The notes under the pieces: model-generated | Databases searched by the model: none | Seen by the model: the letters and a program-made list of their open reading frames with translations, nothing else | Told to the model about the DNA's origin: nothing | In this document: in pieces, positions 1-64,000 of the stretch | Position numbering within the stretch: position 1 is the first letter of the stretch | How the letters are laid out: every line of letters starts with the position of its first letter | NCBI RefSeq assembly: GCF_003363265.1 | Contig: NZ_QRBF01000007.1 | Location: 62,001-126,000 of the forward strand | Source: Dyella psychrodurans | GTDB lineage: Bacteria > Pseudomonadota > Gammaproteobacteria > Xanthomonadales > Rhodanobacteraceae | Length of the DNA stretch: 64,000 bases | Direction: 5' to 3' | Translations under genes and position numbers: made by a program

Positions 1-54
1 GCACAATATTCGCGACCTCATCCGATAGGTAGCTTGTTGATCCGAAGGAATATG

Positions 55-91
55 CACAGACTTTGGGTCTCAATTGCACGCAAAGTCTGTG
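55..91. repeat. 11-bp perfect inverted repeat
   Basis: CACAGACTTTG (55-65) is the exact reverse complement of CAAAGTCTGTG (81-91), with a 15-base loop. No T-run follows on either strand, so an intrinsic terminator is unlikely. No gene is seen in 1-280 and the function is unknown. Confidence 0.5.
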
Positions 92-143
92 TCGCGGGGT
101 CGTCAAAGACACTGACTATGGAGTTCTGTCCATCGGCGACGCC

Positions 144-200
144 TGACCTTGTCGCAGTTGTACTTAACCCTGTCGCAGCAACTTAACCCTGTCGTGACAC
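144..200. repeat. Short direct repeats, period about 19-21 bp
   Basis: The 14-mer ACTTAACCCTGTCG occurs exactly at 162-175 and 181-194, 19 bp apart. A weaker third copy of its core (CCTTGTCGCAG, 147-157) lies 21 bp upstream. Closely spaced copies of this size are typical of protein-binding iterons, for example transposase sites at the ends of Tn7- or Tn5053-like elements. No transposase gene is in the window to confirm this. Confidence 0.4.
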
Positions 201-280
201 GAACTTCTTACACCCTCTGACAAAAAGGCTTGCCGAGACCCACAACAGCCGAGCCCTGAGCTTTCCTCTTCGCGGCATAC

Positions 281-868
281 CTAATCGGGGTGTGACAGAT
301 TGTTCCTGTCATCGTTGCTCGACGGGTTTGTCAGGATGGCGCTCGCGATGACGTGAAAGAGATGATCGGCCCGTGGCGCGAATGCGGGTTGGCCGGCGAG
401 CCAGCCGAGCGCCGACATCAGGGCGAACAGGTCGTCCCCATTCATATCGGCGCGTGCCGTTCCCTCGGCTTGAGCGCGGAGCAGTAGTCGCGCGCCCACT
501 GCGTGCACCGCCGCGCATGAAACGTAAAGCGCGGAATCCGGGTCCGCGTGGGCGCTCGCCATCAAGTCGACAACGCCGCGATAGCTTTGGACGAACGCCA
601 CCCCTTCGCGAAACCAGGACACGAGTGCTTCGTCAGGTGGACTCGACGTTTCGAGTTCGCCTGCCATGTGCGTCAGTGCGTCCAGATTTCTGCACATCAA
701 CGCTTCGAACAAAGCTTCTCGCGTCGGGAAATGACGAAGCAGTGTGGCCAGCCCGACGTCGGCCCGGCGGGCGATATCTCGCATGGACGCATCGACACCA
801 TCCTCCGCGACGACGTCGCGCGCGACTGCAAGTAGGTGGCTGTAATTTTTTCTGGCGTCGGCTCGCAT
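281..868 (-). CDS. TetR family transcriptional regulator
   Basis: A 195-residue TetR-type repressor with an N-terminal helix-turn-helix (about residues 26-48, including DIARRADVGLATLLRHF) followed by an all-helical ligand-binding half. The reading frame stays open a further 154 codons upstream, but homology begins at the ATG at 868, and upstream of that lies the operator-like palindrome at 885-920. It is divergent from the SDR gene at 1022, with three copies of a GGATCA-type half-site between them, so it probably represses itself and the SDR/NADP-binding pair. The inducer is unknown; SDR-linked TetR proteins often respond to small aromatic or electrophilic compounds, but nothing here shows which. 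Confidence 0.9.
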   Translation of the reverse strand: MRADARKNYSHLLAVARDVVAEDGVDASMRDIARRADVGLATLLRHFPTREALFEALMCRNLDALTHMAGELETSSPPDEALVSWFREGVAFVQSYRGVVDLMASAHADPDSALYVSCAAVHAVGARLLLRAQAEGTARADMNGDDLFALMSALGWLAGQPAFAPRADHLFHVIASAILTNPSSNDDRNNLSHPD

Positions 869-884
869 GGGTTGCCTTGACAAA

Positions 885-953
885 CGGATCACTGATCCAT
901 ATATTCGGATCAGTGATCCGGATGTCCTGAATTGGGATCTGGATCGGTGATCC
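885..953. promoter_or_regulatory. Candidate TetR operators (three half-sites)
   Basis: CGGATCACTGATCC (885-898) and GGATCAGTGATCCG (907-920) form a perfect 14-bp inverted repeat with an 8-bp spacer. A third related copy, GGATCGGTGATCC, lies at 941-953. All sit between the divergent TetR (start 868) and SDR (start 1022) genes, where an autoregulating TetR would bind. Binding is inferred. Confidence 0.7.
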
Positions 954-1021
954 ACAAGATACAGCGCCCTTGTCCCCATGGGAACAGAGCCGCTGTCCGA
1001 CGCGACGAAAGGTGAAAAGTC

Positions 1022-1756
1022 ATGGGAAAGCTTGAAGGTAAGGTTGCGGTCATCACGGGCGGATCCAGCGGCATGGCGCTGGCGAGCGCCAAGCGGTTCG
1101 TCGAAGAAGGTGCCTACGTTTTCATCACGGGCCGGAGGCAGGAGGCACTCGATGAGGCCGTCAAGCTGATCGGTCGGAACGTGACTGGCGTGCGCGGCGA
1201 CGCGGCCAATCTCGACGACCTCGACCGTCTGTTCGATACGGTCAAGCGGGAAAAGGGCAGGATCGACGTTCTGTACGCGAGCGCCGGCATAGGCGAAGCC
1301 GTCCCACTCGGCGAGATTACCGAGCAGCATTTCGATGCGGCCTTCGGCCTGAATACGCGCGGCACGCTGTTTACGGTTCAGAAGGCGCTGCCGCTGTTCA
1401 ACGATGGCGGATCGATCTTCATGACCGGGTCTGTTGCTTCGGTGAAAGGTTTTCCCGGTTACGGCGTGTATGCGGCGAGCAAGGCGGCGTTGCGCTCATT
1501 CGCACGCACGTGGCTCAACGAACTGAAGGGCAGGAATATCCGGGTGAACGTGCTGAGCCCGGGACCGATCGCCACACCGATGCAGGACCAGGTTCTCACC
1601 GAGGAGGCAAAGCAGATGTTCGAATCCCTGATCCCGCGGGGAAAGATGGGGCGTCCTGAGGAAATCGCGGCGGCCGCGGTGTTTCTCGCTTCAGACGATT
1701 CGAGCTTCGTAAATGGCGTGGACTTGTCTGTCGACGGCGGCTTCTCGGCCATCTGA
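1022..1756 (+). CDS. Short-chain dehydrogenase/reductase (SDR)
   Basis: A 244-residue classical SDR oxidoreductase using NAD(P)H. The nucleotide-binding motif TGGSSGMA lies at residues 12-19; its last glycine, usual in TGxxxGIG, is alanine here. The catalytic Tyr150-x3-Lys154 pair is present in YAASK, with Asn111 in NTRG and serines in the SVAS segment (137-140). The C-terminal SVDGGF is typical. It starts at an ATG preceded by an AAAGGTG ribosome site. It lies divergent from the TetR gene and 71 bp upstream of an NADP-binding protein, so the two probably form one stress- or xenobiotic-responsive transcript. The substrate cannot be read from sequence. Confidence 0.92.
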   Translation: MGKLEGKVAVITGGSSGMALASAKRFVEEGAYVFITGRRQEALDEAVKLIGRNVTGVRGDAANLDDLDRLFDTVKREKGRIDVLYASAGIGEAVPLGEITEQHFDAAFGLNTRGTLFTVQKALPLFNDGGSIFMTGSVASVKGFPGYGVYAASKAALRSFARTWLNELKGRNIRVNVLSPGPIATPMQDQVLTEEAKQMFESLIPRGKMGRPEEIAAAAVFLASDDSSFVNGVDLSVDGGFSAI

Positions 1757-1827
1757 CATCGCGCCGAAAAACGTGTGAGTGCCTGGTACTCCGGGCAACC
1801 CACTTCAACACCGATCGGAACGACAAC

Positions 1828-2418
1828 ATGAGCTACGCAATTGTAGGTTTCGGCGCGGTCGGCCAGGCGCTGGCCCGCATGTTCGCCCGCAAGGGCATCG
1901 ACGTGGCTGTAGCAAGCAGGCGTCCGCCTAAAGCGCTCGCGCCGCAGGCAAACGCGATCGGCCCGGCGGTCGTTCCCAAGACCTTGAAGGATGCGCTCGA
2001 AGCCGACATCTTGATGCTGGCTGTCCCGTACGAGCAGCACCAAGAGGTCGCGAAGGCACGGGCAAGCTGGAAGGGCAAGATCGTGATCGACGTGACGAAC
2101 AGTCTCGACGATTTGGGCGGCATTCCCTCTTCTTCGGTCATAGCCCGAGCCCTGCCCGGCGCGCCATTGGTCAAAGCGTTTAACCATCTGCCTGCCCGCG
2201 TTCTCGCGGAAGACCCGGCCATCAACGGCGGACGACGGGTTGTATTCCTGTCGAGCGACGATGAAAGCGCGACCGCAACGGTTGCCGCCCTGGTCGAGCG
2301 GCTCGGCTATGCGCCGGTCAGTCTCGGCAAGATCGCGGAAGGCGGTCTGCTCGTGCAGGCGCGGGACGGGATCTGGGGCCCCCTGATCTTCCAGGACCTG
2401 TTCAAGAAAGGGCGATGA
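1828..2418 (+). CDS. NADP-binding protein, F420-dependent-oxidoreductase-like
   Basis: A 196-residue Rossmann-fold protein with the dinucleotide motif GFGAVG at residues 7-12 directly after the start, then VAVASRRPP, where the arginines suit the 2'-phosphate of NADP. The overall pattern (LMLAVPYEQ, VIDVTNSL, VKAFNHLPA) is that of the NADP oxidoreductase, coenzyme F420-dependent family. In bacteria without F420 these are generic NADPH-binding reductases of unknown substrate. It follows the SDR gene by 71 bp on the same strand and is probably cotranscribed with it under the upstream TetR protein. No separate terminator is visible between the two. Confidence 0.82.
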   Translation: MSYAIVGFGAVGQALARMFARKGIDVAVASRRPPKALAPQANAIGPAVVPKTLKDALEADILMLAVPYEQHQEVAKARASWKGKIVIDVTNSLDDLGGIPSSSVIARALPGAPLVKAFNHLPARVLAEDPAINGGRRVVFLSSDDESATATVAALVERLGYAPVSLGKIAEGGLLVQARDGIWGPLIFQDLFKKGR

Positions 2419-2633
2419 TCGGTGTACAACCATGCGTTGGACGGAACTCATAGCTTGTGCATGTTGCACAAACTTTGGTATCCGCCCGCCTGCACGAACT
2501 TCGATACTCACCAAATCCCGCGAAGCTCCATGAGGAATTACTAAATCAATAGCTTAGGAATTTGCGCCGCATCAGAACCACTTGTCGCCCAATACAACGG
2601 TGGTTGGGCCGGCAACTCGGGATGCTTGGGACA

Positions 2634-2692
2634 ATCGAGTTATCGACGGATAGGTGACGACGAAGCCGTCTGCTTTGAACAAGTAGTTAGGA
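2634..2692 (-). repeat. Degenerate terminal attC (attC-F)
   Basis: The minus strand reads CTCCTAAC then TACTTGTTCAAAGCAGACGG at the 5' side, matching the R''/L'' half of the other sites. The 3' half (GATAACTCGATTGTC) only loosely matches the usual AACTCAAGCGTTAG. This is probably the decayed 3' end of the array. The left boundary is approximate. Confidence 0.5.
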
Positions 2693-3073
2693 GCCCAACG
2701 CCGAACGTTTGCGGCGCAGAGCCAGCCCAACACGCGCGAGTACCGTTATACCGAACACGATAGCAGCCGCTTGGACAAGCGCCGGATGATTGATCGGCAG
2801 GCTAGGTTGGAACGCAAGCCATAGCATGCCGAACGCAAGGGCGAACATGGCAAGAACAAGTAATGACTTGGCGATGCGGGCGGAAAAGGGAAATGCCAGA
2901 AGTGGCGCTGCGACCAACAGGAACCCAGCACCAGCAGCATAACCAGAAACAGGGCCCGCTTTGACTGCGCCCGAAACTGCTATGAAGACCCAGATCACTC
3001 CTAGCAGGGCGATGCACGCGCCTAATAGGGAGCTGAAAATCTTTGTCAAAGTGTGGACTTTCACTTTGGGCAC
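2687..3073 (-). CDS. Cassette-borne small membrane protein
   Basis: A 128-residue protein with about four hydrophobic segments (roughly residues 13-33, 40-62, 68-86 and 100-116) and a basic C-terminus (LRRKRSALGS). It is carried by the last cassette. The GTG start at 3073 lies inside the end of the preceding attC, and the TAA stop lies in the CTAAC core of the next one, so gene and cassette limits coincide. A second GTG at 3064 is possible. No family was recognised. Small polytopic proteins are common passengers of chromosomal integron arrays. Confidence 0.72.
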   Translation of the reverse strand: MPKVKVHTLTKIFSSLLGACIALLGVIWVFIAVSGAVKAGPVSGYAAGAGFLLVAAPLLAFPFSARIAKSLLVLAMFALAFGMLWLAFQPSLPINHPALVQAAAIVFGITVLARVGLALRRKRSALGS

Positions 3074-3131
3074 CGAACGCCTGAGTTAAGTGGCGCGCGG
3101 ATAGCCCGCCCGCCTGAATGATTCGTTAGGG
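3072..3131 (-). repeat. attC site (attC-E)
   Basis: A 60-bp palindrome-like site. On the minus strand CCCTAAC (3131-3125) begins the site and GTTCGGT (3078-3072) ends it. The inner arms ATTCATTCAGGCGG and CACTTAACTCAGGC match the other attC copies. Its last core differs from GTTRRRY at one position. Confidence 0.85.
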
Positions 3132-3398
3132 CTGCGTCTGCACGGCAATGACCGTACATTCACTACCGCCAACCTCTATGGACTTGCGCCAAACATGCTT
3201 GATATTTGGAACCGGCAAGAACTCACCGCTGTACGCTTTGCCAATGAGCTCACGATGAAGCGATGGTGTTAGTGCGGGGAGCGCATGGGCTGGAATATCG
3301 GAGCACCAAGTAGAAATGAAGCCTTTGAAATTGCTATGACTCCCTTGTGCCACGTGACTGGATCCCTTGTAGGAAACGACATACGTGTAAATTGGCAT
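3126..3398 (-). CDS. Cassette-borne hypothetical protein
   Basis: A 90-residue soluble protein, MPIYTYVVSYKG at the N-terminus, with no recognised domain. The start was placed at the ATG at 3398, five bases past attC-D; a GTG two codons earlier (3404) lies inside that attC and is less likely. The stop TAA is the CTAAC core of attC-E. The pattern of alternating short beta-like segments (TYVVSYK, CTVIAVQ) suggests a compact alpha/beta fold, but function is unknown. It lies in the cassette array between a VOC protein and a membrane protein. Confidence 0.7.
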   Translation of the reverse strand: MPIYTYVVSYKGSSHVAQGSHSNFKGFISTWCSDIPAHALPALTPSLHRELIGKAYSGEFLPVPNIKHVWRKSIEVGGSECTVIAVQTQP

Positions 3399-3403
3399 GT
3401 GCA

Positions 3404-3461
3404 CCCTGACGCCTGAATTTGGCGGTGCGCGCAGCGCCTCCGCTGGAATGTGTTGTTAGAC
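3404..3461 (-). repeat. attC site (attC-D)
   Basis: A 58-bp site running from GTCTAAC (3461-3455) to GTCAGGG (3410-3404) on the minus strand. The final core has one substitution from GTTAGGG. The inner arms match the other attC sites. It supplies the stop codon of the upstream VOC gene. Confidence 0.85.
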
Positions 3462-3824
3462 CTCGGGTTCGTGGCAAACCACTTCGATGTTGTGCCCGTC
3501 GGGACCAATGACGAAAGCCGCATAGTATTTCCCGCTGTAGTTCGGGCGCAGACCAGGCGCACCGTTGTCTTTGGCACCCGCTTCCAGGGCCGCGCGATAG
3601 AAAGCTTCCACTTGCTGGCGATTCTCGGCCGTGAACGCCAGGTGCAGATGCGCAGGCTTCTCCTCGGTTTGGCAGATGCACAATGAAGACTTGCCGTCTG
3701 CACTAAGCTCGATGCCAAGCGGGCCCTCCGAGACTACGGCTATGCCGATCGGTTCGAGTGCCTTGAGGAAGAACGCCTTGCTCGCTGCGTAGTCGCTGAC
3801 TCCGAATAGGACGTGGTCAAACAT
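3456..3824 (-). CDS. Cassette-borne VOC family protein
   Basis: A 122-residue vicinal-oxygen-chelate (glyoxalase/bleomycin-resistance fold) protein. MFDHVLFGVSDYAASKAFF starts the first beta-alpha-beta-beta-beta unit, and YYAAFVIGPDGHNIEVVCHEPEV is the typical C-terminal unit with the GPDGHNIEVV signature. Candidate metal ligands include His4, His in the HLHLAF segment and the Glu of NIEVV. An AGGAG ribosome site precedes the ATG, and the stop TAA comes from the attC core. VOC members include dioxygenases, isomerases and antibiotic-sequestering proteins, so a detoxification role is plausible but the substrate is unknown. It is the only cassette passenger whose family is recognisable. Confidence 0.88.
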   Translation of the reverse strand: MFDHVLFGVSDYAASKAFFLKALEPIGIAVVSEGPLGIELSADGKSSLCICQTEEKPAHLHLAFTAENRQQVEAFYRAALEAGAKDNGAPGLRPNYSGKYYAAFVIGPDGHNIEVVCHEPEV

Positions 3825-3855
3825 GAGTGCTCCTGAAGCGTGCGGCCTGCGCGAG

Positions 3856-3914
3856 ATCTAACGCCTGAATTTAGCTGCGCGCGGTTAGGCGTCCGCTTGA
3901 ATGAATTGTTAGGC
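3856..3914 (-). repeat. attC site (attC-C)
   Basis: The best-conserved site, 59 bp: GCCTAAC (3914-3908) to GTTAGAT (3862-3856) on the minus strand, with inner arms AATTCATTCAAGCGGACGCC and AGCTAAATTCAGGC. Both cores fit RYYYAAC and GTTRRRY exactly. Confidence 0.92.
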
Positions 3915-4289
3915 TGAAGCCCCGGCACCTGCAATATAGAGCGCAAGAGCAACAGTCATAGGCCCATTGATCTCCGGGTCTGTGCAAAGCGCAAGGTCGC
4001 TAACGATATCTTCGCTTGCGCACTCAGCTCGTTCGGACAACTGGATGAAGTCAGCGATATAAGCCAACTCACTTGTAGTTAGCTTCCCTGAAGCAAAAGC
4101 CAGACATAGAACTCGCAAGCCGGCTCTATTGAGCACTATGTCGACATCCTCATCGACCTGGACGGGAGCTGTTCCACCAAGCTTGCGGAGGCCGAGAATA
4201 TGCTCTTCCAACTCACTGGACATTTGGGCGGAGCATTCTGCTGGAGAGAGTTCTCCGGAAAGTAGCTTCGCGATCGTGCTAAGTCTCAT
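3909..4289 (-). CDS. Cassette-borne hypothetical protein
   Basis: A 126-residue, acidic, mostly helical soluble protein starting MRLSTIAKLLSGELSP. The frame is open further upstream through the attC, but the ATG at 4289 sits four bases after the attC-B core, the usual arrangement for a cassette gene. The TAA stop lies in attC-C. No family was recognised. The composition (Leu/Glu-rich, no signal peptide, no membrane segment) would fit an immunity-type or regulatory protein, but that is only a guess. Confidence 0.7.
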   Translation of the reverse strand: MRLSTIAKLLSGELSPAECSAQMSSELEEHILGLRKLGGTAPVQVDEDVDIVLNRAGLRVLCLAFASGKLTTSELAYIADFIQLSERAECASEDIVSDLALCTDPEINGPMTVALALYIAGAGASA

Positions 4290-4292
4290 GAG

Positions 4293-4349
4293 GCCTAACG
4301 CCCAAGTTAAGCGGCACCGGAGGCATTCGCCGTGAACGATTTGTTGGAG
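4293..4349 (-). repeat. attC site (attC-B)
   Basis: 57 bp: CTCCAAC (4349-4343) to GTTAGGC (4299-4293) on the minus strand, inner arms AAATCGTTCACGGCG and CCGCTTAACTTGGGC. The upstream membrane-protein gene is translated into this site before its stop. Confidence 0.88.
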
Positions 4350-4672
4350 GGCAGCTTGCGAATCACAAAGTAAGAAATCAAAGCTGTAGCCGAAAAGGCT
4401 ATTGCATGCCAGAGCGGAAACAGGCTCACCCACCCCGCAAGCTCACTCCAAGACCACGTGAATAGCGTAACAATGAACAAGAACCCAAACGGGACAAGGA
4501 CGACAGTGATAGTTGCCGGCCCCCACGACGGTGTAAGTAGAAGCGTGGCGGCAGTGACAAGGATGAGTGATCTCTGGGGATCAGGCATACACCGGACCAT
4601 GAACCATGTGCCAAGAAGCGGAAGAAACATGAGCACGGCGAAGGCCAGATAAAAGAACACCATGAAGATCAT
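4307..4672 (-). CDS. Cassette-borne small membrane protein reading into attC
   Basis: A 121-residue protein with about four hydrophobic segments (residues 2-24, 33-48, 52-72 and 82-101). It begins at the ATG at 4672, 13 bases after the first attC, with a GAGGG/GGCGGGA purine stretch upstream. Its last 14 or so residues (SNKSFTANASGAA) are encoded by the attC site itself, and the stop is the TAA of the inner GCTTAAC arm. That C-terminal tail is a known signature of cassette genes whose original stop was lost. No family was recognised. The tail is probably not functionally important. Confidence 0.75.
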   Translation of the reverse strand: MIFMVFFYLAFAVLMFLPLLGTWFMVRCMPDPQRSLILVTAATLLLTPSWGPATITVVLVPFGFLFIVTLFTWSWSELAGWVSLFPLWHAIAFSATALISYFVIRKLPSNKSFTANASGAA

Positions 4673-4684
4673 TCCCGCCGCCCT

Positions 4685-4739
4685 CTTGCGCTTGAGTTAA
4701 GCGGTGTCGAAGACATCCGCCTTGAACGAGTTGTTAGAA
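4685..4739 (-). repeat. First attC of the array, mutated core (attC-A)
   Basis: 55 bp: TTCTAAC (4739-4733) begins the site on the minus strand with arms AACTCGTTCAAGGCGG and CCGCTTAACTCAAGC, but the last core reads GCGCAAG (4691-4685) instead of GTTRRRY. No gene ends at this site, so the cassette that owned it, or attI, has been lost on its upstream side. Confidence 0.8.
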
Positions 4740-4951
4740 GCGAACGGTATCACCGCCGAACCTTTATTGTGCGTGGCTTACCGTTTAACAGGGCATCGGC
4801 GCCGTGATAGACCACCATGATCTATACGAAATAAGAGAAATTTTTCCTGGGAACCTTGTCGAGTTCCCGTTTCGCCGTTCGTCGTAGTGAATAGACCGGT
4901 TCCAAGGCACTCGCACTTACTATCCTTAAGACTCTGGCGCGGAGATTTTCC

Positions 4952-5485
4952 ATGGCGAAGTTTGTATTCGAATTGAACGTGTCCCTGGATGGCTACGTCG
5001 ACCACTTGGAACTGGGACCGCCTGATCCTTCGCTCGCTCGTCATTTCCTAGAGCACGCGCGCGACCTGACGGGCATGGTGCACGGTCGCCGCATGTACGA
5101 GGTCATGCGTTATTGGGACGAAGACCATCCAGATTGGGATGCGGGGGACCACGAGTACGCGGCGATATGGCGGAGCCAGCCGAAGTGGGTCGTGTCGCGC
5201 TCGCTGAAATCAGTCGGCCCGAACGCCACCCTTGTCGCCGATGACATCGAGGCGGTGATACGGGGGCTGAAGGCCAAGCTCGCCGGGGAGATCGCAATCG
5301 CCGGACCGGACCTGGCGCGAAGCCTGACCGACCTTGGTCTCATCGATGAGTATCGGCTCTACATCCGCCCCGTCGTGCTTGGTCGCGGCAAGCCATTTTT
5401 CGCGGGCTCTCGGCCGCGGCTTCGCCTCGTGGCCAGCGATTTAATCGTCGAGGACGTGATCAGGTTGACGTACGTTCCTGCTTAA
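4952..5485 (+). CDS. Dihydrofolate reductase family protein (RibD C-terminal-like)
   Basis: A 177-residue protein of the RibD C-terminal/DHFR-like superfamily. It opens with KFVFELNVSLDGYVDH, the usual SLDGY signature, has a central GRRMYEVMRYWD segment, and ends with the LGLIDEYRLYIRPVVLGRGKPFF block conserved in these proteins, followed by a short beta strand (VIRLTYVPA). Members bind NADPH; most bacterial stand-alone copies have no assigned substrate, so this should not be called a true folate reductase. It lies just beyond the integrase-proximal end of the cassette array, on the opposite strand, and is not itself a cassette. Confidence 0.88.
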   Translation: MAKFVFELNVSLDGYVDHLELGPPDPSLARHFLEHARDLTGMVHGRRMYEVMRYWDEDHPDWDAGDHEYAAIWRSQPKWVVSRSLKSVGPNATLVADDIEAVIRGLKAKLAGEIAIAGPDLARSLTDLGLIDEYRLYIRPVVLGRGKPFFAGSRPRLRLVASDLIVEDVIRLTYVPA

Positions 5486-5541
5486 TGGCGCGACGCGCCC
5501 GAGGGACGACGCCCTCTCATGGTTCTTACCATGCCGCCCCC

Positions 5542-5862
5542 TCAAGACGTGAACTCTACGAGCGCAATCACTGCGACAAAGACGCCAAGCGGCACAAGGT
5601 GTGTAAATTCGCGGTGGCGTAGAACGGTCAGCACCGCAGCCGCAATGATGACCGCCCCAAGCGCTAAGCCGGCAATGCGACTGACAGGAAGCGCAATCAG
5701 AACGGCGCTCATCATTTCCAGTCCACCCGTGAAACGGCCCCACCAGCGCGGGTAACCCCACCGGGCGAAATCCCTTTGCGTCGCGGGTGTCCCGATCGCG
5801 TTGACGAGGCCTGCGCCAAAGAAACCGGCAACGAGGAGCCAGATCGAAAGAGTGTGGACCAT
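5542..5862 (-). CDS. DoxX-like family membrane protein
   Basis: A 106-residue protein with four predicted membrane helices (about residues 3-24, 43-62, 66-82 and 88-104), typical of the DoxX/DoxD-like family. TPATQRDFARWGYPRWWGRFTGGLEM matches the conserved loop between helices 1 and 2. Its ATG lies one base after the stop of the DUF4267 gene, so the two are translated as an operon. DoxX proteins are linked to redox or thiol stress and quinone chemistry, but the molecular activity is unsettled. Both genes diverge from a TetR regulator at 6360. Confidence 0.85.
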   Translation of the reverse strand: MVHTLSIWLLVAGFFGAGLVNAIGTPATQRDFARWGYPRWWGRFTGGLEMMSAVLIALPVSRIAGLALGAVIIAAAVLTVLRHREFTHLVPLGVFVAVIALVEFTS

Positions 5863-5863
5863 C

Positions 5864-6244
5864 TCAGCGCACTCCCATGATCAAGGGAATGGCCGTTAAG
5901 ACCATCACCACGGCCGTAACGCCGTGCATACCCAAGGCGCTTCGGGTGGAGCCTTTCGCTGCGAGAACGAGCAGCATGTCGCCGACAGGGATGAAGGCTT
6001 CCGCCAGCAGGATGATGCCGACCCCGCGGGGGGCGTCCCAGGCCATCAACGCCAGTACGGCCAATCCCGACGCAATATCGCGCACCCCCTTGAGGCGAAG
6101 CCACCAAGGGATGTTGGCGCCGACTTCTGGAAGCGGCAGGCCGAAACTGCGTGTCGCGGCCATGGGGTTCAAAAGATATACGGTGCCGATCACGATAATC
6201 GCGACAGCCACGAACAGCGCCAGCCCGATCGCAAGCCAATGCAT
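5864..6244 (-). CDS. DUF4267 family membrane protein
   Basis: A 126-residue four-helix membrane protein (helices near residues 4-27, 48-68, 74-92 and 102-121) resembling the DUF4267 family; the PEVGANIPWWLRLKGVRDIASGL loop is characteristic. The ATG at 6244 has AGGG about seven bases upstream; an ATG two codons earlier (6250) is the alternative. It is the first gene of a two-gene unit with the DoxX-like protein, and its start lies 40 bp from a palindromic operator candidate shared with the divergent TetR gene. Function is unknown, but the pairing with DoxX and TetR is a common stress-response layout. Confidence 0.78.
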   Translation of the reverse strand: MHWLAIGLALFVAVAIIVIGTVYLLNPMAATRSFGLPLPEVGANIPWWLRLKGVRDIASGLAVLALMAWDAPRGVGIILLAEAFIPVGDMLLVLAAKGSTRSALGMHGVTAVVMVLTAIPLIMGVR

Positions 6245-6283
6245 AGCCATGCCCTATGTTTCGTATGATATTGACGCAATAAT

Positions 6284-6300
6284 ATCTAGCATTGCTAGAT
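6284..6300. promoter_or_regulatory. Candidate TetR operator palindrome
   Basis: ATCTAGCATTGCTAGAT is a perfect 7-bp inverted repeat around a 3-base centre in an AT-rich stretch between the divergent DUF4267 (start 6244) and TetR (start near 6360) genes. Position and symmetry fit a repressor site acting on both promoters. Confidence 0.65.
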
Positions 6301-6359
6301 TGTCAAGCCTTGGTATCATTCCGAGGCATGTAGGCCATCTGGACCTGGGAGATCGAAGG

Positions 6360-6956
6360 TTGAGCATCGCCGAACGGAAAGGCAGGCACCGGGCGGAGCG
6401 CGAGTCCCGCATTGTCGCGGCGGCGCGCGCGGTCGCGGAGCGCGAAGGATGGAACGCCGTGACAATCCGCCGTCTGGCCCAAGAAATCGAATATAGCCAG
6501 CCAGTCCTCTATTCCCATTTCGAGAACAGGGATGCGATTGTTGCAGCCGTTGCAGTCGAGGGTTTCCAGGAGATCACCGTAGCTCTTCGGGAAGCGGCGC
6601 GCGGATCGACCGGACAACGACACGCCCTCGAGAATGTCGCCATGGCCTATCTCGACTTTGCGTTCCGCCGCCCTGCACTCTACGAGGCCATGTTTGTCCT
6701 CCCGACGAATCTGCGGTTCGCCGAAGCTGAAACCAGACCGGAACTGCGAACCGCTTTCGAAACTCTCGCGACGGTTGCGGCACCGTTCTGCGTCGATGTA
6801 GATGTCGCGACCGAGACTTTTTGGGCAGCCCTTCACGGGCTCGCCGAACTCGAACGTTCAGGCCGAATCAGGCCCAGCGCGCGCGTTGAACGTATCGCCT
6901 TTGTTATTCAGGCACTCATCGTTTCCCAAAACAGCTCGCCCGACCGCAGCTCATGA
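6360..6956 (+). CDS. TetR family transcriptional regulator
   Basis: A repressor of about 198 residues with an N-terminal helix-turn-helix (WNAVTIRRLAQEIEYSQPVLYSHF, about residues 29-52) and a C-terminal WHG-type ligand domain. The frame is open far upstream, but that stretch crosses the operator palindrome and promoter region. The start is therefore placed at the TTG at 6360, preceded by GGGAG and GAAGG. No ATG lies between the operator and the conserved domain in this frame, so the non-ATG start is likely real. It probably controls the divergent DUF4267/DoxX pair and itself. Confidence 0.85.
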   Translation: MSIAERKGRHRAERESRIVAAARAVAEREGWNAVTIRRLAQEIEYSQPVLYSHFENRDAIVAAVAVEGFQEITVALREAARGSTGQRHALENVAMAYLDFAFRRPALYEAMFVLPTNLRFAEAETRPELRTAFETLATVAAPFCVDVDVATETFWAALHGLAELERSGRIRPSARVERIAFVIQALIVSQNSSPDRSS

Positions 6957-7043
6957 GCCAAGATCAGCAGCGTGCATGGGCAGCCTCCATAGGCGCGAGA
7001 AACGTGTTCGTTTTTGAGTTAATCGCCTAGTACATCATCAGCG

Positions 7044-7742
7044 CTAGTCTGTCTTGCTAGACACCAGTGAGTTCGGTGCAATTCGTTTATGCGGCACGAA
7101 GAAGCCTGCCATCACACTCGCCAGCAAGGCACCCGCGATCTGAGCCATGACGAAACCCGCCACGTCGACTTGGCGAATACCCGCGAAGGTCTGCGTTAGC
7201 GATCGCGCCATCGTCACGGCGGGATTGGCGAACGAAGTACTGGCCGTGAACCAGTAGGCTGCAAAGATGTAGCTCGCCACCAGCGCCGGCATCGCACCAG
7301 GACGATGGCGAGCGCCTATCAGGATGGTCAGAACCAACCCGAACGTGGCCAGCCCCTCACTCAACCATTGAGCGCCACCACTGCGCATGTGCACGCCAGG
7401 TTGAATCAGCGGTAGCTCAAACATGGCGTGGGCCAGAATGACACCTGCACAGGCAGCGCCGATCTGAGTGGCGATATAGGCAATGGCTTGCACGGTGCCG
7501 AGCTCTCCACGCATGCGCATGACAAGCGTGACCGCAGGATTGAAATGGGCCCCGGAAATGGGTGCAAACAAAGTAATCAAGACATAGAGAACACCACTGG
7601 TAGCCGCTGCGTTGGCTAGCAAGGCTATGCCTGCGTTTCCTGCCGAGAGATTGACACCCATGATCCCGGAGCCGACCACGGTTGCCAGCAAAAGCGCCGT
7701 ACCCAGGAATTCAGCCATCAATTTGGAAACAAGCGACGTCAC
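7044..7742 (-). CDS. Aquaporin of an arsenic operon (AqpS/GlpF-like)
   Basis: A 232-residue MIP-family channel with six membrane segments and both NPA half-helix motifs (HFNPAVT in the first half and FANPAVT in the second). The start is the GTG at 7742, which overlaps the arsC TGA by four bases (GTGA), so translation is coupled. An apparent upstream extension only re-reads arsC in another frame. In Sinorhizobium meliloti the ars-operon channel AqpS lets arsenite made by ArsC leave the cell down its gradient. This gene takes the same place in an operon that lacks a recognisable ArsB or Acr3 pump, so the same role is inferred. Confidence 0.88.
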   Translation of the reverse strand: MTSLVSKLMAEFLGTALLLATVVGSGIMGVNLSAGNAGIALLANAAATSGVLYVLITLFAPISGAHFNPAVTLVMRMRGELGTVQAIAYIATQIGAACAGVILAHAMFELPLIQPGVHMRSGGAQWLSEGLATFGLVLTILIGARHRPGAMPALVASYIFAAYWFTASTSFANPAVTMARSLTQTFAGIRQVDVAGFVMAQIAGALLASVMAGFFVPHKRIAPNSLVSSKTD

Positions 7743-8122
7743 AGGCTCTCCAAAAGCTTCTTCACACGCCCGGCGATCTCGTCCCGCACAGTCCGATAGC
7801 CGATGTCGTCCAAGTGCTTGGGGTCGGGCAACGCCCAATCTTCGCGACGTTTTGCCGGCACCCAAGGACAACTGTCCCCACATCCCATCGTGACGACAGC
7901 ATCGAATTCGCCGTTGATAGTGTCGAGGGACTTGGATGCGTGCTTGCTTAAGTCATAGCCGACTTCCGACATGAAGCGAATCGCCTTGGGGTTGATCTGC
8001 CCGGAAGGAGCCGAGCCGGCACTAAGCGCTTCAACCTTATCGCCACCATACATGTGAGCAAAGGCTTCCGCCATTTGACTCCGGTTGGAGTTCTCTACGC
8101 AGACAAACAAGATTCGTTTCAT
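7739..8122 (-). CDS. arsC: Arsenate reductase, LMW-phosphatase/thioredoxin-coupled type
   Basis: A 127-residue cytoplasmic enzyme reducing arsenate to arsenite. The phosphatase-type P-loop C8-x5-R14-S (CVENSNRS) is at the N-terminus, two further cysteines (Cys81, Cys85) lie in MGCGDSCPW where the redox relay sits, and the general-acid Asp is in the LPDP motif (Asp100). The length fits the family (about 130-140). It is the third gene of the arsR-arsI-arsC-aquaporin unit. It follows arsI after about 170 bp and overlaps the channel gene by four bases. Confidence 0.93.
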   Translation of the reverse strand: MKRILFVCVENSNRSQMAEAFAHMYGGDKVEALSAGSAPSGQINPKAIRFMSEVGYDLSKHASKSLDTINGEFDAVVTMGCGDSCPWVPAKRREDWALPDPKHLDDIGYRTVRDEIAGRVKKLLESL

Positions 8123-8290
8123 GGTGAGCGATCTAATGGAGGATCTCGGTCATGCACGCGGCGGACGCCGGGCATTAAGTTGAACTGCACTGCATTCAAG
8201 GTCTTCCACAGGAAGATCGTCGTTCGCCAACCATGTCATGGTGCCGGGAAATTCATCGGCGCTTGATCCGCGGATATCCACGCGACAACC

Positions 8291-8779
8291 TCAGCAGCAA
8301 CCCGATGTCGAGCTATCGCACGACTTGCTTCGCGTTGGCGTAGCGCTTTGCTGCGGCTTGACCGGAGCACATGCGACACCTTCATCACCGCAACCGGCTT
8401 GGTTGGCGTAATAAGTCGTAGCTTCTCCGAGGGTATGAAACGTCTCCCACCGCGTTCCCTGTGGATCCTCTGTCCAGAGCTTGTTCGACTGCGCATAGCA
8501 GCAAGTGGCCCCCTCCTCCGGAATGACCGCACCACCGGCCGCATCCAACTGTTGTCCCAGGATTGCCAGATCGGCCTCACTGTCGACTTGGATTCCCAAA
8601 TGATCGACGCCGGGTGGTTGGCCTGTGTTGGAAATGGCGAAGTTCACCCGAGGGTTCTCCAGCATCCACTTGGCGTAATCGGCCTTGAGCACCGTGGGCT
8701 CCGCGGCGAATAGCTCGGTGTAGAAGCGAACACTCGATGAAAGGTCGGCCACGTTGAGGTGTACATGGAAGCGGTTCAT
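8291..8779 (-). CDS. arsI: ArsI/CadI family VOC protein (C-As lyase-like)
   Basis: A 162-residue VOC protein matching the ArsI/CadI family: N-terminal NRFHVHLNVADLSSSVRFY, then KADYAKWML, VNFAIS and the CCYAQSNKLW block. Candidate Fe(II) ligands His5, His60 and Glu112 and the adjacent Cys93-Cys94 pair match the layout of characterised ArsI enzymes, which use O2 to split methylarsenite to arsenite. The ATG at 8779 overlaps the arsR stop by four bases (ATGA). The C-terminal 35 residues are unusually rich in cysteine (GCG, ACA, SCDSSTSGCC) and may give extra thiolate sites. CadI-type cadmium-induced proteins are the alternative assignment. Confidence 0.88.
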   Translation of the reverse strand: MNRFHVHLNVADLSSSVRFYTELFAAEPTVLKADYAKWMLENPRVNFAISNTGQPPGVDHLGIQVDSEADLAILGQQLDAAGGAVIPEEGATCCYAQSNKLWTEDPQGTRWETFHTLGEATTYYANQAGCGDEGVACAPVKPQQSATPTRSKSCDSSTSGCC

Positions 8780-9117
8780 GTCTGACCCCCGTTCGTTGAA
8801 GGTATGCAAACTGAGTTAGGCCCGCAGTTCGTAGCGCCGGCACAACAGTTTTCGGTGAGATAAGCGATGAGGGCGTTCATCTGCGGATAGTTGGCGCGCA
8901 CCCGGATGACCCGCCCTTCGCGTTGGTCTTGGACCAGCTCGGCGGTGCGAAGCCCGTTGAGGTGGGCGGTCAATGTGGCCGGCGGCAGATCGAGACGTTC
9001 ACGCAGTTCGCCGACCGATAGCCCCTCAGGACCCGCCTGAACCAGCTCGCGAAAGGCAGCTAGCCGGGACTCATGGCTTAGTGCGGCCAACGCGGAGAGA
9101 GCAGTTTCAGTATCCAT
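8776..9117 (-). CDS. arsR: ArsR family arsenic-responsive repressor
   Basis: A 113-residue winged-helix repressor with HTH around residues 33-57 (LSVGELRERLDLPPATLTAHLNGL). Its metal site is not the classical ELCVCDL in the recognition helix but a C-terminal set Cys91-Cys92-x5-Cys98 (ENCCAGATNC), the spacing known from Acidithiobacillus ferrooxidans ArsR, which binds As(III) there. It heads the operon, and its start codon lies inside a palindrome at 9114-9141, so autoregulation is likely. The stop overlaps the arsI start. Confidence 0.93.
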   Translation of the reverse strand: MDTETALSALAALSHESRLAAFRELVQAGPEGLSVGELRERLDLPPATLTAHLNGLRTAELVQDQREGRVIRVRANYPQMNALIAYLTENCCAGATNCGPNSVCIPSTNGGQT

Positions 9118-9141
9118 AATTCGATAATTCCAGAATTATGG
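9114..9141. promoter_or_regulatory. ars operator palindrome
   Basis: CCATAATTC (9114-9122) and GAATTATGG (9133-9141) form a perfect 9-bp inverted repeat with a 10-bp spacer, in an AT-rich stretch overlapping the arsR start codon. ArsR repressors bind such sites at their own promoters. A partial further copy of GAATTA follows at 9141-9146. Confidence 0.75.
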
Positions 9142-9375
9142 AATTAATGCAAGCGTCACCCTCTATAGCGATGCATGGACTATGGAGTTTTGCCCAAGTC
9201 GAACGCCAAGGTTCGTACTCCTTTGGTACACCCCGATTCGGTAGATCGCTGATGGTGTCCACGGAACCTGGGCATACCGAACTCCGAAAAAGCTCGCTCG
9301 CGTGTAACCACAAACGCTCACTGGCGAATCTAGTGAAGAGCAACCCTCCCATCGGACTGCAGTAAAATCCACTTC

Positions 9376-9840
9376 ATGCCGCACCTGTCGATCCCGAAAC
9401 TGGGCCCAACCCGTTGGCGCTTGCGCGATATCCGTCGCGCGCGCCTGACGCGCTGGCTACTGCTCGGGGGACTGCTGTTCATGGTCGGGCTGCAGTCGGC
9501 ACTCGCCTCTTATGTCTGCACCATGCCGGACGGCGCGATGGGTCCGACGATGGCCAGGGGCACAGTGGCGGCCGACCGGGCCATGGCCTCAACCTGCCCG
9601 CAGATGAAACACACGGCGGCGGACCGGGCGCTCTGTGCCAAACACTGCGCCTCCGATGCGTCAGCTCCCACGGCGATTCATCCGCTGTCGGTGCCACCCA
9701 GTGTTCTGGTCGCTCTACCTCCCTCGTTGCCGGCGGCTGTTGCGCTGTCGTCGCCGATGACGGTCCGCCAAAGGCAGCGTGATCGACTCCGAGCGCCGCC
9801 GCCACCGGCAAGCCTCCTGTTCTGCTCCTTGTTGATTTAG
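9376..9840 (+). CDS. CopL-like periplasmic metal-binding protein
   Basis: A 154-residue protein with an N-terminal membrane/signal segment (about residues 27-46, LLLGGLLFMVGLQSALASY), then a short region rich in Cys, His and Met (YVCTMPDGAMGPTM, CPQMKH, CAKHC), and a proline-rich tail ending RAPPPPASLLFCSLLI. This layout and the tail resemble the CopL-type small proteins that precede copper-resistance and CzcCBA/CusCBA genes in Xanthomonadales. It lies 75 bp upstream of the CusC-like gene on the same strand. A role in periplasmic copper or silver sensing or binding is inferred. Confidence 0.65.
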   Translation: MPHLSIPKLGPTRWRLRDIRRARLTRWLLLGGLLFMVGLQSALASYVCTMPDGAMGPTMARGTVAADRAMASTCPQMKHTAADRALCAKHCASDASAPTAIHPLSVPPSVLVALPPSLPAAVALSSPMTVRQRQRDRLRAPPPPASLLFCSLLI

Positions 9841-9915
9841 CGAGCTGCGCTTTTTGTTGAAGCGTAGTCGTGCCCGCCTGGGCGCGATTCTCGTCAGCTC
9901 CTGGGAGTAATCATC

Positions 9916-11190
9916 ATGTTGCCACCTCTGTTCACCCGGCGCGCGGTGGCGTCGGGATGGGCTGTCGTCCTGGTTTGGACGTCGGTCTCCACTGCCTATG
10001 CGGCAGATCCGCCGTTAACCCTGCAGGCCGCCGTTCAAGAAGGGATGGCCGAGGCGCCCGCACTCATGGCGCATCACGAGCACATTGCGTCGATGCACGA
10101 AGAGGCGATTCGCGCCGGTCGTTTGCCTGATCCTACGTTGGATTTTGGCACTCAGTTTTTGCCCGTCGACGGGCGGGGGGCTTTCAGCGTTCGCTCCGAT
10201 CCCATGACGATGCGAGTGATCGGCTTCACACAGGCGCTTCCTTCCCGTGCCGCACGTTCTGCCGATCGCGAAGCGGCTGATGCCGAGGTCAAAGCGGCCG
10301 ATGCAGAGGGCGCCGGCATCATCCAATCGATCCAGGAACGTATCGCCGATGCCTGGATCGACCTGTGGGCTGCACAGCAAAAGCGCGCACTACTCTCCGA
10401 GCTGCACACTGAAAATGCCTTGGCCGTGCAAATTGCGCAGGCACGATTGAAAGGCGGTGGCGGCACCGCCACGGATGCACTGGCAGCTCGCGCCGAGGCA
10501 GCAGCGCTCGACAATCGCCTCGAAGCTGCCGATGCGGACATTGCTGTGGCGCAAGCCGGTTTGCAGCGATGGCTGGGACACACCACTACGGATCTTGGCG
10601 ATGCGCCCGACTTCGGACAATTGCCGGTCACACCCGAACATCTGGATCAAGCCGTCGACCAGCAAGCCCCCTTGCAAGTCTGGGCGGCGCGCGAGCAGGT
10701 TGCGCAGGCTGCATTGGATCGGGCGCGTGCGAGCAAGCATCCCGACTGGAGCGTGAGTTTCCTTTACGGCCAACGCGCGGGACCGCTCTCGGACATGGTG
10801 ATGCTGCAATTTGGCGTGACACTGCCATTGTTCACACGCAATCGGCAGGATCGGTCGATCAGTGCGAGAGAAGAGCAATCGGAAGCGACTCAAGAAAACC
10901 ATGAAGATGCGCGTCGTGAACAGCGCGCCTTGGTAGCACGCACCGTCGCCAGCTGGCAGGGTTGGGCGCCGCAGATCCAGCGATACCAAAACACGATGCT
11001 TCCGCTTGATCGTGACCGCACGAAAACGGCCCTGGCCGCCTACCGTGGTGGCGGGGCATTGCAACCCTGGCTGGATGCTCGTCGCGACGAAATTGAACTG
11101 CGCTTGACCTATGTCGATGCGCTTACGGCACGCGCCCGGTTGTGGGCATCGCTGGCCTATCTGTTACCGACTTCGGAGGCCATGCCATGA
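9916..11190 (+). CDS. cusC: Outer-membrane channel of CusCBA-type efflux (TolC family)
   Basis: A 424-residue TolC/OEP-family outer-membrane factor with a signal peptide (cleavage near AYA-AD, residue about 31), followed by two long coiled-coil halves rich in Ala/Gln/Arg (for example RAARSADREAADAEVKAADAEG and REEQSEATQENHEDARREQRALVA). GGGAG precedes the ATG. The last codons overlap the start of the adaptor gene (ATGA), and the next two genes encode the adaptor and an HME-RND pump, so this is the exit duct of that complex. It is shorter than NodT-type lipoprotein channels and has no lipobox cysteine. Confidence 0.9.
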   Translation: MLPPLFTRRAVASGWAVVLVWTSVSTAYAADPPLTLQAAVQEGMAEAPALMAHHEHIASMHEEAIRAGRLPDPTLDFGTQFLPVDGRGAFSVRSDPMTMRVIGFTQALPSRAARSADREAADAEVKAADAEGAGIIQSIQERIADAWIDLWAAQQKRALLSELHTENALAVQIAQARLKGGGGTATDALAARAEAAALDNRLEAADADIAVAQAGLQRWLGHTTTDLGDAPDFGQLPVTPEHLDQAVDQQAPLQVWAAREQVAQAALDRARASKHPDWSVSFLYGQRAGPLSDMVMLQFGVTLPLFTRNRQDRSISAREEQSEATQENHEDARREQRALVARTVASWQGWAPQIQRYQNTMLPLDRDRTKTALAAYRGGGALQPWLDARRDEIELRLTYVDALTARARLWASLAYLLPTSEAMP

Positions 11191-12470
11191 AGCGTGCGCT
11201 GATTACTTTTGCTGCTGTCTCGATAGCGGTGCTGTTGCTTGTTATCGGCTACGTCGGTGGCCGACACACGCCATCGTCTTCCGTGCCATCGGTTGCCGCG
11301 ACATCCAAAGCACAGGATAAAAAAGTTCTGTACTGGTACGACACCATGGTACCGGAACAGCATTTCGATCATCCGGGGTTGTCACCGATGGGCATGCAAA
11401 TGGTGCCCAAGTTCGCCGGTGAGGGCACCGATCCGAATATCGTCCGGATCGATCCCGCAACCGTTCAAAACCTTGGATTGCGAATGGCTCCCGTGGAGCA
11501 TCGGGTTTTGGCTTCGGTAAGCCAGGTTCCCGGCACGGTGACGTGGGATCTTCGACAAGCCATCACGGTCAGTGCTCGTGTCGACGGCGTCATCAGCCAA
11601 CTCGACGTACGCGCTCCCTACACCACCATTAGGGCGGGCGAACCGTTGGCAACCCTATTGGCGCCGGAATGGGATTCGGCGCTCGCCGAGTACACCTCGC
11701 TGCAGCAAGCTCAGTCCTCCGACGCCAAAGCATTGCGAGCTGCAGCACGTCAGCGTCTTGATGTCATGGGTCTGACCGACGCCGATATCCGAAGCGCTCA
11801 TCGCGGTTCGAACGGCGGCATCACCGTGCACGCACCCGCGGGCGGTGTGGTGACCACCCTGGATGTACGCGAAGGACAACGCGTCACTGCTGGCCAGACT
11901 CTTATGACCGTCAACGGCCTGTCCAGCGTGTGGGTTGAAGCCGCACTTCCACAGGCCGTTGCTGGAACCGTACGTCATGGCACGCCGGTGACGGTTACGG
12001 TCGATGCGCTGCCAGGGCGCGACTTCCACGGCACGGTGGAAACTTTGCTTCCCGATATCGACACCATGACCCGCACGCAGCGCGCGCGCATCGTGCTCGA
12101 TAACGCGGATGGTGCGTTGAGCCCGGGCATGTTTGCTTCGGTGCGCGTCGCACCGGCAAGCGGAGAAGCCGTGCCTGTCGTGCCGAACGAGGCGCTCATC
12201 ACCTCCGGCGCCCAGGCACGCGTGATCGTTGTCGAAGGAACTGGACGCTTTCGCCCAGTAGCCGTACGCACGGGCCGTTCCTCGGAGGGATACACCGAGA
12301 TCCTCGCGGGCCTGCAGGGCAACGAAAAAGTGGTGATATCCGGCCAGTTCCTGATCGATTCGGAAGCCAGCTTGTCCGGTGCACTCGATCGGCTTGATCC
12401 CCTACCTCCTCAACCCGCCTCGGCAGCGAGTGCTGGGATGTCGGGGATGCACATGGGAGATCAGCCATGA
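11187..12470 (+). CDS. cusB: CusB-type periplasmic adaptor
   Basis: A 427-residue membrane-fusion protein with one N-terminal membrane segment (about residues 4-26). A heavy-metal-binding domain follows directly ([16 protein letters not shown], then [11 protein letters not shown]), with the methionines expected in Cu(I)/Ag(I) adaptors. After it come barrel-sandwich/lipoyl and beta-barrel domains. The tail ends in a Met/His motif (GMSGMHMGD) that could add a metal site. The ATG at 11187 overlaps the upstream stop by four bases and has CGGAGG eight bases ahead. The stop overlaps the pump start (ATGA at 12467), so the three genes are tightly coupled. Confidence 0.93.
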
Positions 12471-15400
12471 TTGCCGCGCTGATTCGCGCGTCCATCGCGC
12501 ACCGTGTGTTTGTCTTGTTGGCTGCTCTCGTCCTGGCCGCCGTCGGCGTGTATGCCACCACACACACGCCGATCGATGCGTTACCCGATCTTTCCGATAC
12601 GCAGGTGATCATCCGTACGACCTGGGCGGGTCAGTCGCCCCAAGTCGTGGAGGATCAAGTCACTTATCCCCTCTCTACGACCATGCTCTCCGTACCCGGT
12701 GCCAAGGTGGTGCGTGGCTATTCGTTCTTTGGGGATTCCTACGTCTATGTGTTGTTTGACGACAGCACGGATCTTTATTGGGCGCGATCGCGTGTATTGG
12801 AGTACCTGAGCCAGGTTCGCAGCAGCCTTCCAGCCGGTGTCAATCCTGCCTTGGGTCCCGATGCAACGGGACTGGGTTGGATCTACGAGTACGCCCTGGT
12901 TGATCGCACCGGGCAACACGATGTTGGCCAGCTGCGTGCGATCCAGGACTGGTTTCTTCGCTATCAGTTGAAAACTGTCCCTGACGTTGCAGAAGTGGCG
13001 AGTATCGGAGGCATGGAGCGCGCCTGGCAGATCGTGCCCGATCCTCAAGCGCTGGCCGCTCGTGGCATCACCGTCACCCAACTGATTGGCGCCGTCCGCG
13101 CTGCCAACGGCGCGAATGGCGGTTCGGTCATCGAGCAGGGCGAAGCCGAAGTGATGGTGCGCAGCGAAGGCTATTTGAAAACACGCACTGACTTCGAGAG
13201 CGTTCCTGTCGTCACCAACAGCATGGGCATACCCGTATTGTTGCGTGACGTCGCAACCGTACGGCGCGGCCCTACGTTTCGCCGTGGCATTGCGGAACTG
13301 GATGGCCAGGGTGAGGTGGCCGGCGGCGTGATCGTGCTGCGCTCGGGGAAGAATGCACGAGCCGCCATTGCCGCCGTCAAGGCCAAACTGACCGAGCTCC
13401 AGCGCAGCCTGCCGGCAGGTGTGGAAATTGTGCCCACCTACGATCGGTCGCAACTGATCGATGCAGCTGTAGAAAACGTCTGGGGCAAGCTGCTTGAGGA
13501 GTTTCTGGTCGTCGCGCTGGTGTGTGCCTTGTTCCTCGGCCATCTGCGATCGGCTCTTGTTGCCGTCATCACACTGCCGTTAGGCGTGCTGGCCGCTTTC
13601 ATCGTGATGAACCTGCAAGGCGTATCGGCCAACTTGATGTCGCTGGCCGGTATTGCGATCGCCATTGGCGCGATGGTGGATGCCGCCATCGTGATGATCG
13701 AGAACACGCACAAGCATCTGGAACATTGGCGCGATGCGCATGATGGGCAGGAGCCGCAAGGGGCGACACGCTGGGAACTCGTAGCGAATTCCGCGGCCGA
13801 AGTGGGGCCGGCGCTTTTCATCAGTCTGCTGATCATCGCGCTGTCGTTCGTGCCGGTATTTGCACTGCAGGGACAGGAAGGCAAGCTGTTCAAACCGCTC
13901 GCGTTCACGAAGACCTACGCGATGGCCGCAGCGGCGGGATTGGCCATTACCTTGGTACCGGTGTTGATGGGCTATCTCGTGCGCGGCCGAATTCGCCATG
14001 AGAACGACAACCCGCTCAACCGCGCCTTGATGGCGTTGTATCGACCGATCCTGGACAAGGTACTGCTCTATCCAAAGGCTACGCTTGCGCTGGCCGGTGT
14101 GTTGCTGCTCAGTGCAGCCATACCTATGAGCCAGTTGGGTAGCGAGTTCATGCCTCCCATGGATGAAGGCACCTTGCTGTACATGCCGACCGCATTGACG
14201 GGACTGTCAGCAGACAAGGCCTCGCAACTGCTGCAGCTCACCGATCGCATGATCAAGACCGTTCCGGAAGTCGATCATGTTTTCGGCAAGGCTGGGCGCG
14301 CGGAAAGCGCCACCGATCCGGCACCGCTGGAGATGTTCGAGACCACGATCACCTTCAAGCCCAAGGATCAATGGCGTCCTGGGATGACCATGGACAAAAT
14401 AAAGGCCGAGTTGGACAAGGCAGTGCACGTGCCCGGCTTGACCAATCTCTTCGTGCCGCCGATTCGCAATCGTATCGACATGCTGTCCACCGGCATCAAA
14501 AGCCCGATCGGCATCAAGGTGCTGGGTACGGATTTGATGACGCTGCAAGCCGTGGCGGATCGTATCGAGACCGTAGCCAAGACCGTGCCGGGCGTGAGCT
14601 CTGCGATTGCGGAACGTCCAACCAGTGGCCGTTACGTCGACGTGCGCGTGCGGCGGGATGCTGCCGCGCGCTACGGGCTGACGCAAGATCAGGTGCAACA
14701 GCTCATCGCCACCGTGGTCGGCGGCGACCCTGTTGGACAAACGGTCGAAGGGCGGGAGCGTTATCCCATCGTCGTGCGCTATCCGCGCCTTGAGCGTGAT
14801 TCCGTCGAAGCATTGCGAGAGCTACCGATTCTCGCCAATGAAACACAGCTCACGCTGGCCCAGGTCGCCGATGTCGCACTGGATGCGGGGCCGTCCGATC
14901 TGAAAAGCGAGAATGGTCAGTTGGCGACCTACGTTTACGTCGACACCTCCGGTAGTGACCTGGGAACGGTGGTAAGCCGCCTACAGCGGGTGGTGGCTCA
15001 ACAGATTTCGCTGCCTCCCGGCGTGACTATCGCCTGGTCGGGGCAATTCGAATATCTGGAGAGCGCCATGGAACGCCTGAAGCTCGTCGTACCGGCCGCG
15101 CTCGCCATCATCTTCGCGCTGATTTTCGTTGTGTTTCGCCGCTCAAGCGAAGCGGCCTTGATCATGGCGAGTGTGCCGCTCGCGCTGGTAGGTGGCCTGT
15201 GGTTGATCTGGCTGCTGGGTCACGCGGTCTCGGTGGCGACGATGATCGGTTTCATCGCGCTCAGCGGCGTTGCGGCTGAATTCGGCGTCGTGATGCTGCT
15301 GTATCTTCGCCATGCATGGGACCGGCAGCTTGAGCAAAATCCCCATGCAGGTGCTGCCGAACTCGACATGGCGATTCGCGAAGGCGCGGTGCAGCGTGTC

Positions 15401-15640
15401 CGCCCCAAGGCGATGACGGTGGCCGTCATCCTGGCAGGCTTGTTTCCGATCCTGCTAGGCCACGGCGCGGGCTCGGAGGTGATGCAACGCATCGCCGCTC
15501 CCATGATCGGCGGCATGCTGACAGCACCGCTCTTGTCGATGGTTGTATTGCCGGCGGCATTTCGGCTGCTCGCGTTGCACCGCATACGCAAGGCTGCAGT
15601 GGCGTATGCCCCGGTTCAACTCCAACGCCGGGATGTTTGA
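12467..15640 (+). CDS. cusA: CusA-type heavy-metal RND efflux pump
   Basis: A 1057-residue inner-membrane HME-RND transporter with the usual 12-helix duplicated fold. It starts with [25 protein letters not shown] and [15 protein letters not shown]. The periplasmic part contains [11 protein letters not shown] and [14 protein letters not shown], carrying two of the methionines of the E. coli CusA Cu/Ag triad, so Cu(I)/Ag(I) is a better guess than Zn/Co. The TM4 acidic relay is seen in [13 protein letters not shown]. With CusC and CusB just upstream it forms a tripartite exporter. The stop is followed by about 30 bp and then the convergent MBL gene. Confidence 0.93.
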
Positions 15641-15674
15641 TACGTCGCTTCGTCGCTGCCAACCGAGGCATGTA

Positions 15675-16604
15675 TCAAGGTTGCAAGCGCATGCCGTCCT
15701 GCGCGAACACTACAGGTCCCTTGTAGTGTTCGCGAATGGATGCCTCGACGCTGGCCTGCTGTTGATCGATCACCGGCGACAAATGACTGAGCAGCAGCTT
15801 TTTCGTTTCGCTGTCGGCAGCTACCGCGCCAATCGTCTTGGGCGGGGTGTGCAAGGTGTACAGCACGGGCCGGGAACCGGGTGGATCGAGCACGACGCAA
15901 TTGAAAACAAGCAGGCTGGTGTGTTGCGCGATGCGACGCAGATTATCGATTCCCTTGGCATCGATATCGCCGCTGAAGGTGATGCTTTGATGATGGTAGT
16001 CGATGCGATAGATCACCGCGGGCGCATCGCCGTGGTGACCCGCTATCGCGCTGATATCCAGGCCTTGCTCCGAATAAATGACCTTCGGTGTCTTGGGAGC
16101 GTTCGCGGATGCATCGATATTCGTCGCATTGATCGTCACCGGAGCAGCAAAATCGTGCAGATAGCTGTACGCGCCATCGGGACCGAACAACAGATCGATA
16201 AAGCGGCTGGTCGAGGGGAACGTGGCTTCATCGCCTTCGCCACGATGTCCGGTGGGGCCAAAGACCCGGACATTGACCGGGCCGTCGCCTGAAACCGCGC
16301 GTGCCTTGAAAAAACCGGGCAACTCGCCGGTGTGATCGACATGCAGATGCGTCAGCAGGACGGTATCGATGTTGGCCAATGAGAGCTTTGCCTCGCCGAG
16401 TCGTACAAATGTCCCAGGCCCGGCATCCACCAGGATGCGAGGATTGCCATCGACCAATACGACATATCCGGCCCCGGCTCGCCCTGTCGCTCCAGGGCCG
16501 CCAGACCCGAGCACCACCAACTCCAGGGGCGACGCAACGGGCGCGGCGATACTGCCGGTCGCGGCAAACATCAAAAGCGCGGCACAAAATGAGAACTTGG
16601 ACAT
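15675..16604 (-). CDS. Secreted metallo-beta-lactamase-fold hydrolase
   Basis: A 309-residue protein with a signal peptide (about residues 1-20, cut near SIA-AP) and an MBL fold: THLHVDHTGEL gives the HxHxDH metal site, with further histidines in GHHGDAP and in FSGDID. The domain resembles the RNase Z/arylsulfatase-like branch, but export argues for a small-molecule ester substrate in the periplasm. The ATG at 16604 was preferred over an earlier in-frame start because GGAGGG lies just ahead and a signal peptide follows at once. It converges with cusA, with only about 34 bp between them. Confidence 0.85.
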   Translation of the reverse strand: MSKFSFCAALLMFAATGSIAAPVASPLELVVLGSGGPGATGRAGAGYVVLVDGNPRILVDAGPGTFVRLGEAKLSLANIDTVLLTHLHVDHTGELPGFFKARAVSGDGPVNVRVFGPTGHRGEGDEATFPSTSRFIDLLFGPDGAYSYLHDFAAPVTINATNIDASANAPKTPKVIYSEQGLDISAIAGHHGDAPAVIYRIDYHHQSITFSGDIDAKGIDNLRRIAQHTSLLVFNCVVLDPPGSRPVLYTLHTPPKTIGAVAADSETKKLLLSHLSPVIDQQQASVEASIREHYKGPVVFAQDGMRLQP

Positions 16605-16942
16605 ACGTGTCCCTCCGCCAATGTGTATGCACAGTGCTCGCTGTCGTATCGAAAGCGGGCAGCTAAAAATCAAACGACATGTGGATTGAGTTCGACGATC
16701 TCACGCACCAGCTACATGGTCGGCACGGCACTGCATTCCAGACAGCACGACCTTCCCATTCTGAAACCACACCTCGGGCGGTGAAAGCGACTATACGCCG
16801 ATCTTCATTCGTCTTTACGAAAACAGGGGCTCCAACGGCCTGGATCTCTCCGCATTAAATGCGGCACCTCTGGAATCGCCTTGATCATACCCAAGTTAGC
16901 GACAACGAAACGAACTGGTACTCTTGCGGGGCTTGAGGAGTT
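16605..16942. other. Intergenic region, divergent promoters expected
   Basis: 338 bp between the divergent MBL-fold and SGNH hydrolase genes. No convincing open reading frame, RNA gene or repeat was seen. Promoters for both genes must lie here, but no clear -35/-10 pair stands out. Confidence 0.5.
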
Positions 16943-18232
16943 ATGCGCAATCGCACAGAGGCCAAGTCCAGACTTATGAAGCGCGTTCGGAAGAATTTTA
17001 AGAATTTCGCCCTACTCGCGACGCTGATTTGTGTAGCGACATGCTTTGAGGTTCGGGCTGCCGATCAACCGCAGGCATGGATCGCAACGTGGGGAGCTGC
17101 GCAGCAGATTCCCGAACCGCAAAATACACTGCCGACGAAGGATCTTCGGGACGCGACGGTGCGGCAGATTTTTCACCTTTCCGTTGCAGGCCGGAAGCTG
17201 CGCATCAAAGTATCGAATGCGTTCGGCACTGCGGCGCTGCATCTGACGTCGGTGCATATCGCACGTCCACGGGCGACGGATTCGCCTGCCATCGATCCGG
17301 CAAGCGACCGGGCGCTGAGCTTTGCGGGAGCCCCCGATGTCACCGTGCCGCCGGGCGCGGAGTTCCTGTCGGATCCTATCGACTACCCCGTCGATGCGTT
17401 ATCCGACCTCGCAGTCACATTCCACCTGGATGACGCCCCGGAGGTGGAAACGGGACATCCGGGTTCTCGCGCCACCAGTTACGTGGTGCACGGAAACGCC
17501 GTCGGCGCGGCGAATTTCACGGCGCCGGAGAAGGTAGAGCATTGGTATCAGATTGCGGAAGTCGACGTGCACGGGGCGCCGGTAGCGGGATCCATCGTTG
17601 CGTTGGGCGACTCGATCACCGACGGGCATGCATCGACGACGAACGGCAACGACCGTTGGACGGATGTACTGGCGAAGCGGCTACAGCAGTCGCCTGCGAC
17701 GCGAACGCTTGGCGTGGTCAACAAAGGCATTGGTGGAAACCATCTCCTGACCGACGGCCTGGGACCGAATGCGCTGGCGCGTTTCGATCGCGACGTGCTT
17801 GCGCCATCCGGCGTCCATTGGCTGATCGTGCTTGAGGGTGTGAACGATCTCGGTGGCCTGACGCAAAACGGCGAAGTATCTGCGGCACAACACGCCGACC
17901 TCGTGCATCGGATCATTGCGTCTTATCAGCAGATCATCGAGCGGGCTCACGCACATGGCATTCCGGTGATCGGTGGAACGATCATGCCGTTCGCGGGCTC
18001 GGACTACTATCACCCTGGCCCGTTGACGGAAACCGACAGGCAGGCCATCAACACATGGATTCGCACGCCCGGACATTTCGACGCCGTGGTCGATTTCGAT
18101 GCGGTGATGCGCGACCCACATCAGCCTGACCGTCTGCTTCCCGCCTACGATTGCGGCGATCACCTGCATCCTTCGCCAGCGGGATATCGCGCGATGGGTG
18201 AAGCAATTCCGCTTTCCTTGTTTAAGCGATAG
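16943..18232 (+). CDS. Secreted SGNH/GDSL-type esterase
   Basis: A 429-residue exported hydrolase. The signal peptide covers about residues 18-39 (FALLATLICVATCFEVRAAD). A beta-rich N-terminal domain of about 160 residues (WIATWGAAQQIPEPQ) precedes the SGNH domain. The catalytic Ser is in ALGDSITDGH (about residue 224), the oxyanion Gly and Asn are in NKGIGGNHLL and GVNDLGG, and the Asp-x-x-His pair is in DHLHPSPAGY near the end. The architecture matches GDSL family proteins of plant-associated bacteria that deacylate polysaccharides or small esters. GAGGAG lies just upstream of the ATG at 16943; an internal ATG at 16976 is possible. Confidence 0.88.
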   Translation: MRNRTEAKSRLMKRVRKNFKNFALLATLICVATCFEVRAADQPQAWIATWGAAQQIPEPQNTLPTKDLRDATVRQIFHLSVAGRKLRIKVSNAFGTAALHLTSVHIARPRATDSPAIDPASDRALSFAGAPDVTVPPGAEFLSDPIDYPVDALSDLAVTFHLDDAPEVETGHPGSRATSYVVHGNAVGAANFTAPEKVEHWYQIAEVDVHGAPVAGSIVALGDSITDGHASTTNGNDRWTDVLAKRLQQSPATRTLGVVNKGIGGNHLLTDGLGPNALARFDRDVLAPSGVHWLIVLEGVNDLGGLTQNGEVSAAQHADLVHRIIASYQQIIERAHAHGIPVIGGTIMPFAGSDYYHPGPLTETDRQAINTWIRTPGHFDAVVDFDAVMRDPHQPDRLLPAYDCGDHLHPSPAGYRAMGEAIPLSLFKR

Positions 18233-18405
18233 CGTAGCCACACGTCCGCAAAGCCATGCGTCGAAGCCTTTCCGTCACGTCAAAGTCCACCTGATCTGCT
18301 CCGTTTCTGACGGCGTGCTGCCGAATCGCCTGCTTTTGTAATAATGGCGTGGCTTCGCGCCCTTCGGTTGATGCCCTGCTATATCAATGAAGCCAGTTCA
18401 AGGTC

Positions 18406-20670
18406 ATGGACTATGGATGGTCACGCAACTCAGATAACAACCAGGATTTGCCCTTGATTTCAGCCACATTTTCGCTTCGCCGCCCTTTTTTGGCGTTGTG
18501 TGCCATCTGGGGCGTTCTCTACCTGCAGGTTTTGACGGGCCACAAGGTTTTGCCCTGGGATGCAATGGACGAGTTTTATCCCACAGTATTCTTCAACGCG
18601 CATAACTTGCGACTTGGCATTGCTCCTTGGTGGAACCCCTACATCTATTCCGGGTTTCCGCAAATAGCCGATCCACAGGGCATGCTTTTCTCTCCGTTAC
18701 TGATGGCGTGGATGCTGCTGCGTCAGAGTCCAAGTCCGTTGTGGTTCGACTGGGGCGTGCTGCTTCACTTGTTGATGGGCGGAACAGCGATGCTCGCGCT
18801 GTTGCGCCGTTATGGCGCCAACGCCTTCGGTTCGTTGCTCGGCGCAACCGTGTTCATGGCTGGTGGCGTTGCCGCTGCGCGTTTGGAACATACGCCAGAC
18901 ATGATTGCGTATGCGTATGCACCCGTGGTTCTGTTGGCCATGCGAACCTTTTTCACGATGCCCAGCATGGGGCGGGGCTGCCTGATGGGGTTGGCCGCCG
19001 GAGCCATGGTGACGCAGCTTGTGCAGATCTCGTATCTGCTTGCCTTGGCCGCATTGCTCTACGCACTTGCCGAAATGGGTTCGCAATGGCGGCCATACAC
19101 CGCAGCAAGTCGCAGGCAATGCCTCATCGGCACGGTTGTGGCCGTTGCATGCGCACTGGTGATTGCCGCACCCCAACTGCTTTTCAGTTGGGCGTTCATG
19201 AGCATGTCCAACCGCACGGCAGTGCCATTGGCCGCCTCGGCAGGCGCATCGCTCGATCTTAGCGCATTCATCAGCATGTTCGCGCCCAACGGGCTGCATA
19301 CATTCCAGGGTACTTACGATGGGCCGGCAAGCCTTGTCGAATCGTATCTCTATATCGGTGTCGTGCCGATGCTGTCGCTTTTCGGTATGGCACGCGCCCT
19401 AAAGGAGCGAAAGCTGCGTCGGCCTGTGATTTTCTTCATCGTCCTGACGGTGCTGGCAACGCTTTACGTGATGGGTACGAACACCCCCTTCTATCGCTGG
19501 CTTTACACGTGGCTCCCAGGCCTGACGCACTTTCGAAGGCCCGCTGATGCCGCCTATCTGCTCAATCTGGCATTCGCGGTGATTGTTGGTCTTTGCGCTG
19601 CCCAAATTGACTTGCAGTCGCGAGACGAGATCACGCTGCTGCTCGCCTGCACGGCCGGCTGGCTCGCCTTGATTGCGGCACAAATGCATGAGCATCGCTT
19701 CGGGCTCTTCGGATGCGCGGCGCTGGCGGCCTTGGCTTTGTGGCGCTTGCGCAAGCCAGGCAGCGAGTGGCGTGCGACGGCGTGGCTGATCGCCGTTCTT
19801 GTCGTCGATTACTCCGGACTCAATCTAAATGGCCGCTTCAGCGCCATGAACGACACCACTCGCGTTTTCCAGAGGAGCAAGGCGGTTCAGTACCTCCAGA
19901 AAGACCTGAACGACAATGCCGGCGTCATGCCGTGGCGCATCGCAACGCAGAACACCAGCACAACATGGGACAACGGAGTGGTACTCAGCGGCTTGTCGTC
20001 CACCCAGGGCTACAATCCTTTGCGCATCGCAAACTACCAACACTGGTACGCACCACGCGAAAGCAGCAACGCACATCGAATCGATAACCCGCTCAATGCG
20101 TCGCCTGATTACACACTCGATAAGCTTTTAGGCGTCAAGTTCCTGGTGATGGGTCATCGCACCGACCTGCAAGCTGTCTCGCCACCGTCTACCTACACCC
20201 GTGTCTTTGGCGATGAAGATGTCGACATATGGCGTAACGACGACACCTATCCGCACGTCCTGAATCCACAGCACGCCATGTTCGTCGCCGCTGATCAGCC
20301 TATGGATGCATCGACTTTTTCGTCGACCAATTTCCATGACACCGTTTGGCTTACTCCGCGCGACGAAGAGGATTCCCGCAACGACCGCGTAGCCGCCGCG
20401 ACGTGCACTGGCCAGGCAGCAGCACACGCAACCCGATGGGAACCTACGCAAGCAACCATGGCGGTGCACGCGTCCCATGCAGGATGGCTCGTGGTCGACG
20501 ACCTCGATTTTGCTGGATGGCGCGCCCAGATCGACGGCGTCCCGCTCCCGATTCACAGAGCAAACGGCATGTTCCGCGCGGTATGCGTCCCCGCGGGCGA
20601 TCATGAATTGCAATTTACTTTTCATCCGTTGCTGATGGTTGCTGACGCCTGGAGTCACCGCAGAACCTGA
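18406..20670 (+). CDS. YfhO-like polytopic membrane protein
   Basis: A 754-residue integral membrane protein with about 12 hydrophobic helices in its first 460 residues and a C-terminal soluble domain. The start of the membrane part (LPWDAMDEFYPTVFFNAHNL, then PWWNPYIYSGFPQIADPQ) matches the first periplasmic loop of YfhO and related GT-C-fold glycosyltransferase-like proteins, where an acidic pair is catalytic. In Bacillus, YfhO adds sugars to lipoteichoic acid; in Gram-negative bacteria the family is largely unassigned. It stands alone, with no polysaccharide-biosynthesis neighbours, so only a general lipid-linked sugar transfer role can be suggested. Confidence 0.75.
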   Translation: MDYGWSRNSDNNQDLPLISATFSLRRPFLALCAIWGVLYLQVLTGHKVLPWDAMDEFYPTVFFNAHNLRLGIAPWWNPYIYSGFPQIADPQGMLFSPLLMAWMLLRQSPSPLWFDWGVLLHLLMGGTAMLALLRRYGANAFGSLLGATVFMAGGVAAARLEHTPDMIAYAYAPVVLLAMRTFFTMPSMGRGCLMGLAAGAMVTQLVQISYLLALAALLYALAEMGSQWRPYTAASRRQCLIGTVVAVACALVIAAPQLLFSWAFMSMSNRTAVPLAASAGASLDLSAFISMFAPNGLHTFQGTYDGPASLVESYLYIGVVPMLSLFGMARALKERKLRRPVIFFIVLTVLATLYVMGTNTPFYRWLYTWLPGLTHFRRPADAAYLLNLAFAVIVGLCAAQIDLQSRDEITLLLACTAGWLALIAAQMHEHRFGLFGCAALAALALWRLRKPGSEWRATAWLIAVLVVDYSGLNLNGRFSAMNDTTRVFQRSKAVQYLQKDLNDNAGVMPWRIATQNTSTTWDNGVVLSGLSSTQGYNPLRIANYQHWYAPRESSNAHRIDNPLNASPDYTLDKLLGVKFLVMGHRTDLQAVSPPSTYTRVFGDEDVDIWRNDDTYPHVLNPQHAMFVAADQPMDASTFSSTNFHDTVWLTPRDEEDSRNDRVAAATCTGQAAAHATRWEPTQATMAVHASHAGWLVVDDLDFAGWRAQIDGVPLPIHRANGMFRAVCVPAGDHELQFTFHPLLMVADAWSHRRT

Positions 20671-21085
20671 GCCTGGGTGGAGCGCGCGGATTCGCCATGG
20701 CGTTCTGCGCCTCGCATGCGCTACGCGAAGATCGTTGCCGCAATGAGTAAGAAGCTGCCGGGCTTTGGCCAGTCCGCAACGGGATTGACGATGGCCAACC
20801 GACCAAATCGCCAGCGAGCCCTCTCGCACCTCTACACAAAGCCATCACGAATAGCGCGCTTTTTTGCGGTTTCCGACACTATTTCTCGCGGCACGCCGAA
20901 TACCTCGTCACGAATCCGGCAACCAAAATGGACAGTCCGCCATTTTGCGAACGGGCTTCACCCCGCAACCACAACCGCCACCCTACGCTCCCGCGGCCAC
21001 TCGGCACCCTGGGGAGGGGAGCATTTCGTCGGTTTCCTCCAACCATTTCTTTCACCGTCACTGTCTACGTGAGGAGCAACCTCCA
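20671..21085. other. Intergenic region upstream of S53 peptidase
   Basis: 415 bp with no convincing gene. It contains a small stem-loop, CAAAATGG (20924-20931) pairing with CCATTTTG (20940-20947), without a T-run. The peptidase frame is open through the last 220 bp, but the signal peptide and a GAGGAG ribosome site place its start at 21086. Confidence 0.5.
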
Positions 21086-22816
21086 ATGAATAGAACAGCT
21101 TTGACTGGAACAAATGCGGGAAACGGAATTTTTCGCCTGGCGCGCAGAGCAGGTAGTTTGTCGCTTGCCATCGCCTTGGCATTCGGCGCGACTACCGCAG
21201 CCCAGGCTGCGGAGTTTTCAACGCATCATGTGCGCGATGCGGTAAGCGGAGGCACGGCCAGGCAGGTCGGCAGCCTGCCTTCCAATCAGATGATGAGCCT
21301 GGATGTGGTGCTGCCGCTGCGCGACAAGGCCGGCCTGGACACCTTCGTTGCAGCGGTCACCGATCCGGCGAGCCCTTCTTACCGTCACTACCTCACACCG
21401 GCACAGTTCACCGCGCAATTCGGCCCGACCCAGAACGACTACAACACGGTCGTGCAGTACCTCGTCCAGAACGGATTTACGGTGACGGGTGGCAGCCGCG
21501 ACGGCATGGACGTGCAAATCGTGGGACCGGTTTCGGCGGTCGAAAAAGCCTTCAACGTGAAGATGCGCACCTACCAGCATCCCACCGAAAACCGCCGCTT
21601 CTACAGCCCCGACCGCGAACCCACCACCTCGCTGGCGATTTCGCTGTGGCACGTTTCCGGCCTGGACAACTATTCCATTCCACGGCCGCTGTATGTGAAG
21701 AAGAGCGATTACGCGCAGGCCCACGGCATCAGCCCGGAAAGCGTGGTGTCGCACGCGACCACCGGCTCGGGCCCGTCGGCGTCGTTCCTGGGCAGCGACA
21801 TGCGCGCGGCCTACTACGGTGGCACCGCCCTTACCGGCGCAGGTCAGAACCTGGGCTTGTTTGAGTATTACGGCACCGACCTGTCGGACCTGACCACGTA
21901 TTTCAAGAACGTGGGACAGACCAACAACGTGCCCGTCACGCTGCTTTCGACCGACGGAACCAGCACCTCGTGCACGGCGTCCAGCGGTTGCGACGACACC
22001 GAGCAGACGCTCGACATGACCCAGGCGCTCGGCATGGCGCCGGGACTCAGCAGCCTGGTGATGTATGTCGGCTCCACCGACACCGCGATCATCAGCGCGA
22101 TGACGACCCACAGCCCGCTGCCGACCACCATCGGCTGCTCGTGGGGCTGGACGCCGGCTGACCCTTCCACGCTCGATCCGTACTTCGAGAAGATGGCCGC
22201 GCAAGGCCAGACCTTCTTCGCAGCGTCCGGCGACAGCTCGACCTGGTCCAGGCGCAACGAGGCCTGGCCGGCTGACGATGCCAACGTGATCTCCGTCGGC
22301 GGCACCGACCTCACGACCAGCAGCGCAGGTGGCCCGTGGAAATCGGAAACCGCCTGGGTGGATAGCGGAGGCGGCATTTCCCCCGACAAGATCGCGATTC
22401 CGTCGTGGCAAAAGATCAGCGGCGTGATCAATGCGAACAACAAGGGCTCGACGACCCTCCGCAACGGACCGGACGTGTCCGCCAATGCCAACTTCACCTT
22501 CTACGTCTGCGCCGACCAGACCACCTGCACGGCCAACGCGTACGGCGGCACCAGCTTCGCCGCGCCGATGTGGGCAGGCTTCATCGCCCTGGTCAACCAG
22601 CAGCTGGTGGCGAACGGCCAGTCGCGGGTGGGCAACTTCAACGCGACCGTGTATCCGGAGAACGAATCCGGCGGCGTGCTGACCACCACCTACGCGACCG
22701 ACTTCCACGACATCACCAGCGGCAAGTCCGGCAGCTATTCGGCCGTGACGGGCTACGACCTGGTGACGGGCTGGGGTAGTCCGAAGGCGGGCCTGATCAC
22801 CACGCTGTCTCCATAA
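21086..22816 (+). CDS. Secreted S53 (sedolisin/kumamolisin-like) peptidase
   Basis: A 576-residue serine-carboxyl peptidase. A signal peptide (about residues 15-37, ending TAAQAAE) is followed by a pro-kumamolisin activation domain (about 40-190, with PASPSYRHYLTPAQFTAQFG) and the catalytic S53 domain. The likely catalytic residues are Glu306 and Asp310 (DDTEQTLDMTQ), the oxyanion Asp in AASGDSS, and Ser490 in GGTSFAAP. These enzymes work at acid pH outside the cell. GAGGAG sits nine bases before the ATG. A strong terminator follows at 22853, so the gene is monocistronic. A second, larger S53 gene lies at 28765. Confidence 0.94.
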   Translation: MNRTALTGTNAGNGIFRLARRAGSLSLAIALAFGATTAAQAAEFSTHHVRDAVSGGTARQVGSLPSNQMMSLDVVLPLRDKAGLDTFVAAVTDPASPSYRHYLTPAQFTAQFGPTQNDYNTVVQYLVQNGFTVTGGSRDGMDVQIVGPVSAVEKAFNVKMRTYQHPTENRRFYSPDREPTTSLAISLWHVSGLDNYSIPRPLYVKKSDYAQAHGISPESVVSHATTGSGPSASFLGSDMRAAYYGGTALTGAGQNLGLFEYYGTDLSDLTTYFKNVGQTNNVPVTLLSTDGTSTSCTASSGCDDTEQTLDMTQALGMAPGLSSLVMYVGSTDTAIISAMTTHSPLPTTIGCSWGWTPADPSTLDPYFEKMAAQGQTFFAASGDSSTWSRRNEAWPADDANVISVGGTDLTTSSAGGPWKSETAWVDSGGGISPDKIAIPSWQKISGVINANNKGSTTLRNGPDVSANANFTFYVCADQTTCTANAYGGTSFAAPMWAGFIALVNQQLVANGQSRVGNFNATVYPENESGGVLTTTYATDFHDITSGKSGSYSAVTGYDLVTGWGSPKAGLITTLSP

Positions 22817-22852
22817 CGATCGTCTCGCAGCGACAGTTCCCTGAATCTTTTC

Positions 22853-22880
22853 GGCCCGGGCTTCGACCCGGGCCTTTTTT
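22853..22880 (+). terminator. Intrinsic terminator after S53 peptidase
   Basis: GGCCCGGG (22853-22860) pairs with CCCGGGCC (22867-22874) around a CTTCGA loop and is followed by six Ts. Confidence 0.9.
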
Positions 22881-23055
22881 GTGCCACGCAAAGGCTTTAC
22901 GTCCCGAACACGCCACGCTGAAGTACCGGAACGAAGGCGTAACGGAAAACGCACCGTTATATAAGAGCCTGACGAAAACTAAACGCAAAGTGAACTTCTC
23001 AAGGATCACATTGGTGTCGTGGAGCTTTCATGGCTCAGCTGAGGGGTTCGAGGCG

Positions 23056-23697
23056 ATGCGCAAAGTAAACCTGACGAGTCTTGTGCTTGGATCGCTGGCC
23101 ATCATGTGGCTGACATCGGTGCTGGGTACCGCGCGTGCCGCGGACAACCAGGCCTTCGATGGCGCCGAGCACGCCTTCCTCGCCCGGGCCATGTCGGACA
23201 ACGCGGCGCAGATCGCCATGGCCAAGCTCGCATTGCAGAAATCGAGGAACCCCCAGATCGTCGAACTGGCAAACCTCATCATCAACGAGCGGGTGGCTCT
23301 GGACCAGGAACTTGCCAACCTCGCGCAGGGTTCCATCGACCGCATCGCGTTGCAGCAGGCAGCCCTCAACAATGCCCGCATGACCGCGCTGCAATCACTG
23401 AACGGTGATGCGTTCGACAAGACCTTCGCCGGTTTGCTGATACGCGATCACTATCAGATCATTTCCGCTTATGAAGCGGTCACGGTGGGCGCCACGCACG
23501 ATGCGCTCAAGACGTTTGCCCACAATGCCGTGCCCGCGCTGCAGGGCAATCTGACGGTGGCGCTATCGTCCTTGAGGTCCGGTGGTTGGAGATCGGCCCC
23601 GCATCAGCAGGTCGCGCTGACCGGCGAGGCCGATTCGCACGCAAGCAAGGTGCCGGTCTACTGGGAGTCCTTGTCGATCGTGACGGCTCCGTGGTGA
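23056..23697 (+). CDS. DUF4142 family exported protein
   Basis: A 213-residue protein with a signal peptide (residues about 8-28, ending ARAAD) and a helical DUF4142 domain, a ferritin-like bundle without obvious metal ligands. AEHAFLARAMSDNAAQIAMAKLALQKS and a matching later helix (LLIRDHYQIISAYEAVTVGA) are typical. The start is at the ATG at 23056 just after GAGGC; the longer open frame upstream runs from the preceding terminator and lacks a signal. It is flanked by terminators on both sides, so it is transcribed alone. Family members are often induced by envelope stress, but no activity is established. Confidence 0.85.
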   Translation: MRKVNLTSLVLGSLAIMWLTSVLGTARAADNQAFDGAEHAFLARAMSDNAAQIAMAKLALQKSRNPQIVELANLIINERVALDQELANLAQGSIDRIALQQAALNNARMTALQSLNGDAFDKTFAGLLIRDHYQIISAYEAVTVGATHDALKTFAHNAVPALQGNLTVALSSLRSGGWRSAPHQQVALTGEADSHASKVPVYWESLSIVTAPW

Positions 23698-23734
23698 GGC
23701 AGGGCAAGAAAGCGCGCCACTCAGGTTGAAATGA

Positions 23735-23759
23735 GGTCGCCGCAACGGCGACCTTTTTT
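23735..23759 (+). terminator. Intrinsic terminator after DUF4142 gene
   Basis: GGTCGCCG (23735-23742) pairs with CGGCGACC (23746-23753) around a CAA loop, followed by six Ts. Confidence 0.88.
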
Positions 23760-24215
23760 CGTCAGCGCATGCTTGTCGTGCGTTGCGAATACGACGCAAA
23801 TTCCTCCGGATGACGTTTCCGCTCCGATAAAGATCGGAGCAAATGCCTTTGCGTTCCGACAGAAAGTCGAGAGACGCGCTTCGTTCCCGTGAAGCCATTT
23901 CACGAAGCAGCGAACGTTCTTCATCGACGCCTTCTTCACGCGATCACTCGCACATCGCGTAACGACGCACATTTTCTTTCAATGAATACGTATGCATACG
24001 CTGGTTGCTGCACCGCGATGCTTCCTACTATGCGCCGCACTATCTGCCGCATTGCCAATACCGCATGCATCGCGCGGTATCGATTGGGGATCGATCCGGC
24101 CTTCCGAACAACGGCGATAGCGCAGACGACTGTGTCTGCCGTTTACGTCTTCAGGGACTCAAGCACATCGCTGTTGCACCTCTTCGTCAACGAGACTGGA
24201 TGGAGGCAGACCCTA
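23760..24215. other. Intergenic region upstream of isoamylase
   Basis: About 455 bp without a convincing gene, although the isoamylase frame stays open through most of it. It contains a perfect hairpin, GCTCCGAT (23821-23828) with ATCGGAGC (23833-23840), and a 12-bp palindrome CGTATGCATACG (23989-24000) discussed as an operator. No homologous protein segment was recognised upstream of the signal peptide. Confidence 0.5.
23983..23996. promoter_or_regulatory. Candidate LacI-family operator
   Basis: TGAATACGTATGCA differs at one position from the perfect palindrome TGAATACGTATTCA, and it overlaps a second palindrome, CGTATGCATACG. Even palindromes with a central CG are typical of LacI-family sugar regulators, and the next gene is a starch-debranching enzyme. 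No LacI gene lies in the window, so this is inference. Confidence 0.35.
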
Positions 24216-26552
24216 ATGAAGTGTCCGAAGTTTTTGCTTGCAATGCTGGCATGCGCTTGCCTGGCGTTCGCAACGATCATGCCCGCGCACGCGGCCATCA
24301 ATCCTAACAACTTGGGTGCCAGCTATAACTCGCAGCAGACGCAGATCACCTTCCGCGTTTATTCCGCCAATGCCACGTACATGGTGCTTTACCTCTACAG
24401 CGCGGGCTACGGCGCACAGGAGTCGGCCACGTATCCCTTGAGCAACGTCGGCAACGGTGTGTGGCAGGTAGTGGTACCGGTTTCGTCCATTAAAACGGCG
24501 GGGATTACCGGCACGGTGTATTACGGCTATCGCGCATGGGGACCGAACTGGCCGTATAGCGCGAGCTGGACCAAAGGTTCATCGGTGGGCTTTATTTCCG
24601 ACGTGGACAGCAACGGCAATCGCTTCAATCCGAACAAGCTGCTGATCGATCCTTACACGCGCGAAATAAGCCAGGATCCGCTCAACACTCAGAACCAGGA
24701 TGCCGACATCTTCGCAACGGGCGCGACGGTCGATGCCAATTTTGGCGTCGCCTACCGCCTGATCGACAGCGGCACCTACGCACCCAAGGGCACGGTGCTC
24801 GCGCCAAGCACGCAAAGCACCGGCACCAAGCCGACGCGTGCGCAGAAAGACGATGTGATCTACGAAGTGAACGTGCGCGGCCTGACCAAGCAGGATTCGA
24901 GCATTGCTTCGCAGTATCAGGGCACGTATTACGGCGCGGGACTCAAGGCCAGCTACCTGGCGAGTCTCGGCGTGACCGCGGTCGAGTTCCTGCCGATCCA
25001 GGAAACGCAGAACGATGCGAACGACGTCGTCCCCGATTCGACGCAGAACCAGAATTACTGGGGCTACATGACCGAGGATTTCTTCGCGCCTGATCGCCGC
25101 TATGCGTACAACAAGGCAGCCGGCGGCCCGACCGCCGAATTTCAGGCGATGGTGCAGGCCTTTCACAACGCCGGTATCAAGGTCTACATGGATGTGGTCT
25201 ACAACCACACCGCCGAAGGCGGCACCTGGACCAGTACCGATCCCACGACGGCGACCGAAATCTCATGGCGCGGCCTGGACAATGCCACGTACTACGAGCT
25301 CACCACCGGCAATCAGTATTTCTACGACGACACGGGTATCGGCGCGAATTTCAACACCTACAACCCGGCCGCGCAGCAAATGATCATCGACTCGCTGTCG
25401 TACTGGAGCACGACGATGGGCGTCGATGGCTTCCGCTTCGACGAAGGGCCGATCCTCGGCAACAACTGCCTCAACCAATCCTATGAAGCGGCCGCGCCCA
25501 ATTGTCCCAACGGCGGCTTCAACTTCGATGCGTCGGATTCCAAAGTTGCAGTCAACCAGATCCTCGCCAATTTGACGGTGCGTCCGGCAAGCGGCGGCAG
25601 CGGCATCGATCTGTTCGCTGAGCCCTGGAGTGCCAGCGGCGGCGACAATCAGGGTCAGTTTCCGGCGGGTTGGTCGGAGTGGAATGGTGTTTTTGAAAAC
25701 ACCTTGCGCCAGGCGCAGAACGAACTGGGCAACATGACCATCTCGATCGGCCAGGACGCGCAGGACTTCACCGGTTCGGCGAGCATCTTCCAGGGCAACG
25801 GCCGTAATCCGTGGAACTCCACCAACTACATGGACATCCACGACGGCTTTACCCTGTTCGACATCTACTACTGCAACGGCCCGAACAACAGCCAGGGCTG
25901 GCCTTATGGCCCCTCCTCCGGCGGCAACACCACCAACTACAGTTGGAATCAGGGCGGTGCCGCGGCAGACCAGCGTCGTGCAGCACGCACGGGCTTGGCC
26001 TTCACCATGCTCTCGGCGGGCACACCCATCATGGCGGGCGGCGACGAATACCTGCGCTCCCTGCAGTGCAATAACAATCCTTACAACGTCGACTCCACGG
26101 CCAACTGGCTCAACTATTCGTGGACCTCGGATCAATCCAACTTCTACAACTTCGCGCAGCGTGCCATCGCGTTCCGCCTGGCGCATCCCGCATTGCGACC
26201 GCAGAACTGGTACACGGGCAGCCAGGTCGAATGGTGGGAACCGAGCGGCGTGCAGGCGACGACAAGTTACTGGGACAACACCAGCAACTACGCCATTGCG
26301 TACACGATCAACGGTTCGTCGTTCGGCGATGCCAATTCGATCTACATCGCCTACAACGGCTGGTCCGGCCAGGTGACCTTCACGCTTCCGCCGCCACCTA
26401 CCGGCACCAACTGGTATCGCGTCACCGATACCTGCAACTGGAACGACGGCGCCAACACCTGGGTGACGCCGGGCAATGAAACGCTGATCGGCGGCAGCGG
26501 CGCGACGTATAACCAATGCGGGCAATCGTTGCTGTTGCTGATTTCCAAATAG
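24216..26552 (+). CDS. Secreted isoamylase (glycogen/amylopectin debranching)
   Basis: A 778-residue exported GH13 enzyme hydrolysing alpha-1,6 branches. A signal peptide (residues 1-26, ending PAHAA) is followed by a CBM48-like beta domain (NNLGASYNSQQTQITFRVYSAN), the (beta/alpha)8 barrel and a C-terminal beta domain. The catalytic set is visible: nucleophile Asp409 in GFRFDEG, acid/base Glu469 in LFAEPW and Asp543 in MDIHDGF, with VYNHTAEGG as region I. The length and export match Pseudomonas amyloderamosa-type isoamylase rather than cytoplasmic GlgX. GGAGG lies ten bases before the ATG. A maltose-type operator candidate lies about 220 bp upstream. Confidence 0.93.
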   Translation: MKCPKFLLAMLACACLAFATIMPAHAAINPNNLGASYNSQQTQITFRVYSANATYMVLYLYSAGYGAQESATYPLSNVGNGVWQVVVPVSSIKTAGITGTVYYGYRAWGPNWPYSASWTKGSSVGFISDVDSNGNRFNPNKLLIDPYTREISQDPLNTQNQDADIFATGATVDANFGVAYRLIDSGTYAPKGTVLAPSTQSTGTKPTRAQKDDVIYEVNVRGLTKQDSSIASQYQGTYYGAGLKASYLASLGVTAVEFLPIQETQNDANDVVPDSTQNQNYWGYMTEDFFAPDRRYAYNKAAGGPTAEFQAMVQAFHNAGIKVYMDVVYNHTAEGGTWTSTDPTTATEISWRGLDNATYYELTTGNQYFYDDTGIGANFNTYNPAAQQMIIDSLSYWSTTMGVDGFRFDEGPILGNNCLNQSYEAAAPNCPNGGFNFDASDSKVAVNQILANLTVRPASGGSGIDLFAEPWSASGGDNQGQFPAGWSEWNGVFENTLRQAQNELGNMTISIGQDAQDFTGSASIFQGNGRNPWNSTNYMDIHDGFTLFDIYYCNGPNNSQGWPYGPSSGGNTTNYSWNQGGAAADQRRAARTGLAFTMLSAGTPIMAGGDEYLRSLQCNNNPYNVDSTANWLNYSWTSDQSNFYNFAQRAIAFRLAHPALRPQNWYTGSQVEWWEPSGVQATTSYWDNTSNYAIAYTINGSSFGDANSIYIAYNGWSGQVTFTLPPPPTGTNWYRVTDTCNWNDGANTWVTPGNETLIGGSGATYNQCGQSLLLLISK

Positions 26553-26769
26553 CGGCATCCAAGGTGGAGATAGCCGGACCGCCCGGTTATCTCCACTCTT
26601 TTCTATCGATCTTATCGAAACACTTGCGTGAGACTGACGTGCAGCAAGCGGTTGTTTTAAACCTGTGCGCAGTGCGGCACTACCTGCCAACTATGACCAA
26701 ACGATTGCACGCAGGGTCATTTTGGTCCACATTCGATCGGACGTAGGGCCGGGTGATGTGAAGTCGGGG

Positions 26770-27351
26770 ATGGATAACAAGCGGGAGAGCGCATCGGTCG
26801 TATCGTTGCCGGAAGTTCCGGCTATCGATGCCAACGACCGGGCGCACAGCTTCGATGCCTTTATTCGCGGCCAGTTTCGCGGTCTGGTCCAGTTTCTGCG
26901 TGCGCGAACGGCGACCGAACAAGACGCCGAGGATGCCGCCCAGGAAAGCATGACCAAGCTCCTGCGCTATCGCGAATCGGAGCCGCCTTCGGCGTGGAAG
27001 CAACTGCTTTATCGCATTGCCGTGAACGTTGCCCACGATCAGTTTCGCGTCTCGCAGACACACCGCAGCAAGGATCACGTCACCCTCGACGGCCTGGACA
27101 TCGCCGCGGCGGAGCATTCGCCCGAGCAGCGGGCCGTGTACGAGCAGCAAGTGGCCCGCCTCACCCAGGCCATTCTGGCGTTGCCGCCCAAATGCCAGCG
27201 CGTCTACCTGCTGAAGCGGGTGCACGGCCTGAGCCACGCCCAGATCGCCGAGCGTTGCGGCATTTCGATAAAGATGGTCGAAAAGCATCTCGCCACCGCG
27301 CTTGCGCAGCTGCGGCGCAAGGTAGGCGAATCGCCGGCGGACACGTTTTAA
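26770..27351 (+). CDS. ECF RNA polymerase sigma factor (FecI-like)
   Basis: A 193-residue sigma-70 ECF factor with region 2 (about residues 30-95, FIRGQFRGLVQFLRARTATEQDAEDAAQESM) and region 4 (about 130-185, LPPKCQRVYLLKRVHGLSHAQIAERCGISIKMVEKH). These are typical of FecI-group factors that respond to surface receptors. The start is the ATG at 26770 (MDNKRES), with GGGG just ahead; an in-frame ATG 35 codons earlier is less likely. The TAA stop overlaps the ATG of the FecR-like gene by one base, so sigma and anti-sigma are cotranslated. An STN-domain TonB receptor, the expected third partner, lies at 31433. Confidence 0.92.
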   Translation: MDNKRESASVVSLPEVPAIDANDRAHSFDAFIRGQFRGLVQFLRARTATEQDAEDAAQESMTKLLRYRESEPPSAWKQLLYRIAVNVAHDQFRVSQTHRSKDHVTLDGLDIAAAEHSPEQRAVYEQQVARLTQAILALPPKCQRVYLLKRVHGLSHAQIAERCGISIKMVEKHLATALAQLRRKVGESPADTF

Positions 27352-28364
27352 TGAACATGGACAGGTGGAACGCAAACAGGGAAACCGCGCCGGACTCGTA
27401 TGGCGAGGCCGAACAATGGTTCGTACGCCTGCTGGAGCCCGATTGCCCGGCCGAGGAACGTGCCGCGTTCGAACGTTGGCGCAACGCCGATCCCGCGCAT
27501 GCCGCGGCGTATCGCGAACTCGAGTTGGTGTGGCGGCAGAGCCTGGATGCGACGAAGCATCCCGCCGTCGCCGCCGCCGCTCGTCAATCGCTGCGGCCCG
27601 AACCCCAGACGCGTTCGCCCAGGCGCTGGCTTTTCCCTGCCCTGGCGACGGGATTCGCCGCATTGGTTGCGGTGGTTGTAGTGCCCCGCTGGCTGGCGCA
27701 CTCAAGCGAACCCGTCAGCGCAACCTACACCACCACCGCCGGACAGCAGCAGACCGTACAGCTGTCGGATGGATCATCCATCGTGCTGGACACCGACACG
27801 CAGGTGAGCGTTCGCTACAGCGCCAGCACGCGCCGCGTCGACTTGCTGCACGGACAGGCGCAGTTCTCCGTGCATGGCAATCACGCATGGCCGTTTGTCG
27901 TGCATGCACTGCATGGAACCGTCACCGCCGTCGGCACGCAATTTCAGGTGCGCGTCAACGACGGTTGCACGGATGTCGCGCTGATCCAGGGCAAGCTCGC
28001 CATCGCCACCGAGCCGCAGAACGGCACGCCGCACGATGCATCGCTGGTCGGCGGACAGGGTTTGGCGTACGACGAAAGCGGACGCATTTCACGCGTGCAC
28101 GCGATCGATCCGCAAGACGTGCAAGCTTGGACAGAAGGCAAGCTGTTCGTTCACGACTGGCGCTTGTCGGATCTCATCGACGAGATGAATCGCTACAGCA
28201 CCACCAAGCTCCAGATCGGCGATCCCTCGCTGCGCGACATTCGCATCAGCGGCGTTTTCCATACCAACGATCAGCAAACGTTCCTTGCGCTGTTGCAGCA
28301 AGGCTGGTCGATTCAGGCGAAACGCGTCGACGCGAATCAAATCGTGCTCACACATAACCGCTGA
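27351..28364 (+). CDS. FecR-like anti-sigma factor/signal transducer
   Basis: A 337-residue FecR family protein with an N-terminal DUF4880 sigma-binding region (about residues 14-65, WFVRLLEPDCPAEERAAFERWRNADPAHAAAYRELE), one membrane segment (about 92-112), then the periplasmic FecR domain (LSDGSSIVLDTDTQVSVRY to GTQFQVRV) and a C-terminal STN-like part (VHDWRLSDLIDEMNRYSTTKLQIGD). It overlaps the sigma gene stop by one base. It is expected to hold the sigma factor until the periplasmic part contacts a loaded TonB receptor. A repeat pair follows its stop. Confidence 0.92.
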   Translation: MNMDRWNANRETAPDSYGEAEQWFVRLLEPDCPAEERAAFERWRNADPAHAAAYRELELVWRQSLDATKHPAVAAAARQSLRPEPQTRSPRRWLFPALATGFAALVAVVVVPRWLAHSSEPVSATYTTTAGQQQTVQLSDGSSIVLDTDTQVSVRYSASTRRVDLLHGQAQFSVHGNHAWPFVVHALHGTVTAVGTQFQVRVNDGCTDVALIQGKLAIATEPQNGTPHDASLVGGQGLAYDESGRISRVHAIDPQDVQAWTEGKLFVHDWRLSDLIDEMNRYSTTKLQIGDPSLRDIRISGVFHTNDQQTFLALLQQGWSIQAKRVDANQIVLTHNR

Positions 28365-28374
28365 ATGCCCTAAC

Positions 28375-28526
28375 GCTCGTCATTCCGGCGCAGGCCGGAA
28401 TCCAGTGTCGATATCGTTTGATGATTACGAAGCGTTAGCGCAAACATTGTGCGCAAGTCGTGTGCAGCACATTGCACTAATTGAGACTGCTGTCACTGGA
28501 TTCCGGCCTGCGCCGGAATGACGAGC
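28375..28526. repeat. Inverted pair of REP-like palindromes
   Basis: Unit 1 (28375-28407) contains CATTCCGGCGCAGGCCGGAA then TCCAGTG; unit 2 (28494-28526) is its near-exact reverse complement, starting CACTGGATTCCGGCCTGCGC. Each unit is itself palindromic (CCGGCGCAGGCCGG), and 86 bp separate them. This is the tail-to-tail layout of bacterial REP doublets (BIMEs), often moved by a RAYT transposase; none is in the window. It lies between fecR-like and S53 genes in a 400-bp gap that otherwise holds no gene. Confidence 0.85.
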
Positions 28527-28764
28527 ATTTAGCGTTGTTTGTGCAGGTAGGGGTTTCTTTTTTACTCGCGTCTTATTTGCTGGCGACGCTGCATTGTGGT
28601 CGATGGACACGGACGTTAGGGGACGTCGACTTCTGAGGGTCTTCGAGTGTCGCCAGACATTTCCTGATGAGTTCAGATGCCGCACGCGTGTGTGGCGATA
28701 ACTTCTGCATGGGGCTTTCGAGCCGCTTCGGGCTCGTTTGTCTCAAAAAAATGGGAGCACATGA

Positions 28765-31266
28765 ATGTCTAGCAGTAATCGTTTCGTGGGGAGTCACAAA
28801 TTGCTGTTGCCGACGGCCTTGTCGTTGGCCTTGTTGTCCATGTCGGCGCACGCCGGCAATAACTTCGCGGCGACGCGCACGCACGCGGGCATCCAGAACA
28901 ACGGTACCAACGTTTCCACGCTGGTCATGACGGGTCATCCGTCGATCGACGCTTCGCAGATCATGCCGCTGGAGCAGAGCAAGCCGCTGCATGTAGAAGT
29001 GAGCCTTAATCTGCGCAACGTCGATCAGTTGCAGAGCTTCCTCGCTTCGGTGAATCAGCCGGGCAGCGCGAACTATCACCGCTTCCTGACGCCGGCGCAG
29101 TTCAAGGCGCAATACGCACCGACGGATGCGCAAGTGCAAGCCGTGGTCGCGCACCTGAAGCAGAACGGCTTCACGCACATCACCGTGTCGCCTAACAACA
29201 TGCTGGTGTCGGCCGACGGTACGGCCGCGGGTGCCAACGCGGCATTCAACGCCAACATGAAGACCTTCAGCTTCAAGGGCAAGCAACACTTCGCCAACGC
29301 ATCCGATGCCACCGTGCCGCAGTCGCTGGGCGGCATCGTGGACGGCGTGCTCGGCCTGCAGGATTACGCCCGGCCGCACGTGATGTCCCATCGCATCGGC
29401 AGCGATGCCAAGACACAGGCCACCTCCGGCAGCCAGGTCGGGCATCAACCGACGGATTTCCCCAAGATCTACGACGTGGGCAGCACGCCCGCTGCGTCCA
29501 ACACCACGGTCGGCATCATCACCTGGGGTGACATGACGCAGACTATCACCGACCTCAACACCTTCACCAAGAATGCAGGCCTCGCCACCGTCAACACGGC
29601 CACCGTCGCCGGCGGCACCGGCACCTTGGCCAACGATGGCGACGACGGCGAATGGGCGCTGGACAGCCAGGACATCGTCGCTGTTTCCGGCGGCGTGAAG
29701 CAGCTGATTTTCTACGCCGCGATCAACGGCGACACCCAGGACAGCGGCCTCACCGATGCCACCATCACTGCCGCGTACAACAAGGCCGTGACCGACAACG
29801 TGGCGAAGGTGATCAACGTATCGCTAGGCGAAGACGAAACCGCCGCCAACAATTCCGGTACGCAGGCCGCGGACGACAAGGTGTTCGCACAGGCCGTCGC
29901 GCAGGGCCAGACGTTCTCGATCGCCGCGGGCGACGCGGGCGTGTACCAGTGGTCCAGCGATCCGACCGAAGGTGCGCCTGGCTACATCGCCAACTCCAGC
30001 GGCACCGTCCAAATCGACCTGAGCCATTACGGTGTGAGCGAACCGGCGACATCGCCGAACGTGGTGGCCGTGGGCGGCACCACGCTGAGCACCAGTGGCA
30101 CCACGACCTGGGCAGGCGAAACGGTGTGGAATGAAGGCCTCGCCGCGGTCGATCCGAACAACGGCGACAACAACGAACGCCTGTGGGCGACCGGCGGCGG
30201 CGTGAGCTTGTTCGAAGCCGCACCCGCGTGGCAGACCTCGGCACTCGGCTCGTCGGTGACCAAGCGCGAATTGCCGGACGTGGCGTTCGATGCGGCATCG
30301 TCCACCGGCTCGATCATCGTCGCCAACGGCCAGACCGGTCAGCAGTACGGCGGTACCAGCCTTGCTTCGCCGATCTTTGTCGGTATCTGGGCGCGCATCG
30401 AATCGGCGAACAACAATTCGCTCGGCCTGCCGACGCAGAACATGTACACCTACTTCCCGAAGGACGCCACGCCGCTGCATGACGTGACCTCGGGCAACAA
30501 CGGTTACAACGGCTACGGCTACAACGCCGCCGCGGGTTACGACAACACCACCGGCTGGGGCAGCCTGGACATCTCCAAGTTCAGCGCTTATGTCACCAAG
30601 TACTGGGGCGGTTCGAGCAGCGGCGGTGGCGGCACGCCACCGCCCGCCGGCAATCCGGTGGCGAACTTCACGGATACGGTGAGCAACCTGGCCGTGAGCT
30701 TCACCAACAGCTCCACGGATACGGGCGGCACGATCAGCTCGTACGCGTGGAATTTCGGCGACAGCGGCACGTCGACGTCGGCCAGCCCCAGCCACACCTA
30801 TGCGGCTGCCGGCACTTATACGGTCACGCTGACGGTCACCGACAACACCGGCGCCACCAACACCAAGACAGCCTCGGTGACGGTGACGAGCAGCAGTGGC
30901 GGCGGCGGTGGCAGCAACGGCGTGTTCAGCAACAACAAGGCTGTCGTGATCAACGACAACGCCACCATCACCAGCAGCATTGCGGTGACCGGCGAGTCGG
31001 GCAACGCACCGTCGACGCTCAAGGTGCATGCCAACATCACGCACAACTGGTCGGGCGACCTCACCATCGAGATCGTCGCGCCGAACGGTTCCTACGCGGT
31101 GCTGCAGAATCCGGACTATGGCGACGACGGCAATATCAACACCACCTGGACGGTGAATGCGTCGTCGGTGACGGCCAACGGCACCTGGAAGCTGAAGGTC
31201 ATCGACAACGATCCGCAGTACTACGGCGATTACGGCACGCTCAACAGCTGGAGCCTGACGTTCTGA
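28765..31266 (+). CDS. Secreted S53 peptidase with PKD and P domains
   Basis: An 833-residue multidomain protease: signal peptide (about residues 1-30, ending SAHAGN), pro-kumamolisin activation domain (about 60-205), S53 catalytic domain (about 225-610), a glycine-rich linker, a PKD beta-sandwich (about 630-712, with SYAWNFGDSGTS and VTLTVTDNTGA), a second Gly/Ser linker and a C-terminal P/proprotein-convertase-type domain (about 718-833, with HNWSGDLTIEIVAPNGS). The catalytic residues are Glu296 and Asp300 (GEWALDSQD), an Asp in AAGDAG, and Ser532 in GGTSLASP. It lies between a sigma/FecR pair and their probable STN receptor. A terminator follows at 31318. Confidence 0.94.
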   Translation: MSSSNRFVGSHKLLLPTALSLALLSMSAHAGNNFAATRTHAGIQNNGTNVSTLVMTGHPSIDASQIMPLEQSKPLHVEVSLNLRNVDQLQSFLASVNQPGSANYHRFLTPAQFKAQYAPTDAQVQAVVAHLKQNGFTHITVSPNNMLVSADGTAAGANAAFNANMKTFSFKGKQHFANASDATVPQSLGGIVDGVLGLQDYARPHVMSHRIGSDAKTQATSGSQVGHQPTDFPKIYDVGSTPAASNTTVGIITWGDMTQTITDLNTFTKNAGLATVNTATVAGGTGTLANDGDDGEWALDSQDIVAVSGGVKQLIFYAAINGDTQDSGLTDATITAAYNKAVTDNVAKVINVSLGEDETAANNSGTQAADDKVFAQAVAQGQTFSIAAGDAGVYQWSSDPTEGAPGYIANSSGTVQIDLSHYGVSEPATSPNVVAVGGTTLSTSGTTTWAGETVWNEGLAAVDPNNGDNNERLWATGGGVSLFEAAPAWQTSALGSSVTKRELPDVAFDAASSTGSIIVANGQTGQQYGGTSLASPIFVGIWARIESANNNSLGLPTQNMYTYFPKDATPLHDVTSGNNGYNGYGYNAAAGYDNTTGWGSLDISKFSAYVTKYWGGSSSGGGGTPPPAGNPVANFTDTVSNLAVSFTNSSTDTGGTISSYAWNFGDSGTSTSASPSHTYAAAGTYTVTLTVTDNTGATNTKTASVTVTSSSGGGGGSNGVFSNNKAVVINDNATITSSIAVTGESGNAPSTLKVHANITHNWSGDLTIEIVAPNGSYAVLQNPDYGDDGNINTTWTVNASSVTANGTWKLKVIDNDPQYYGDYGTLNSWSLTF

Positions 31267-31317
31267 TCGGCGAGTTCCACGTTTTCGGCGCGCAGGGACG
31301 CGTGCCAGGGATGCGAA

Positions 31318-31345
31318 GCCCGGCCTCACCGGCCGGGCTTTTCTT
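31318..31345 (+). terminator. Intrinsic terminator after S53-PKD-P peptidase
   Basis: GCCCGGCC (31318-31325) pairs with GGCCGGGC (31331-31338) around TCACC, followed by TTTTCTT. It separates the peptidase from the TonB receptor, which therefore needs its own promoter. Confidence 0.85.
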
Positions 31346-31432
31346 ATGACTGCTGCGACCTTGCGGGTACCCTGCCTTGCCCTATGATCACTCTGGCGAG
31401 CCAGCGTGCGATGTATACGCGCCAGGAGAGGG

Positions 31433-34400
31433 ATGGGAAAGCCGGGTCTACGACGCAGTCATGGGAGAGGGGCCTCAGGCACTTCTTTCCGTGCCGCTGC
31501 GCGCGTCGTTGCCCTGCATGCATGTCTGTCGGGATGCGCCGCAACGTGGAAGCGGACCGTCGGCATGATGGCGTGTGGTGCGAGCCTCATGGTTCCGGTG
31601 TCCGTTGTCGTTGCTTCTGCAACCGAGGCTCCGCGTCATCTCTACGCCATTCACGCCGGCGATCTTCGCGCCGCGCTCGATGCCCTGGCATCGCAAGGCG
31701 ACATTCAAGTTGTCTATTCGCCCGATCTCGCCGCGGGTAAGACCACGCAGGGCATTTCGGGGCGCTTCACGCCCGTCGATGCATTGCGGCAGCTTTTGGC
31801 GGGTACCGGCTTGACGTGGAAGATGGTGAACGACGCCACGTTTGTGTTGGAACCGTCACTGCCGTTTCATCCTGCCCGATCCATACCGCTCTCGCGAAAC
31901 GTCCCCGCCGCGCCGAGAACGCTGGATGCCGTCAACGTCAGCGGATCGTTGATCGGCAACGCCGCCATCCAGACGGCCACGCCGACGTACACCATCACTT
32001 CGGAAGACATCAAGGTGCGCGGATTCACCAGCATTGCCGATGTGCTGGAGAATTCCGTGCTGGCAACCGGCTCCGTGCAAGGCCCGCAGAATGCGGGCAG
32101 CTTTACGCAAGGCGCTCAACCCATCAGTCTGTTTGGCCTGAGTCCGCAGTTCACGCTGATTCTTGTCGATGGCAAACCTCTTGCCGACTTCGGGCGTCTT
32201 TACAACGGCACGATCAACTTCACCAGCATCTCCAATCTTCCGATAGCCATCGTCGACCATATCGACGTGATGCCCGGGGGCGCGTCGTCGATCTACGGCT
32301 CGCAAGCGATCGGCGGCGTGATCAACATCGTGACCAAGTCGCGCGTGGACGGCGGCGAGTTATCGGTACGCACAGGCTCCTTTTCCGATGGCGGCGGCGC
32401 CAATCAGCGCATCAGTTTCGTTTACGGCCATGCGTTCGGAAGGCTTCGCATCGTAAGCGCCGCGGAATTCGACAGCGCATCGCCTATCTGGGGTTATCAA
32501 CGCCCGTTGACCGCGGGTACCGACTCCGGCCCCGCAGGTGCGACACCGCCAAGCGTGCAGGCTGGCATATTGGATTTCGGTACGGCCAATACCTACACAG
32601 GCAACCCTTTGGGCTACCTCAGTCCGCCGGCGGGTTGCGACAGCCATCTTTTCGGAAACAGCACAGCACTTGCCAACAGCAACGTGCCCGGTCAGCCGGG
32701 ACAGTACTGCGGTTCGCGCAAGCTGGACGGATACGTCACCTATAGCAACCAGAGCCGCAGCTATGACGGCATGCTCAAGCTCGATTACCGGGCCAGCGAG
32801 CATGTTCGCCTGTACAGCGACGTGATGCTGAACTGGCAACAGCAGCGTTGGTTTCCAGGCGCTTCCGCCTGGTTTCCCGATGACTTGCCGCAAGGGGCCG
32901 TCGAGGATGCCGCCACGGGCCACTATCTTTACCCGGAAAAATTCTTCGCGCCCGAGGAAATGCCCGGTGGCGCGGCGGGCCAGATGTATCGGCAGGATGA
33001 TCTGCTTTATCAGGCCGATGTGGGCGCCAACGGCCGTCTCGGCGACTCCGACTGGGATTGGGACATCTATTACCTGCGCACCGGCGATCGCACGGAAGTA
33101 GTGGAACCGCTTGCGATCGAAAAACGCATCGATGCGTTTTTCGGCGGCATCCTGGGCCCCGTTGTCGGCGTCGATCCGGCAACCGGCCTCAATATGTACA
33201 ACCCGAACTACAAGGCGTTCTTCTCGCCGATCTCGCCTGCGCACTATGCCGGGTTCACGCAAGGCGTCGGCGAATTCAGCAACACATGGATCAACAACAC
33301 GCGTGCGACGATCAGCAACGCTTCGCTATTCACGCTGCCCGGCGGCGATGCAGGTTTTGCAGCACTGATCGAAAGCGGCGGCGAGGCGTGGTACGAACCC
33401 GTCAACCCGCTGTATACCCAGGGATCGGTGTTCGAACACGCCGCCACCGGCGGCGGCGGACAACGTTCGCATGCCGCGTCGGCATTCGAATTGAATCTTC
33501 CGCTGTTGTCGCTGTTGACGCTGGATGTCTCCGGTCGTTACGACCATTACGCGCTGGACAAGGGCGGCGATAATCACAAGTTCACGTACAAGGCCGGCGT
33601 AGAGTTCCGGCCCGTCGACAGCTTTCTGGTTCGCGGCAACTACACCACGTCGTTCAAGGCTCCGGACCTGTCATCGATCTTTCTTGGTCCGACCGATTAC
33701 TACACGACTGTCACCGACTACTATCAATGCGCAATCGCGCATGCCGCCGCCTGCGGCAGCGCTTACCAATACGGTGTCAAAGGCACGACACTGCCCAATC
33801 CCGGGCTTCAGCCGGCCACCGCGCAAAGCTGGACAGTGGGAACCGTGTGGTCCCCCGTCGACAATCTCAGCTTCAGCCTCGACTACCTGCATATCGCGAT
33901 CCGCGACGAAGTCGTTCAGCAAGATCTCGACCGGTTGATACGCACGGACGCGCAATGCCTTCTCGGCCAGCTCAATGCTGATTCGGCGCAGTGCGTGGCC
34001 ATCACCAATCCCGTCGACGGGCAAGTGCAACGCGCATTGGGCAACGGCCCGATCACCGGCGTCACGACGTACTATGCCAACCTCGCCAACGAAGTGACCA
34101 AGTCGATGGTTGGCAGTGTGCGATATCAGTTCTCGCCATGGCATATCGGCAGCTTCAGCGTGCAGCTCGACTACAACGACATGCTCAAGCACGAATATCA
34201 GTTGGCCTCGGGCCAGGCACCCATCGACAACCTGGCCGATCCGCAATACAGCTCCGAGTTCAAGAACATCGCCAGCGGCAGTATCACCTGGACGAGTCCG
34301 GGCGGACGCTGGACAAGCACTCTTTATGGGCACCGCTATGGACCGTCGCCCAACTACATCGCGGCAAACGACGGCGCGGGCGTCCCAGGCTCGGGACATC

Positions 34401-34621
34401 TGTCGCCGTGGATCACGTTCAACGGAAGCGTGACTTATCGACCTGCGAGGAATGTCGAGCTATCCATGTTGGTCAACAACATCGCCAACAAGATGCCGCC
34501 TTTCGATCCGACTTACGTTTCCTATCCGTACTTCAATTACGACAACTACAACGTCTATGGAAGGGAAATCTTGCTGCAGCTGGATTTGAAGTTCGGCGGA
34601 CAATCGCATCCGCTACGATGA
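31433..34621 (+). CDS. TonB-dependent receptor with STN signalling domain
   Basis: A 1062-residue outer-membrane receptor. After a long N-terminal export region (first hydrophobic stretch about residues 45-65, MMACGASLMVPVSVVVAS) it has a secretin/TonB short N-terminal (STN) domain (about 70-125, LYAIHAGDLRAALDALASQGDIQVVYSPDLAAG). The plug follows (about 150-290, with LDAVNVSG, FTLILVDGKPLADF and GGVINIVTK) and then a 22-strand barrel ending in LQLDLKFGG. STN domains contact FecR proteins in surface signalling, and a sigma/FecR pair lies 3 kb upstream. The ATG at 31433 is preceded by AGGAGAGGG; a GTG nine codons earlier is the alternative. The ligand is unknown. Confidence 0.9.
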   Translation: MGKPGLRRSHGRGASGTSFRAAARVVALHACLSGCAATWKRTVGMMACGASLMVPVSVVVASATEAPRHLYAIHAGDLRAALDALASQGDIQVVYSPDLAAGKTTQGISGRFTPVDALRQLLAGTGLTWKMVNDATFVLEPSLPFHPARSIPLSRNVPAAPRTLDAVNVSGSLIGNAAIQTATPTYTITSEDIKVRGFTSIADVLENSVLATGSVQGPQNAGSFTQGAQPISLFGLSPQFTLILVDGKPLADFGRLYNGTINFTSISNLPIAIVDHIDVMPGGASSIYGSQAIGGVINIVTKSRVDGGELSVRTGSFSDGGGANQRISFVYGHAFGRLRIVSAAEFDSASPIWGYQRPLTAGTDSGPAGATPPSVQAGILDFGTANTYTGNPLGYLSPPAGCDSHLFGNSTALANSNVPGQPGQYCGSRKLDGYVTYSNQSRSYDGMLKLDYRASEHVRLYSDVMLNWQQQRWFPGASAWFPDDLPQGAVEDAATGHYLYPEKFFAPEEMPGGAAGQMYRQDDLLYQADVGANGRLGDSDWDWDIYYLRTGDRTEVVEPLAIEKRIDAFFGGILGPVVGVDPATGLNMYNPNYKAFFSPISPAHYAGFTQGVGEFSNTWINNTRATISNASLFTLPGGDAGFAALIESGGEAWYEPVNPLYTQGSVFEHAATGGGGQRSHAASAFELNLPLLSLLTLDVSGRYDHYALDKGGDNHKFTYKAGVEFRPVDSFLVRGNYTTSFKAPDLSSIFLGPTDYYTTVTDYYQCAIAHAAACGSAYQYGVKGTTLPNPGLQPATAQSWTVGTVWSPVDNLSFSLDYLHIAIRDEVVQQDLDRLIRTDAQCLLGQLNADSAQCVAITNPVDGQVQRALGNGPITGVTTYYANLANEVTKSMVGSVRYQFSPWHIGSFSVQLDYNDMLKHEYQLASGQAPIDNLADPQYSSEFKNIASGSITWTSPGGRWTSTLYGHRYGPSPNYIAANDGAGVPGSGHLSPWITFNGSVTYRPARNVELSMLVNNIANKMPPFDPTYVSYPYFNYDNYNVYGREILLQLDLKFGGQSHPLR

Positions 34622-34958
34622 GCAGCATGAAGCTCTTTCTTCCATGAGAACGTAAGTTATGTGCAAGCAACACGCACACGTCAATTTCACGAAAGCATGA
34701 CCTCACAGTGCAGGGATTAGCAGCAAAGTGATGTCGCCATGCCGCGATACGTCACTTTGTCATGCCGCTATTTGCGTGCAGACACGGCAATACCGGGCAA
34801 AAAGGGCATCCAGGGCTTGGCACGGCACATGCTTTATCTCCATCGACCCTTTTTATGCGAGACGGCGGCCACTTTTTCGACCCGGGCGGGACTCAGGCAT
34901 CACCCGGCCAAAAAGGGAAAGAAGCGGGCGGCACCCAGGTTGTTGGAGACATCGAACC
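34622..34958. other. Intergenic region
   Basis: 337 bp between the TonB receptor and the deacetylase. No gene, RNA or clear repeat was recognised. The deacetylase frame is open through most of it, but the protein domain and a usable ribosome site (TTGGAGAC) begin only at its 3' end. Confidence 0.45.
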
Positions 34959-35747
34959 ATGGCCTTGTTAAGAACAAACACCTCTGAAACTCACATTTTC
35001 CATCGGCACATGCTGTCCGTCGCGCTTCTGCTGCTGTGGATCGTATGCCTGGTACTTACCGTCGAACGCAATACGCAAGCGCCGCTTTTTGTCCTGCACG
35101 AGAACAGCAGCCGGGTCACGCGTCTTGCACAGCATGATTGGCGCCGCGCAAGCGATTGGCTTGCCGGAAGGAAATATGCCGTGCTGACGTTCGACGACGG
35201 CCCTTATGGGCAAGGCGTGGATGAGCAGATTCTTGATGTGTTGCGCAAACATCATGCCCACGCCATATTCTTCGTGATCTGCAATCACCTGGACAAGGCT
35301 GATCCGGGACTGCTCAGCGAATTCGAGCGCAGTGGCCATGTGATCGGCAATCATAGCTACGATCACCTGAAACTCACGAAGCTTTCGGCCCCCGAGCTTC
35401 ATCAACAGATCGAAGGATGCAGCGAACGCATAGCGATGGCTACGGGTCATCGGCCAGCTTACTTTCGCCCACCTTGGGGCATAACATCAGCTGTCGTTAA
35501 GCAAGCCGCCGAATCGTCCGGCATGCAACAAGTGCTGTGGAATGCAAACAGCCAGGACAGCTGGCAGAACAAGCCCGAGCAGATTCTCCATTGGAGCCTC
35601 GAGCAGACTGAAGATGAGTCAATTCTGCTGATGCATAGCAAGCCGACTACCGTTGCGGTGCTCGATGAGACCTTGACCAAGCTGGAGGAGCGTGGATTTG
35701 AGTTTGTCCTGCCCGGTCAGCTTTCAGCAGAACGCTCCTACGACTGA
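34959..35747 (+). CDS. Membrane-anchored polysaccharide deacetylase (NodB domain)
   Basis: A 262-residue CE4-type deacetylase with an N-terminal membrane anchor (about residues 17-37, MLSVALLLLWIVCLVLTVE) and a NodB domain. The catalytic Asp and first metal Asp are Asp79-Asp80 in TFDDGPYG, the metal histidines are in HSYDH (HxxxH), and the conserved RPPWG follows. These enzymes remove N- or O-acetyl groups from chitin, peptidoglycan or exopolysaccharide in the periplasm. The ATG at 34959 was preferred over an upstream in-frame start because the anchor follows immediately. It converges with the histidine acid phosphatase gene. Confidence 0.88.
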   Translation: MALLRTNTSETHIFHRHMLSVALLLLWIVCLVLTVERNTQAPLFVLHENSSRVTRLAQHDWRRASDWLAGRKYAVLTFDDGPYGQGVDEQILDVLRKHHAHAIFFVICNHLDKADPGLLSEFERSGHVIGNHSYDHLKLTKLSAPELHQQIEGCSERIAMATGHRPAYFRPPWGITSAVVKQAAESSGMQQVLWNANSQDSWQNKPEQILHWSLEQTEDESILLMHSKPTTVAVLDETLTKLEERGFEFVLPGQLSAERSYD

Positions 35748-35777
35748 AGCTTCTTGCCAGGCGCGTCTTCGGGAACA

Positions 35778-37103
35778 TCAATGCACTGAACGCGATCCCG
35801 ATGCTTGCGCAATAAGTTTGGCCAGGCGATCCAACCGGCAATCGTAACGTGGCCCTGCACTGCTGCAACCCGGTATGAATATCGGGGCGATCTGTGGGGG
35901 ATGCGCCATATCCAGAGCAGTGCTGTTTCGCATCTGTTCCATGCTTTGGCTGGCGTAATAAGCGTTCACGATGTAGCGCGCGGGAACCCCGGTGCTGCGC
36001 AACTCGAACACCAAGGCGCCGCCTGTGAATGCTGGATCGGCTGGTTGTTCCGGAAGCATCCAGTGCAGGTTGAGCAGGCCTGCGAGCGTTTCGATATTCG
36101 TATCGTGACCGACGAGGAAGACCATCTTTGATTGTGCGGCGCCTATCGCATTGGGTAGCGCATGTGAATCGGTGGCCTGTTGCAATGTCGCCAGGATGCG
36201 AGTGGCCAGTTGCCCCGCGTAGGCCCTGGCGATAATCGGGGTGTGCAGCTCGATGTCGCTGAACGATGTATGCAGGGTCAGCAACTGGCCCAACTGAATG
36301 GGTGAAATGCGTCCCCACGCCACGTCGGACATGGGCATCCCCTGCACATATTCCAGAAAGAAGTTTTCCGCGAACGTGCTCGCGTTATGCAGCGGCGACT
36401 TGATGCTGACCAGGCCGTCTCCATGCGTTGCGGTAATGGAAGCAGGCTGGTCCAGCAGTATCTTTTTGCCAGCAGCCTGTGCGTCGCCGCAAGTGTGCGG
36501 AGCGCAATCGAGCAATATCGCTTGCATCTGCTTCAAGAGACCGGCATGGGCCAATGCCAGCCGCGCCGGATCGCCGCCGACACGTCCCAGTACCGCAGCG
36601 ACTGCCTCGGCACGATCATCATCGCTGGCGCCCGATGCGGCGTGCGAAAACAAGGCATCGGATCCTTGTTTCGCGGACGGATGAACATCGACGGCACAAC
36701 CCGGATCGAAGCCATCCATCAGGCCATGCGCGGACTCCAGCGTTCGCTCTTCGTCGTCTGCAACGACGTAGACGGACGATGTCAGGCATCCGTGATCGGA
36801 CAACAATCCGGCACGTGCATAGTAGGCACGGTACCAATGACCCATCAGACTCATGAGCTGCTTGCCGTGTGGCGTAAGGTAGCCCGGCGGTACCGGCCAC
36901 GTCGGCCAGGGTTTGCTGGAGAAGGCGTCGAGCGATTCGGGCGCGGTCGTGGGCGAGCGCACGCCGTGACGGCTGAGCACCACGACCAGTCGCAGGTCCC
37001 CAGGATTCTGCGTATCGGACGCATGGGCCATACCGCAGAGGCCGAATAGCGCGAGCAGGCATACACGGCCTTTGCGAAACCATGTGCGCATACGAAGCCT
37101 CAT
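35778..37103 (-). CDS. Periplasmic histidine acid phosphatase (phytase/AppA-like)
   Basis: A 441-residue branch-2 histidine phosphatase with a signal peptide (about residues 11-28, ending AHAS). The catalytic RHGxRxP is at residues 45-51 (SRHGVRSPT) and the proton-donor HD motif is in FLVGHDTNIETL in the last third. Scattered cysteine pairs (CLTSS, CAVD, CAPHTCGD, CSSAGPRYDC) suggest periplasmic disulfides. The family includes E. coli AppA phytase and glucose-1-phosphatase Agp. The ATG at 37103 has GGAG seven bases upstream. It is last in a minus-strand set with a beta-propeller and a TonB receptor, so release of phosphate or sugar from phosphate esters taken up at the surface is plausible. 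Confidence 0.9.
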   Translation of the reverse strand: MRLRMRTWFRKGRVCLLALFGLCGMAHASDTQNPGDLRLVVVLSRHGVRSPTTAPESLDAFSSKPWPTWPVPPGYLTPHGKQLMSLMGHWYRAYYARAGLLSDHGCLTSSVYVVADDEERTLESAHGLMDGFDPGCAVDVHPSAKQGSDALFSHAASGASDDDRAEAVAAVLGRVGGDPARLALAHAGLLKQMQAILLDCAPHTCGDAQAAGKKILLDQPASITATHGDGLVSIKSPLHNASTFAENFFLEYVQGMPMSDVAWGRISPIQLGQLLTLHTSFSDIELHTPIIARAYAGQLATRILATLQQATDSHALPNAIGAAQSKMVFLVGHDTNIETLAGLLNLHWMLPEQPADPAFTGGALVFELRSTGVPARYIVNAYYASQSMEQMRNSTALDMAHPPQIAPIFIPGCSSAGPRYDCRLDRLAKLIAQASGSRSVH

Positions 37104-37148
37104 GTGCCGATCTCCAGAAAATAGGGCCATCCGACGATCAGGCGCGCA

Positions 37149-38150
37149 TCACGGCGCGCCGACTACCAACACACCGAACGACGCCTGGGAGGCACCCTGC
37201 CCTTTCTCGGCGACATCCGGCGCTGCCAGATAGACGTGGTGCGTACCTTCGTCCACGGCCAGCGTGCGTGCGCCCTTTGCGGTGGCGACATTCGCGATCA
37301 CCGCGTAATGGTCGGCGTCGTCTTGCCTGATGACGGTCAGGGTGCCGTCGGCGTTGGAGCTGTACACCACACCCGCTCGCGCGTCATAGCCCGCGGCGTC
37401 CGGATCGTTGCCGATCGGAAGTACGGCGACGCGATGGCCGTCGTTGGCATCCATCACTACAAGATGCTGGTTGGCGCAGGCGGAGAACAGGCGCGCGTGC
37501 TTCACGTCGATGGCGAGCCCGGTCGGGCCTTCGCACGGCGTCAGCGACCATGACGCGATGACCTTGCCGGCATGTGCGTCGATTTCGGCGATCTTCGATG
37601 TGTCTTCGAGGTTGACGTAGATGTGCCCATGGTTGTCCGTGACCGCGAATTCGGGCTTGCCGGGCAACATCACCGATCCGGCTTCCTTTTGCGTCACCGG
37701 ATCGATCTCGCTTGCGCTGTTGCTGTGACCGTTGAAGGTCCACAGTTTGCCGCTCGCTTCGTCGAACAACATCGCATCCGGGCCTTTGCCAGTGATGGCA
37801 ATCGCGGGCTGAGGCTTCAGCGTGGCCAGGTCGAAGGGCATCACGCTGTTGCCGTGGCCGTTACTCACGTAGCCGCGATGCTGTTGGGCTACGAGTACGA
37901 CGCGGTGCGCGCCGATGGCACCGGGCACTTCGCCGACCAGCTTTCCGCTCGACGTGTCCATCACCATGACGCGATTGCCGCGCGCGATATAGAGGCGGTT
38001 CGTGCCTGCATCGAAGGTCAGGTAATCCCATTTACCCTCACCGCCGAGCACGTATCGTTGCAATACGCCGTAGGTCGAGGGTGCTGCCGCGGCCATACAG
38101 GCGGCGGAGGTCGCCATCAGACTCGCGAGCACGAGAGCCATTCGCTTCAT
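37149..38150 (-). CDS. Exported YncE-like beta-propeller protein
   Basis: A 333-residue protein with a signal peptide (about residues 1-22, ending CMAAAAP) and a seven-bladed YVTN/YncE-type propeller. Repeated blades show the pattern LYIARGNRVMVMDTSSGKLVGEV, YVSNGHGNSVMPFDLATLK and IYVNLEDTSKIAEIDAHAGKVI. No catalytic motif is visible; YncE-type proteins are binding platforms, in some cases for nucleic acid or quinone-linked partners. The gene lies 45 bp upstream of the acid phosphatase and 99 bp downstream of the TonB receptor, all on one strand, a combination often kept together in Xanthomonadales and Sphingomonads. Its role here is unknown. Confidence 0.85.
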   Translation of the reverse strand: MKRMALVLASLMATSAACMAAAAPSTYGVLQRYVLGGEGKWDYLTFDAGTNRLYIARGNRVMVMDTSSGKLVGEVPGAIGAHRVVLVAQQHRGYVSNGHGNSVMPFDLATLKPQPAIAITGKGPDAMLFDEASGKLWTFNGHSNSASEIDPVTQKEAGSVMLPGKPEFAVTDNHGHIYVNLEDTSKIAEIDAHAGKVIASWSLTPCEGPTGLAIDVKHARLFSACANQHLVVMDANDGHRVAVLPIGNDPDAAGYDARAGVVYSSNADGTLTVIRQDDADHYAVIANVATAKGARTLAVDEGTHHVYLAAPDVAEKGQGASQASFGVLVVGAP

Positions 38151-38249
38151 GGATGCTTTCCTTTTCAGTTATTGCTTGAGGAGATGCAGGGAGATCGACA
38201 TGGCAGGCCGGATGTCCGTCCGGCTTGCCCGGCATTCGCGCAACATCGA

Positions 38250-41144
38250 CTACAGGTGGATGCGCACGCCGGCGGTGAAGGTCTGGTCGTAGAACTCGCG
38301 CTGGATGGGTCGGTTGTTGGCCGCCGTCTCGGTGAACCGCAACTTGGTGTTGGTCAGATTCTTGGCGCCGAAGTACACCGAAAAGGTGTCGTTGAAGGCG
38401 TAGCTGGCGCCGAAGTCCAGCGACGTGCGCGCCGAGGAGTACTGATCGGCGTAAACGTTGGCGGGTGTTCCGTCCGCATTGGTGTATAGCGGACCGCCGA
38501 CGGTGAAGATGTTCTTGCTCTCGTAGTAGGCGCCGAGATCCAGGCGAAGACCGGCATAATCGTAAGTGAGCGCGAAGTTGGCCGTGTTGCGCGACGTGGA
38601 CGGCAACAGCGAATACACGCCAGGATGAATCTGTATGCGCGAGTCCACATAGGTGTAATTGGTATTCACGCCAAGCCCGCTCAACACGCCCGGCAGCCAC
38701 CGGAAACGATCCACGTACACCAGCTGCACGCCCCGCGCCCAGGCGGAGGAAATATTTTCGTAGCTGCTGAACGTGACCTGGGTACCGGGTGCGAAGACAT
38801 CGAGAATACCGACAGGGTTGGTCACCGTCTGGATGACGCCGGTTTGCACGATGTAGTTGGTCAATTGCTTGTCGAACACGCCCGCGTACGCCAGGCCGCC
38901 TTCCGGCAGGTAGTATTCCAGCGACATGTCGAAGTTATCGCTGTAGGTTGGCTTGAGCGTGGGATTGCCTTGGGACACCACATCGTTCACGTCGTCCACT
39001 TGTGTCGATGGCGTGACCTGCTGGAATCCCGGCCGGGCAATCGTCTTCGAATACACGACGCGACCGATCAGGTCGGTATCGAAACTGTATTTCGCCTGCA
39101 CGGTGGGAAAGAAATTGCCGTAGTTGCGATTGACGATGTTGGGCGAGTAGCTCACCAGCGCGCCATTGCTCGTCAGGATGTTCAAGCCTTCGTACTGCGC
39201 GTTGGTCAACTCGTAACGCACGCCGGCCAGCAGGCTCAGTTTTTCCATGGGCTGGAATGCGTATTCGCCGTAGCCCGCGTAGATATTCTCGCTGTCGTGA
39301 CCATGGGACTGGAGATCGCCCAGGAAGTCATTGGCCGAATTTTCGACGAACTGCCCGGGATTGGCACTGAAATAGTTGATCAGCGCCTGCGGGTTGATGA
39401 GTGGGCCGATGCTGTAGTGATTGTCGTAATACGTGATCGGCTGACCCATGGCAAACTGCGAGAACGGCAATGCCGCAGGGTTGTAGTCGAAATTCTGCTG
39501 ACTGTTGTTGCGCTCCCGCATCCGCGCATTCACCCCGAATTTGAGGTACTCGTTGTTGCTCTGGGCGAAGAAACTGGTGGGGATGGTGACGTTGTCGCCG
39601 ATGCTGTATTCCTGATCGTGATCGTGCTCGGTGCCGTTGCTGAAATCGTTCAGCGTGTATCCGTTCGGGTTGGTCGGATTCTGCCCTTGCAGGATGGAAT
39701 AGCTGGGATAGTTCGGGTTGGTGATGTTGTCGTACGAGACGATGGAGGCTCCCGATCCATCCGGATTGGAAGGATTGGGCGTCCCGTTGGCGAAATTGAT
39801 GCCGTAGTCGTAAGGCTTGTTGTACGAGCCGATCGACATCGCCAGATGGTAATCCGTACGCCAACTGCCGAAGTTGTTCTGGCCGCCGAGTATCATCACG
39901 CGCGAGTCGATCATTTCCTTTTCGTGCTCCGCGGACTTGGTGTAGGTGGCGTCGTCGATCAAGCCGTTCGGGTTATTCGGATCCGCCACCGGCGCCCCTG
40001 CGAAATCGAGTATCAGGCTGTCCCGGCTTTTCCGTTCGGTATAACCCGCGTCGAAGTAACGCGCATACCACTTGTCATCGTCGTCGGGCTGGAAATCCAG
40101 TTCGGCGCCGTAGCCATGGCGCGTGCGCTGATAGTTGTAGTAGCGCTGATCGAGATCGGTGAATGCCTTGTCCGGGACGCCCGATCCTTGTTGGTCGACG
40201 TAACCCGCTTCCACGTCGTCGATGCCGCGATGATCCTGGTAGTAATTGACCGTGCCGATAAAGGTGAAGGGTTTGTAGTTCTTGTCCGGGCCGAAGCGAA
40301 AGCCGCCGGTGAGCTCGTAATCCTTGATCGGCGTATCGCGCAGATTTTCCAGACCGGTGCCGAGCTGCAGATCGACGAACTGATCCCGATCCCTGGGCAT
40401 GGTCTTGGAGGTGATCTCGACGGTGCCACCCAGCGCTTCGGCATCCTGCTCGGGGAGATTGGTGTTGGTAATCGTCAGCGCGCCGACCAGGCCCGCAGGA
40501 ATCGAATCGAACGCCACCGCGCGACCGCCGCCGGTAGGCGTGGAAACGTTGGTGGGCATCAGGCGCACACCATCGAAGGTCGTGCTGTTGAGGTCCGCAT
40601 CCAGGCCGCGGATGTTCACGAAACGGCCTTCGCCCGTATCGGTTTCGAGCGAGACGCCCGGCAAGCGGCGCACCGCTTCGCCGGCGTTGACGTCCGGCAA
40701 TCGTTCGATCGCGGCGGCCGGCTGCACGAAGATCATGTTGGGCGCCTGCTGCTGCACGGCGCGCGCTTCCATATCCGCAGTCACGGGTGCACTGACGTTG
40801 ATCTGGTCCAGCGACTTGACGTCGGCGCCGAGCACAAAGTTCTCCATGGCGGGTGTGCCGGCGTCAACGGTAATTTTGCGTTGTAGCGCGCGCTGTCCGT
40901 CTACCTTGACCACAAGGGTATACGCGCCGGGAGCAACGCCTTGCAGCTGGTAGTTGCCGTTGGCGTCGGTGGTCGTCACTGCGCGGATCTCACGGATCTC
41001 CACGCGCGCCCCCGATATCGGCTTGTGTCCCGTGGCGATTTCCACATGTCCGCTCAGCGCGACCGAATCGGCGGCATTCACCATGATCGGCGCGGCCAGC
41101 GCGATCATTCCCAAAGCAAGCCTGCAAGCCTGTGCAAGTGACAT
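38250..41144 (-). CDS. TonB-dependent receptor with carboxypeptidase-like N-domain
   Basis: A 964-residue outer-membrane receptor. A signal peptide (about residues 1-25, ending VNAAD) is followed by a carboxypeptidase-regulatory-like beta domain (about 28-105, SGHVEIATGHKPISGARVEI), a plug (with AIERLPDVNAGEAVRRLPGV, FVNIRGL and LGGTVEITSKT) and the barrel, ending FTAGVRIHL. The plug pattern is that of the TonB-Xanth-Caul group. It has no STN domain, so it does not signal through FecR; instead a two-component system sits just upstream on the same strand. The ATG at 41144 follows GAGGG. Together with the phosphatase downstream, uptake of a phosphorylated ligand is inferred. Confidence 0.92.
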   Translation of the reverse strand: MSLAQACRLALGMIALAAPIMVNAADSVALSGHVEIATGHKPISGARVEIREIRAVTTTDANGNYQLQGVAPGAYTLVVKVDGQRALQRKITVDAGTPAMENFVLGADVKSLDQINVSAPVTADMEARAVQQQAPNMIFVQPAAAIERLPDVNAGEAVRRLPGVSLETDTGEGRFVNIRGLDADLNSTTFDGVRLMPTNVSTPTGGGRAVAFDSIPAGLVGALTITNTNLPEQDAEALGGTVEITSKTMPRDRDQFVDLQLGTGLENLRDTPIKDYELTGGFRFGPDKNYKPFTFIGTVNYYQDHRGIDDVEAGYVDQQGSGVPDKAFTDLDQRYYNYQRTRHGYGAELDFQPDDDDKWYARYFDAGYTERKSRDSLILDFAGAPVADPNNPNGLIDDATYTKSAEHEKEMIDSRVMILGGQNNFGSWRTDYHLAMSIGSYNKPYDYGINFANGTPNPSNPDGSGASIVSYDNITNPNYPSYSILQGQNPTNPNGYTLNDFSNGTEHDHDQEYSIGDNVTIPTSFFAQSNNEYLKFGVNARMRERNNSQQNFDYNPAALPFSQFAMGQPITYYDNHYSIGPLINPQALINYFSANPGQFVENSANDFLGDLQSHGHDSENIYAGYGEYAFQPMEKLSLLAGVRYELTNAQYEGLNILTSNGALVSYSPNIVNRNYGNFFPTVQAKYSFDTDLIGRVVYSKTIARPGFQQVTPSTQVDDVNDVVSQGNPTLKPTYSDNFDMSLEYYLPEGGLAYAGVFDKQLTNYIVQTGVIQTVTNPVGILDVFAPGTQVTFSSYENISSAWARGVQLVYVDRFRWLPGVLSGLGVNTNYTYVDSRIQIHPGVYSLLPSTSRNTANFALTYDYAGLRLDLGAYYESKNIFTVGGPLYTNADGTPANVYADQYSSARTSLDFGASYAFNDTFSVYFGAKNLTNTKLRFTETAANNRPIQREFYDQTFTAGVRIHL

Positions 41145-41300
41145 GTTCAAACCCTCGGATCGGTGGATGCGCCGCGCAGAAGGCAAGTGCGGCGCGTACC
41201 TTTTCGACACTAAGCGCGAGGGATGACAGCGAGAATGCAGCAGCTATACGAATCGGTAAGCTTCACTCGGATGCGTGATTTCTGCGGAAATATGTCGCGT

Positions 41301-42650
41301 TTATGTGAACCGCATCTCGATGGCCAAACCTGGCTTGCGATCGAACAGGGCAACCGGAACGCGATGCAGTTCGGCGATGGCGGCCACCAATGCCAGGCCC
41401 AGCCCGCTTCCCGGCGAGGTTCGACTGCTGTCGAGGCGCACGAAACGATGAAAGACACGTTTGTGATCGGTGGCAGGAATACCGGGACCCGTATCTTCGA
41501 CGCAGCCGATCACACCCTCGATGCTGGCCATGAGCGACAAGGTGATGCGTGTCCCCACCGGCGTATGGTGAATGGCATTTTCGATAAGGTTGGACAGCAT
41601 CTGCGTGAGCAATGCCTTGTCGCCCTTGAAGGCAAGCCCGGGTTGCACGCGCGCGCTCACAAAGTGCCCTGCGTCTTCGGCGACCGGCGCATAGGTGTCG
41701 GCCATCGATGAAAAGAGTTCGGACAGATCCACCGGTGCAAAGCCCGCCCGGCGCTCGCGCGCCTGGATGCGCGAAATGCGCAGCAGTGCGCCGAATGTCG
41801 CCAGCACGCCGTCGACATCGGCGATGGAGCGTTCGATGGCCGCACGTTGCTGCATCGGCTCATGATCGAGTTCGGCGGCGGACTCCAGCCGCTGGCGCAG
41901 GCGCGTGAGCGGCGTGCGAAGATCGTGCGCGATGTCGTTGGAGACTTGGCGCATGTTTTCCATCAAGGTGTGCACGCGCTCCAATATGCGGTTGAGGCGA
42001 CCCGCAAGGCGCACGAATTCGGCGCTGCCTCGCTCAAGACGCAAGGGTCCAACCTCCTCGCCCGTCACGATGCGTTCGGCGCGTGCGCTGAGGCGATCGA
42101 CGGACTTGACGAAAATGTGCCCTGCGATACCGCCCGATAGCAGGGCGAACAACATGGCCACGCCGACACTGAAGAAAAAGTAGCGGCCCAGGTTTTCGTC
42201 GAGTTCGCCGATGTCGCGATTGTCCCGCCCCACCGTCAACCACTTGCCGCCATCGAGGCGCGTCACAAAGAGATCGACTTGGTTGGCGTGGCCCTTGTGT
42301 ATGCCGTAGGCGTTGTGGATGGGTACGCGCTGCCAGCCCGCCATCGTCGGATGAAACAACAAGTTGCCCGCGATGTGGTTGCCGCCGGCATCCGATAACA
42401 GGTAATAATCCGCCCCTTCCTGCTTCACGGACAGGCGTTGCCGGATTTGCGGCTCCAAGGTACCGGCGCGCGCCGCTTCGCGCAGACTGGCGGTTTCCAC
42501 TTCGACAGCCGTGCGCAGCTGATCGGCCACATAGGTGTGAATCTCGCGCCAGACCAGCCCGAACAGTGCGGCGACGACCAGCGCGAACGCCAGCGCCTGC
42601 ATGGCGGCAACGCGGAATGTGGCAGTGCGGATGAAACTATTCGGATGCAC
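41301..42650 (-). CDS. Sensor histidine kinase
   Basis: A 449-residue membrane kinase: TM1 about residues 14-34, a periplasmic sensor of about 120 residues (35-156), TM2 about 157-181, HAMP (about 182-235), DHp with the phospho-His242 in NDIAHDLRTPLTRLRQ, and a HATPase domain with N-box NLIENAIHHT, G1 EDTGPGIP and G2 SGLGLALV. The start is the GTG at 42650, which overlaps the regulator's stop by 14 bases, so the pair is translationally coupled. The nearest downstream genes are the TonB receptor, beta-propeller and acid phosphatase on the same strand, which are the likely targets. Confidence 0.9.
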   Translation of the reverse strand: MHPNSFIRTATFRVAAMQALAFALVVAALFGLVWREIHTYVADQLRTAVEVETASLREAARAGTLEPQIRQRLSVKQEGADYYLLSDAGGNHIAGNLLFHPTMAGWQRVPIHNAYGIHKGHANQVDLFVTRLDGGKWLTVGRDNRDIGELDENLGRYFFFSVGVAMLFALLSGGIAGHIFVKSVDRLSARAERIVTGEEVGPLRLERGSAEFVRLAGRLNRILERVHTLMENMRQVSNDIAHDLRTPLTRLRQRLESAAELDHEPMQQRAAIERSIADVDGVLATFGALLRISRIQARERRAGFAPVDLSELFSSMADTYAPVAEDAGHFVSARVQPGLAFKGDKALLTQMLSNLIENAIHHTPVGTRITLSLMASIEGVIGCVEDTGPGIPATDHKRVFHRFVRLDSSRTSPGSGLGLALVAAIAELHRVPVALFDRKPGLAIEMRFT

Positions 42651-43314
42651 GTAGACAATATCCCGTGCCGCGTACCGTATGCAGCAACGCCACGCTGTAG
42701 CCACGATCGATCTTCGCGCGCAACCGGCTGATGTGCGTTTCGACGAGACTGGTTTGCGGATCGAAATTGAACTCCCACACATGCTCGAGCAGCATCGACC
42801 GCGTGACCACTTTGCCCGCCTGCATCATCAGGTATTCGAGCAGGCGGAATTCTCTCGGCTGCAATTCGATCGGGGTTTGCGCACGGGTCACTTCCCGGCT
42901 GATCAGATCCATGTGCAGGTCGCCCACGCACAGCCTGGTGCGCGCTTCGGCCATCGGGGGCCTGCGCGCGAGGGCACCGAGACGCGCTCTCAGCTCGTTG
43001 AGCGCGAATGGCTTTCCGAGGTAATCGTCGGCGCCGGCGTCCAGTCCTTCCACGCGCGAGTCGGATTCGCCCAGGGCCGAAAGCATCAGCACGGGCATGT
43101 GCTTTCCGCTGGCGCGCAGGTTTCTTACCAGCGAAATGCCATCGGTGTGCGGCAGCATGCGGTCGACGACCAGGAGATCGTATTCGCCGCTGGTTGCCAT
43201 GCGCCAACCCGTGGAGCCGTCCGCGGCGCAATCGACACGTTGCTCGGGACCGGACAGGCTCGACCTGAGATAGGCCGCCGTTTCGATGTCGTCTTCAACC
43301 ACCAGGATTTTCAT
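42637..43314 (-). CDS. OmpR-family response regulator
   Basis: A 225-residue regulator: receiver domain with acidic pocket Glu7-Asp8-Asp9, phospho-acceptor Asp51 (LLVVDRMLP) and Lys101 (GKPF), then an OmpR/PhoB winged helix (about residues 130-223, LQPREFRLLEYLMMQAGKVVTR to LHTVRGTGYCL). The ATG at 43314 is preceded by AGGAGGG. It is followed with overlap by the sensor kinase and then a TonB receptor operon on the same strand. The combination resembles copper- or quorum-type local systems in layout, but the stimulus is unknown. Confidence 0.93.
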   Translation of the reverse strand: MKILVVEDDIETAAYLRSSLSGPEQRVDCAADGSTGWRMATSGEYDLLVVDRMLPHTDGISLVRNLRASGKHMPVLMLSALGESDSRVEGLDAGADDYLGKPFALNELRARLGALARRPPMAEARTRLCVGDLHMDLISREVTRAQTPIELQPREFRLLEYLMMQAGKVVTRSMLLEHVWEFNFDPQTSLVETHISRLRAKIDRGYSVALLHTVRGTGYCLRASE

Positions 43315-43496
43315 GCTTCCCTCCTGCAACCGGGCTGTCAGCATCGGGGTAACCGCCAGTGTCGCGCTGCGACTGCGGCAATCTGATGACAACGGGAAGA
43401 AGGGTTCGCCGTACTGCGAAGTATCTGCCTGTCGATAAGCGTCACATGGACACGCGTGGCATTTCCGCGCATGTCCATGTGGTCAACCGGGTGGCT

Positions 43497-44843
43497 TCAA
43501 TGGCTTGACGACGACGAGGCTGGCACCGACGGGTTCTCGCCGGCCGTGGCGAATGGCGCCTTGGTGATATCGACATCCCATCCCGGCTCAAGTGTCGACA
43601 AGTGCTCCTTCAGCGCACGCAAGTGGCTCGCGTCGGCGTCTGCCGACGATGGCAGCGAGATGACGATTCGGCGCTTGGTCAGGTCGACCGTCACGTCGGC
43701 GGGTTGTTGAAGCAGATCCTTCACGTGCATCGCGATCCACGGCTCGGCCTGCCGTTTCAGTTCGTTGACCTGCAATGTCAGGTCGTCGATCTGCGCGCGC
43801 AGGCTGTCGATGTCGGCCCTGTCGCGGCGGGAGGTGTCGTTGGCCTCTAGGGTCTGGCGGACCTGCACCACGGCGTCGCGCTTCAGTTTCTGCTTAAGCA
43901 GGTTCTGGATGCTGTCTTGCGCAGCGTTGAGGTAGGACGGAACCAGCAGTACGGCGTTGACGGCGTATTGATTGCCGCGCCGCTCCACCTTCAGCTGCTC
44001 GATGCTGCCGCCGTGATCGTTGAGGTATTCACTAATGACGGCCTGCGTTTGCTTGGCAGCCAATGACTGCTCGGCAATGTTGCGCAGTGCCAGGCCGAGC
44101 GGAATCGCCAGCACGATGAACGTGACGACGATGACGGCAGCCTGCCACGCCGTATGCTGCGGTGAATTCTCGACGCCGAATCCGTACCATTTGGCTATCA
44201 GCGTCATGGCGAGCGCAATCGCCAGCAGATTCGTCATGAAGAGAAAGAACGCACCGCCGGCGATGCCCATGTCGTTGGTCGCCAGGCCATATGCCACCAC
44301 GGCGAGCGGCGGCATCAAGGCGGTGGCAATCGCCACGCCGACGATCGCTTCGCCTTTGCGCGTGACAACGGCGTAACCGCCCGCGAGACCCGAGAACAGC
44401 GCCACCAGCAAATCGAACAGCGTCGGTTGCGTGCGCGCCAGGATTTCGCTGGTCGCTTCGCGCAACGGCGAGAACCAGACGACGCACATGGCGATGAGCA
44501 GCGCCAGCGCAATACCTGCCAGCAGTGCGATCAGGGCTTGTCGCATCATGCTGAAATTCACGACGCAAAGCGAAAAACCCAGTTGGACAATCGGCCCCAT
44601 CAAAGGCGAGATGAGCATCGCGCCGATCACGACGGCAGCGGACGATTGCAACAGGCCGAGTATCGCGATGCCGCACGACATGATGGCCATGAATGCATAG
44701 CGCGGCGTGAACATGCCGTTGTCCATGACATTGGCCATGACGGCGTCATGGTCGACGCTGCGTATCAGCCGCACGCGCCAACGCAGGAATTGTTTAGCGC
44801 GCAGCGCCTGCTGGCTCGACGGTGTGGAACGATCCGTATTCAT
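43497..44843 (-). CDS. DUF389 family membrane protein (TIGR00341-like)
   Basis: A 448-residue inner-membrane protein. Residues about 45-265 hold six to seven hydrophobic helices with the DUF389 signature GAMLISPLMGPIVQLGFSL and later VGVAIATALMPPLAVVAYGLA. The C-terminal third is soluble, with a predicted coiled coil (RDRADIDSLRAQIDDLTLQVNELKRQ, about 350-375) and a short beta-rich end. The family is widespread in bacteria with no firmly assigned function. It is flanked by a two-component operon and an RND operon but shares neither. The ATG at 44843 is the first in frame and no stronger start was seen. Confidence 0.85.
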   Translation of the reverse strand: MNTDRSTPSSQQALRAKQFLRWRVRLIRSVDHDAVMANVMDNGMFTPRYAFMAIMSCGIAILGLLQSSAAVVIGAMLISPLMGPIVQLGFSLCVVNFSMMRQALIALLAGIALALLIAMCVVWFSPLREATSEILARTQPTLFDLLVALFSGLAGGYAVVTRKGEAIVGVAIATALMPPLAVVAYGLATNDMGIAGGAFFLFMTNLLAIALAMTLIAKWYGFGVENSPQHTAWQAAVIVVTFIVLAIPLGLALRNIAEQSLAAKQTQAVISEYLNDHGGSIEQLKVERRGNQYAVNAVLLVPSYLNAAQDSIQNLLKQKLKRDAVVQVRQTLEANDTSRRDRADIDSLRAQIDDLTLQVNELKRQAEPWIAMHVKDLLQQPADVTVDLTKRRIVISLPSSADADASHLRALKEHLSTLEPGWDVDITKAPFATAGENPSVPASSSSSH

Positions 44844-45118
44844 AGAGGGTCCTGATGGTCGCCTGATCGAAACGATGGGTGTTCCCTGCGAGTCCGCAAC
44901 CGCACCCCGTCCAACGATGAATCGACGTTACCCATCATCCATGTTGCCTGCCACGCGACGGCCACAAAGCCGCAGGCGGGTATCCCGGGCACGAGTATAC
45001 TCGCGCACCGGGGCGTGGAAGCCGCGTGTTTTCCGCCCGAAAGGCCTGATGGCCGGCAGCGTGCTAAAGCAGCTTGAGGCCGCTTGCGGACCTCAAGACC
45101 TCATACCGACATCGCGCG
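44844..45118. other. Intergenic region with imperfect hairpin
   Basis: 275 bp without a convincing gene. A hairpin, CTTGAGG-CCG (45073-45082) with CGG-A-CCTCAAG (45087-45097), lies just downstream of the small minus-strand frame ending at 45119. It has no strong T-run, so its role as a terminator is doubtful. Confidence 0.4.
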
Positions 45119-45298
45119 TCAGCGGGGTACTCGCAATGTCGAGTCGCGCAGCGCCGAGTCGTGCAGCACTTCATCGAGCGCAGTGGTTTCGATCGTGTCC
45201 AGCGGACCATGCGCCGGCTTGTGCATGCCGGCAGGTATGCCGTGGTGGTCGGAAGCACCGGTGTTTCCTGGATCGGTCTCGCCCGTCTTCGTGCTCAT
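45119..45298 (-). CDS. Possible small protein downstream of RND operon
   Basis: A 59-codon frame starting MSTKTGETDPGNTGASDHHG and ending DSTLRVPR. Its ATG at 45298 is preceded by GAGGAAACCAGC, a good ribosome site at the right distance, which is the main support. The product is hydrophilic, with several His residues, and lacks a signal or membrane segment. It lies 79 bp downstream of the NodT-type channel gene on the same strand and ahead of a hairpin. It resembles short unannotated frames near efflux operons, but no family was recognised; a chance frame is possible. Confidence 0.4.
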   Translation of the reverse strand: MSTKTGETDPGNTGASDHHGIPAGMHKPAHGPLDTIETTALDEVLHDSALRDSTLRVPR

Positions 45299-45377
45299 GC
45301 TGGTTTCCTCGGCATTTCCTAAATTCTGCCATGACTGCCGATGAGGATCGAGCAGCAGGCCGTATATATGGCCTCCG

Positions 45378-46805
45378 TTACCTGCGTGCAAGCTGATCCA
45401 CCGACCACCCGCCGCCCAGCGCGCGAATGAGCTGCACGCTGGCGCGCAGCCGCTGCGTGTCGAGGTCCAGCAGGCCTCGCTGTTCCTGCAGCGCGACCGT
45501 CTGCGCCTGCACGACATCGAGGTAGCTGACCGCGCCGTGCTTGTACTGCGTCATCGACAGATCCAGCGCGTGCTGCGCAGCGTCCGAGGCATCCTTCTGA
45601 TCCGTGCTGGCCGAGCCCAGGTGGTCGACCAGGGCGAGATTGTCCTGCACCTGCTGGAACGCCGAAAGCACGACGCCGCGATACATCGCGCCGGCTTCAT
45701 CCGTCTTGGCCTTGGCCGCCTCGATGGTGGCCTTGCGATAGCCACCATCGAACAGATCGTAGGCCAGTGCCGGACCGAGCGCCCAGATGCGATTCGGTGC
45801 GGTAAGCAGATTCGCCCAGCCCGTGCTCTGGAAGCCGCCTTGCGCATTGAGCGTCAACGACGGGAACCACGCGGCACGCGCGATGCCGATGCCCGCGTTG
45901 GCCGCGGCCACGCGACGCTCCGCCGCGGCGACATCGGGACGACGCTGCAACAGCGTGGAAGGCACATCGAGGGGCACCACCGGCACCGGAATCGCCGCCG
46001 TCTGCGCGGGCAGGCTGAAGCTCGATGCGTTTTCGCCCACCAGCACGGCGATCGCATCCTGCATCAGCTCGCGCTGCGCCATCGTCTGCGACCATTGCGA
46101 ACGCGCATCGGACAACTGCGTCTGCGCGCGCGATACGTCGAGGCCGGAAACGATGCCGCCGCCATGAAGCGTCTGCGTGAGCTTCAGCGCCCTCTCGTAT
46201 GCCTGGATGGTTTGCTGCAGCAATTCGATCTGCTGGTCGAGACCGCGCAGCTGCATGTAGCTGTCGGCCAGTTGCGCCTGCAGGCTCAACTGAGCGGACG
46301 CGAGATCCGCCTGCGCCGCCAGTGCGTTGTCGCGACCTGCTTCGACCGTGTTGCGCACGCGGCCCCACAGGTCGACTTCGTAGCTGGCTTGCACGCCTAC
46401 GGTATAAGAGTTGTAAACCGAGGGCGCCGCGGGATTGCGCAGCGGCGGTGCCGTATTCGATTCGCGCTGGCGTTGTGCGACGGCACCCGCGCCGACCTGC
46501 GGGAATAATTCGGAGCGAGCTTCCGCGCTGTACGCCTGTGCCTGCTCGTAATGCGCCAGGGCAGCAGCAAGATCGGCATTGTTGGCGAGCAGCCGGGTCT
46601 GCAACTGATCGAGTTCGGTGTCGCCATACAACTGCCACCAGTTCTCGCGCGGCAACTGATCATTCGGCTGCGCACCCACCCACGGACCCACATCCTTGTA
46701 CGCCGGCGCACCAGGCGTTGCCGGCGGCTTGTACGCAGGTGCCAGCGAGCAGGCGCCAAGCACCGCAGCGATGGCGACGGTCAGGGCAATTTCAAGCTTT
46801 TTCAT
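45378..46805 (-). CDS. NodT-type outer-membrane efflux lipoprotein
   Basis: A 475-residue outer-membrane factor of the NodT subfamily with a lipoprotein signal (lipobox AVLGAC, acylated Cys about residue 19) and two OEP repeats rich in Ala/Gln/Leu (for example LQAQLADSYMQLRGLDQQIELLQQTIQAYERAL). It is the last gene of the RND-adaptor-channel operon read on the minus strand. The ATG at 46805 lies 14 bases inside the adaptor's last codons, so the genes overlap. The tail ends LIRALGGGWSVDQLARR, typical of the family. It serves as the outer-membrane duct of the RND pump at 47972. Confidence 0.92.
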   Translation of the reverse strand: MKKLEIALTVAIAAVLGACSLAPAYKPPATPGAPAYKDVGPWVGAQPNDQLPRENWWQLYGDTELDQLQTRLLANNADLAAALAHYEQAQAYSAEARSELFPQVGAGAVAQRQRESNTAPPLRNPAAPSVYNSYTVGVQASYEVDLWGRVRNTVEAGRDNALAAQADLASAQLSLQAQLADSYMQLRGLDQQIELLQQTIQAYERALKLTQTLHGGGIVSGLDVSRAQTQLSDARSQWSQTMAQRELMQDAIAVLVGENASSFSLPAQTAAIPVPVVPLDVPSTLLQRRPDVAAAERRVAAANAGIGIARAAWFPSLTLNAQGGFQSTGWANLLTAPNRIWALGPALAYDLFDGGYRKATIEAAKAKTDEAGAMYRGVVLSAFQQVQDNLALVDHLGSASTDQKDASDAAQHALDLSMTQYKHGAVSYLDVVQAQTVALQEQRGLLDLDTQRLRASVQLIRALGGGWSVDQLARR

Positions 46806-47982
46806 GAGGCTTGGCCGTCGCATCTTCGCTGGCAATCTTCACGGCGTCGCCGTCCTTGATGCCGTCCGGCGGACTGTCGATCACGCGATCGCCCGCTTGC
46901 AGGCCCGCACCGATTTCGACCGACTTGCCGTAGTCGTACAGGATGCTCACTTTCTTGAACGCCACCTTGTTGCCATCGTTCACCGTCGCAACACGCAAAC
47001 CCGCGTTGTCGAAGATCAGCGAGCTGGCAGGCACACGCAGCGCGGTGCCATCGACCGGCAGGCTGAAGCGCACGTGGGCGAAGGCACCGGGCATCAAGGC
47101 ACTGTCGGTGTTGTCGACCAGCAGCTGCACCAGCGTGGTACCGGAGTTGGCGTTCACGGCATTGGAGGTGGCGATCACCTTGGCGTGGAATTCGCGACCC
47201 GGATATTCCGGCACCACCAGCACGGCGGTGCTGCCCGGACGGATCGAAGGACCGTAACTCTGAGGTACCTGCACGTAGACGCGCAGCTGATGGATGTCCG
47301 ATACCACGAAGAGTTGCGGGCCCGTGCCGCCGCCGGCATTGATCAAGGCGCCGACGTCGGTATCACGCGCGGTGACCACGCCATCGAACGGCGCCACGAT
47401 GCGTGCGAAGGCCTTTGCCGCGACCAGTCGATCGACGTTGGCCTGCGCCGCATTCATCAACGCGACTTTCGCGGTGTAATCGCTGGTGCGCTGATCGACG
47501 TCCTGCTGCGCCACCGAATCACTGCCGAGCATCGCCTGCCAGCGTTTGGCGGTGGTGCCGGCCAACTCCGAATTGGCTTTCGCGCTGGCAAGATCCGCAC
47601 GCGCCTGCACCAGTTGCTGATCGAGTTCGGGCGTGTCGATCTCGCCCAGCAGTTCTCCGCTTTTCACGGGCGCGCCGATGTCGGTTTTCCAGTCTTTCAG
47701 GTAGCCGCTCACCTGCGCGTAGATCGGTGCGCGTATGAAGGCTTCCAGGCGACCGGGGAGATCGAGCACCGGCCCGGTTTTACCAGGTTCGGGCATGACC
47801 ACGTTGACGGTGGGAACGGCCTGTTCGTCGGTCCAGGTTTTCAGGCTGCTTGCCTGCGTGGCGCGCGTGATCAGGCCGATCACCACGACGGCGACCAGCA
47901 CCACCGCAACGACGAGTCCGGCCAGGCGCAATCCGCGTTTGGAAAGCTTCTCAGAAGAATGAAGGGTTGCTTCAGACGACAT
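46792..47982 (-). CDS. RND efflux periplasmic adaptor (HlyD/MFP family)
   Basis: A 396-residue membrane-fusion protein with one N-terminal membrane segment (about residues 17-38, GLRLAGLVVAVVLVAVVVIGLI). The lipoyl halves are in PGRLEAFIRAPIYAQVSGYLKDWKTDIGAPVKSGELLGEIDTPELD and FDGVVTARDTDVGALI, separated by an alpha-hairpin, then beta-barrel and membrane-proximal domains. The ATG at 47982, with CTGGAG ahead, overlaps the pump's last codons by 11 bases. The order pump, adaptor, channel on the minus strand, each overlapping, shows a single operon controlled by the divergent LysR gene. The drug range is unknown. Confidence 0.92.
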   Translation of the reverse strand: MSSEATLHSSEKLSKRGLRLAGLVVAVVLVAVVVIGLITRATQASSLKTWTDEQAVPTVNVVMPEPGKTGPVLDLPGRLEAFIRAPIYAQVSGYLKDWKTDIGAPVKSGELLGEIDTPELDQQLVQARADLASAKANSELAGTTAKRWQAMLGSDSVAQQDVDQRTSDYTAKVALMNAAQANVDRLVAAKAFARIVAPFDGVVTARDTDVGALINAGGGTGPQLFVVSDIHQLRVYVQVPQSYGPSIRPGSTAVLVVPEYPGREFHAKVIATSNAVNANSGTTLVQLLVDNTDSALMPGAFAHVRFSLPVDGTALRVPASSLIFDNAGLRVATVNDGNKVAFKKVSILYDYGKSVEIGAGLQAGDRVIDSPPDGIKDGDAVKIASEDATAKPHEKA

Positions 47983-50900
47983 AGCTTGGTTCTCCAGAAG
48001 CATCTGCTTCTTTCGGGGCATGGCTGTGACGCGCATGGATGATGCTGAACACCACGGGCACGAAAAGCAGCGTGGCGGCAGTGGCAAAGATGAGGCCGCC
48101 GATCACGGCGCGACCGAGCGGTGCGTTCTGTTCGCCGCCCTCGCCCAGGCCCAATGCCATCGGCGCCATGCCGATGATCATCGCCAGTGCCGTCATGCAG
48201 ACGGGACGGAAGCGGGTGAAGCCGGCTTCGAGTGCCGCGACGGCGGCGTTGCCGTGTTCGTCCAGGCGTTCGCGGCAGAAGCTGACGACGAGGATCGAGT
48301 TCGCGGTCGCCACGCCCATGCACATGATCGCGCCCGTCAACGCGGGTACCGACAACGGCGTGTGCGTGGCGAACAGTATCCACACGATGCCGGCCAGCGC
48401 GGCGGGCAGCGCGGTGATGATCACGAACGGATCGCTCCACGACTGGAAGTTCACCACGATCAGCAGATAGATCAGCACCACGGCACCGAGCAGGCCGAAC
48501 AGCAGGCCGGAGAAGGCGCTGTTCATCGTCTGCACCTGGCCGAGCAGCACGACGTGCGAACCCTTGGGTTGCTGGGCGACGGTGGCGTCGATCAGCTTCT
48601 GCACGTCGGCTGCAACGCCGCCCAAGTCGCGATCCTGGGTCGCCGCGTAGATCTGCACCACCGACTGGATGTCGTACTGGTCGATCACATCGTTGGTGTT
48701 GTTGCGCTTGAGCGTCACCAGGCCGCCCAACACCTGCGCCTGTCCATTGCTGCCGTTGACGGGGAGGTTACGCAAGGAGGCAAGGCTGTCGAGGTTGTAC
48801 TGCGGCGTCTGCATCACGATCGGATACGACACGCCGTTGGCCGGATTCAGCCAGAACGTCGGCGCCACCTGGCTGGAACCGGCAAGGTTCACCACCAGGC
48901 TGTTGGTGATATCGCGCTCGGTGATGCCCACCAACTGTGCCTGCGTGCGATCCACATTGACGTCGAACGCCGGATTGGCCTGCGATTCCTGGATGCGTGC
49001 ATCGACCACGCCCGGCACGAGCTTGATCTTGCCGAGCAGCGTGTTGGCGTATGCAAAGTTCGCAGCGAGGTTCGGGCCGCGAATCTGCAGATCGATCGGC
49101 GCGGGTGAACCGAAGTTGAGAATCTGGCCGACGATATCCGCTGGCGGGAACGAGAACGTGACACCCGGATATTTGCGCGGCAGCAGCTCGCGCAGCTTGC
49201 GCACGTAATCGGCAGTAGGACGATGGCCTTCGTTCAAGGCAATCTGGATGTCGCCATCCTGTTCGCCGATCAGGCCGGTGTTGTTGTACGTGGTGTTGAT
49301 GCCGCTGTTCGACAGGCCGATGTTGTCCACCACCGTGCCGAGTTCATCCGGCGGAATCACGGAGCGAACGGTCTGCTCGATGCTGTTGAAGACGTTCGCC
49401 GTATCTTCCACGCGCGTGCCGACTTGCGCACGCACGTGCATCAGGATCTGCCCGCCATCCACATCCGGGAAGAAGTTGCGGCCCAGGAACGGCACCAGCA
49501 GGAACGACACCAGCACGAAGGCGAGGAAGCCGACGACGAACGGCTTGCGATGACCCAGCGCCAGCTCGAGCAGGCCATGATAGGTCGCACGGATGCGCTC
49601 GAAACTCGCCTCGAATGCACGCTGGAAACGCACCAGCGGATTGCGCGACGGCGGCGGTGCGACGTGTTCATCGGAGTGCGGCGCGTGCGGCTTGAGCAGG
49701 AACTTCGCCATCGTCGGCACCAGCGTGCGCGAAAGGATGAACGAGCACACCATCGCGAACATCACCGCTTCGGCCATCGGCACGAACAGGTAGCGCGCCA
49801 CGCCGTCGAGGAAGAACATCGGCACGAACACGATGCAGATACAAAGCAAGGAGACGAAGGCCGGCGTCACGATCTGGCGTGCACCGTCCATGATCGCCGT
49901 TTCCACATCCTTGCCGTGCTCCAGATGCCAGTTGATGTTCTCGATGGTCACCGTGGCGTCGTCGACGAGGATACCCACGGCGAGCGCGAGGCCGCCCAGC
50001 GTCATGATGTTCAGCGTTTCGCCGAACGCGGACAGCAAAGCAATGGCGCCCAGAATGGCCAGCGGAATCGACACGGCAATGATCACCGTCGAGCGCCAAC
50101 TACCTAGGAACAAGAGGATCATCAAGCTGGTCAACGCCGCGGCGATCACGCCTTCGCGCGCCACGCCGGTGATGGCAGCACGCACGAACAACGACTGATC
50201 GCCGATGGGCGTCACCTTGAGGTTATCCGGCAACAGGCCTTTGCTGTCGATCACGCGCTGCTTGATACCCGCGACGATGGCGAGCGTCGATGCCGAACCG
50301 TTCTTCAGAATCGTCAGCAACACCGAACGATTGCCGTCCACGTGCACGACGTTTGTCTGCGGCGGCGCGCCGTCGCGCACATGCGCTACGTCGCGAATGT
50401 AGATGGTGGTGCCATTGACCGTCTTGACCGGCAGGTCGCCCAGGTCATTGATGTCGGACGGCGAATCGTTGAGGTTGAGCGTGTACTCGAATGTTCCGAT
50501 CTTTTCAGTGCCAACCGGAATGATCAGGTTCTGTGCCGCCAGTGCATTGGCCACGTCCTGCGCGGAAAGGCCGCGCGCCTGCAGCTTGGCGGAGTCGACG
50601 TCGATCTGCACCTGGCGCGTCTTGCCGCCGTAAGGATACGGAATGGCCGCACCGGCCACGGAGACCAGCTGCGGACGCAAAATGTTCTGGCCCAGGTCGC
50701 CCAGGTTCTGCTCGCTCAAGCCCTTGCCCGACAGTGCCAGCTGCAGGATCGGCACCGTGGATGCGTTGTAGTTGAGGATCAGCGGCGGCGTGATGCCCGG
50801 CGGAAGCTGCTTGAGCAACGTCTGCGAGACGGCTGTTACCTGCGCATTCGCGGTGGCGATGTTGACGGTGGGCTGGAAGTAGATCTTGATGATGCCGAAA

Positions 50901-51166
50901 CCGGCGATCGACTTGGCTTCGATGTGCTCCACGTCGTTGACGGTGGTGGTCAGCACGCGCTCGAACGGCGAGGAAATGCGCCCGGCCATCTGTTCCGGTG
51001 GGAGGCCGGTGTACTGCCAGACCACCGCGATCACCGGAATTTTAATATCCGGGAAAATGTCGGTAGGCGTGCGCAGCGCCGCCAGGGGTCCGACGATCAG
51101 GATCAGCAGGGCGAGAACGACGAATGTATAAGGCCGCTCCAGCGCAAGCCGTACAATCCTCAGCAT
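47972..51166 (-). CDS. RND multidrug efflux permease
   Basis: A 1064-residue RND transporter with 12 predicted helices and two large periplasmic loops. The N-terminal ERPYTFVVLALLILIVGPLAAL and TPTDIFPDIKIPVIAVVWQYTGLPPEQMAGRI group it with the LysR-linked HAE-type pumps of Burkholderia and Xanthomonadales rather than with AcrB or the metal pump at 12467. The TM4 acidic pair lies in GILVDDATVTIENINW. The ATG at 51166 follows CTGGAGTACATCCA. It heads the operon; a 235-bp gap separates it from the divergent LysR regulator, where the shared promoter must lie. Confidence 0.93.
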   Translation of the reverse strand: MLRIVRLALERPYTFVVLALLILIVGPLAALRTPTDIFPDIKIPVIAVVWQYTGLPPEQMAGRISSPFERVLTTTVNDVEHIEAKSIAGFGIIKIYFQPTVNIATANAQVTAVSQTLLKQLPPGITPPLILNYNASTVPILQLALSGKGLSEQNLGDLGQNILRPQLVSVAGAAIPYPYGGKTRQVQIDVDSAKLQARGLSAQDVANALAAQNLIIPVGTEKIGTFEYTLNLNDSPSDINDLGDLPVKTVNGTTIYIRDVAHVRDGAPPQTNVVHVDGNRSVLLTILKNGSASTLAIVAGIKQRVIDSKGLLPDNLKVTPIGDQSLFVRAAITGVAREGVIAAALTSLMILLFLGSWRSTVIIAVSIPLAILGAIALLSAFGETLNIMTLGGLALAVGILVDDATVTIENINWHLEHGKDVETAIMDGARQIVTPAFVSLLCICIVFVPMFFLDGVARYLFVPMAEAVMFAMVCSFILSRTLVPTMAKFLLKPHAPHSDEHVAPPPSRNPLVRFQRAFEASFERIRATYHGLLELALGHRKPFVVGFLAFVLVSFLLVPFLGRNFFPDVDGGQILMHVRAQVGTRVEDTANVFNSIEQTVRSVIPPDELGTVVDNIGLSNSGINTTYNNTGLIGEQDGDIQIALNEGHRPTADYVRKLRELLPRKYPGVTFSFPPADIVGQILNFGSPAPIDLQIRGPNLAANFAYANTLLGKIKLVPGVVDARIQESQANPAFDVNVDRTQAQLVGITERDITNSLVVNLAGSSQVAPTFWLNPANGVSYPIVMQTPQYNLDSLASLRNLPVNGSNGQAQVLGGLVTLKRNNTNDVIDQYDIQSVVQIYAATQDRDLGGVAADVQKLIDATVAQQPKGSHVVLLGQVQTMNSAFSGLLFGLLGAVVLIYLLIVVNFQSWSDPFVIITALPAALAGIVWILFATHTPLSVPALTGAIMCMGVATANSILVVSFCRERLDEHGNAAVAALEAGFTRFRPVCMTALAMIIGMAPMALGLGEGGEQNAPLGRAVIGGLIFATAATLLFVPVVFSIIHARHSHAPKEADASGEPSYVV

Positions 51167-51401
51167 TGGATGTACTCCAGGGAAGGGAGGGCGGAGCACC
51201 CAGGCCGCATGCCGCATTCATGGCAGTTGTGCGGCGTGCAAAACCCAGTTGCGATCGCCTTTGGCGACCGCATGCTCTGCTTACAGGCAAACTTGCGATG
51301 ACAACAAACAGCCGGTGCTTGGGGAAAGGCGCCAGCTGTCCGGAAAGATTAGTTGTACGGCTTGTTAAGATCGATACAGATAGGCGAATGGCTTGATACG
51401 C

Positions 51402-52328
51402 ATGACGAATGATTACCTGGAGCTTCGGCACTTGAAGTATTTCGTTGCCGTCGCCGACGAGCTGCATTTCGGGCGCGCCGCGGAGCGTCTGGGCATTTCG
51501 CAGCCGCCACTAAGCCAGCAGATTCATGCACTTGAGCAACGGTTGGGCGCCAGGCTTTTCGAGCGCAAGGGGCGCGGCATCGCGCTGACCCATGCCGGCA
51601 CCGCCCTGCTGCCGCGCGCTCGCGGCATCCTGGTGCAGGCCGAACGCGCGGCCGAATCGGTTGCGCGCACGCAACGCGGCGAGCTGGGTGAACTGCATCT
51701 TGGCCTGATGTCTTCGGGGCCTTTCACGTTTGTCGTGCCGCGCGTGCTGGCAAGGTTTCGCGAACGCCTGCCCTATGTGCGCCTGCAGATCCACGAAATG
51801 GCGACCTCGCATCAGATCGAGGCGCTGGAGCAAGGTGTGATCGATGTCGGCGTGATCCGTCCGGAACCCTTGCCCGACAGCATCAAGGCCATCGAGTTGT
51901 TCAAGGATTCCACCACGGCGGTCATGCATGCGAGCAATCCGCTCGCGAAGACGCCCGGCCCCATCCATATCCGCGAACTGGCCGATGAGGATTTCATCTT
52001 TTATCAGCGCAGCCTCGGCGTGCGCTTCTATGACGAAGTGATCGCGTTGTGCAGGAAATCCGGCTTCAGTCCGCGGATCCTGTACGAGGTCCGCGAGCTC
52101 CCCACCATCATCGGACTGATCTCCGGCGGCTTCGGCGTTGCGGTGTTGCCGGCTTCCGTACAACGGATGATGGTGGAAGATGTCGTGTACCGCACGGTGG
52201 CGGACGTGGATGCGGTGACAGCCGTCTGGGCGATTTATCGCGCCGACGTCGACAATCCGATGGTGAGTGCATTTCTCGAGATCGCGCAGTGCCTTGCGTC
52301 CAAGCAGGCCGCGTCGATAGGCAAGTGA
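51402..52328 (+). CDS. LysR family transcriptional regulator
   Basis: A 308-residue LTTR with the N-terminal winged HTH (about residues 6-63, LELRHLKYFVAVADELHFGRAAERLGISQPPLSQQIHALEQRLG) and a periplasmic-binding-protein-like effector domain (about 90-295). The ATG at 51402 was chosen; a TTG three codons earlier is possible. It is divergent from the RND operon at 51166, the classic LysR layout, so it probably activates that pump on binding a small aromatic or drug-like effector. No symmetric T-N11-A box could be assigned with confidence in the 235-bp gap. Confidence 0.93.
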   Translation: MTNDYLELRHLKYFVAVADELHFGRAAERLGISQPPLSQQIHALEQRLGARLFERKGRGIALTHAGTALLPRARGILVQAERAAESVARTQRGELGELHLGLMSSGPFTFVVPRVLARFRERLPYVRLQIHEMATSHQIEALEQGVIDVGVIRPEPLPDSIKAIELFKDSTTAVMHASNPLAKTPGPIHIRELADEDFIFYQRSLGVRFYDEVIALCRKSGFSPRILYEVRELPTIIGLISGGFGVAVLPASVQRMMVEDVVYRTVADVDAVTAVWAIYRADVDNPMVSAFLEIAQCLASKQAASIGK

Positions 52329-52696
52329 TACGGCGCCTGTTGCGCATGGCTATTCCGAAGATGTCTTGCAGACATCCCTTGTCGCCACGCTGTTTGGAGT
52401 AAGCACGGCGCTTGCGGGCGTGTTGATGGTTGCAGGTCAACGAACGACACGATCACGAACATGTGCCTGAGAAGCCGTACACGCATCCTCCATAGCCCAC
52501 ACGGCGAGCGCGGACCTCGCGGAAAGCGCTTACACCGGCAGGCATTCGCTTACGCAAAGCTGTCGCTTTCCCTCACCGAATAGGGCGACGACGGCGTCTT
52601 GCAAAAAATGACCCAAATGGGGGTAGCCGCTGGCGTTAAACATTAGTAAACTTTTAAGTACATAAACGCCATGTCCCTATACCCGTAGGTAACCGA
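52329..52696. other. Intergenic region upstream of PagL-like gene
   Basis: 368 bp. It contains a short perfect hairpin, GATGTCT (52360-52366) with AGACATC (52370-52376), just after the LysR gene, without a T-run. A noticeably AT-rich stretch at about 52636-52675 probably carries the PagL-like promoter. No gene was recognised. Confidence 0.5.
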
Positions 52697-53230
52697 ATGC
52701 GTATTCATCCTCTAACCCGCGGCCTGGCAGTCGCACTCATTTGCACTTTGCCGGCACTTCCCGCCATGGCGGCCCGTTTCGAAGTGCAAGGTGGCGTCAG
52801 CTACATGGGCAGCCCCTCCAATGGCTACAGCACGCCTGCTGCATTCGGCGAAGTCATCTTCGATCCGAACCAGATCGGCAGCAGCAATTTCACCTGGTCG
52901 CCAGATGTCACTGCCGGCTGGATCGATGGCCGCAACATTCCGCAATACAACGCCAACCGTTACACCACGCGCGACGACATCTGGCTGGTGGCCGGCGGTG
53001 CACGTTTTCACTACGGCCCGACCAACGCCTGGTATCAGCCGTTCTTCCTGAGCTTCCAGCCGGCCGTGCACACCGGAAAAACGCAGGCATTGAGCACCGT
53101 CTACGAATTCGTCACGACGGTCGGCTACCAGGGTAATCACTGGAGCCTCGGCATTCGCCATATCTCCAACGGCAGCATCAAAGAACCCAACCGCGGCGAA
53201 ACGATGGTGGTCGCCGGTATCGCGTTCTGA
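52697..53230 (+). CDS. Lipid A deacylase-like outer-membrane protein (PagL/acyloxyacyl hydrolase)
   Basis: A 177-residue protein with a signal peptide (about residues 8-26, ending AMAAR) and an eight-strand outer-membrane barrel ending in aromatic VVAGIAF. The PagL-type catalytic set is visible near the C-terminus: His155-x-Ser157-Asn (RHISNGSIKEPN) and Glu168 (NRGET), close to the His126/Ser128/Glu140 spacing of Pseudomonas PagL. It would remove the 3-O-linked acyl chain of lipid A in the outer membrane, which alters permeability and immune recognition. The gene stands alone, flanked by a LysR gene and a bidirectional terminator. Identification rests on the motif and size. Confidence 0.8.
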   Translation: MRIHPLTRGLAVALICTLPALPAMAARFEVQGGVSYMGSPSNGYSTPAAFGEVIFDPNQIGSSNFTWSPDVTAGWIDGRNIPQYNANRYTTRDDIWLVAGGARFHYGPTNAWYQPFFLSFQPAVHTGKTQALSTVYEFVTTVGYQGNHWSLGIRHISNGSIKEPNRGETMVVAGIAF

Positions 53231-53245
53231 TCCAAATTACATCGT

Positions 53246-53289
53246 CCCAAAACGACAAAGGCCCCGATCGAGGCCTTTGTCGTTTTGGG
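53246..53289. terminator. Bidirectional terminator-like hairpin
   Basis: CCCAAAACGACAAAGGCC (53246-53263) is the exact reverse complement of 53272-53289, an 18-bp perfect stem with an 8-base loop. It separates the convergent PagL-like and EmrB-like genes and can end both transcripts. The A- and T-rich lower stem provides the U-tracts. Confidence 0.88.
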
Positions 53290-53303
53290 TGCATGTCGAC
53301 CGA

Positions 53304-54824
53304 TCAGTGACCGCCCGCACCAGCGCCAGCCTTCGCGGTAAACGGCGGCTTGGCCATCCAGATCACCACGATCAGCGAGAGGAAGATCCAGCCGAGCAGA
53401 TGGAAGATTTCGTTGAACGAAATCTGCAGGCCCTGCAGGGTGATCGCCTGATTCAACAAAGCCGCGACCGATTGCGAATCGCCGGCCTGGTTCATCGCCT
53501 GCTGCACATCCGGGTTGTAAGGCGTGATCTGTTCGGCCAGGTGCGAGTGATGCAGGATGCCGCGATGCTCCCACATGAAAGTGGTCAGCGACGCGGAGAA
53601 GCTTGCGCCCACCGTACGCAGGAAGGTCGCCACGCCGCCGCCCGCGGCAATTTCATGAGGTTGCAGGTCGGACAAGAGGATCGTGGTCACCGGCATGAAG
53701 AAGAACGCCACGCCAAGGCCCTGCAGCAACTGCACCAGCGCGACGTGCGTGAAGTCGATGCCGATGTAGAAGTTCGAACGCAGGAAGCAGGTGGCGCCCA
53801 TGATCAGGAACGCGCCGCTGGTCAACGCACGCAGGTCGAAACGCGGCGCGTACTTGCCCACGATGAAGGTGAGCAGCACCGGCAGCACACCCAGTGGCGC
53901 GGAAGCGAAGCCTGCCCACGTCGCCGTGTAGCCCAGGTTCAACTGCAACCATTGTGGTATCAGCAGACCGATCGCGAAGAACGCCGCATAGGCCAGCACC
54001 AGCGCAATCGTGCCCATGCGGAAATTGCGGTGACGGAATAGCTTCAGGTCGACGATCGGATCCTTGTCGGTCAATTCCCAGATCAGGAAGATCACGATGG
54101 CGATGGCCGAGATGATCGCGGTGACGACAATGAACGTGGAGTTGAACCAGTCGTCGTCGTTGCCCTTGTCCAGCACCACCTGCAAGGCACCCACGCCGAT
54201 CACCAGCGTGATGAGACCCACGTAGTCGATCTTCGGCCTTTGCGTGACCACGGCGCGCAAGCGCATCTGGTTGGCCACCACCATGCTGGCGAAGATGCCG
54301 ATCGGCACGTTGATGAAGAAGATCCACGGCCACGAATAATTGTCGGTAATCAAACCGCCGAGAATCGGACCGGCGATCGGCGCCACCACCGTCACCATCG
54401 CGAGCAGCGCCAGCGCCATGCTTCGCTTGGCGGGTGGATAGATCGAGATCAGCAGCGCCTGCGTGATCGGATACATCGGACCCGCCACCGCGCCCTGGAT
54501 GGTGCGGAACAGGATCAGCATGCTCATGCTCTGCGCGATGCCGCACAGGAACGAGGCGAGCGAGAACAACAGCGTCGCCCACACGAACAGCTTCACCTCG
54601 CCGAAACGGCGCGTGAGAAAGCCCGTGAGCGGCAACGCGATGGCGTTGCTCACGGCGAACGAGGTAATCACCCAGGTGCTCTGATCCTGACTCACGCCAA
54701 GGTTGCCCGCGATGGTCGGCAGCGACACGTTGGCAATGGTGGTGTCCAGCACCTGCATGAACGTGGCCAGCGACAAGCCGATCGTCGCTAGAACCAGGTT
54801 GGGTGGACGGAAATGGGTGTTCAT
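53304..54824 (-). CDS. emrB: DHA2-family MFS drug exporter (EmrB-like)
   Basis: A 506-residue major-facilitator protein with 14 predicted helices. The N-terminal helix LVLATIGLSLATFMQVLDTTIANVSLPTIAG carries the DHA2 motif (LDTTIVNVALP type), and the loop GFLTRRFGEVKLFVWATLLF is motif A. It works with the periplasmic adaptor at 54922 and the channel at 56138 to expel hydrophobic acids and uncouplers from the inner leaflet to outside. It is last in the MarR-channel-adaptor-pump operon, 97 bp after the adaptor stop. The perfect 18-bp hairpin at 53246 lies 14 bp past its stop. Confidence 0.93.
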   Translation of the reverse strand: MNTHFRPPNLVLATIGLSLATFMQVLDTTIANVSLPTIAGNLGVSQDQSTWVITSFAVSNAIALPLTGFLTRRFGEVKLFVWATLLFSLASFLCGIAQSMSMLILFRTIQGAVAGPMYPITQALLISIYPPAKRSMALALLAMVTVVAPIAGPILGGLITDNYSWPWIFFINVPIGIFASMVVANQMRLRAVVTQRPKIDYVGLITLVIGVGALQVVLDKGNDDDWFNSTFIVVTAIISAIAIVIFLIWELTDKDPIVDLKLFRHRNFRMGTIALVLAYAAFFAIGLLIPQWLQLNLGYTATWAGFASAPLGVLPVLLTFIVGKYAPRFDLRALTSGAFLIMGATCFLRSNFYIGIDFTHVALVQLLQGLGVAFFFMPVTTILLSDLQPHEIAAGGGVATFLRTVGASFSASLTTFMWEHRGILHHSHLAEQITPYNPDVQQAMNQAGDSQSVAALLNQAITLQGLQISFNEIFHLLGWIFLSLIVVIWMAKPPFTAKAGAGAGGH

Positions 54825-54921
54825 GGGATGCGGATATGGGTGTGTGTGGGCAATGTCGGCCGTGGAAGGAATGAGTCGCTGCCGAACGGGTTCACAGGCG
54901 GCGCGACCCTTCCCTGCCCTT

Positions 54922-56112
54922 TTATTGCTGCCCCGCCGTATTGGCGTGGATGATCTTTTCGATCTGCACGTTCGCTTCAGCCAGTTCGTTCTGGTAGACG
55001 TCCGTACTGAAGCGCCCTTCGGTACGCGGCTGCTGCGCGAGTGTCGGACCGTTCTGGTCGTGCAGATTCACTTCGGTGTCGAGCGACATGCCGATGCGCA
55101 GCGGGTATTTGTCGAGCTGCGACGGATCGGTGAACACCACGCGCACCGGAATGCGCTGCACGATCTTGATCCAGTTGCCGGTGGCGTTCTGCGCCGGCAG
55201 CAGCGAGAACGCACTGCCCGTGCCCACGCCGAGGCTTTCCACCTGACCCTTGTACTTCACCGCGCCGCCGTAGACGTCGGAGGTGATTTCCACCGACTGG
55301 CCGATGCGCATCTGCGTGAGCTGCGTTTCCTTGAAGTTGGCATCCACCCACACTTCGTGCAGCGGCACTACTGCCATCAGCGCCGTACCCGGCTGCACGC
55401 GCTGGCCGACCTGCACGGTGCGCTTGGCCACATAGCCCGTCACCGGCGCCACCATCGTGGCGCGTATGTCGTCCAGATATGCAGCGCGATACGCGGCGGC
55501 AGCGGCCATCACGTCCGGATGCGAGGCGACCACGGTGTCGTCCACCAGCACCTTGTTGGTCTGCAACTGCTGCTGGGCGTTGGTGAGCCCGTTCTGCGCA
55601 GCGTTCAACGCATCCTGCGCGTGCGACAGTTCTTCGGCGGAGATCGCACCGCTCTTGGCCAGATCGCGACGACGGTTGTAGTCGGCCTGTGCCTTTGCCA
55701 GCGCCACTCTCTGCACGGCCAGCTGCGCCTGCGCACCTTGCACGGTGCTGTAAAGGCCGCGCACCTTGCGCACCGTGCTGCCGAGGTCGGCGGCGGCGCG
55801 CTGCAGTCCGACGTCGGCGTCGGCTTTGTCGAGCGTCACCAGCACGTCGCCCTGCTTCACCAGGTCGCCGTCATCGGCGCGAATGCTGGTAACGGTGCCG
55901 GCGATGCGCGGCGTGATCTGCACGATGTTGCCGTTGACGTACGCGTCATCGGTGCCTTCGTACCAACGGCCATCGAGGAAATACCACGCCGTCCAGCCGA
56001 TGAGGGCAAGAACGACGATCACGCCCAACGCGCGCAGCAGGAAACCGCGCCGGTTGTTAACCGGAGGCGCCTGCACAGTAGCGTCGGCGATATTGGGATT
56101 CGGACTGGACAT
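54922..56112 (-). CDS. emrA: EmrA-like periplasmic adaptor (HlyD family)
   Basis: A 396-residue membrane-fusion protein with a cytoplasmic Pro-rich N-terminus, one membrane helix (about residues 25-46, LRALGVIVVLALIGWTAWYFL), and the EmrA signature YEGTDDAYVNGNIVQITPRIAGTV that starts the lipoyl half. A long coiled-coil hairpin (about 100-205) and a beta-barrel domain follow. It links the inner-membrane pump EmrB to the NodT-type channel encoded just upstream (25 bp gap). The order MarR, channel, adaptor, pump is the usual emrRCAB layout in this group. Confidence 0.93.
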   Translation of the reverse strand: MSSPNPNIADATVQAPPVNNRRGFLLRALGVIVVLALIGWTAWYFLDGRWYEGTDDAYVNGNIVQITPRIAGTVTSIRADDGDLVKQGDVLVTLDKADADVGLQRAAADLGSTVRKVRGLYSTVQGAQAQLAVQRVALAKAQADYNRRRDLAKSGAISAEELSHAQDALNAAQNGLTNAQQQLQTNKVLVDDTVVASHPDVMAAAAAYRAAYLDDIRATMVAPVTGYVAKRTVQVGQRVQPGTALMAVVPLHEVWVDANFKETQLTQMRIGQSVEITSDVYGGAVKYKGQVESLGVGTGSAFSLLPAQNATGNWIKIVQRIPVRVVFTDPSQLDKYPLRIGMSLDTEVNLHDQNGPTLAQQPRTEGRFSTDVYQNELAEANVQIEKIIHANTAGQQ

Positions 56113-56137
56113 GGGGCTGCCTCAGGAACGATAAGAA

Positions 56138-57577
56138 TTATTTGGAGGAAAGTTCAGCGTCGGCTTGCGGACGGTAGCCGCCGCCGAGCGCCTGGATCAG
56201 TTGCACGTTGAGATCGGATTGCTGCGCATGCAGCTGCGCCATGCGCTGTTCGGCGGCCAGCAATTCCTGGCGCACGCTCAACGCTTCGAGATAACTGCCG
56301 ATGCCCGACTTGTAGCGTTGCTCTGCGAGCTTCCACGCATCGCTGGCGGCATCGACCGCGCGCTGCTGCGCGTCGATCTGCTGCTGTGCCGATGCGATGG
56401 CGTCATAGTCGTCCGACACTTCGTTGACCGCCGACACCAGTGTCTGGTTGTACTGCGCGACCGCGAGATCGTATTGCGCGTCCTTGCTGTCGAGGTTGGC
56501 GCGACGACGACCGCCATCGAAGATCGGCAGACTCACCGCCGGCGCCACTTCATAGAAGCGGTTCTGCAGCGAGAACAGATTGCCGCCACCCAGGCTGACC
56601 AGACCCGCCAGCGCGCCGATGTTCACGTTCGGCAGGAACTCGGTCTTGGCGGCCTTGATGTTCTTGGTCGTGGCTTCCACGCGCCAGCGCGCCGCGACCA
56701 GATCCGCGCGATGGCCGACGAGGTCGACCGGCAGATTGGACGGCACCGTCAGCGCGCCCGGCGGCAGCAACTGCGGACGGCCGATATCCAATCCACGATC
56801 GGGACCCTTGCCGAGCAACACCGACAAGGCCGAACGTGCCGCATCGATCGCGCGATCGGCCAGCGCCTTCTGCCCTTCCGCGCTGGCCACTTCGGAATCG
56901 CTCTGCTTGAGCTGGATCTGGCTATCGATGCCGGCCGCCACGCGCTTGCGCGTGAGGTCGCGCACGTCGCTTGCGCGCTTGAGTTCGGCGGTGGCGACAT
57001 CCTGCAGCGCATAGGCATAACCGAGCTGCACATAGGCACGCGCGACATTGGTCGACACCTCGATGCGCGCCGCTTGCGCATCGACCTGGGCAGCGCGCGA
57101 CTGACCTACCGCGGCTTCCCACGCAGCGCGTTGGCCGCCCCATAGGTCCAGATCCCATTTGAAGCTGCCATACACATATTTGGCCGCCGCCGCATGCCCC
57201 GTGCCGAGCACGGGAATGGAAGTGGGAATGCGCGCTTCGGCCACGCTCGCGCCGACGCCGACGGTAGGCTTGCGCGCCGCGTCGGCAGCACCGGCTTCGG
57301 CCTGCGCCTCACGCGCACGCGCGTCGGCCATGGCAAGCGTCGGGTTGTCGTGCAAAGCTTCGGCGATCAGGGTATTGAGCTGGGGATCGCCCAGGCCCGT
57401 CCACCAATCGTCCTTCGGCCACGCCGCATCGGACACCTGCACGTTCGCAAGGCTTCGCTCGGCCTTGAGCGAAGACGGATCGATCGACGTGCCGTTCGTA
57501 TGAAGGCCGCCGCTCGTGGCGCAGCCAGCGAGCGCGAAGGTCAGTCCGACAGCAGCCGCAAGTATATGCAGACGCAT
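56138..57577 (-). CDS. NodT-type outer-membrane efflux lipoprotein (EmrC-like)
   Basis: A 479-residue outer-membrane factor. The lipobox LTFALAGC places the acylated Cys at about residue 19. Two OEP domains follow with long Ala-rich coiled coils (for example ARAREAQAEAGAADAARKPTVGVGASVAEARI and QQQIDAQQRAVDAASDAWKLAEQRYKSG). The ATG at 57577 was chosen because the lipoprotein signal begins there; the upstream extension re-reads the MarR gene. It sits between the MarR regulator (26 bp away) and the EmrA-like adaptor, so it is the dedicated duct for that pump. It ends LIQALGGGYRPQADAELSSK, as in related NodT proteins. Confidence 0.92.
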   Translation of the reverse strand: MRLHILAAAVGLTFALAGCATSGGLHTNGTSIDPSSLKAERSLANVQVSDAAWPKDDWWTGLGDPQLNTLIAEALHDNPTLAMADARAREAQAEAGAADAARKPTVGVGASVAEARIPTSIPVLGTGHAAAAKYVYGSFKWDLDLWGGQRAAWEAAVGQSRAAQVDAQAARIEVSTNVARAYVQLGYAYALQDVATAELKRASDVRDLTRKRVAAGIDSQIQLKQSDSEVASAEGQKALADRAIDAARSALSVLLGKGPDRGLDIGRPQLLPPGALTVPSNLPVDLVGHRADLVAARWRVEATTKNIKAAKTEFLPNVNIGALAGLVSLGGGNLFSLQNRFYEVAPAVSLPIFDGGRRRANLDSKDAQYDLAVAQYNQTLVSAVNEVSDDYDAIASAQQQIDAQQRAVDAASDAWKLAEQRYKSGIGSYLEALSVRQELLAAEQRMAQLHAQQSDLNVQLIQALGGGYRPQADAELSSK

Positions 57578-57603
57578 GGCTTTCAAATCTCGAATAAGGT
57601 GAA

Positions 57604-58062
57604 TCAGTTCTTGTCGCGGAGCGCGAGCAACACGCGCTCCAGGTAGTCGTGCAGACGCTTGCTCTCGATGTCGCTCAATGAACGCTGTGCTGCTTGCAGG
57701 ACGCGCTCGTTGCAACCTGTCAGTTCCTTCCAGATCTCGCTACCGGCGTCAGTGAGCTCGATGCGCAAGGCGCGACGGTCTTGCTCATGCGGGCGACGAC
57801 GCAAAAGCCCCCTGCTCTCCAGTTGATCGAGCTGACGCGTCATGGCGCCGCCGTCCAGTTCCACCGAGCGGGCCAGCTCGGTGGCGGACATCGGCCCCAA
57901 TAGATACAGCCGCTTGAGGATCAGAAATTGGGTAAAGCGCAGATCGAGACCCTTGGCGGCAATCTCCGCCTCGATACCGCGCACCAGTTCGGCGCGGACG
58001 AGGCCAATCAGCACGCCAAGACTCTCTTGGGCGGTAGGGGTTATGAGCGGTCCCGTAGTCAT
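57604..58062 (-). CDS. MarR family repressor of the emr operon
   Basis: A 152-residue winged-helix repressor with HTH about residues 50-75 (SATELARSVELDGGAMTRQLDQLESRGLLRR) and the wing motif RRPHEQDRRALRIELTDAG. It heads the channel-adaptor-pump operon and resembles EmrR/MprA in place. The start is placed at the ATG at 58062. A TTG 12 codons upstream is rejected because it is part of the -35 hexamer TTGACA, and the region is covered by an operator-like palindrome. With the predicted TSS within a few bases of the ATG, the mRNA may be leaderless or nearly so; no Shine-Dalgarno sequence is visible. Confidence 0.88.
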   Translation of the reverse strand: MTTGPLITPTAQESLGVLIGLVRAELVRGIEAEIAAKGLDLRFTQFLILKRLYLLGPMSATELARSVELDGGAMTRQLDQLESRGLLRRRPHEQDRRALRIELTDAGSEIWKELTGCNERVLQAAQRSLSDIESKRLHDYLERVLLALRDKN

Positions 58063-58067
58063 GGGAG

Positions 58068-58107
58068 CGCATTCTATTGCCCTTATAATATTTGTCAAGG
58101 CAAATAT
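58068..58107 (-). promoter_or_regulatory. emr operon promoter overlapped by MarR operator
   Basis: On the minus strand TTGACA (58098-58093) is followed after 16 bases by TAGAAT (58076-58071), a good sigma-70 promoter. The palindrome ATATTTG (58088-58094)/CAAATAT (58101-58107) covers the -35 box, so a bound MarR dimer would block polymerase. The sites are read directly; function is inferred. Confidence 0.7.
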
Positions 58108-58148
58108 GTTTTAGACATCTATTGTTTCAGCAAATTGTCAGAAATGGA

Positions 58149-58406
58149 CTATCTGAGGGGTACGGACGTCAGCTCCGCCAGCTCGTCGCCCAACCAGGCC
58201 CGCAAGGCCGGGTCGCGCAATTCGAACAACTCGAACACGCCCAGGGCCCGCAGAGCTGGCAGCTGCGCCAGCAAACGGGGCTCCATCGCCCGGCGTACGG
58301 GTTCGGGCGTGGCAGGATCGAGCATTTGGTGAGCACAGGCGACAAAGGTTTCGAGAGGTGATTTGGACACGTGAGAACTGAATGAAATCAACTGGATAGG
58401 GGACAT
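58149..58406 (-). CDS. Hypothetical small protein
   Basis: An 85-residue frame, MSPIQLISFSSHVSKSPLE at the N-terminus, then a Leu/Arg/Pro-rich helical segment (ARRAMEP to LRALGVFELFELRDPALRAWLGDELAEL in outline). An AGGAT ribosome site lies about eight bases before the ATG, and composition matches the flanking genes. No signal, membrane segment or known domain is visible. It is divergent from the AraC gene and upstream of, but on the same strand as, the MarR operon, from which it is separated by the emr promoter. It could be a real unknown gene or a chance GC-rich frame. Confidence 0.5.
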   Translation of the reverse strand: MSPIQLISFSSHVSKSPLETFVACAHQMLDPATPEPVRRAMEPRLLAQLPALRALGVFELFELRDPALRAWLGDELAELTSVPLR

Positions 58407-58709
58407 GAGGCGATCCTTTGAATCAGTTGCTGGTGGGCTCTGGATGAGCTTTTTCTTCTTTTTCGACGAACAGGGGCGCTTCGAATGGACGAATCAGCGG
58501 CTTCGAATGTGACATTCGACGGCCGCGTCCAGTTCTTAGGACACAGCGAACGCGTGCAAGCACAGCCCCTGGCTATGCGTTCCTGGAGAAGCCGCGAGCG
58601 GCGGCAGCGGCGAGGGAGCCCGGCGCATGGACCGGGGTATGGGAAAGCTTAGGCAAATCTCGTCACAAGCTGATAACGTTATTTGGTCAAAAAATGTCGA
58701 GAACCGGCC
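58407..58709. other. Intergenic region
   Basis: 303 bp between the small minus-strand frame and the AraC gene. No gene or repeat was recognised. The last 50 bp are AT-rich (ACGTTATTTGGTCAAAAAATG) and probably hold the AraC promoter. Confidence 0.45.
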
Positions 58710-59519
58710 ATGGCGAACTCCCAAGACACGTTCTACGAATTCATTGAACAGGCCGGCGGACCACCCATCATTACGTACTGGAATGAAGGGGAAGCGGCCA
58801 GCGAATACAGCCAGGAGACCCACAAATACGACTGGCACAGCCATGTGCGCGGTCAGTTCTGGTGCGTGGAAAGCGGCCTGGTCCATGTGCACACGGCGCG
58901 CGGTTCATGGCTGTTGCCGCCCCATCGCGCGGGCTGGATGCCGCCGGGCGAAATGCATACCGTCACCATCAGCGGCGTCATGAGCGGCTGGGGCGTCTTT
59001 CTCACACCGGACATCTGCGGCCAGCTGCCCGACCACCCTTGCGTGATCGGCGTGACCCCGTTGATGCGCGAACTGGTCCATCGCGCCAGCTCGTGGACGT
59101 GGAACGCGGAGCTGGATGCACGACAGCAGCGGTTGATGGATGTGCTGCTGGATGAAATGCACCACACCGCGCACGAGCCCCTGCACCTGCCGATGCCGAT
59201 CGATCGACGGCTGTTGCGTATTGCTCAAGCCGTGATCGAGCAGCCGCAGGACAACCGCAGCCTGGAGGAATGGGCTGCCTGGGGCGGACTTTCGCCGCGC
59301 AGCTTGAGTCGATTGTTCCGCGCCGAAACGGCTTTGAGTTTTGCGCAATGGCGACAGCAGGCGCGGCTCGCCCGCGGACTGGAACAACTGGCCGATGGCA
59401 CTCCGGTCGCCTCGGTCGCCGATGCACTCGGTTATGCGAGTACCAGCGCGTTCATCGCCATGTTCCGGCGCTCTTTCGGCCATTCGCCCGCACGGTATTT
59501 CGGCCAGCGGGCCGTCTAG
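58710..59519 (+). CDS. AraC family transcriptional regulator
   Basis: A 269-residue regulator with an N-terminal cupin-like sensing domain (about residues 15-120, YDWHSHVRGQFWCVESGLVHVHTARGSWLLPPHRAGWMPPGEMH) and a C-terminal double HTH (about 165-265, SLEEWAAWGGLSPRSLSRLFRAET and ASVADALGYASTSAFIAMFRRSFGHSPARYF). The His-x-His and PPGxxH motifs are typical of cupin AraC proteins that sense small ligands. The ATG at 58710 begins the recognised domain; an in-frame start nine codons earlier is possible. It is followed by an SDR remnant that may once have been its target. Confidence 0.9.
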   Translation: MANSQDTFYEFIEQAGGPPIITYWNEGEAASEYSQETHKYDWHSHVRGQFWCVESGLVHVHTARGSWLLPPHRAGWMPPGEMHTVTISGVMSGWGVFLTPDICGQLPDHPCVIGVTPLMRELVHRASSWTWNAELDARQQRLMDVLLDEMHHTAHEPLHLPMPIDRRLLRIAQAVIEQPQDNRSLEEWAAWGGLSPRSLSRLFRAETALSFAQWRQQARLARGLEQLADGTPVASVADALGYASTSAFIAMFRRSFGHSPARYFGQRAV

Positions 59520-59540
59520 GGCAAACCATTTTCCCGGGAG

Positions 59541-59710
59541 CCCCTCTTCGGTCGGTGGCCGCATGGGCACGCCAGGGCTCAGCGCATACCAGGCCGCCAG
59601 AGGGGCGGTTGGCGGCCTCACTGAAGTGCTGGCCAGGGAAGCCGCGCCCATTCGGCGTCAAAGTCACCTCGGTGGAACCGGGCGGAATGCACGGGCGTCT
59701 CATCTCCTGA
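59541..59710 (+). pseudogene. SDR remnant with frameshift
   Basis: Read in two frames, this stretch gives GGRMGTPGLSAYQAARGAVG then [12 protein letters not shown], followed, after a one-base shift near 59650, by [19 protein letters not shown]. That is the Tyr-x-x-x-Lys helix region (here YxxxR) and the VxxVxPG strand of a short-chain dehydrogenase. Both the N-terminal Rossmann motif and the C-terminus are missing. It lies straight after the AraC gene and probably marks the scar of a deleted AraC-controlled SDR gene. The stop is in an 11-bp inverted repeat (59692-59702/59708-59718). Confidence 0.7.
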
Positions 59711-59801
59711 GACGCCCGCGCCACAGCATCGTCGACAGCCGGCGGAGCGGGACGCGGGTCGCCAGGGCAGGCCTTTACCGCGCTGCTACCAGGCCCTATG
59801 T

Positions 59802-62800
59802 ATGATCGACGAACCGCTCCCGCTCGACCGCGGGCCATCGACGATGCCATTGCGCGATTTCCATCCCGCCGTTTCCGCGTGGTTCGACGCCACGTTTCCC
59901 GCGCCCACCTCGGCGCAGGCACAGGCGTGGCCGCAGATCAGGGCAGGGCGCCACACACTGGTGGCCGCCCCGACCGGTTCGGGCAAAACGCTCACCGCCT
60001 TCCTCGCCGCCATCGATGCCTTGGCGCAGGAAGCCATCTCGCGCGGCGGCACGCTGCCGGACGAAACGCGGGTGGTGTACGTGTCGCCGCTGAAGGCGTT
60101 GTCGAACGACATCCACATCAATCTCGAAGCCCCGCTGGAAGGCATTCGCGCACAACTGCAGAAACTCGGCCTGCCCGATGCGCCCATCCGCACCGCCGTG
60201 CGCACCGGCGACACGCCGCAACCCGAGCGCAACCTGATGCGCAAGGTGCCGCCGCATATCCTCGTCACCACGCCCGAGTCGTTGTACGTGCTGATGGGTT
60301 CGTTGTCCGGGCGCGAGATGCTGAAAAGCGTGCGCAGCGTGATCGTCGACGAAATCCATGCCGTCGCGACCAGCAAACGTGGCGCGCATCTGGCGCTGAC
60401 GCTGGAACGACTCGAAGCGCTGTGCCAACGGCCGCTGCAGCGCATCGGTTTGTCGGCGACGCAGAAACCCATCGAGGATGTCGCCAAGTTCCTGGTGGGG
60501 GAGGGCATCGGCTTGGCTCCCTCTCCCCTCCGGGGAGAGGGCTGGGGTGAGGGGACAACCTCGCAAGAGACCCCAAAAGAGCCACCGCCTTTTACGGCAG
60601 ACCTTTTCGCAAGAGCGACCCCTCACCCCGACCCTCTCCCCAATGGGGAGAGGGAGAAAAGCTGCACCATCATCGACGTGGGCCACACGCGCAAGCGCGA
60701 CCTCGCCATCGAAGTGCCGCCCGTGCCGTTGGAAGCCGTCATGTCCAACGACACCTGGGAGCTGCTTTACAACCGCCTCGCGCAACTGGTGGACGAACAT
60801 CGCACCACGCTCGTCTTCGTCAACACGCGACGCATGGCCGAGCGCGTGGCGCGGCACATGTCGGAGCGAATAGGGCATGAAGCGGTCGCCGCGCACCACG
60901 GCAGTCTTGCCAAGGAACAGCGGCTGGATGCCGAGCAACGCCTCAAACGCGGCGAACTGAAAGTATTGATCGCCACGGCATCGCTGGAACTCGGCATCGA
61001 CATCGGCGATGTGGACCTGGTATGCCAGCTGGCATCGCCGCGCTCCATCGCCGCCTTCCTGCAGCGCGCCGGCCGATCCGGCCACGCGGTGAACGGCACG
61101 CCGAAAGCGCGCCTGTTCCCGACCAGCCGCGACGACCTGATCGAATGCGCCGCACTGCTCGACTGCGTGCGCCGTGGCGAACTCGACACGCTGGTGCAAC
61201 CGCCCCAACCGCTCGACGTGCTGGCGCAACAGATCGTTGCCGAGGTCGCCTGCGCGGAATGGAACGAAGATGCGCTGTTCGACCTCGTGCGTCGCGCCCA
61301 TCCCTATCGCACCTTGCCGCGCGCGCAGTTCGACGCCATCGTGCGCATGCTGGCGGATGGTTTCACCACGCGACGCGGCGCACGCTCGGCCTATGTCCAC
61401 CGCGACGCCGTGCATCATGAACTGCGTGCGCGGCGCGGCGCGCGGCTCACCGCCGTGACGTCGGGCGGCACGATTCCCGACATGGCTGACTATCTCGTGG
61501 TGCTGGAACCCCAGGCCACCATCGTCGGCACGGTCAACGAAGATTTCGCCATCGAAAGCATGGCGGGCGACATCTTCCAGCTCGGCAACACCAGCTATCG
61601 CATCCAGCGCGTGGAACGCGACCGCCTTCGCGTGGAAGATGCGCACGGCGCACCGCCCAGCATTCCATTCTGGCTGGGCGAAGCACCCGGGCGCAGCAAT
61701 GAATTGTCGCTCGGCGTTTCGCGCTTGCGCGAAGAAATCGTCGAACGCATCGACGCCGGCGGCGTGCAGGCCGCATTCGATTGGTTGCGCGACGTGCTTG
61801 CGTTGAACGAATCCACCGCACAGCAGATCGCGGAATATCTCGCCAAGGCCAAGGCCGCGCTCGGCGTGCTGCCGACGCAATCCACGCTGGTGTTCGAGCG
61901 CTTCTTCGACGAATCGGGCGGCACGCAGCTGGTGATCCATACGCCCTGGGGCAGCCGCATCAATCGCGCATGGGGGTTGGCACTGCGCAAGCGCTTCTGC
62001 CGCCAGTTCAACTTCGAACTGCAGGCGGCTGCCACCGAAAACGCCATCGTGTTGTCGCTCTCCACCAGCCACAGTTTTCCGCTGGAAGAAGTGGCGCGCT
62101 ATCTGCACAGCAGCAGCGCGGAACACGTGCTGATTCAAGCGCTGCTCGATGCGCCATTGTTCCCGGTGCGCTGGCGCTGGAACGCCGTGACCGCCCTCGC
62201 CCTGCCACGCTACGCCGGCGGCAAGAAAGTGCCTGCGCCATTGCAGCGCATGAAGAGCGAAGACCTGCTCGCCACGGTGTTTCCCGACCAGGTCGCCTGC
62301 CTGGAAAACATCACTGGCGAACGGCAGATTCCCGACCACCCGCTGGTCAACCAGACGCTGCACGACTGCCTGCGCGAAGCGATGGACGTGGACGGCCTGC
62401 TCGATGTCCTGAAAGGACTCGAATCCGGCGCCATCACGGTGGTGGCACGCGATCTCACCGCACCGAGTCCGCTTGCCAGCGAAGTGCTCAACGCCGCGCC
62501 CTACGCCTTCCTCGACGACGCGCCGCTGGAAGAACGCCGCACGCGCGCCGTGCAGACGCGCCAGTGGAACGGCATCGAAGACACCGACGATCTGGCCAAG
62601 CTCGATCCGGAGGCCATCGCTGCCGTGCGCGCCGAAGCATGGCCGGAGGTACGCAGCGCCGATGAGATGCACGAAGCGTTGAACGTATTGGGCTTCGTTA
62701 CCCGCGAAGACGTTGAAACCAATGCAGGCTGGCTCGACTGGTTGCACAAGCTCGCGAAATCACACCGTGCCACGCAACTAACTCCCTCCCCTGCGTGCAG

Positions 62801-64000
62801 CAGGGGAGGGCTGGGGTGGGGTGAAGCCCCCAACGTTACGGCAAGCCCAGACAACCCCCTCCCAACCTCCCCCTGCAAGCAGGGGGAGGAGCAAGGTGTG
62901 CACGGTGTGTGGGTCTGCGCCGAGAAACTCCCTCTTTGGCAAGCCGCATACAGCACGGCATCGATGCAGCCACCCATTGCCGCACCCGCCGAATTTGCCG
63001 CGCAGCCATGGACACGCGAAGACGCGCTAATCGAACTCGTACGCAGCCGACTCACCGGCCTTGGCCCTGTCACCGTCAACGTACTGGCGACGTCCTTGAA
63101 TGTTGAGACTTCCGATATCGAACTGGCGTTGATCCGCCTGCAATCGGAAGGCTACGTGATGCAAGGCCGCTTCACGCCGGATGCCACCGACACGGAATGG
63201 TGCGAACGTCACCTGCTCGCGCGCATCCATCGCTACACCATCGGTCGCCTGCGCCGCGAAATCGAGCCCGTCAGCCGCCGCGACCTGATGCGTTTCCTGC
63301 TCGAATGGCAGCACACCACACCCGGCACGCGACTTAGCGGACCCGACGCACTCGGTGCCGTGCTCGGCCAGCTCGAAGGTTTCGAAGCCGCAGCCGGTGC
63401 GTGGGAAAGCGAACTGCTTCATGCGCGCATCGAAGACTATTCCAGCCGCTGGCTCGACGAACTGTGCCGCGCCGGCCGCATCGGCTGGAATCGTTTGCGC
63501 AACGGAGGCGGCAGCGGCGGTCCCGTGCGCGCCACGCCCATAGTTTTACTACCGCGCCGCCAATTGGCGACGTGGACATCCATGGCCGATCGCAACCAGG
63601 AGCAAGCGCTACTGCAGTCGTCACGCGCACAAGCCGTGCTCGATGCGCTCGCCGCGCAAGGCGCGCTGTTCTTCGACGAACTGCTCGATGCCACGCGTCT
63701 GCTGCGCACGGAACTGGAAGACGCGCTGGGCGAACTCGTTTCCGCCGGTCGCGTCACTGCCGACAGCTTCGCCGGCTTGCGCGCATTGCTCGTTCCCGCC
63801 GCCAAGCGCGAATCGCCGAGACATCGTCGCGTACGTCGTCATGCCCTGAGCGAGATCGAAGACGCAGGGCGCTGGTCGCTGGTGCGAGTGCCCGCTGTGA
63901 ATGCGCCCAGCGAAGGGCAGGCCGATGTGATCGAACACATCGCCCGCGTCCTGCTCCGCCGCTACGGCGTCGTGTTCTGGAAGCTGCTGGAACGCGAAGC
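59802..64000 (+). CDS. lhr: Lhr-type ATP-dependent helicase, 3' end beyond window
   Basis: The first 1399 codons of a very large superfamily-2 helicase; the frame is open without a stop from 59802 to the window end. RecA domain 1 has the Q-like [11 protein letters not shown], Walker A with Lys62 (APTGSGKT), Walker B Asp183-Glu184-Ile-His (DEIH) and motif III Ser218-Ala-Thr. Domain 2 has [34 protein letters not shown] and QRAGRSGH. The long C-terminal part (WH, DUF4145-like and Lhr C-terminal regions) follows. Lhr proteins unwind DNA/RNA hybrids in repair. Two in-frame palindromic-repeat insertions (residues about 238-286 and 993-1030) interrupt it without breaking the frame. ATG at 59802 or 59844. 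Confidence 0.92.
60517..60656. repeat. In-frame palindromic repeat pair inside lhr (insert 1)
   Basis: CTCCCTCTCCCCTCCGGGGA then GAGGGCTGGGGTGAGGGG (60517-60554) is mirrored by the near reverse complement at 60619-60656 (CCCCTCACCCCGACCCTCTC then CCCAATGGGGAGAGGGAG). Each arm is itself palindromic. The 64-bp centre contains TCGCAAGAG twice. The unit adds about 50 residues ([14 protein letters not shown] ... [12 protein letters not shown]) between helicase motif III and domain 2 and keeps the frame. Confidence 0.9.
62782..62891. repeat. In-frame palindromic repeat pair inside lhr (insert 2)
   Basis: CTCCCTCCCCTGCGTGCAGC then AGGGGAGGGCTGGGGTGGGGTG (62782-62822) is followed by an inverted partner at 62854-62891 (ACCCCCTCCCAACCTCCCCC then TGCAAGCAGGGGGAGGAG). 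It encodes about 37 low-complexity residues ([15 protein letters not shown] ... [13 protein letters not shown]). It is a second, related but not identical, unit of the same repeat class as insert 1. Confidence 0.88.

Follow-up and report, generated by a model that had tools for sequence, protein, structure and literature searches.

A sedolisin-type protease kept beside a FecIRA-type signalling locus in Dyella psychrodurans and its relatives

Signalling of the FecIRA, FoxIRA and PupIRB type is described in two sources mainly for iron carriers (PMC9249621, PMC12772443). In Ralstonia, the PrhA/PrhI/PrhR system has an STN-type receptor with FecI and FecR homologs and a non-iron signal, plant contact; the relevant excerpt mentions no linked peptidase, whereas the locus described here has one (PMC1790865). 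In lasso isopeptidase clusters, a peptidase and a TonB receptor stand together with a sigma/anti-sigma pair, and the function of isopeptidase-containing lasso peptides has been called enigmatic (PMC9266682). The RagAB system of Porphyromonas gingivalis, a proteolytic species, is TonB-dependent and is reportedly implicated in protein uptake (PMC11817032). When we searched the open-licence PMC literature for FecIR systems linked to a peptidase or a sedolisin, the lasso literature was the sole direct parallel among the papers listed, which does not imply absence in print.

The soil bacterium Dyella psychrodurans carries, in the window (the whole stretch of 64,000 nucleotides that we analysed), genes for an ECF sigma factor, a FecR-type anti-sigma factor, a sedolisin-PKD-P protease and an STN TonB receptor, in this order (Table 1). 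Like FecIRA, FoxIRA and PupIRB, the locus has adjacent genes for an ECF sigma factor and a PupR-type anti-sigma factor together with an STN receptor, but it differs from them in the linked protease gene between the anti-sigma and receptor genes. Fur control of the sigma gene is usual in FecIRA iron systems. Neither of two Fur box consensus sequences was found upstream here, nor at FecA-like control loci, so that the search had no positive control in this genus. With the lasso isopeptidase clusters of the AtxE2 type it shares a TonB receptor with a sigma/anti-sigma pair, but its peptidase belongs to S53 rather than S9, and PF13471 had no match in the D. psychrodurans genome. Because the protease is not an AtxE2-like S9 enzyme and PF13471 is missing, we excluded identity with such a cluster, although related cassettes resemble one. 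RagAB, a barrel plus a lid protein, to our knowledge has no sigma/FecR/STN trio, in contrast to the Dyella locus.

Table 1. Features of the locus, in window coordinates
Feature	Position	Strand	Basis
Sigma gene, candidate promoter (TTGCAC, 17 bases, CACATT)	26705..26733	+	Conserved in aligned upstream regions, 14 loci
ECF sigma factor, 193 aa	26770..27351	+	Pfam Sigma70_r2, r4_2; TIGR02937
FecR-type anti-sigma factor, 337 aa	27351..28364	+	DUF4880 + FecR; PupR-type structures
Inverted repeat between fecR and protease, 36-base arms, 97% complementary	28372..28529	none	
Conserved leader of the protease gene	28591..28764	+	Alignments of 12 loci, nhmmer model
S53 (sedolisin) protease, 833 aa, predicted secreted; PKD and P domains	28765..31266	+	
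Terminator-like hairpin 3' of the protease	31315..31341	+	Terminator scan; consensus scan also
Conserved box CTTGCCCTATGATC; may be a sigma-dependent promoter element for the receptor	31376..31389	+	
STN-bearing TonB-dependent receptor, 1062 aa counted from ATG 31433	31433..34621	+	

Genes of the locus

A preliminary description had read the four genes as a sigma factor, a FecR-like protein, an S53-PKD-P protease and an STN receptor, and Pfam domains and structure matches confirmed this. The sigma gene, with Sigma70_r2 and r4_2 domains, starts at an ATG common to all 15 loci compared, and its expected overlap with the anti-sigma gene was found as a one-base overlap (TAATG at 27349-27353). The term FecI-like survives in part: the general ECF model TIGR02937 scored above its cut-off and the gene has a FecR context, but the FecI models were far below their cut-offs, and the label rests on context. 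The anti-sigma factor has DUF4880 and FecR domains and a membrane span read by eye, and it matched PupR-type structures (6ovk, E 1.5e-15; 5cam, weakly, E 0.0011). The receptor has STN, Plug and barrel domains in Pfam, as had been proposed for a gene about 3 kb downstream of fecR; the distance from the fecR end to the receptor start is about 3.07 kb. Its N-terminal part aligns with the FecA, FemA and FoxA transducers, and aligned starts favoured ATG 31433 over the mechanical start at 31406. The structure model of the receptor had a mean pLDDT of 40, with the STN part alone confident. The locus has the testable core features of FecIRA, and it probably works like a FecIRA system.

In the protease, Pfam recognized Pro-kuma_activ, PKD and P_proprotein domains; the catalytic part, which has no listed Pfam domain, matched sedolisin (1ga1) at E 2.5e-106. 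All 15 cassette proteases have E296, D300, D390 and S532, and we take these residues to be the Glu/Asp/Asp/Ser catalytic residues of sedolisin, so that both the prodomain and the catalytic set of the S53 family are present. The protein is probably secreted, and an S53 enzyme with PKD and P domains presumably resembles a secreted digestive enzyme. The label 'acid protease' comes from what we assume for the family, low-pH activity being a prediction. Across the D. psychrodurans genome we counted 3 FecR, 4 STN and 10 S53-prodomain matches. A second S53 protease with a Pro-kuma_activ prodomain lies 6 kb upstream (20864-22816), and it has an ortholog in the same region in G014.

An Rfam scan of 26000-35000 gave no match over the gathering score. 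The inverted repeat between fecR and the protease gene is REP-like by look and probably lies outside the signalling system. The sigma gene promoter, read from the upstream alignment alone, is a candidate; a sigma-70 consensus scan reported no promoter, and the candidate was absent from its list. Elsewhere in the window, a minus-strand group at 35778-41210 encodes a histidine acid phosphatase that looks phytase-like, then a beta-propeller protein, a TIGR01782 TonB receptor and finally a histidine kinase, and is perhaps a locus for uptake of phytate or organic phosphate. RND-type efflux is represented by a complete outer membrane/fusion/pump set at 9916-15640 and by a second pump gene at 47972-51217.

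Linkage in relatives and peptidases beside related cassettes

We searched 16 genomes of the genus, D. psychrodurans included, and added G149 separately. FecR orthologs (63-75% identity) were present in 13 of the 16, as were receptor orthologs (65-76% identity) among the matches listed; in 11 of these 13 genomes, again among the matches listed, a protease 80-91% identical to that of the locus lay between the two. With G149 included, the sigma/FecR/receptor trio was in order in all 14 orthologous loci and the four-gene order was kept in 12, while the genes flanking the loci vary. The arrangement is therefore beyond chance. The case said to speak against a link, relatives that keep the trio without the protease and with iron genes instead, was found in part, in that the protease is missing from two of the 14 loci (G007 and G010), where fecR and the receptor gene are 165 and 236 bases apart, respectively. 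Isoamylase and deacetylase orthologs surround the G007 locus. Because G007 and G010 sit in different subgroups of the FecR+receptor tree, the protease was probably lost in two separate events. In the three genomes without the trio, no S53 protein among the matches listed was more than 52% identical to the locus protease; non-cassette S53 proteins closely related to the locus protease, among the matches listed, occurred in G002, G001 and G015 at 56-67% identity.

The linkage also extends to more distant loci. G002 has a second, diverged copy (C17) with an S53 gene in the same position, G035, from another genus, has the identical gene order, and G091 is rearranged to receptor-sigma-fecR-S53. In the midpoint-rooted FecR+receptor tree, these three appear to cluster with the loci of Dyella, and G066 and G054, both without S53, join the same cluster; G054 and some other loci stop at contig edges. 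Protease distances followed those of FecR (Mantel r 0.84 over 15 loci, 0.46 within the 12) and those of the receptor (0.91 and 0.77, respectively). The protease is an evolutionarily kept partner of the trio.

We then considered 23 sigma/FecR/receptor cassettes outside the ortholog set, from which G149 was excluded as a member of that set; an STN match was present in each of 21 related cassette loci. A peptidase from our library lay within two genes of 17 of the 23 cassettes and within one gene of 15. Its type varied: S53 in G035, G091 and G002 (C17); S9 in G024, G046 and, on the opposite strand, G066; AtxE2-like S9 in G102 (three), G108 and G010 (one each); M16 in G089, after a thioredoxin-like gene; M28 in G081; a trypsin-like (S1) enzyme in G022; and S8 in G057 and G077. 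In a G024 cassette, an M1 peptidase lies between fecR and the receptor gene. No library peptidase was found within two genes in G018, G043, G063, G019, one G108 cassette and G054, whose cassette is truncated by a contig end.

With the same library, a peptidase was found at 0 of 20 STN-less TonB receptors and at 1 of 20 loci taken at even spacing. Compared with these, the 17 of 23 gives Fisher p values of 2e-7 and 5e-6, respectively, which overstate the case because the library was drawn partly from case cassettes and the cassettes are not independent. The control receptors were about every fifth among the matches listed, with an STN match in 0 of 20. Pfam scans of 20 neighbours from 12 of these 20 loci, several of them mutually orthologous, found no peptidase; glycosidases were present at 6 of the 12. 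In a remaining set of 20 loci (15 other FecR matches and 5 from a class-wide search), 4 had a library peptidase (p 0.11 against 0 of 20), or 5 if an S8 found by Pfam is added (10 neighbours at 8 of the 20 loci scanned). The class-wide search had found a FecR match at E 1e-38 in 5 of 369 genomes, D. psychrodurans included. Given these lower counts, the peptidase link depends on clade: it is strong near the Dyella cassette clade and weak farther out.

For the lasso-like cassettes, AtxE2 was the best solved-structure match of the peptidases in G108 (E 8e-49), in G102 (two tested, E 4e-44 and 4e-47) and in G010 (E 2e-21), and PF13471 matches lay about 5 kb or less from these cassette regions in all three genomes. 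A row of sigma/FecR/receptor/AtxE2-like cassettes next to a PF13471 match, at about 141-181 kb of G102 C16 (L123, L220), has the look of a region for multiple lasso peptides.

Among the matches listed, 12 STN-less receptors were 50-58% identical to the locus receptor. Downstream of three of them, from three genomes (L196, L197, L198), are genes for a proline racemase and an S53 protease, a row that could serve the uptake of proline- or hydroxyproline-rich peptides. Glycan-acting neighbours occur instead or additionally at 4 of the 12: a rhamnosidase beside L202 and L203, a PNGase A-type gene beside L205 and an alpha-galactosidase on the other side of L198.

Transcription units and upstream elements

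In 12 of the 13 protease loci, a terminator-like hairpin, weak in some cases, lies between the protease and receptor genes, compared with 13 of 130 shuffled sequences; neither of the two loci without the protease has one. In the gap between fecR and the protease gene, such hairpins occurred in 6 of 13 loci (22 of 130 when shuffled). The hairpin between protease and receptor led us to reject a one-operon model.

The box CTTGCCCTATNATC lies 43 bases 5' of the receptor start codon, and 13 of 15 loci retain 12 or more of its 14 bases, the exceptions being G149 and G002 (C17). Its core TGCCCTATNATC occurs once in the D. psychrodurans genome and 0-3 times in the other genomes of the genus. We regard the box as a candidate for the element through which transcription of the receptor gene would depend on a sigma factor. 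A matrix of the receptor box found nothing above shuffles before the sigma genes, or before the proteases in 12 of 13 loci; the exception was the G014 protease, whose upstream region scored 12.2 against a shuffle maximum of 7.1. The preliminary description had suggested a search for a promoter motif shared by protease and receptor; at 12 of 13 loci the receptor box is no such motif. Beyond the ortholog set, the L126 receptor alone approached such scores (10.2). The second G002 copy (C17) was excluded from the upstream alignments and the matrix but was scanned with it.

The protease gene is preceded instead by a leader of about 170 bases. Besides the 12 loci on which it was built, the nhmmer model of this leader matched upstream of the proteases of G091 and G035, of a second S53 gene in G091 and, at E 1e-6, of the D. 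psychrodurans S53 gene L016, which lies on another contig far from FecR genes. For the leader, a consensus fold was obtained in which covariation is weak, double changes being present at 3 of 17 pairs. A conserved, possibly structured leader is thus common to cassette and non-cassette S53 genes.

Since the protease gene has its own leader, found also before non-cassette S53 genes, and its own terminator, but no receptor box, it appears to be an independent unit. Judged from these sequence elements, protease and receptor most likely form separate transcription units, and a protease transcribed alone, from its leader to its terminator, would probably not be driven by the receptor promoter. Sigma control of the protease, if any, would be indirect or act via an unrecognised motif. 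The view of sigma/FecR, protease and receptor as one unit is therefore not supported, given the terminator-like hairpin, the protease-specific leader, the lack of the receptor box before 12 of 13 proteases and the two loci without the protease.

Ligand, protease and alternative explanations

The explanation that we prefer, at about an even chance of being right, is a FecIRA-type system for a peptide or glycopeptide ligand, with a linked but separately transcribed protease. The receptor would bind an extracellular ligand, its STN domain would contact the periplasmic part of FecR, and the contact would release the sigma factor, which would turn on the receptor gene from its own promoter at the candidate box. 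The ligand would most likely be a peptide or glycopeptide, and the secreted sedolisin may produce or finish off such peptides. A peptide ligand is plausible because peptidases of several unrelated families adjoin related cassettes; a glycopeptide would fit both the peptidase and the glycan-acting neighbours. The peptide idea of the preliminary description is reasonable: it gains from the conserved linkage, the matching protease distances and the varied peptidases near related cassettes, but loses from the weaker link farther out.

A stronger form of that hint, in which the sigma factor controls both protease and receptor and the released peptides are the imported inducer of a closed positive loop, is unlikely. 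In its favour, 12 of 14 loci have the protease placed between fecR and the receptor gene, and an M1 peptidase occupies the equivalent slot in G024, but a shared upstream motif is absent at 12 of 13 loci, a terminator separates the two genes, and non-cassette S53 genes carry the protease leader too. That an unrelated protease sits beside a canonical carrier system, for iron or otherwise, its linkage being hitch-hiking in an S53-rich genome, we hold to be quite improbable. With 10 S53 prodomain matches in the D. psychrodurans genome, an S53 neighbour is easily come by in this genus, and two loci lack the protease. An S53 gene also lies close downstream of a FecA-like sigma/FecR/receptor system in 9 of the 16 genus genomes (L136-L144), the other seven, including D. 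psychrodurans (L068), having none nearby; S53 genes have thus settled near FecR systems repeatedly, which can be read either way. Against hitch-hiking, related cassettes swap the peptidase type yet keep a peptidase near, and no Fur box was found, although the FecA-like control loci are also without one.

We give little credence to the proposal that, on the pattern of lasso isopeptidase clusters, the receptor imports a peptide natural product of the cell itself or of its neighbours, which the protease degrades rather than produces. The AtxE2-matching peptidases beside the G102, G108 and G010 cassettes, with PF13471 near, offer a precedent, but the D. psychrodurans genome has no PF13471 match, and the S53 enzyme with its PKD and P domains presumably has a digestive role outside the cell. 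Hardly probable at all is a protease that acts within the signalling path by cutting the receptor signalling domain or FecR: two relatives have the trio without the protease, and the peptidases beside related cassettes come from unrelated families, but in the Fox system the anti-sigma factor is reported to undergo proteolysis and the signalling domain of FoxA to be cleaved (PMC11637429).

Beyond the preferred FecIRA-type reading of this locus, we tentatively suggest, giving it somewhat less than an even chance, that a clade of FecIRA-type systems within the bacterial family is a general peptide-sensing module, a single chassis re-paired with S53, S9, AtxE2-like S9, M1, M16, M28, S8 and S1 peptidases. 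If so, the swaps of peptidase would match different protein or peptide sources, and the lasso isopeptidase clusters would be a special case. A protease-linked STN system in which the peptidase type varies could then provide a rule by which the ligands of orphan STN receptors are assigned from genomes.
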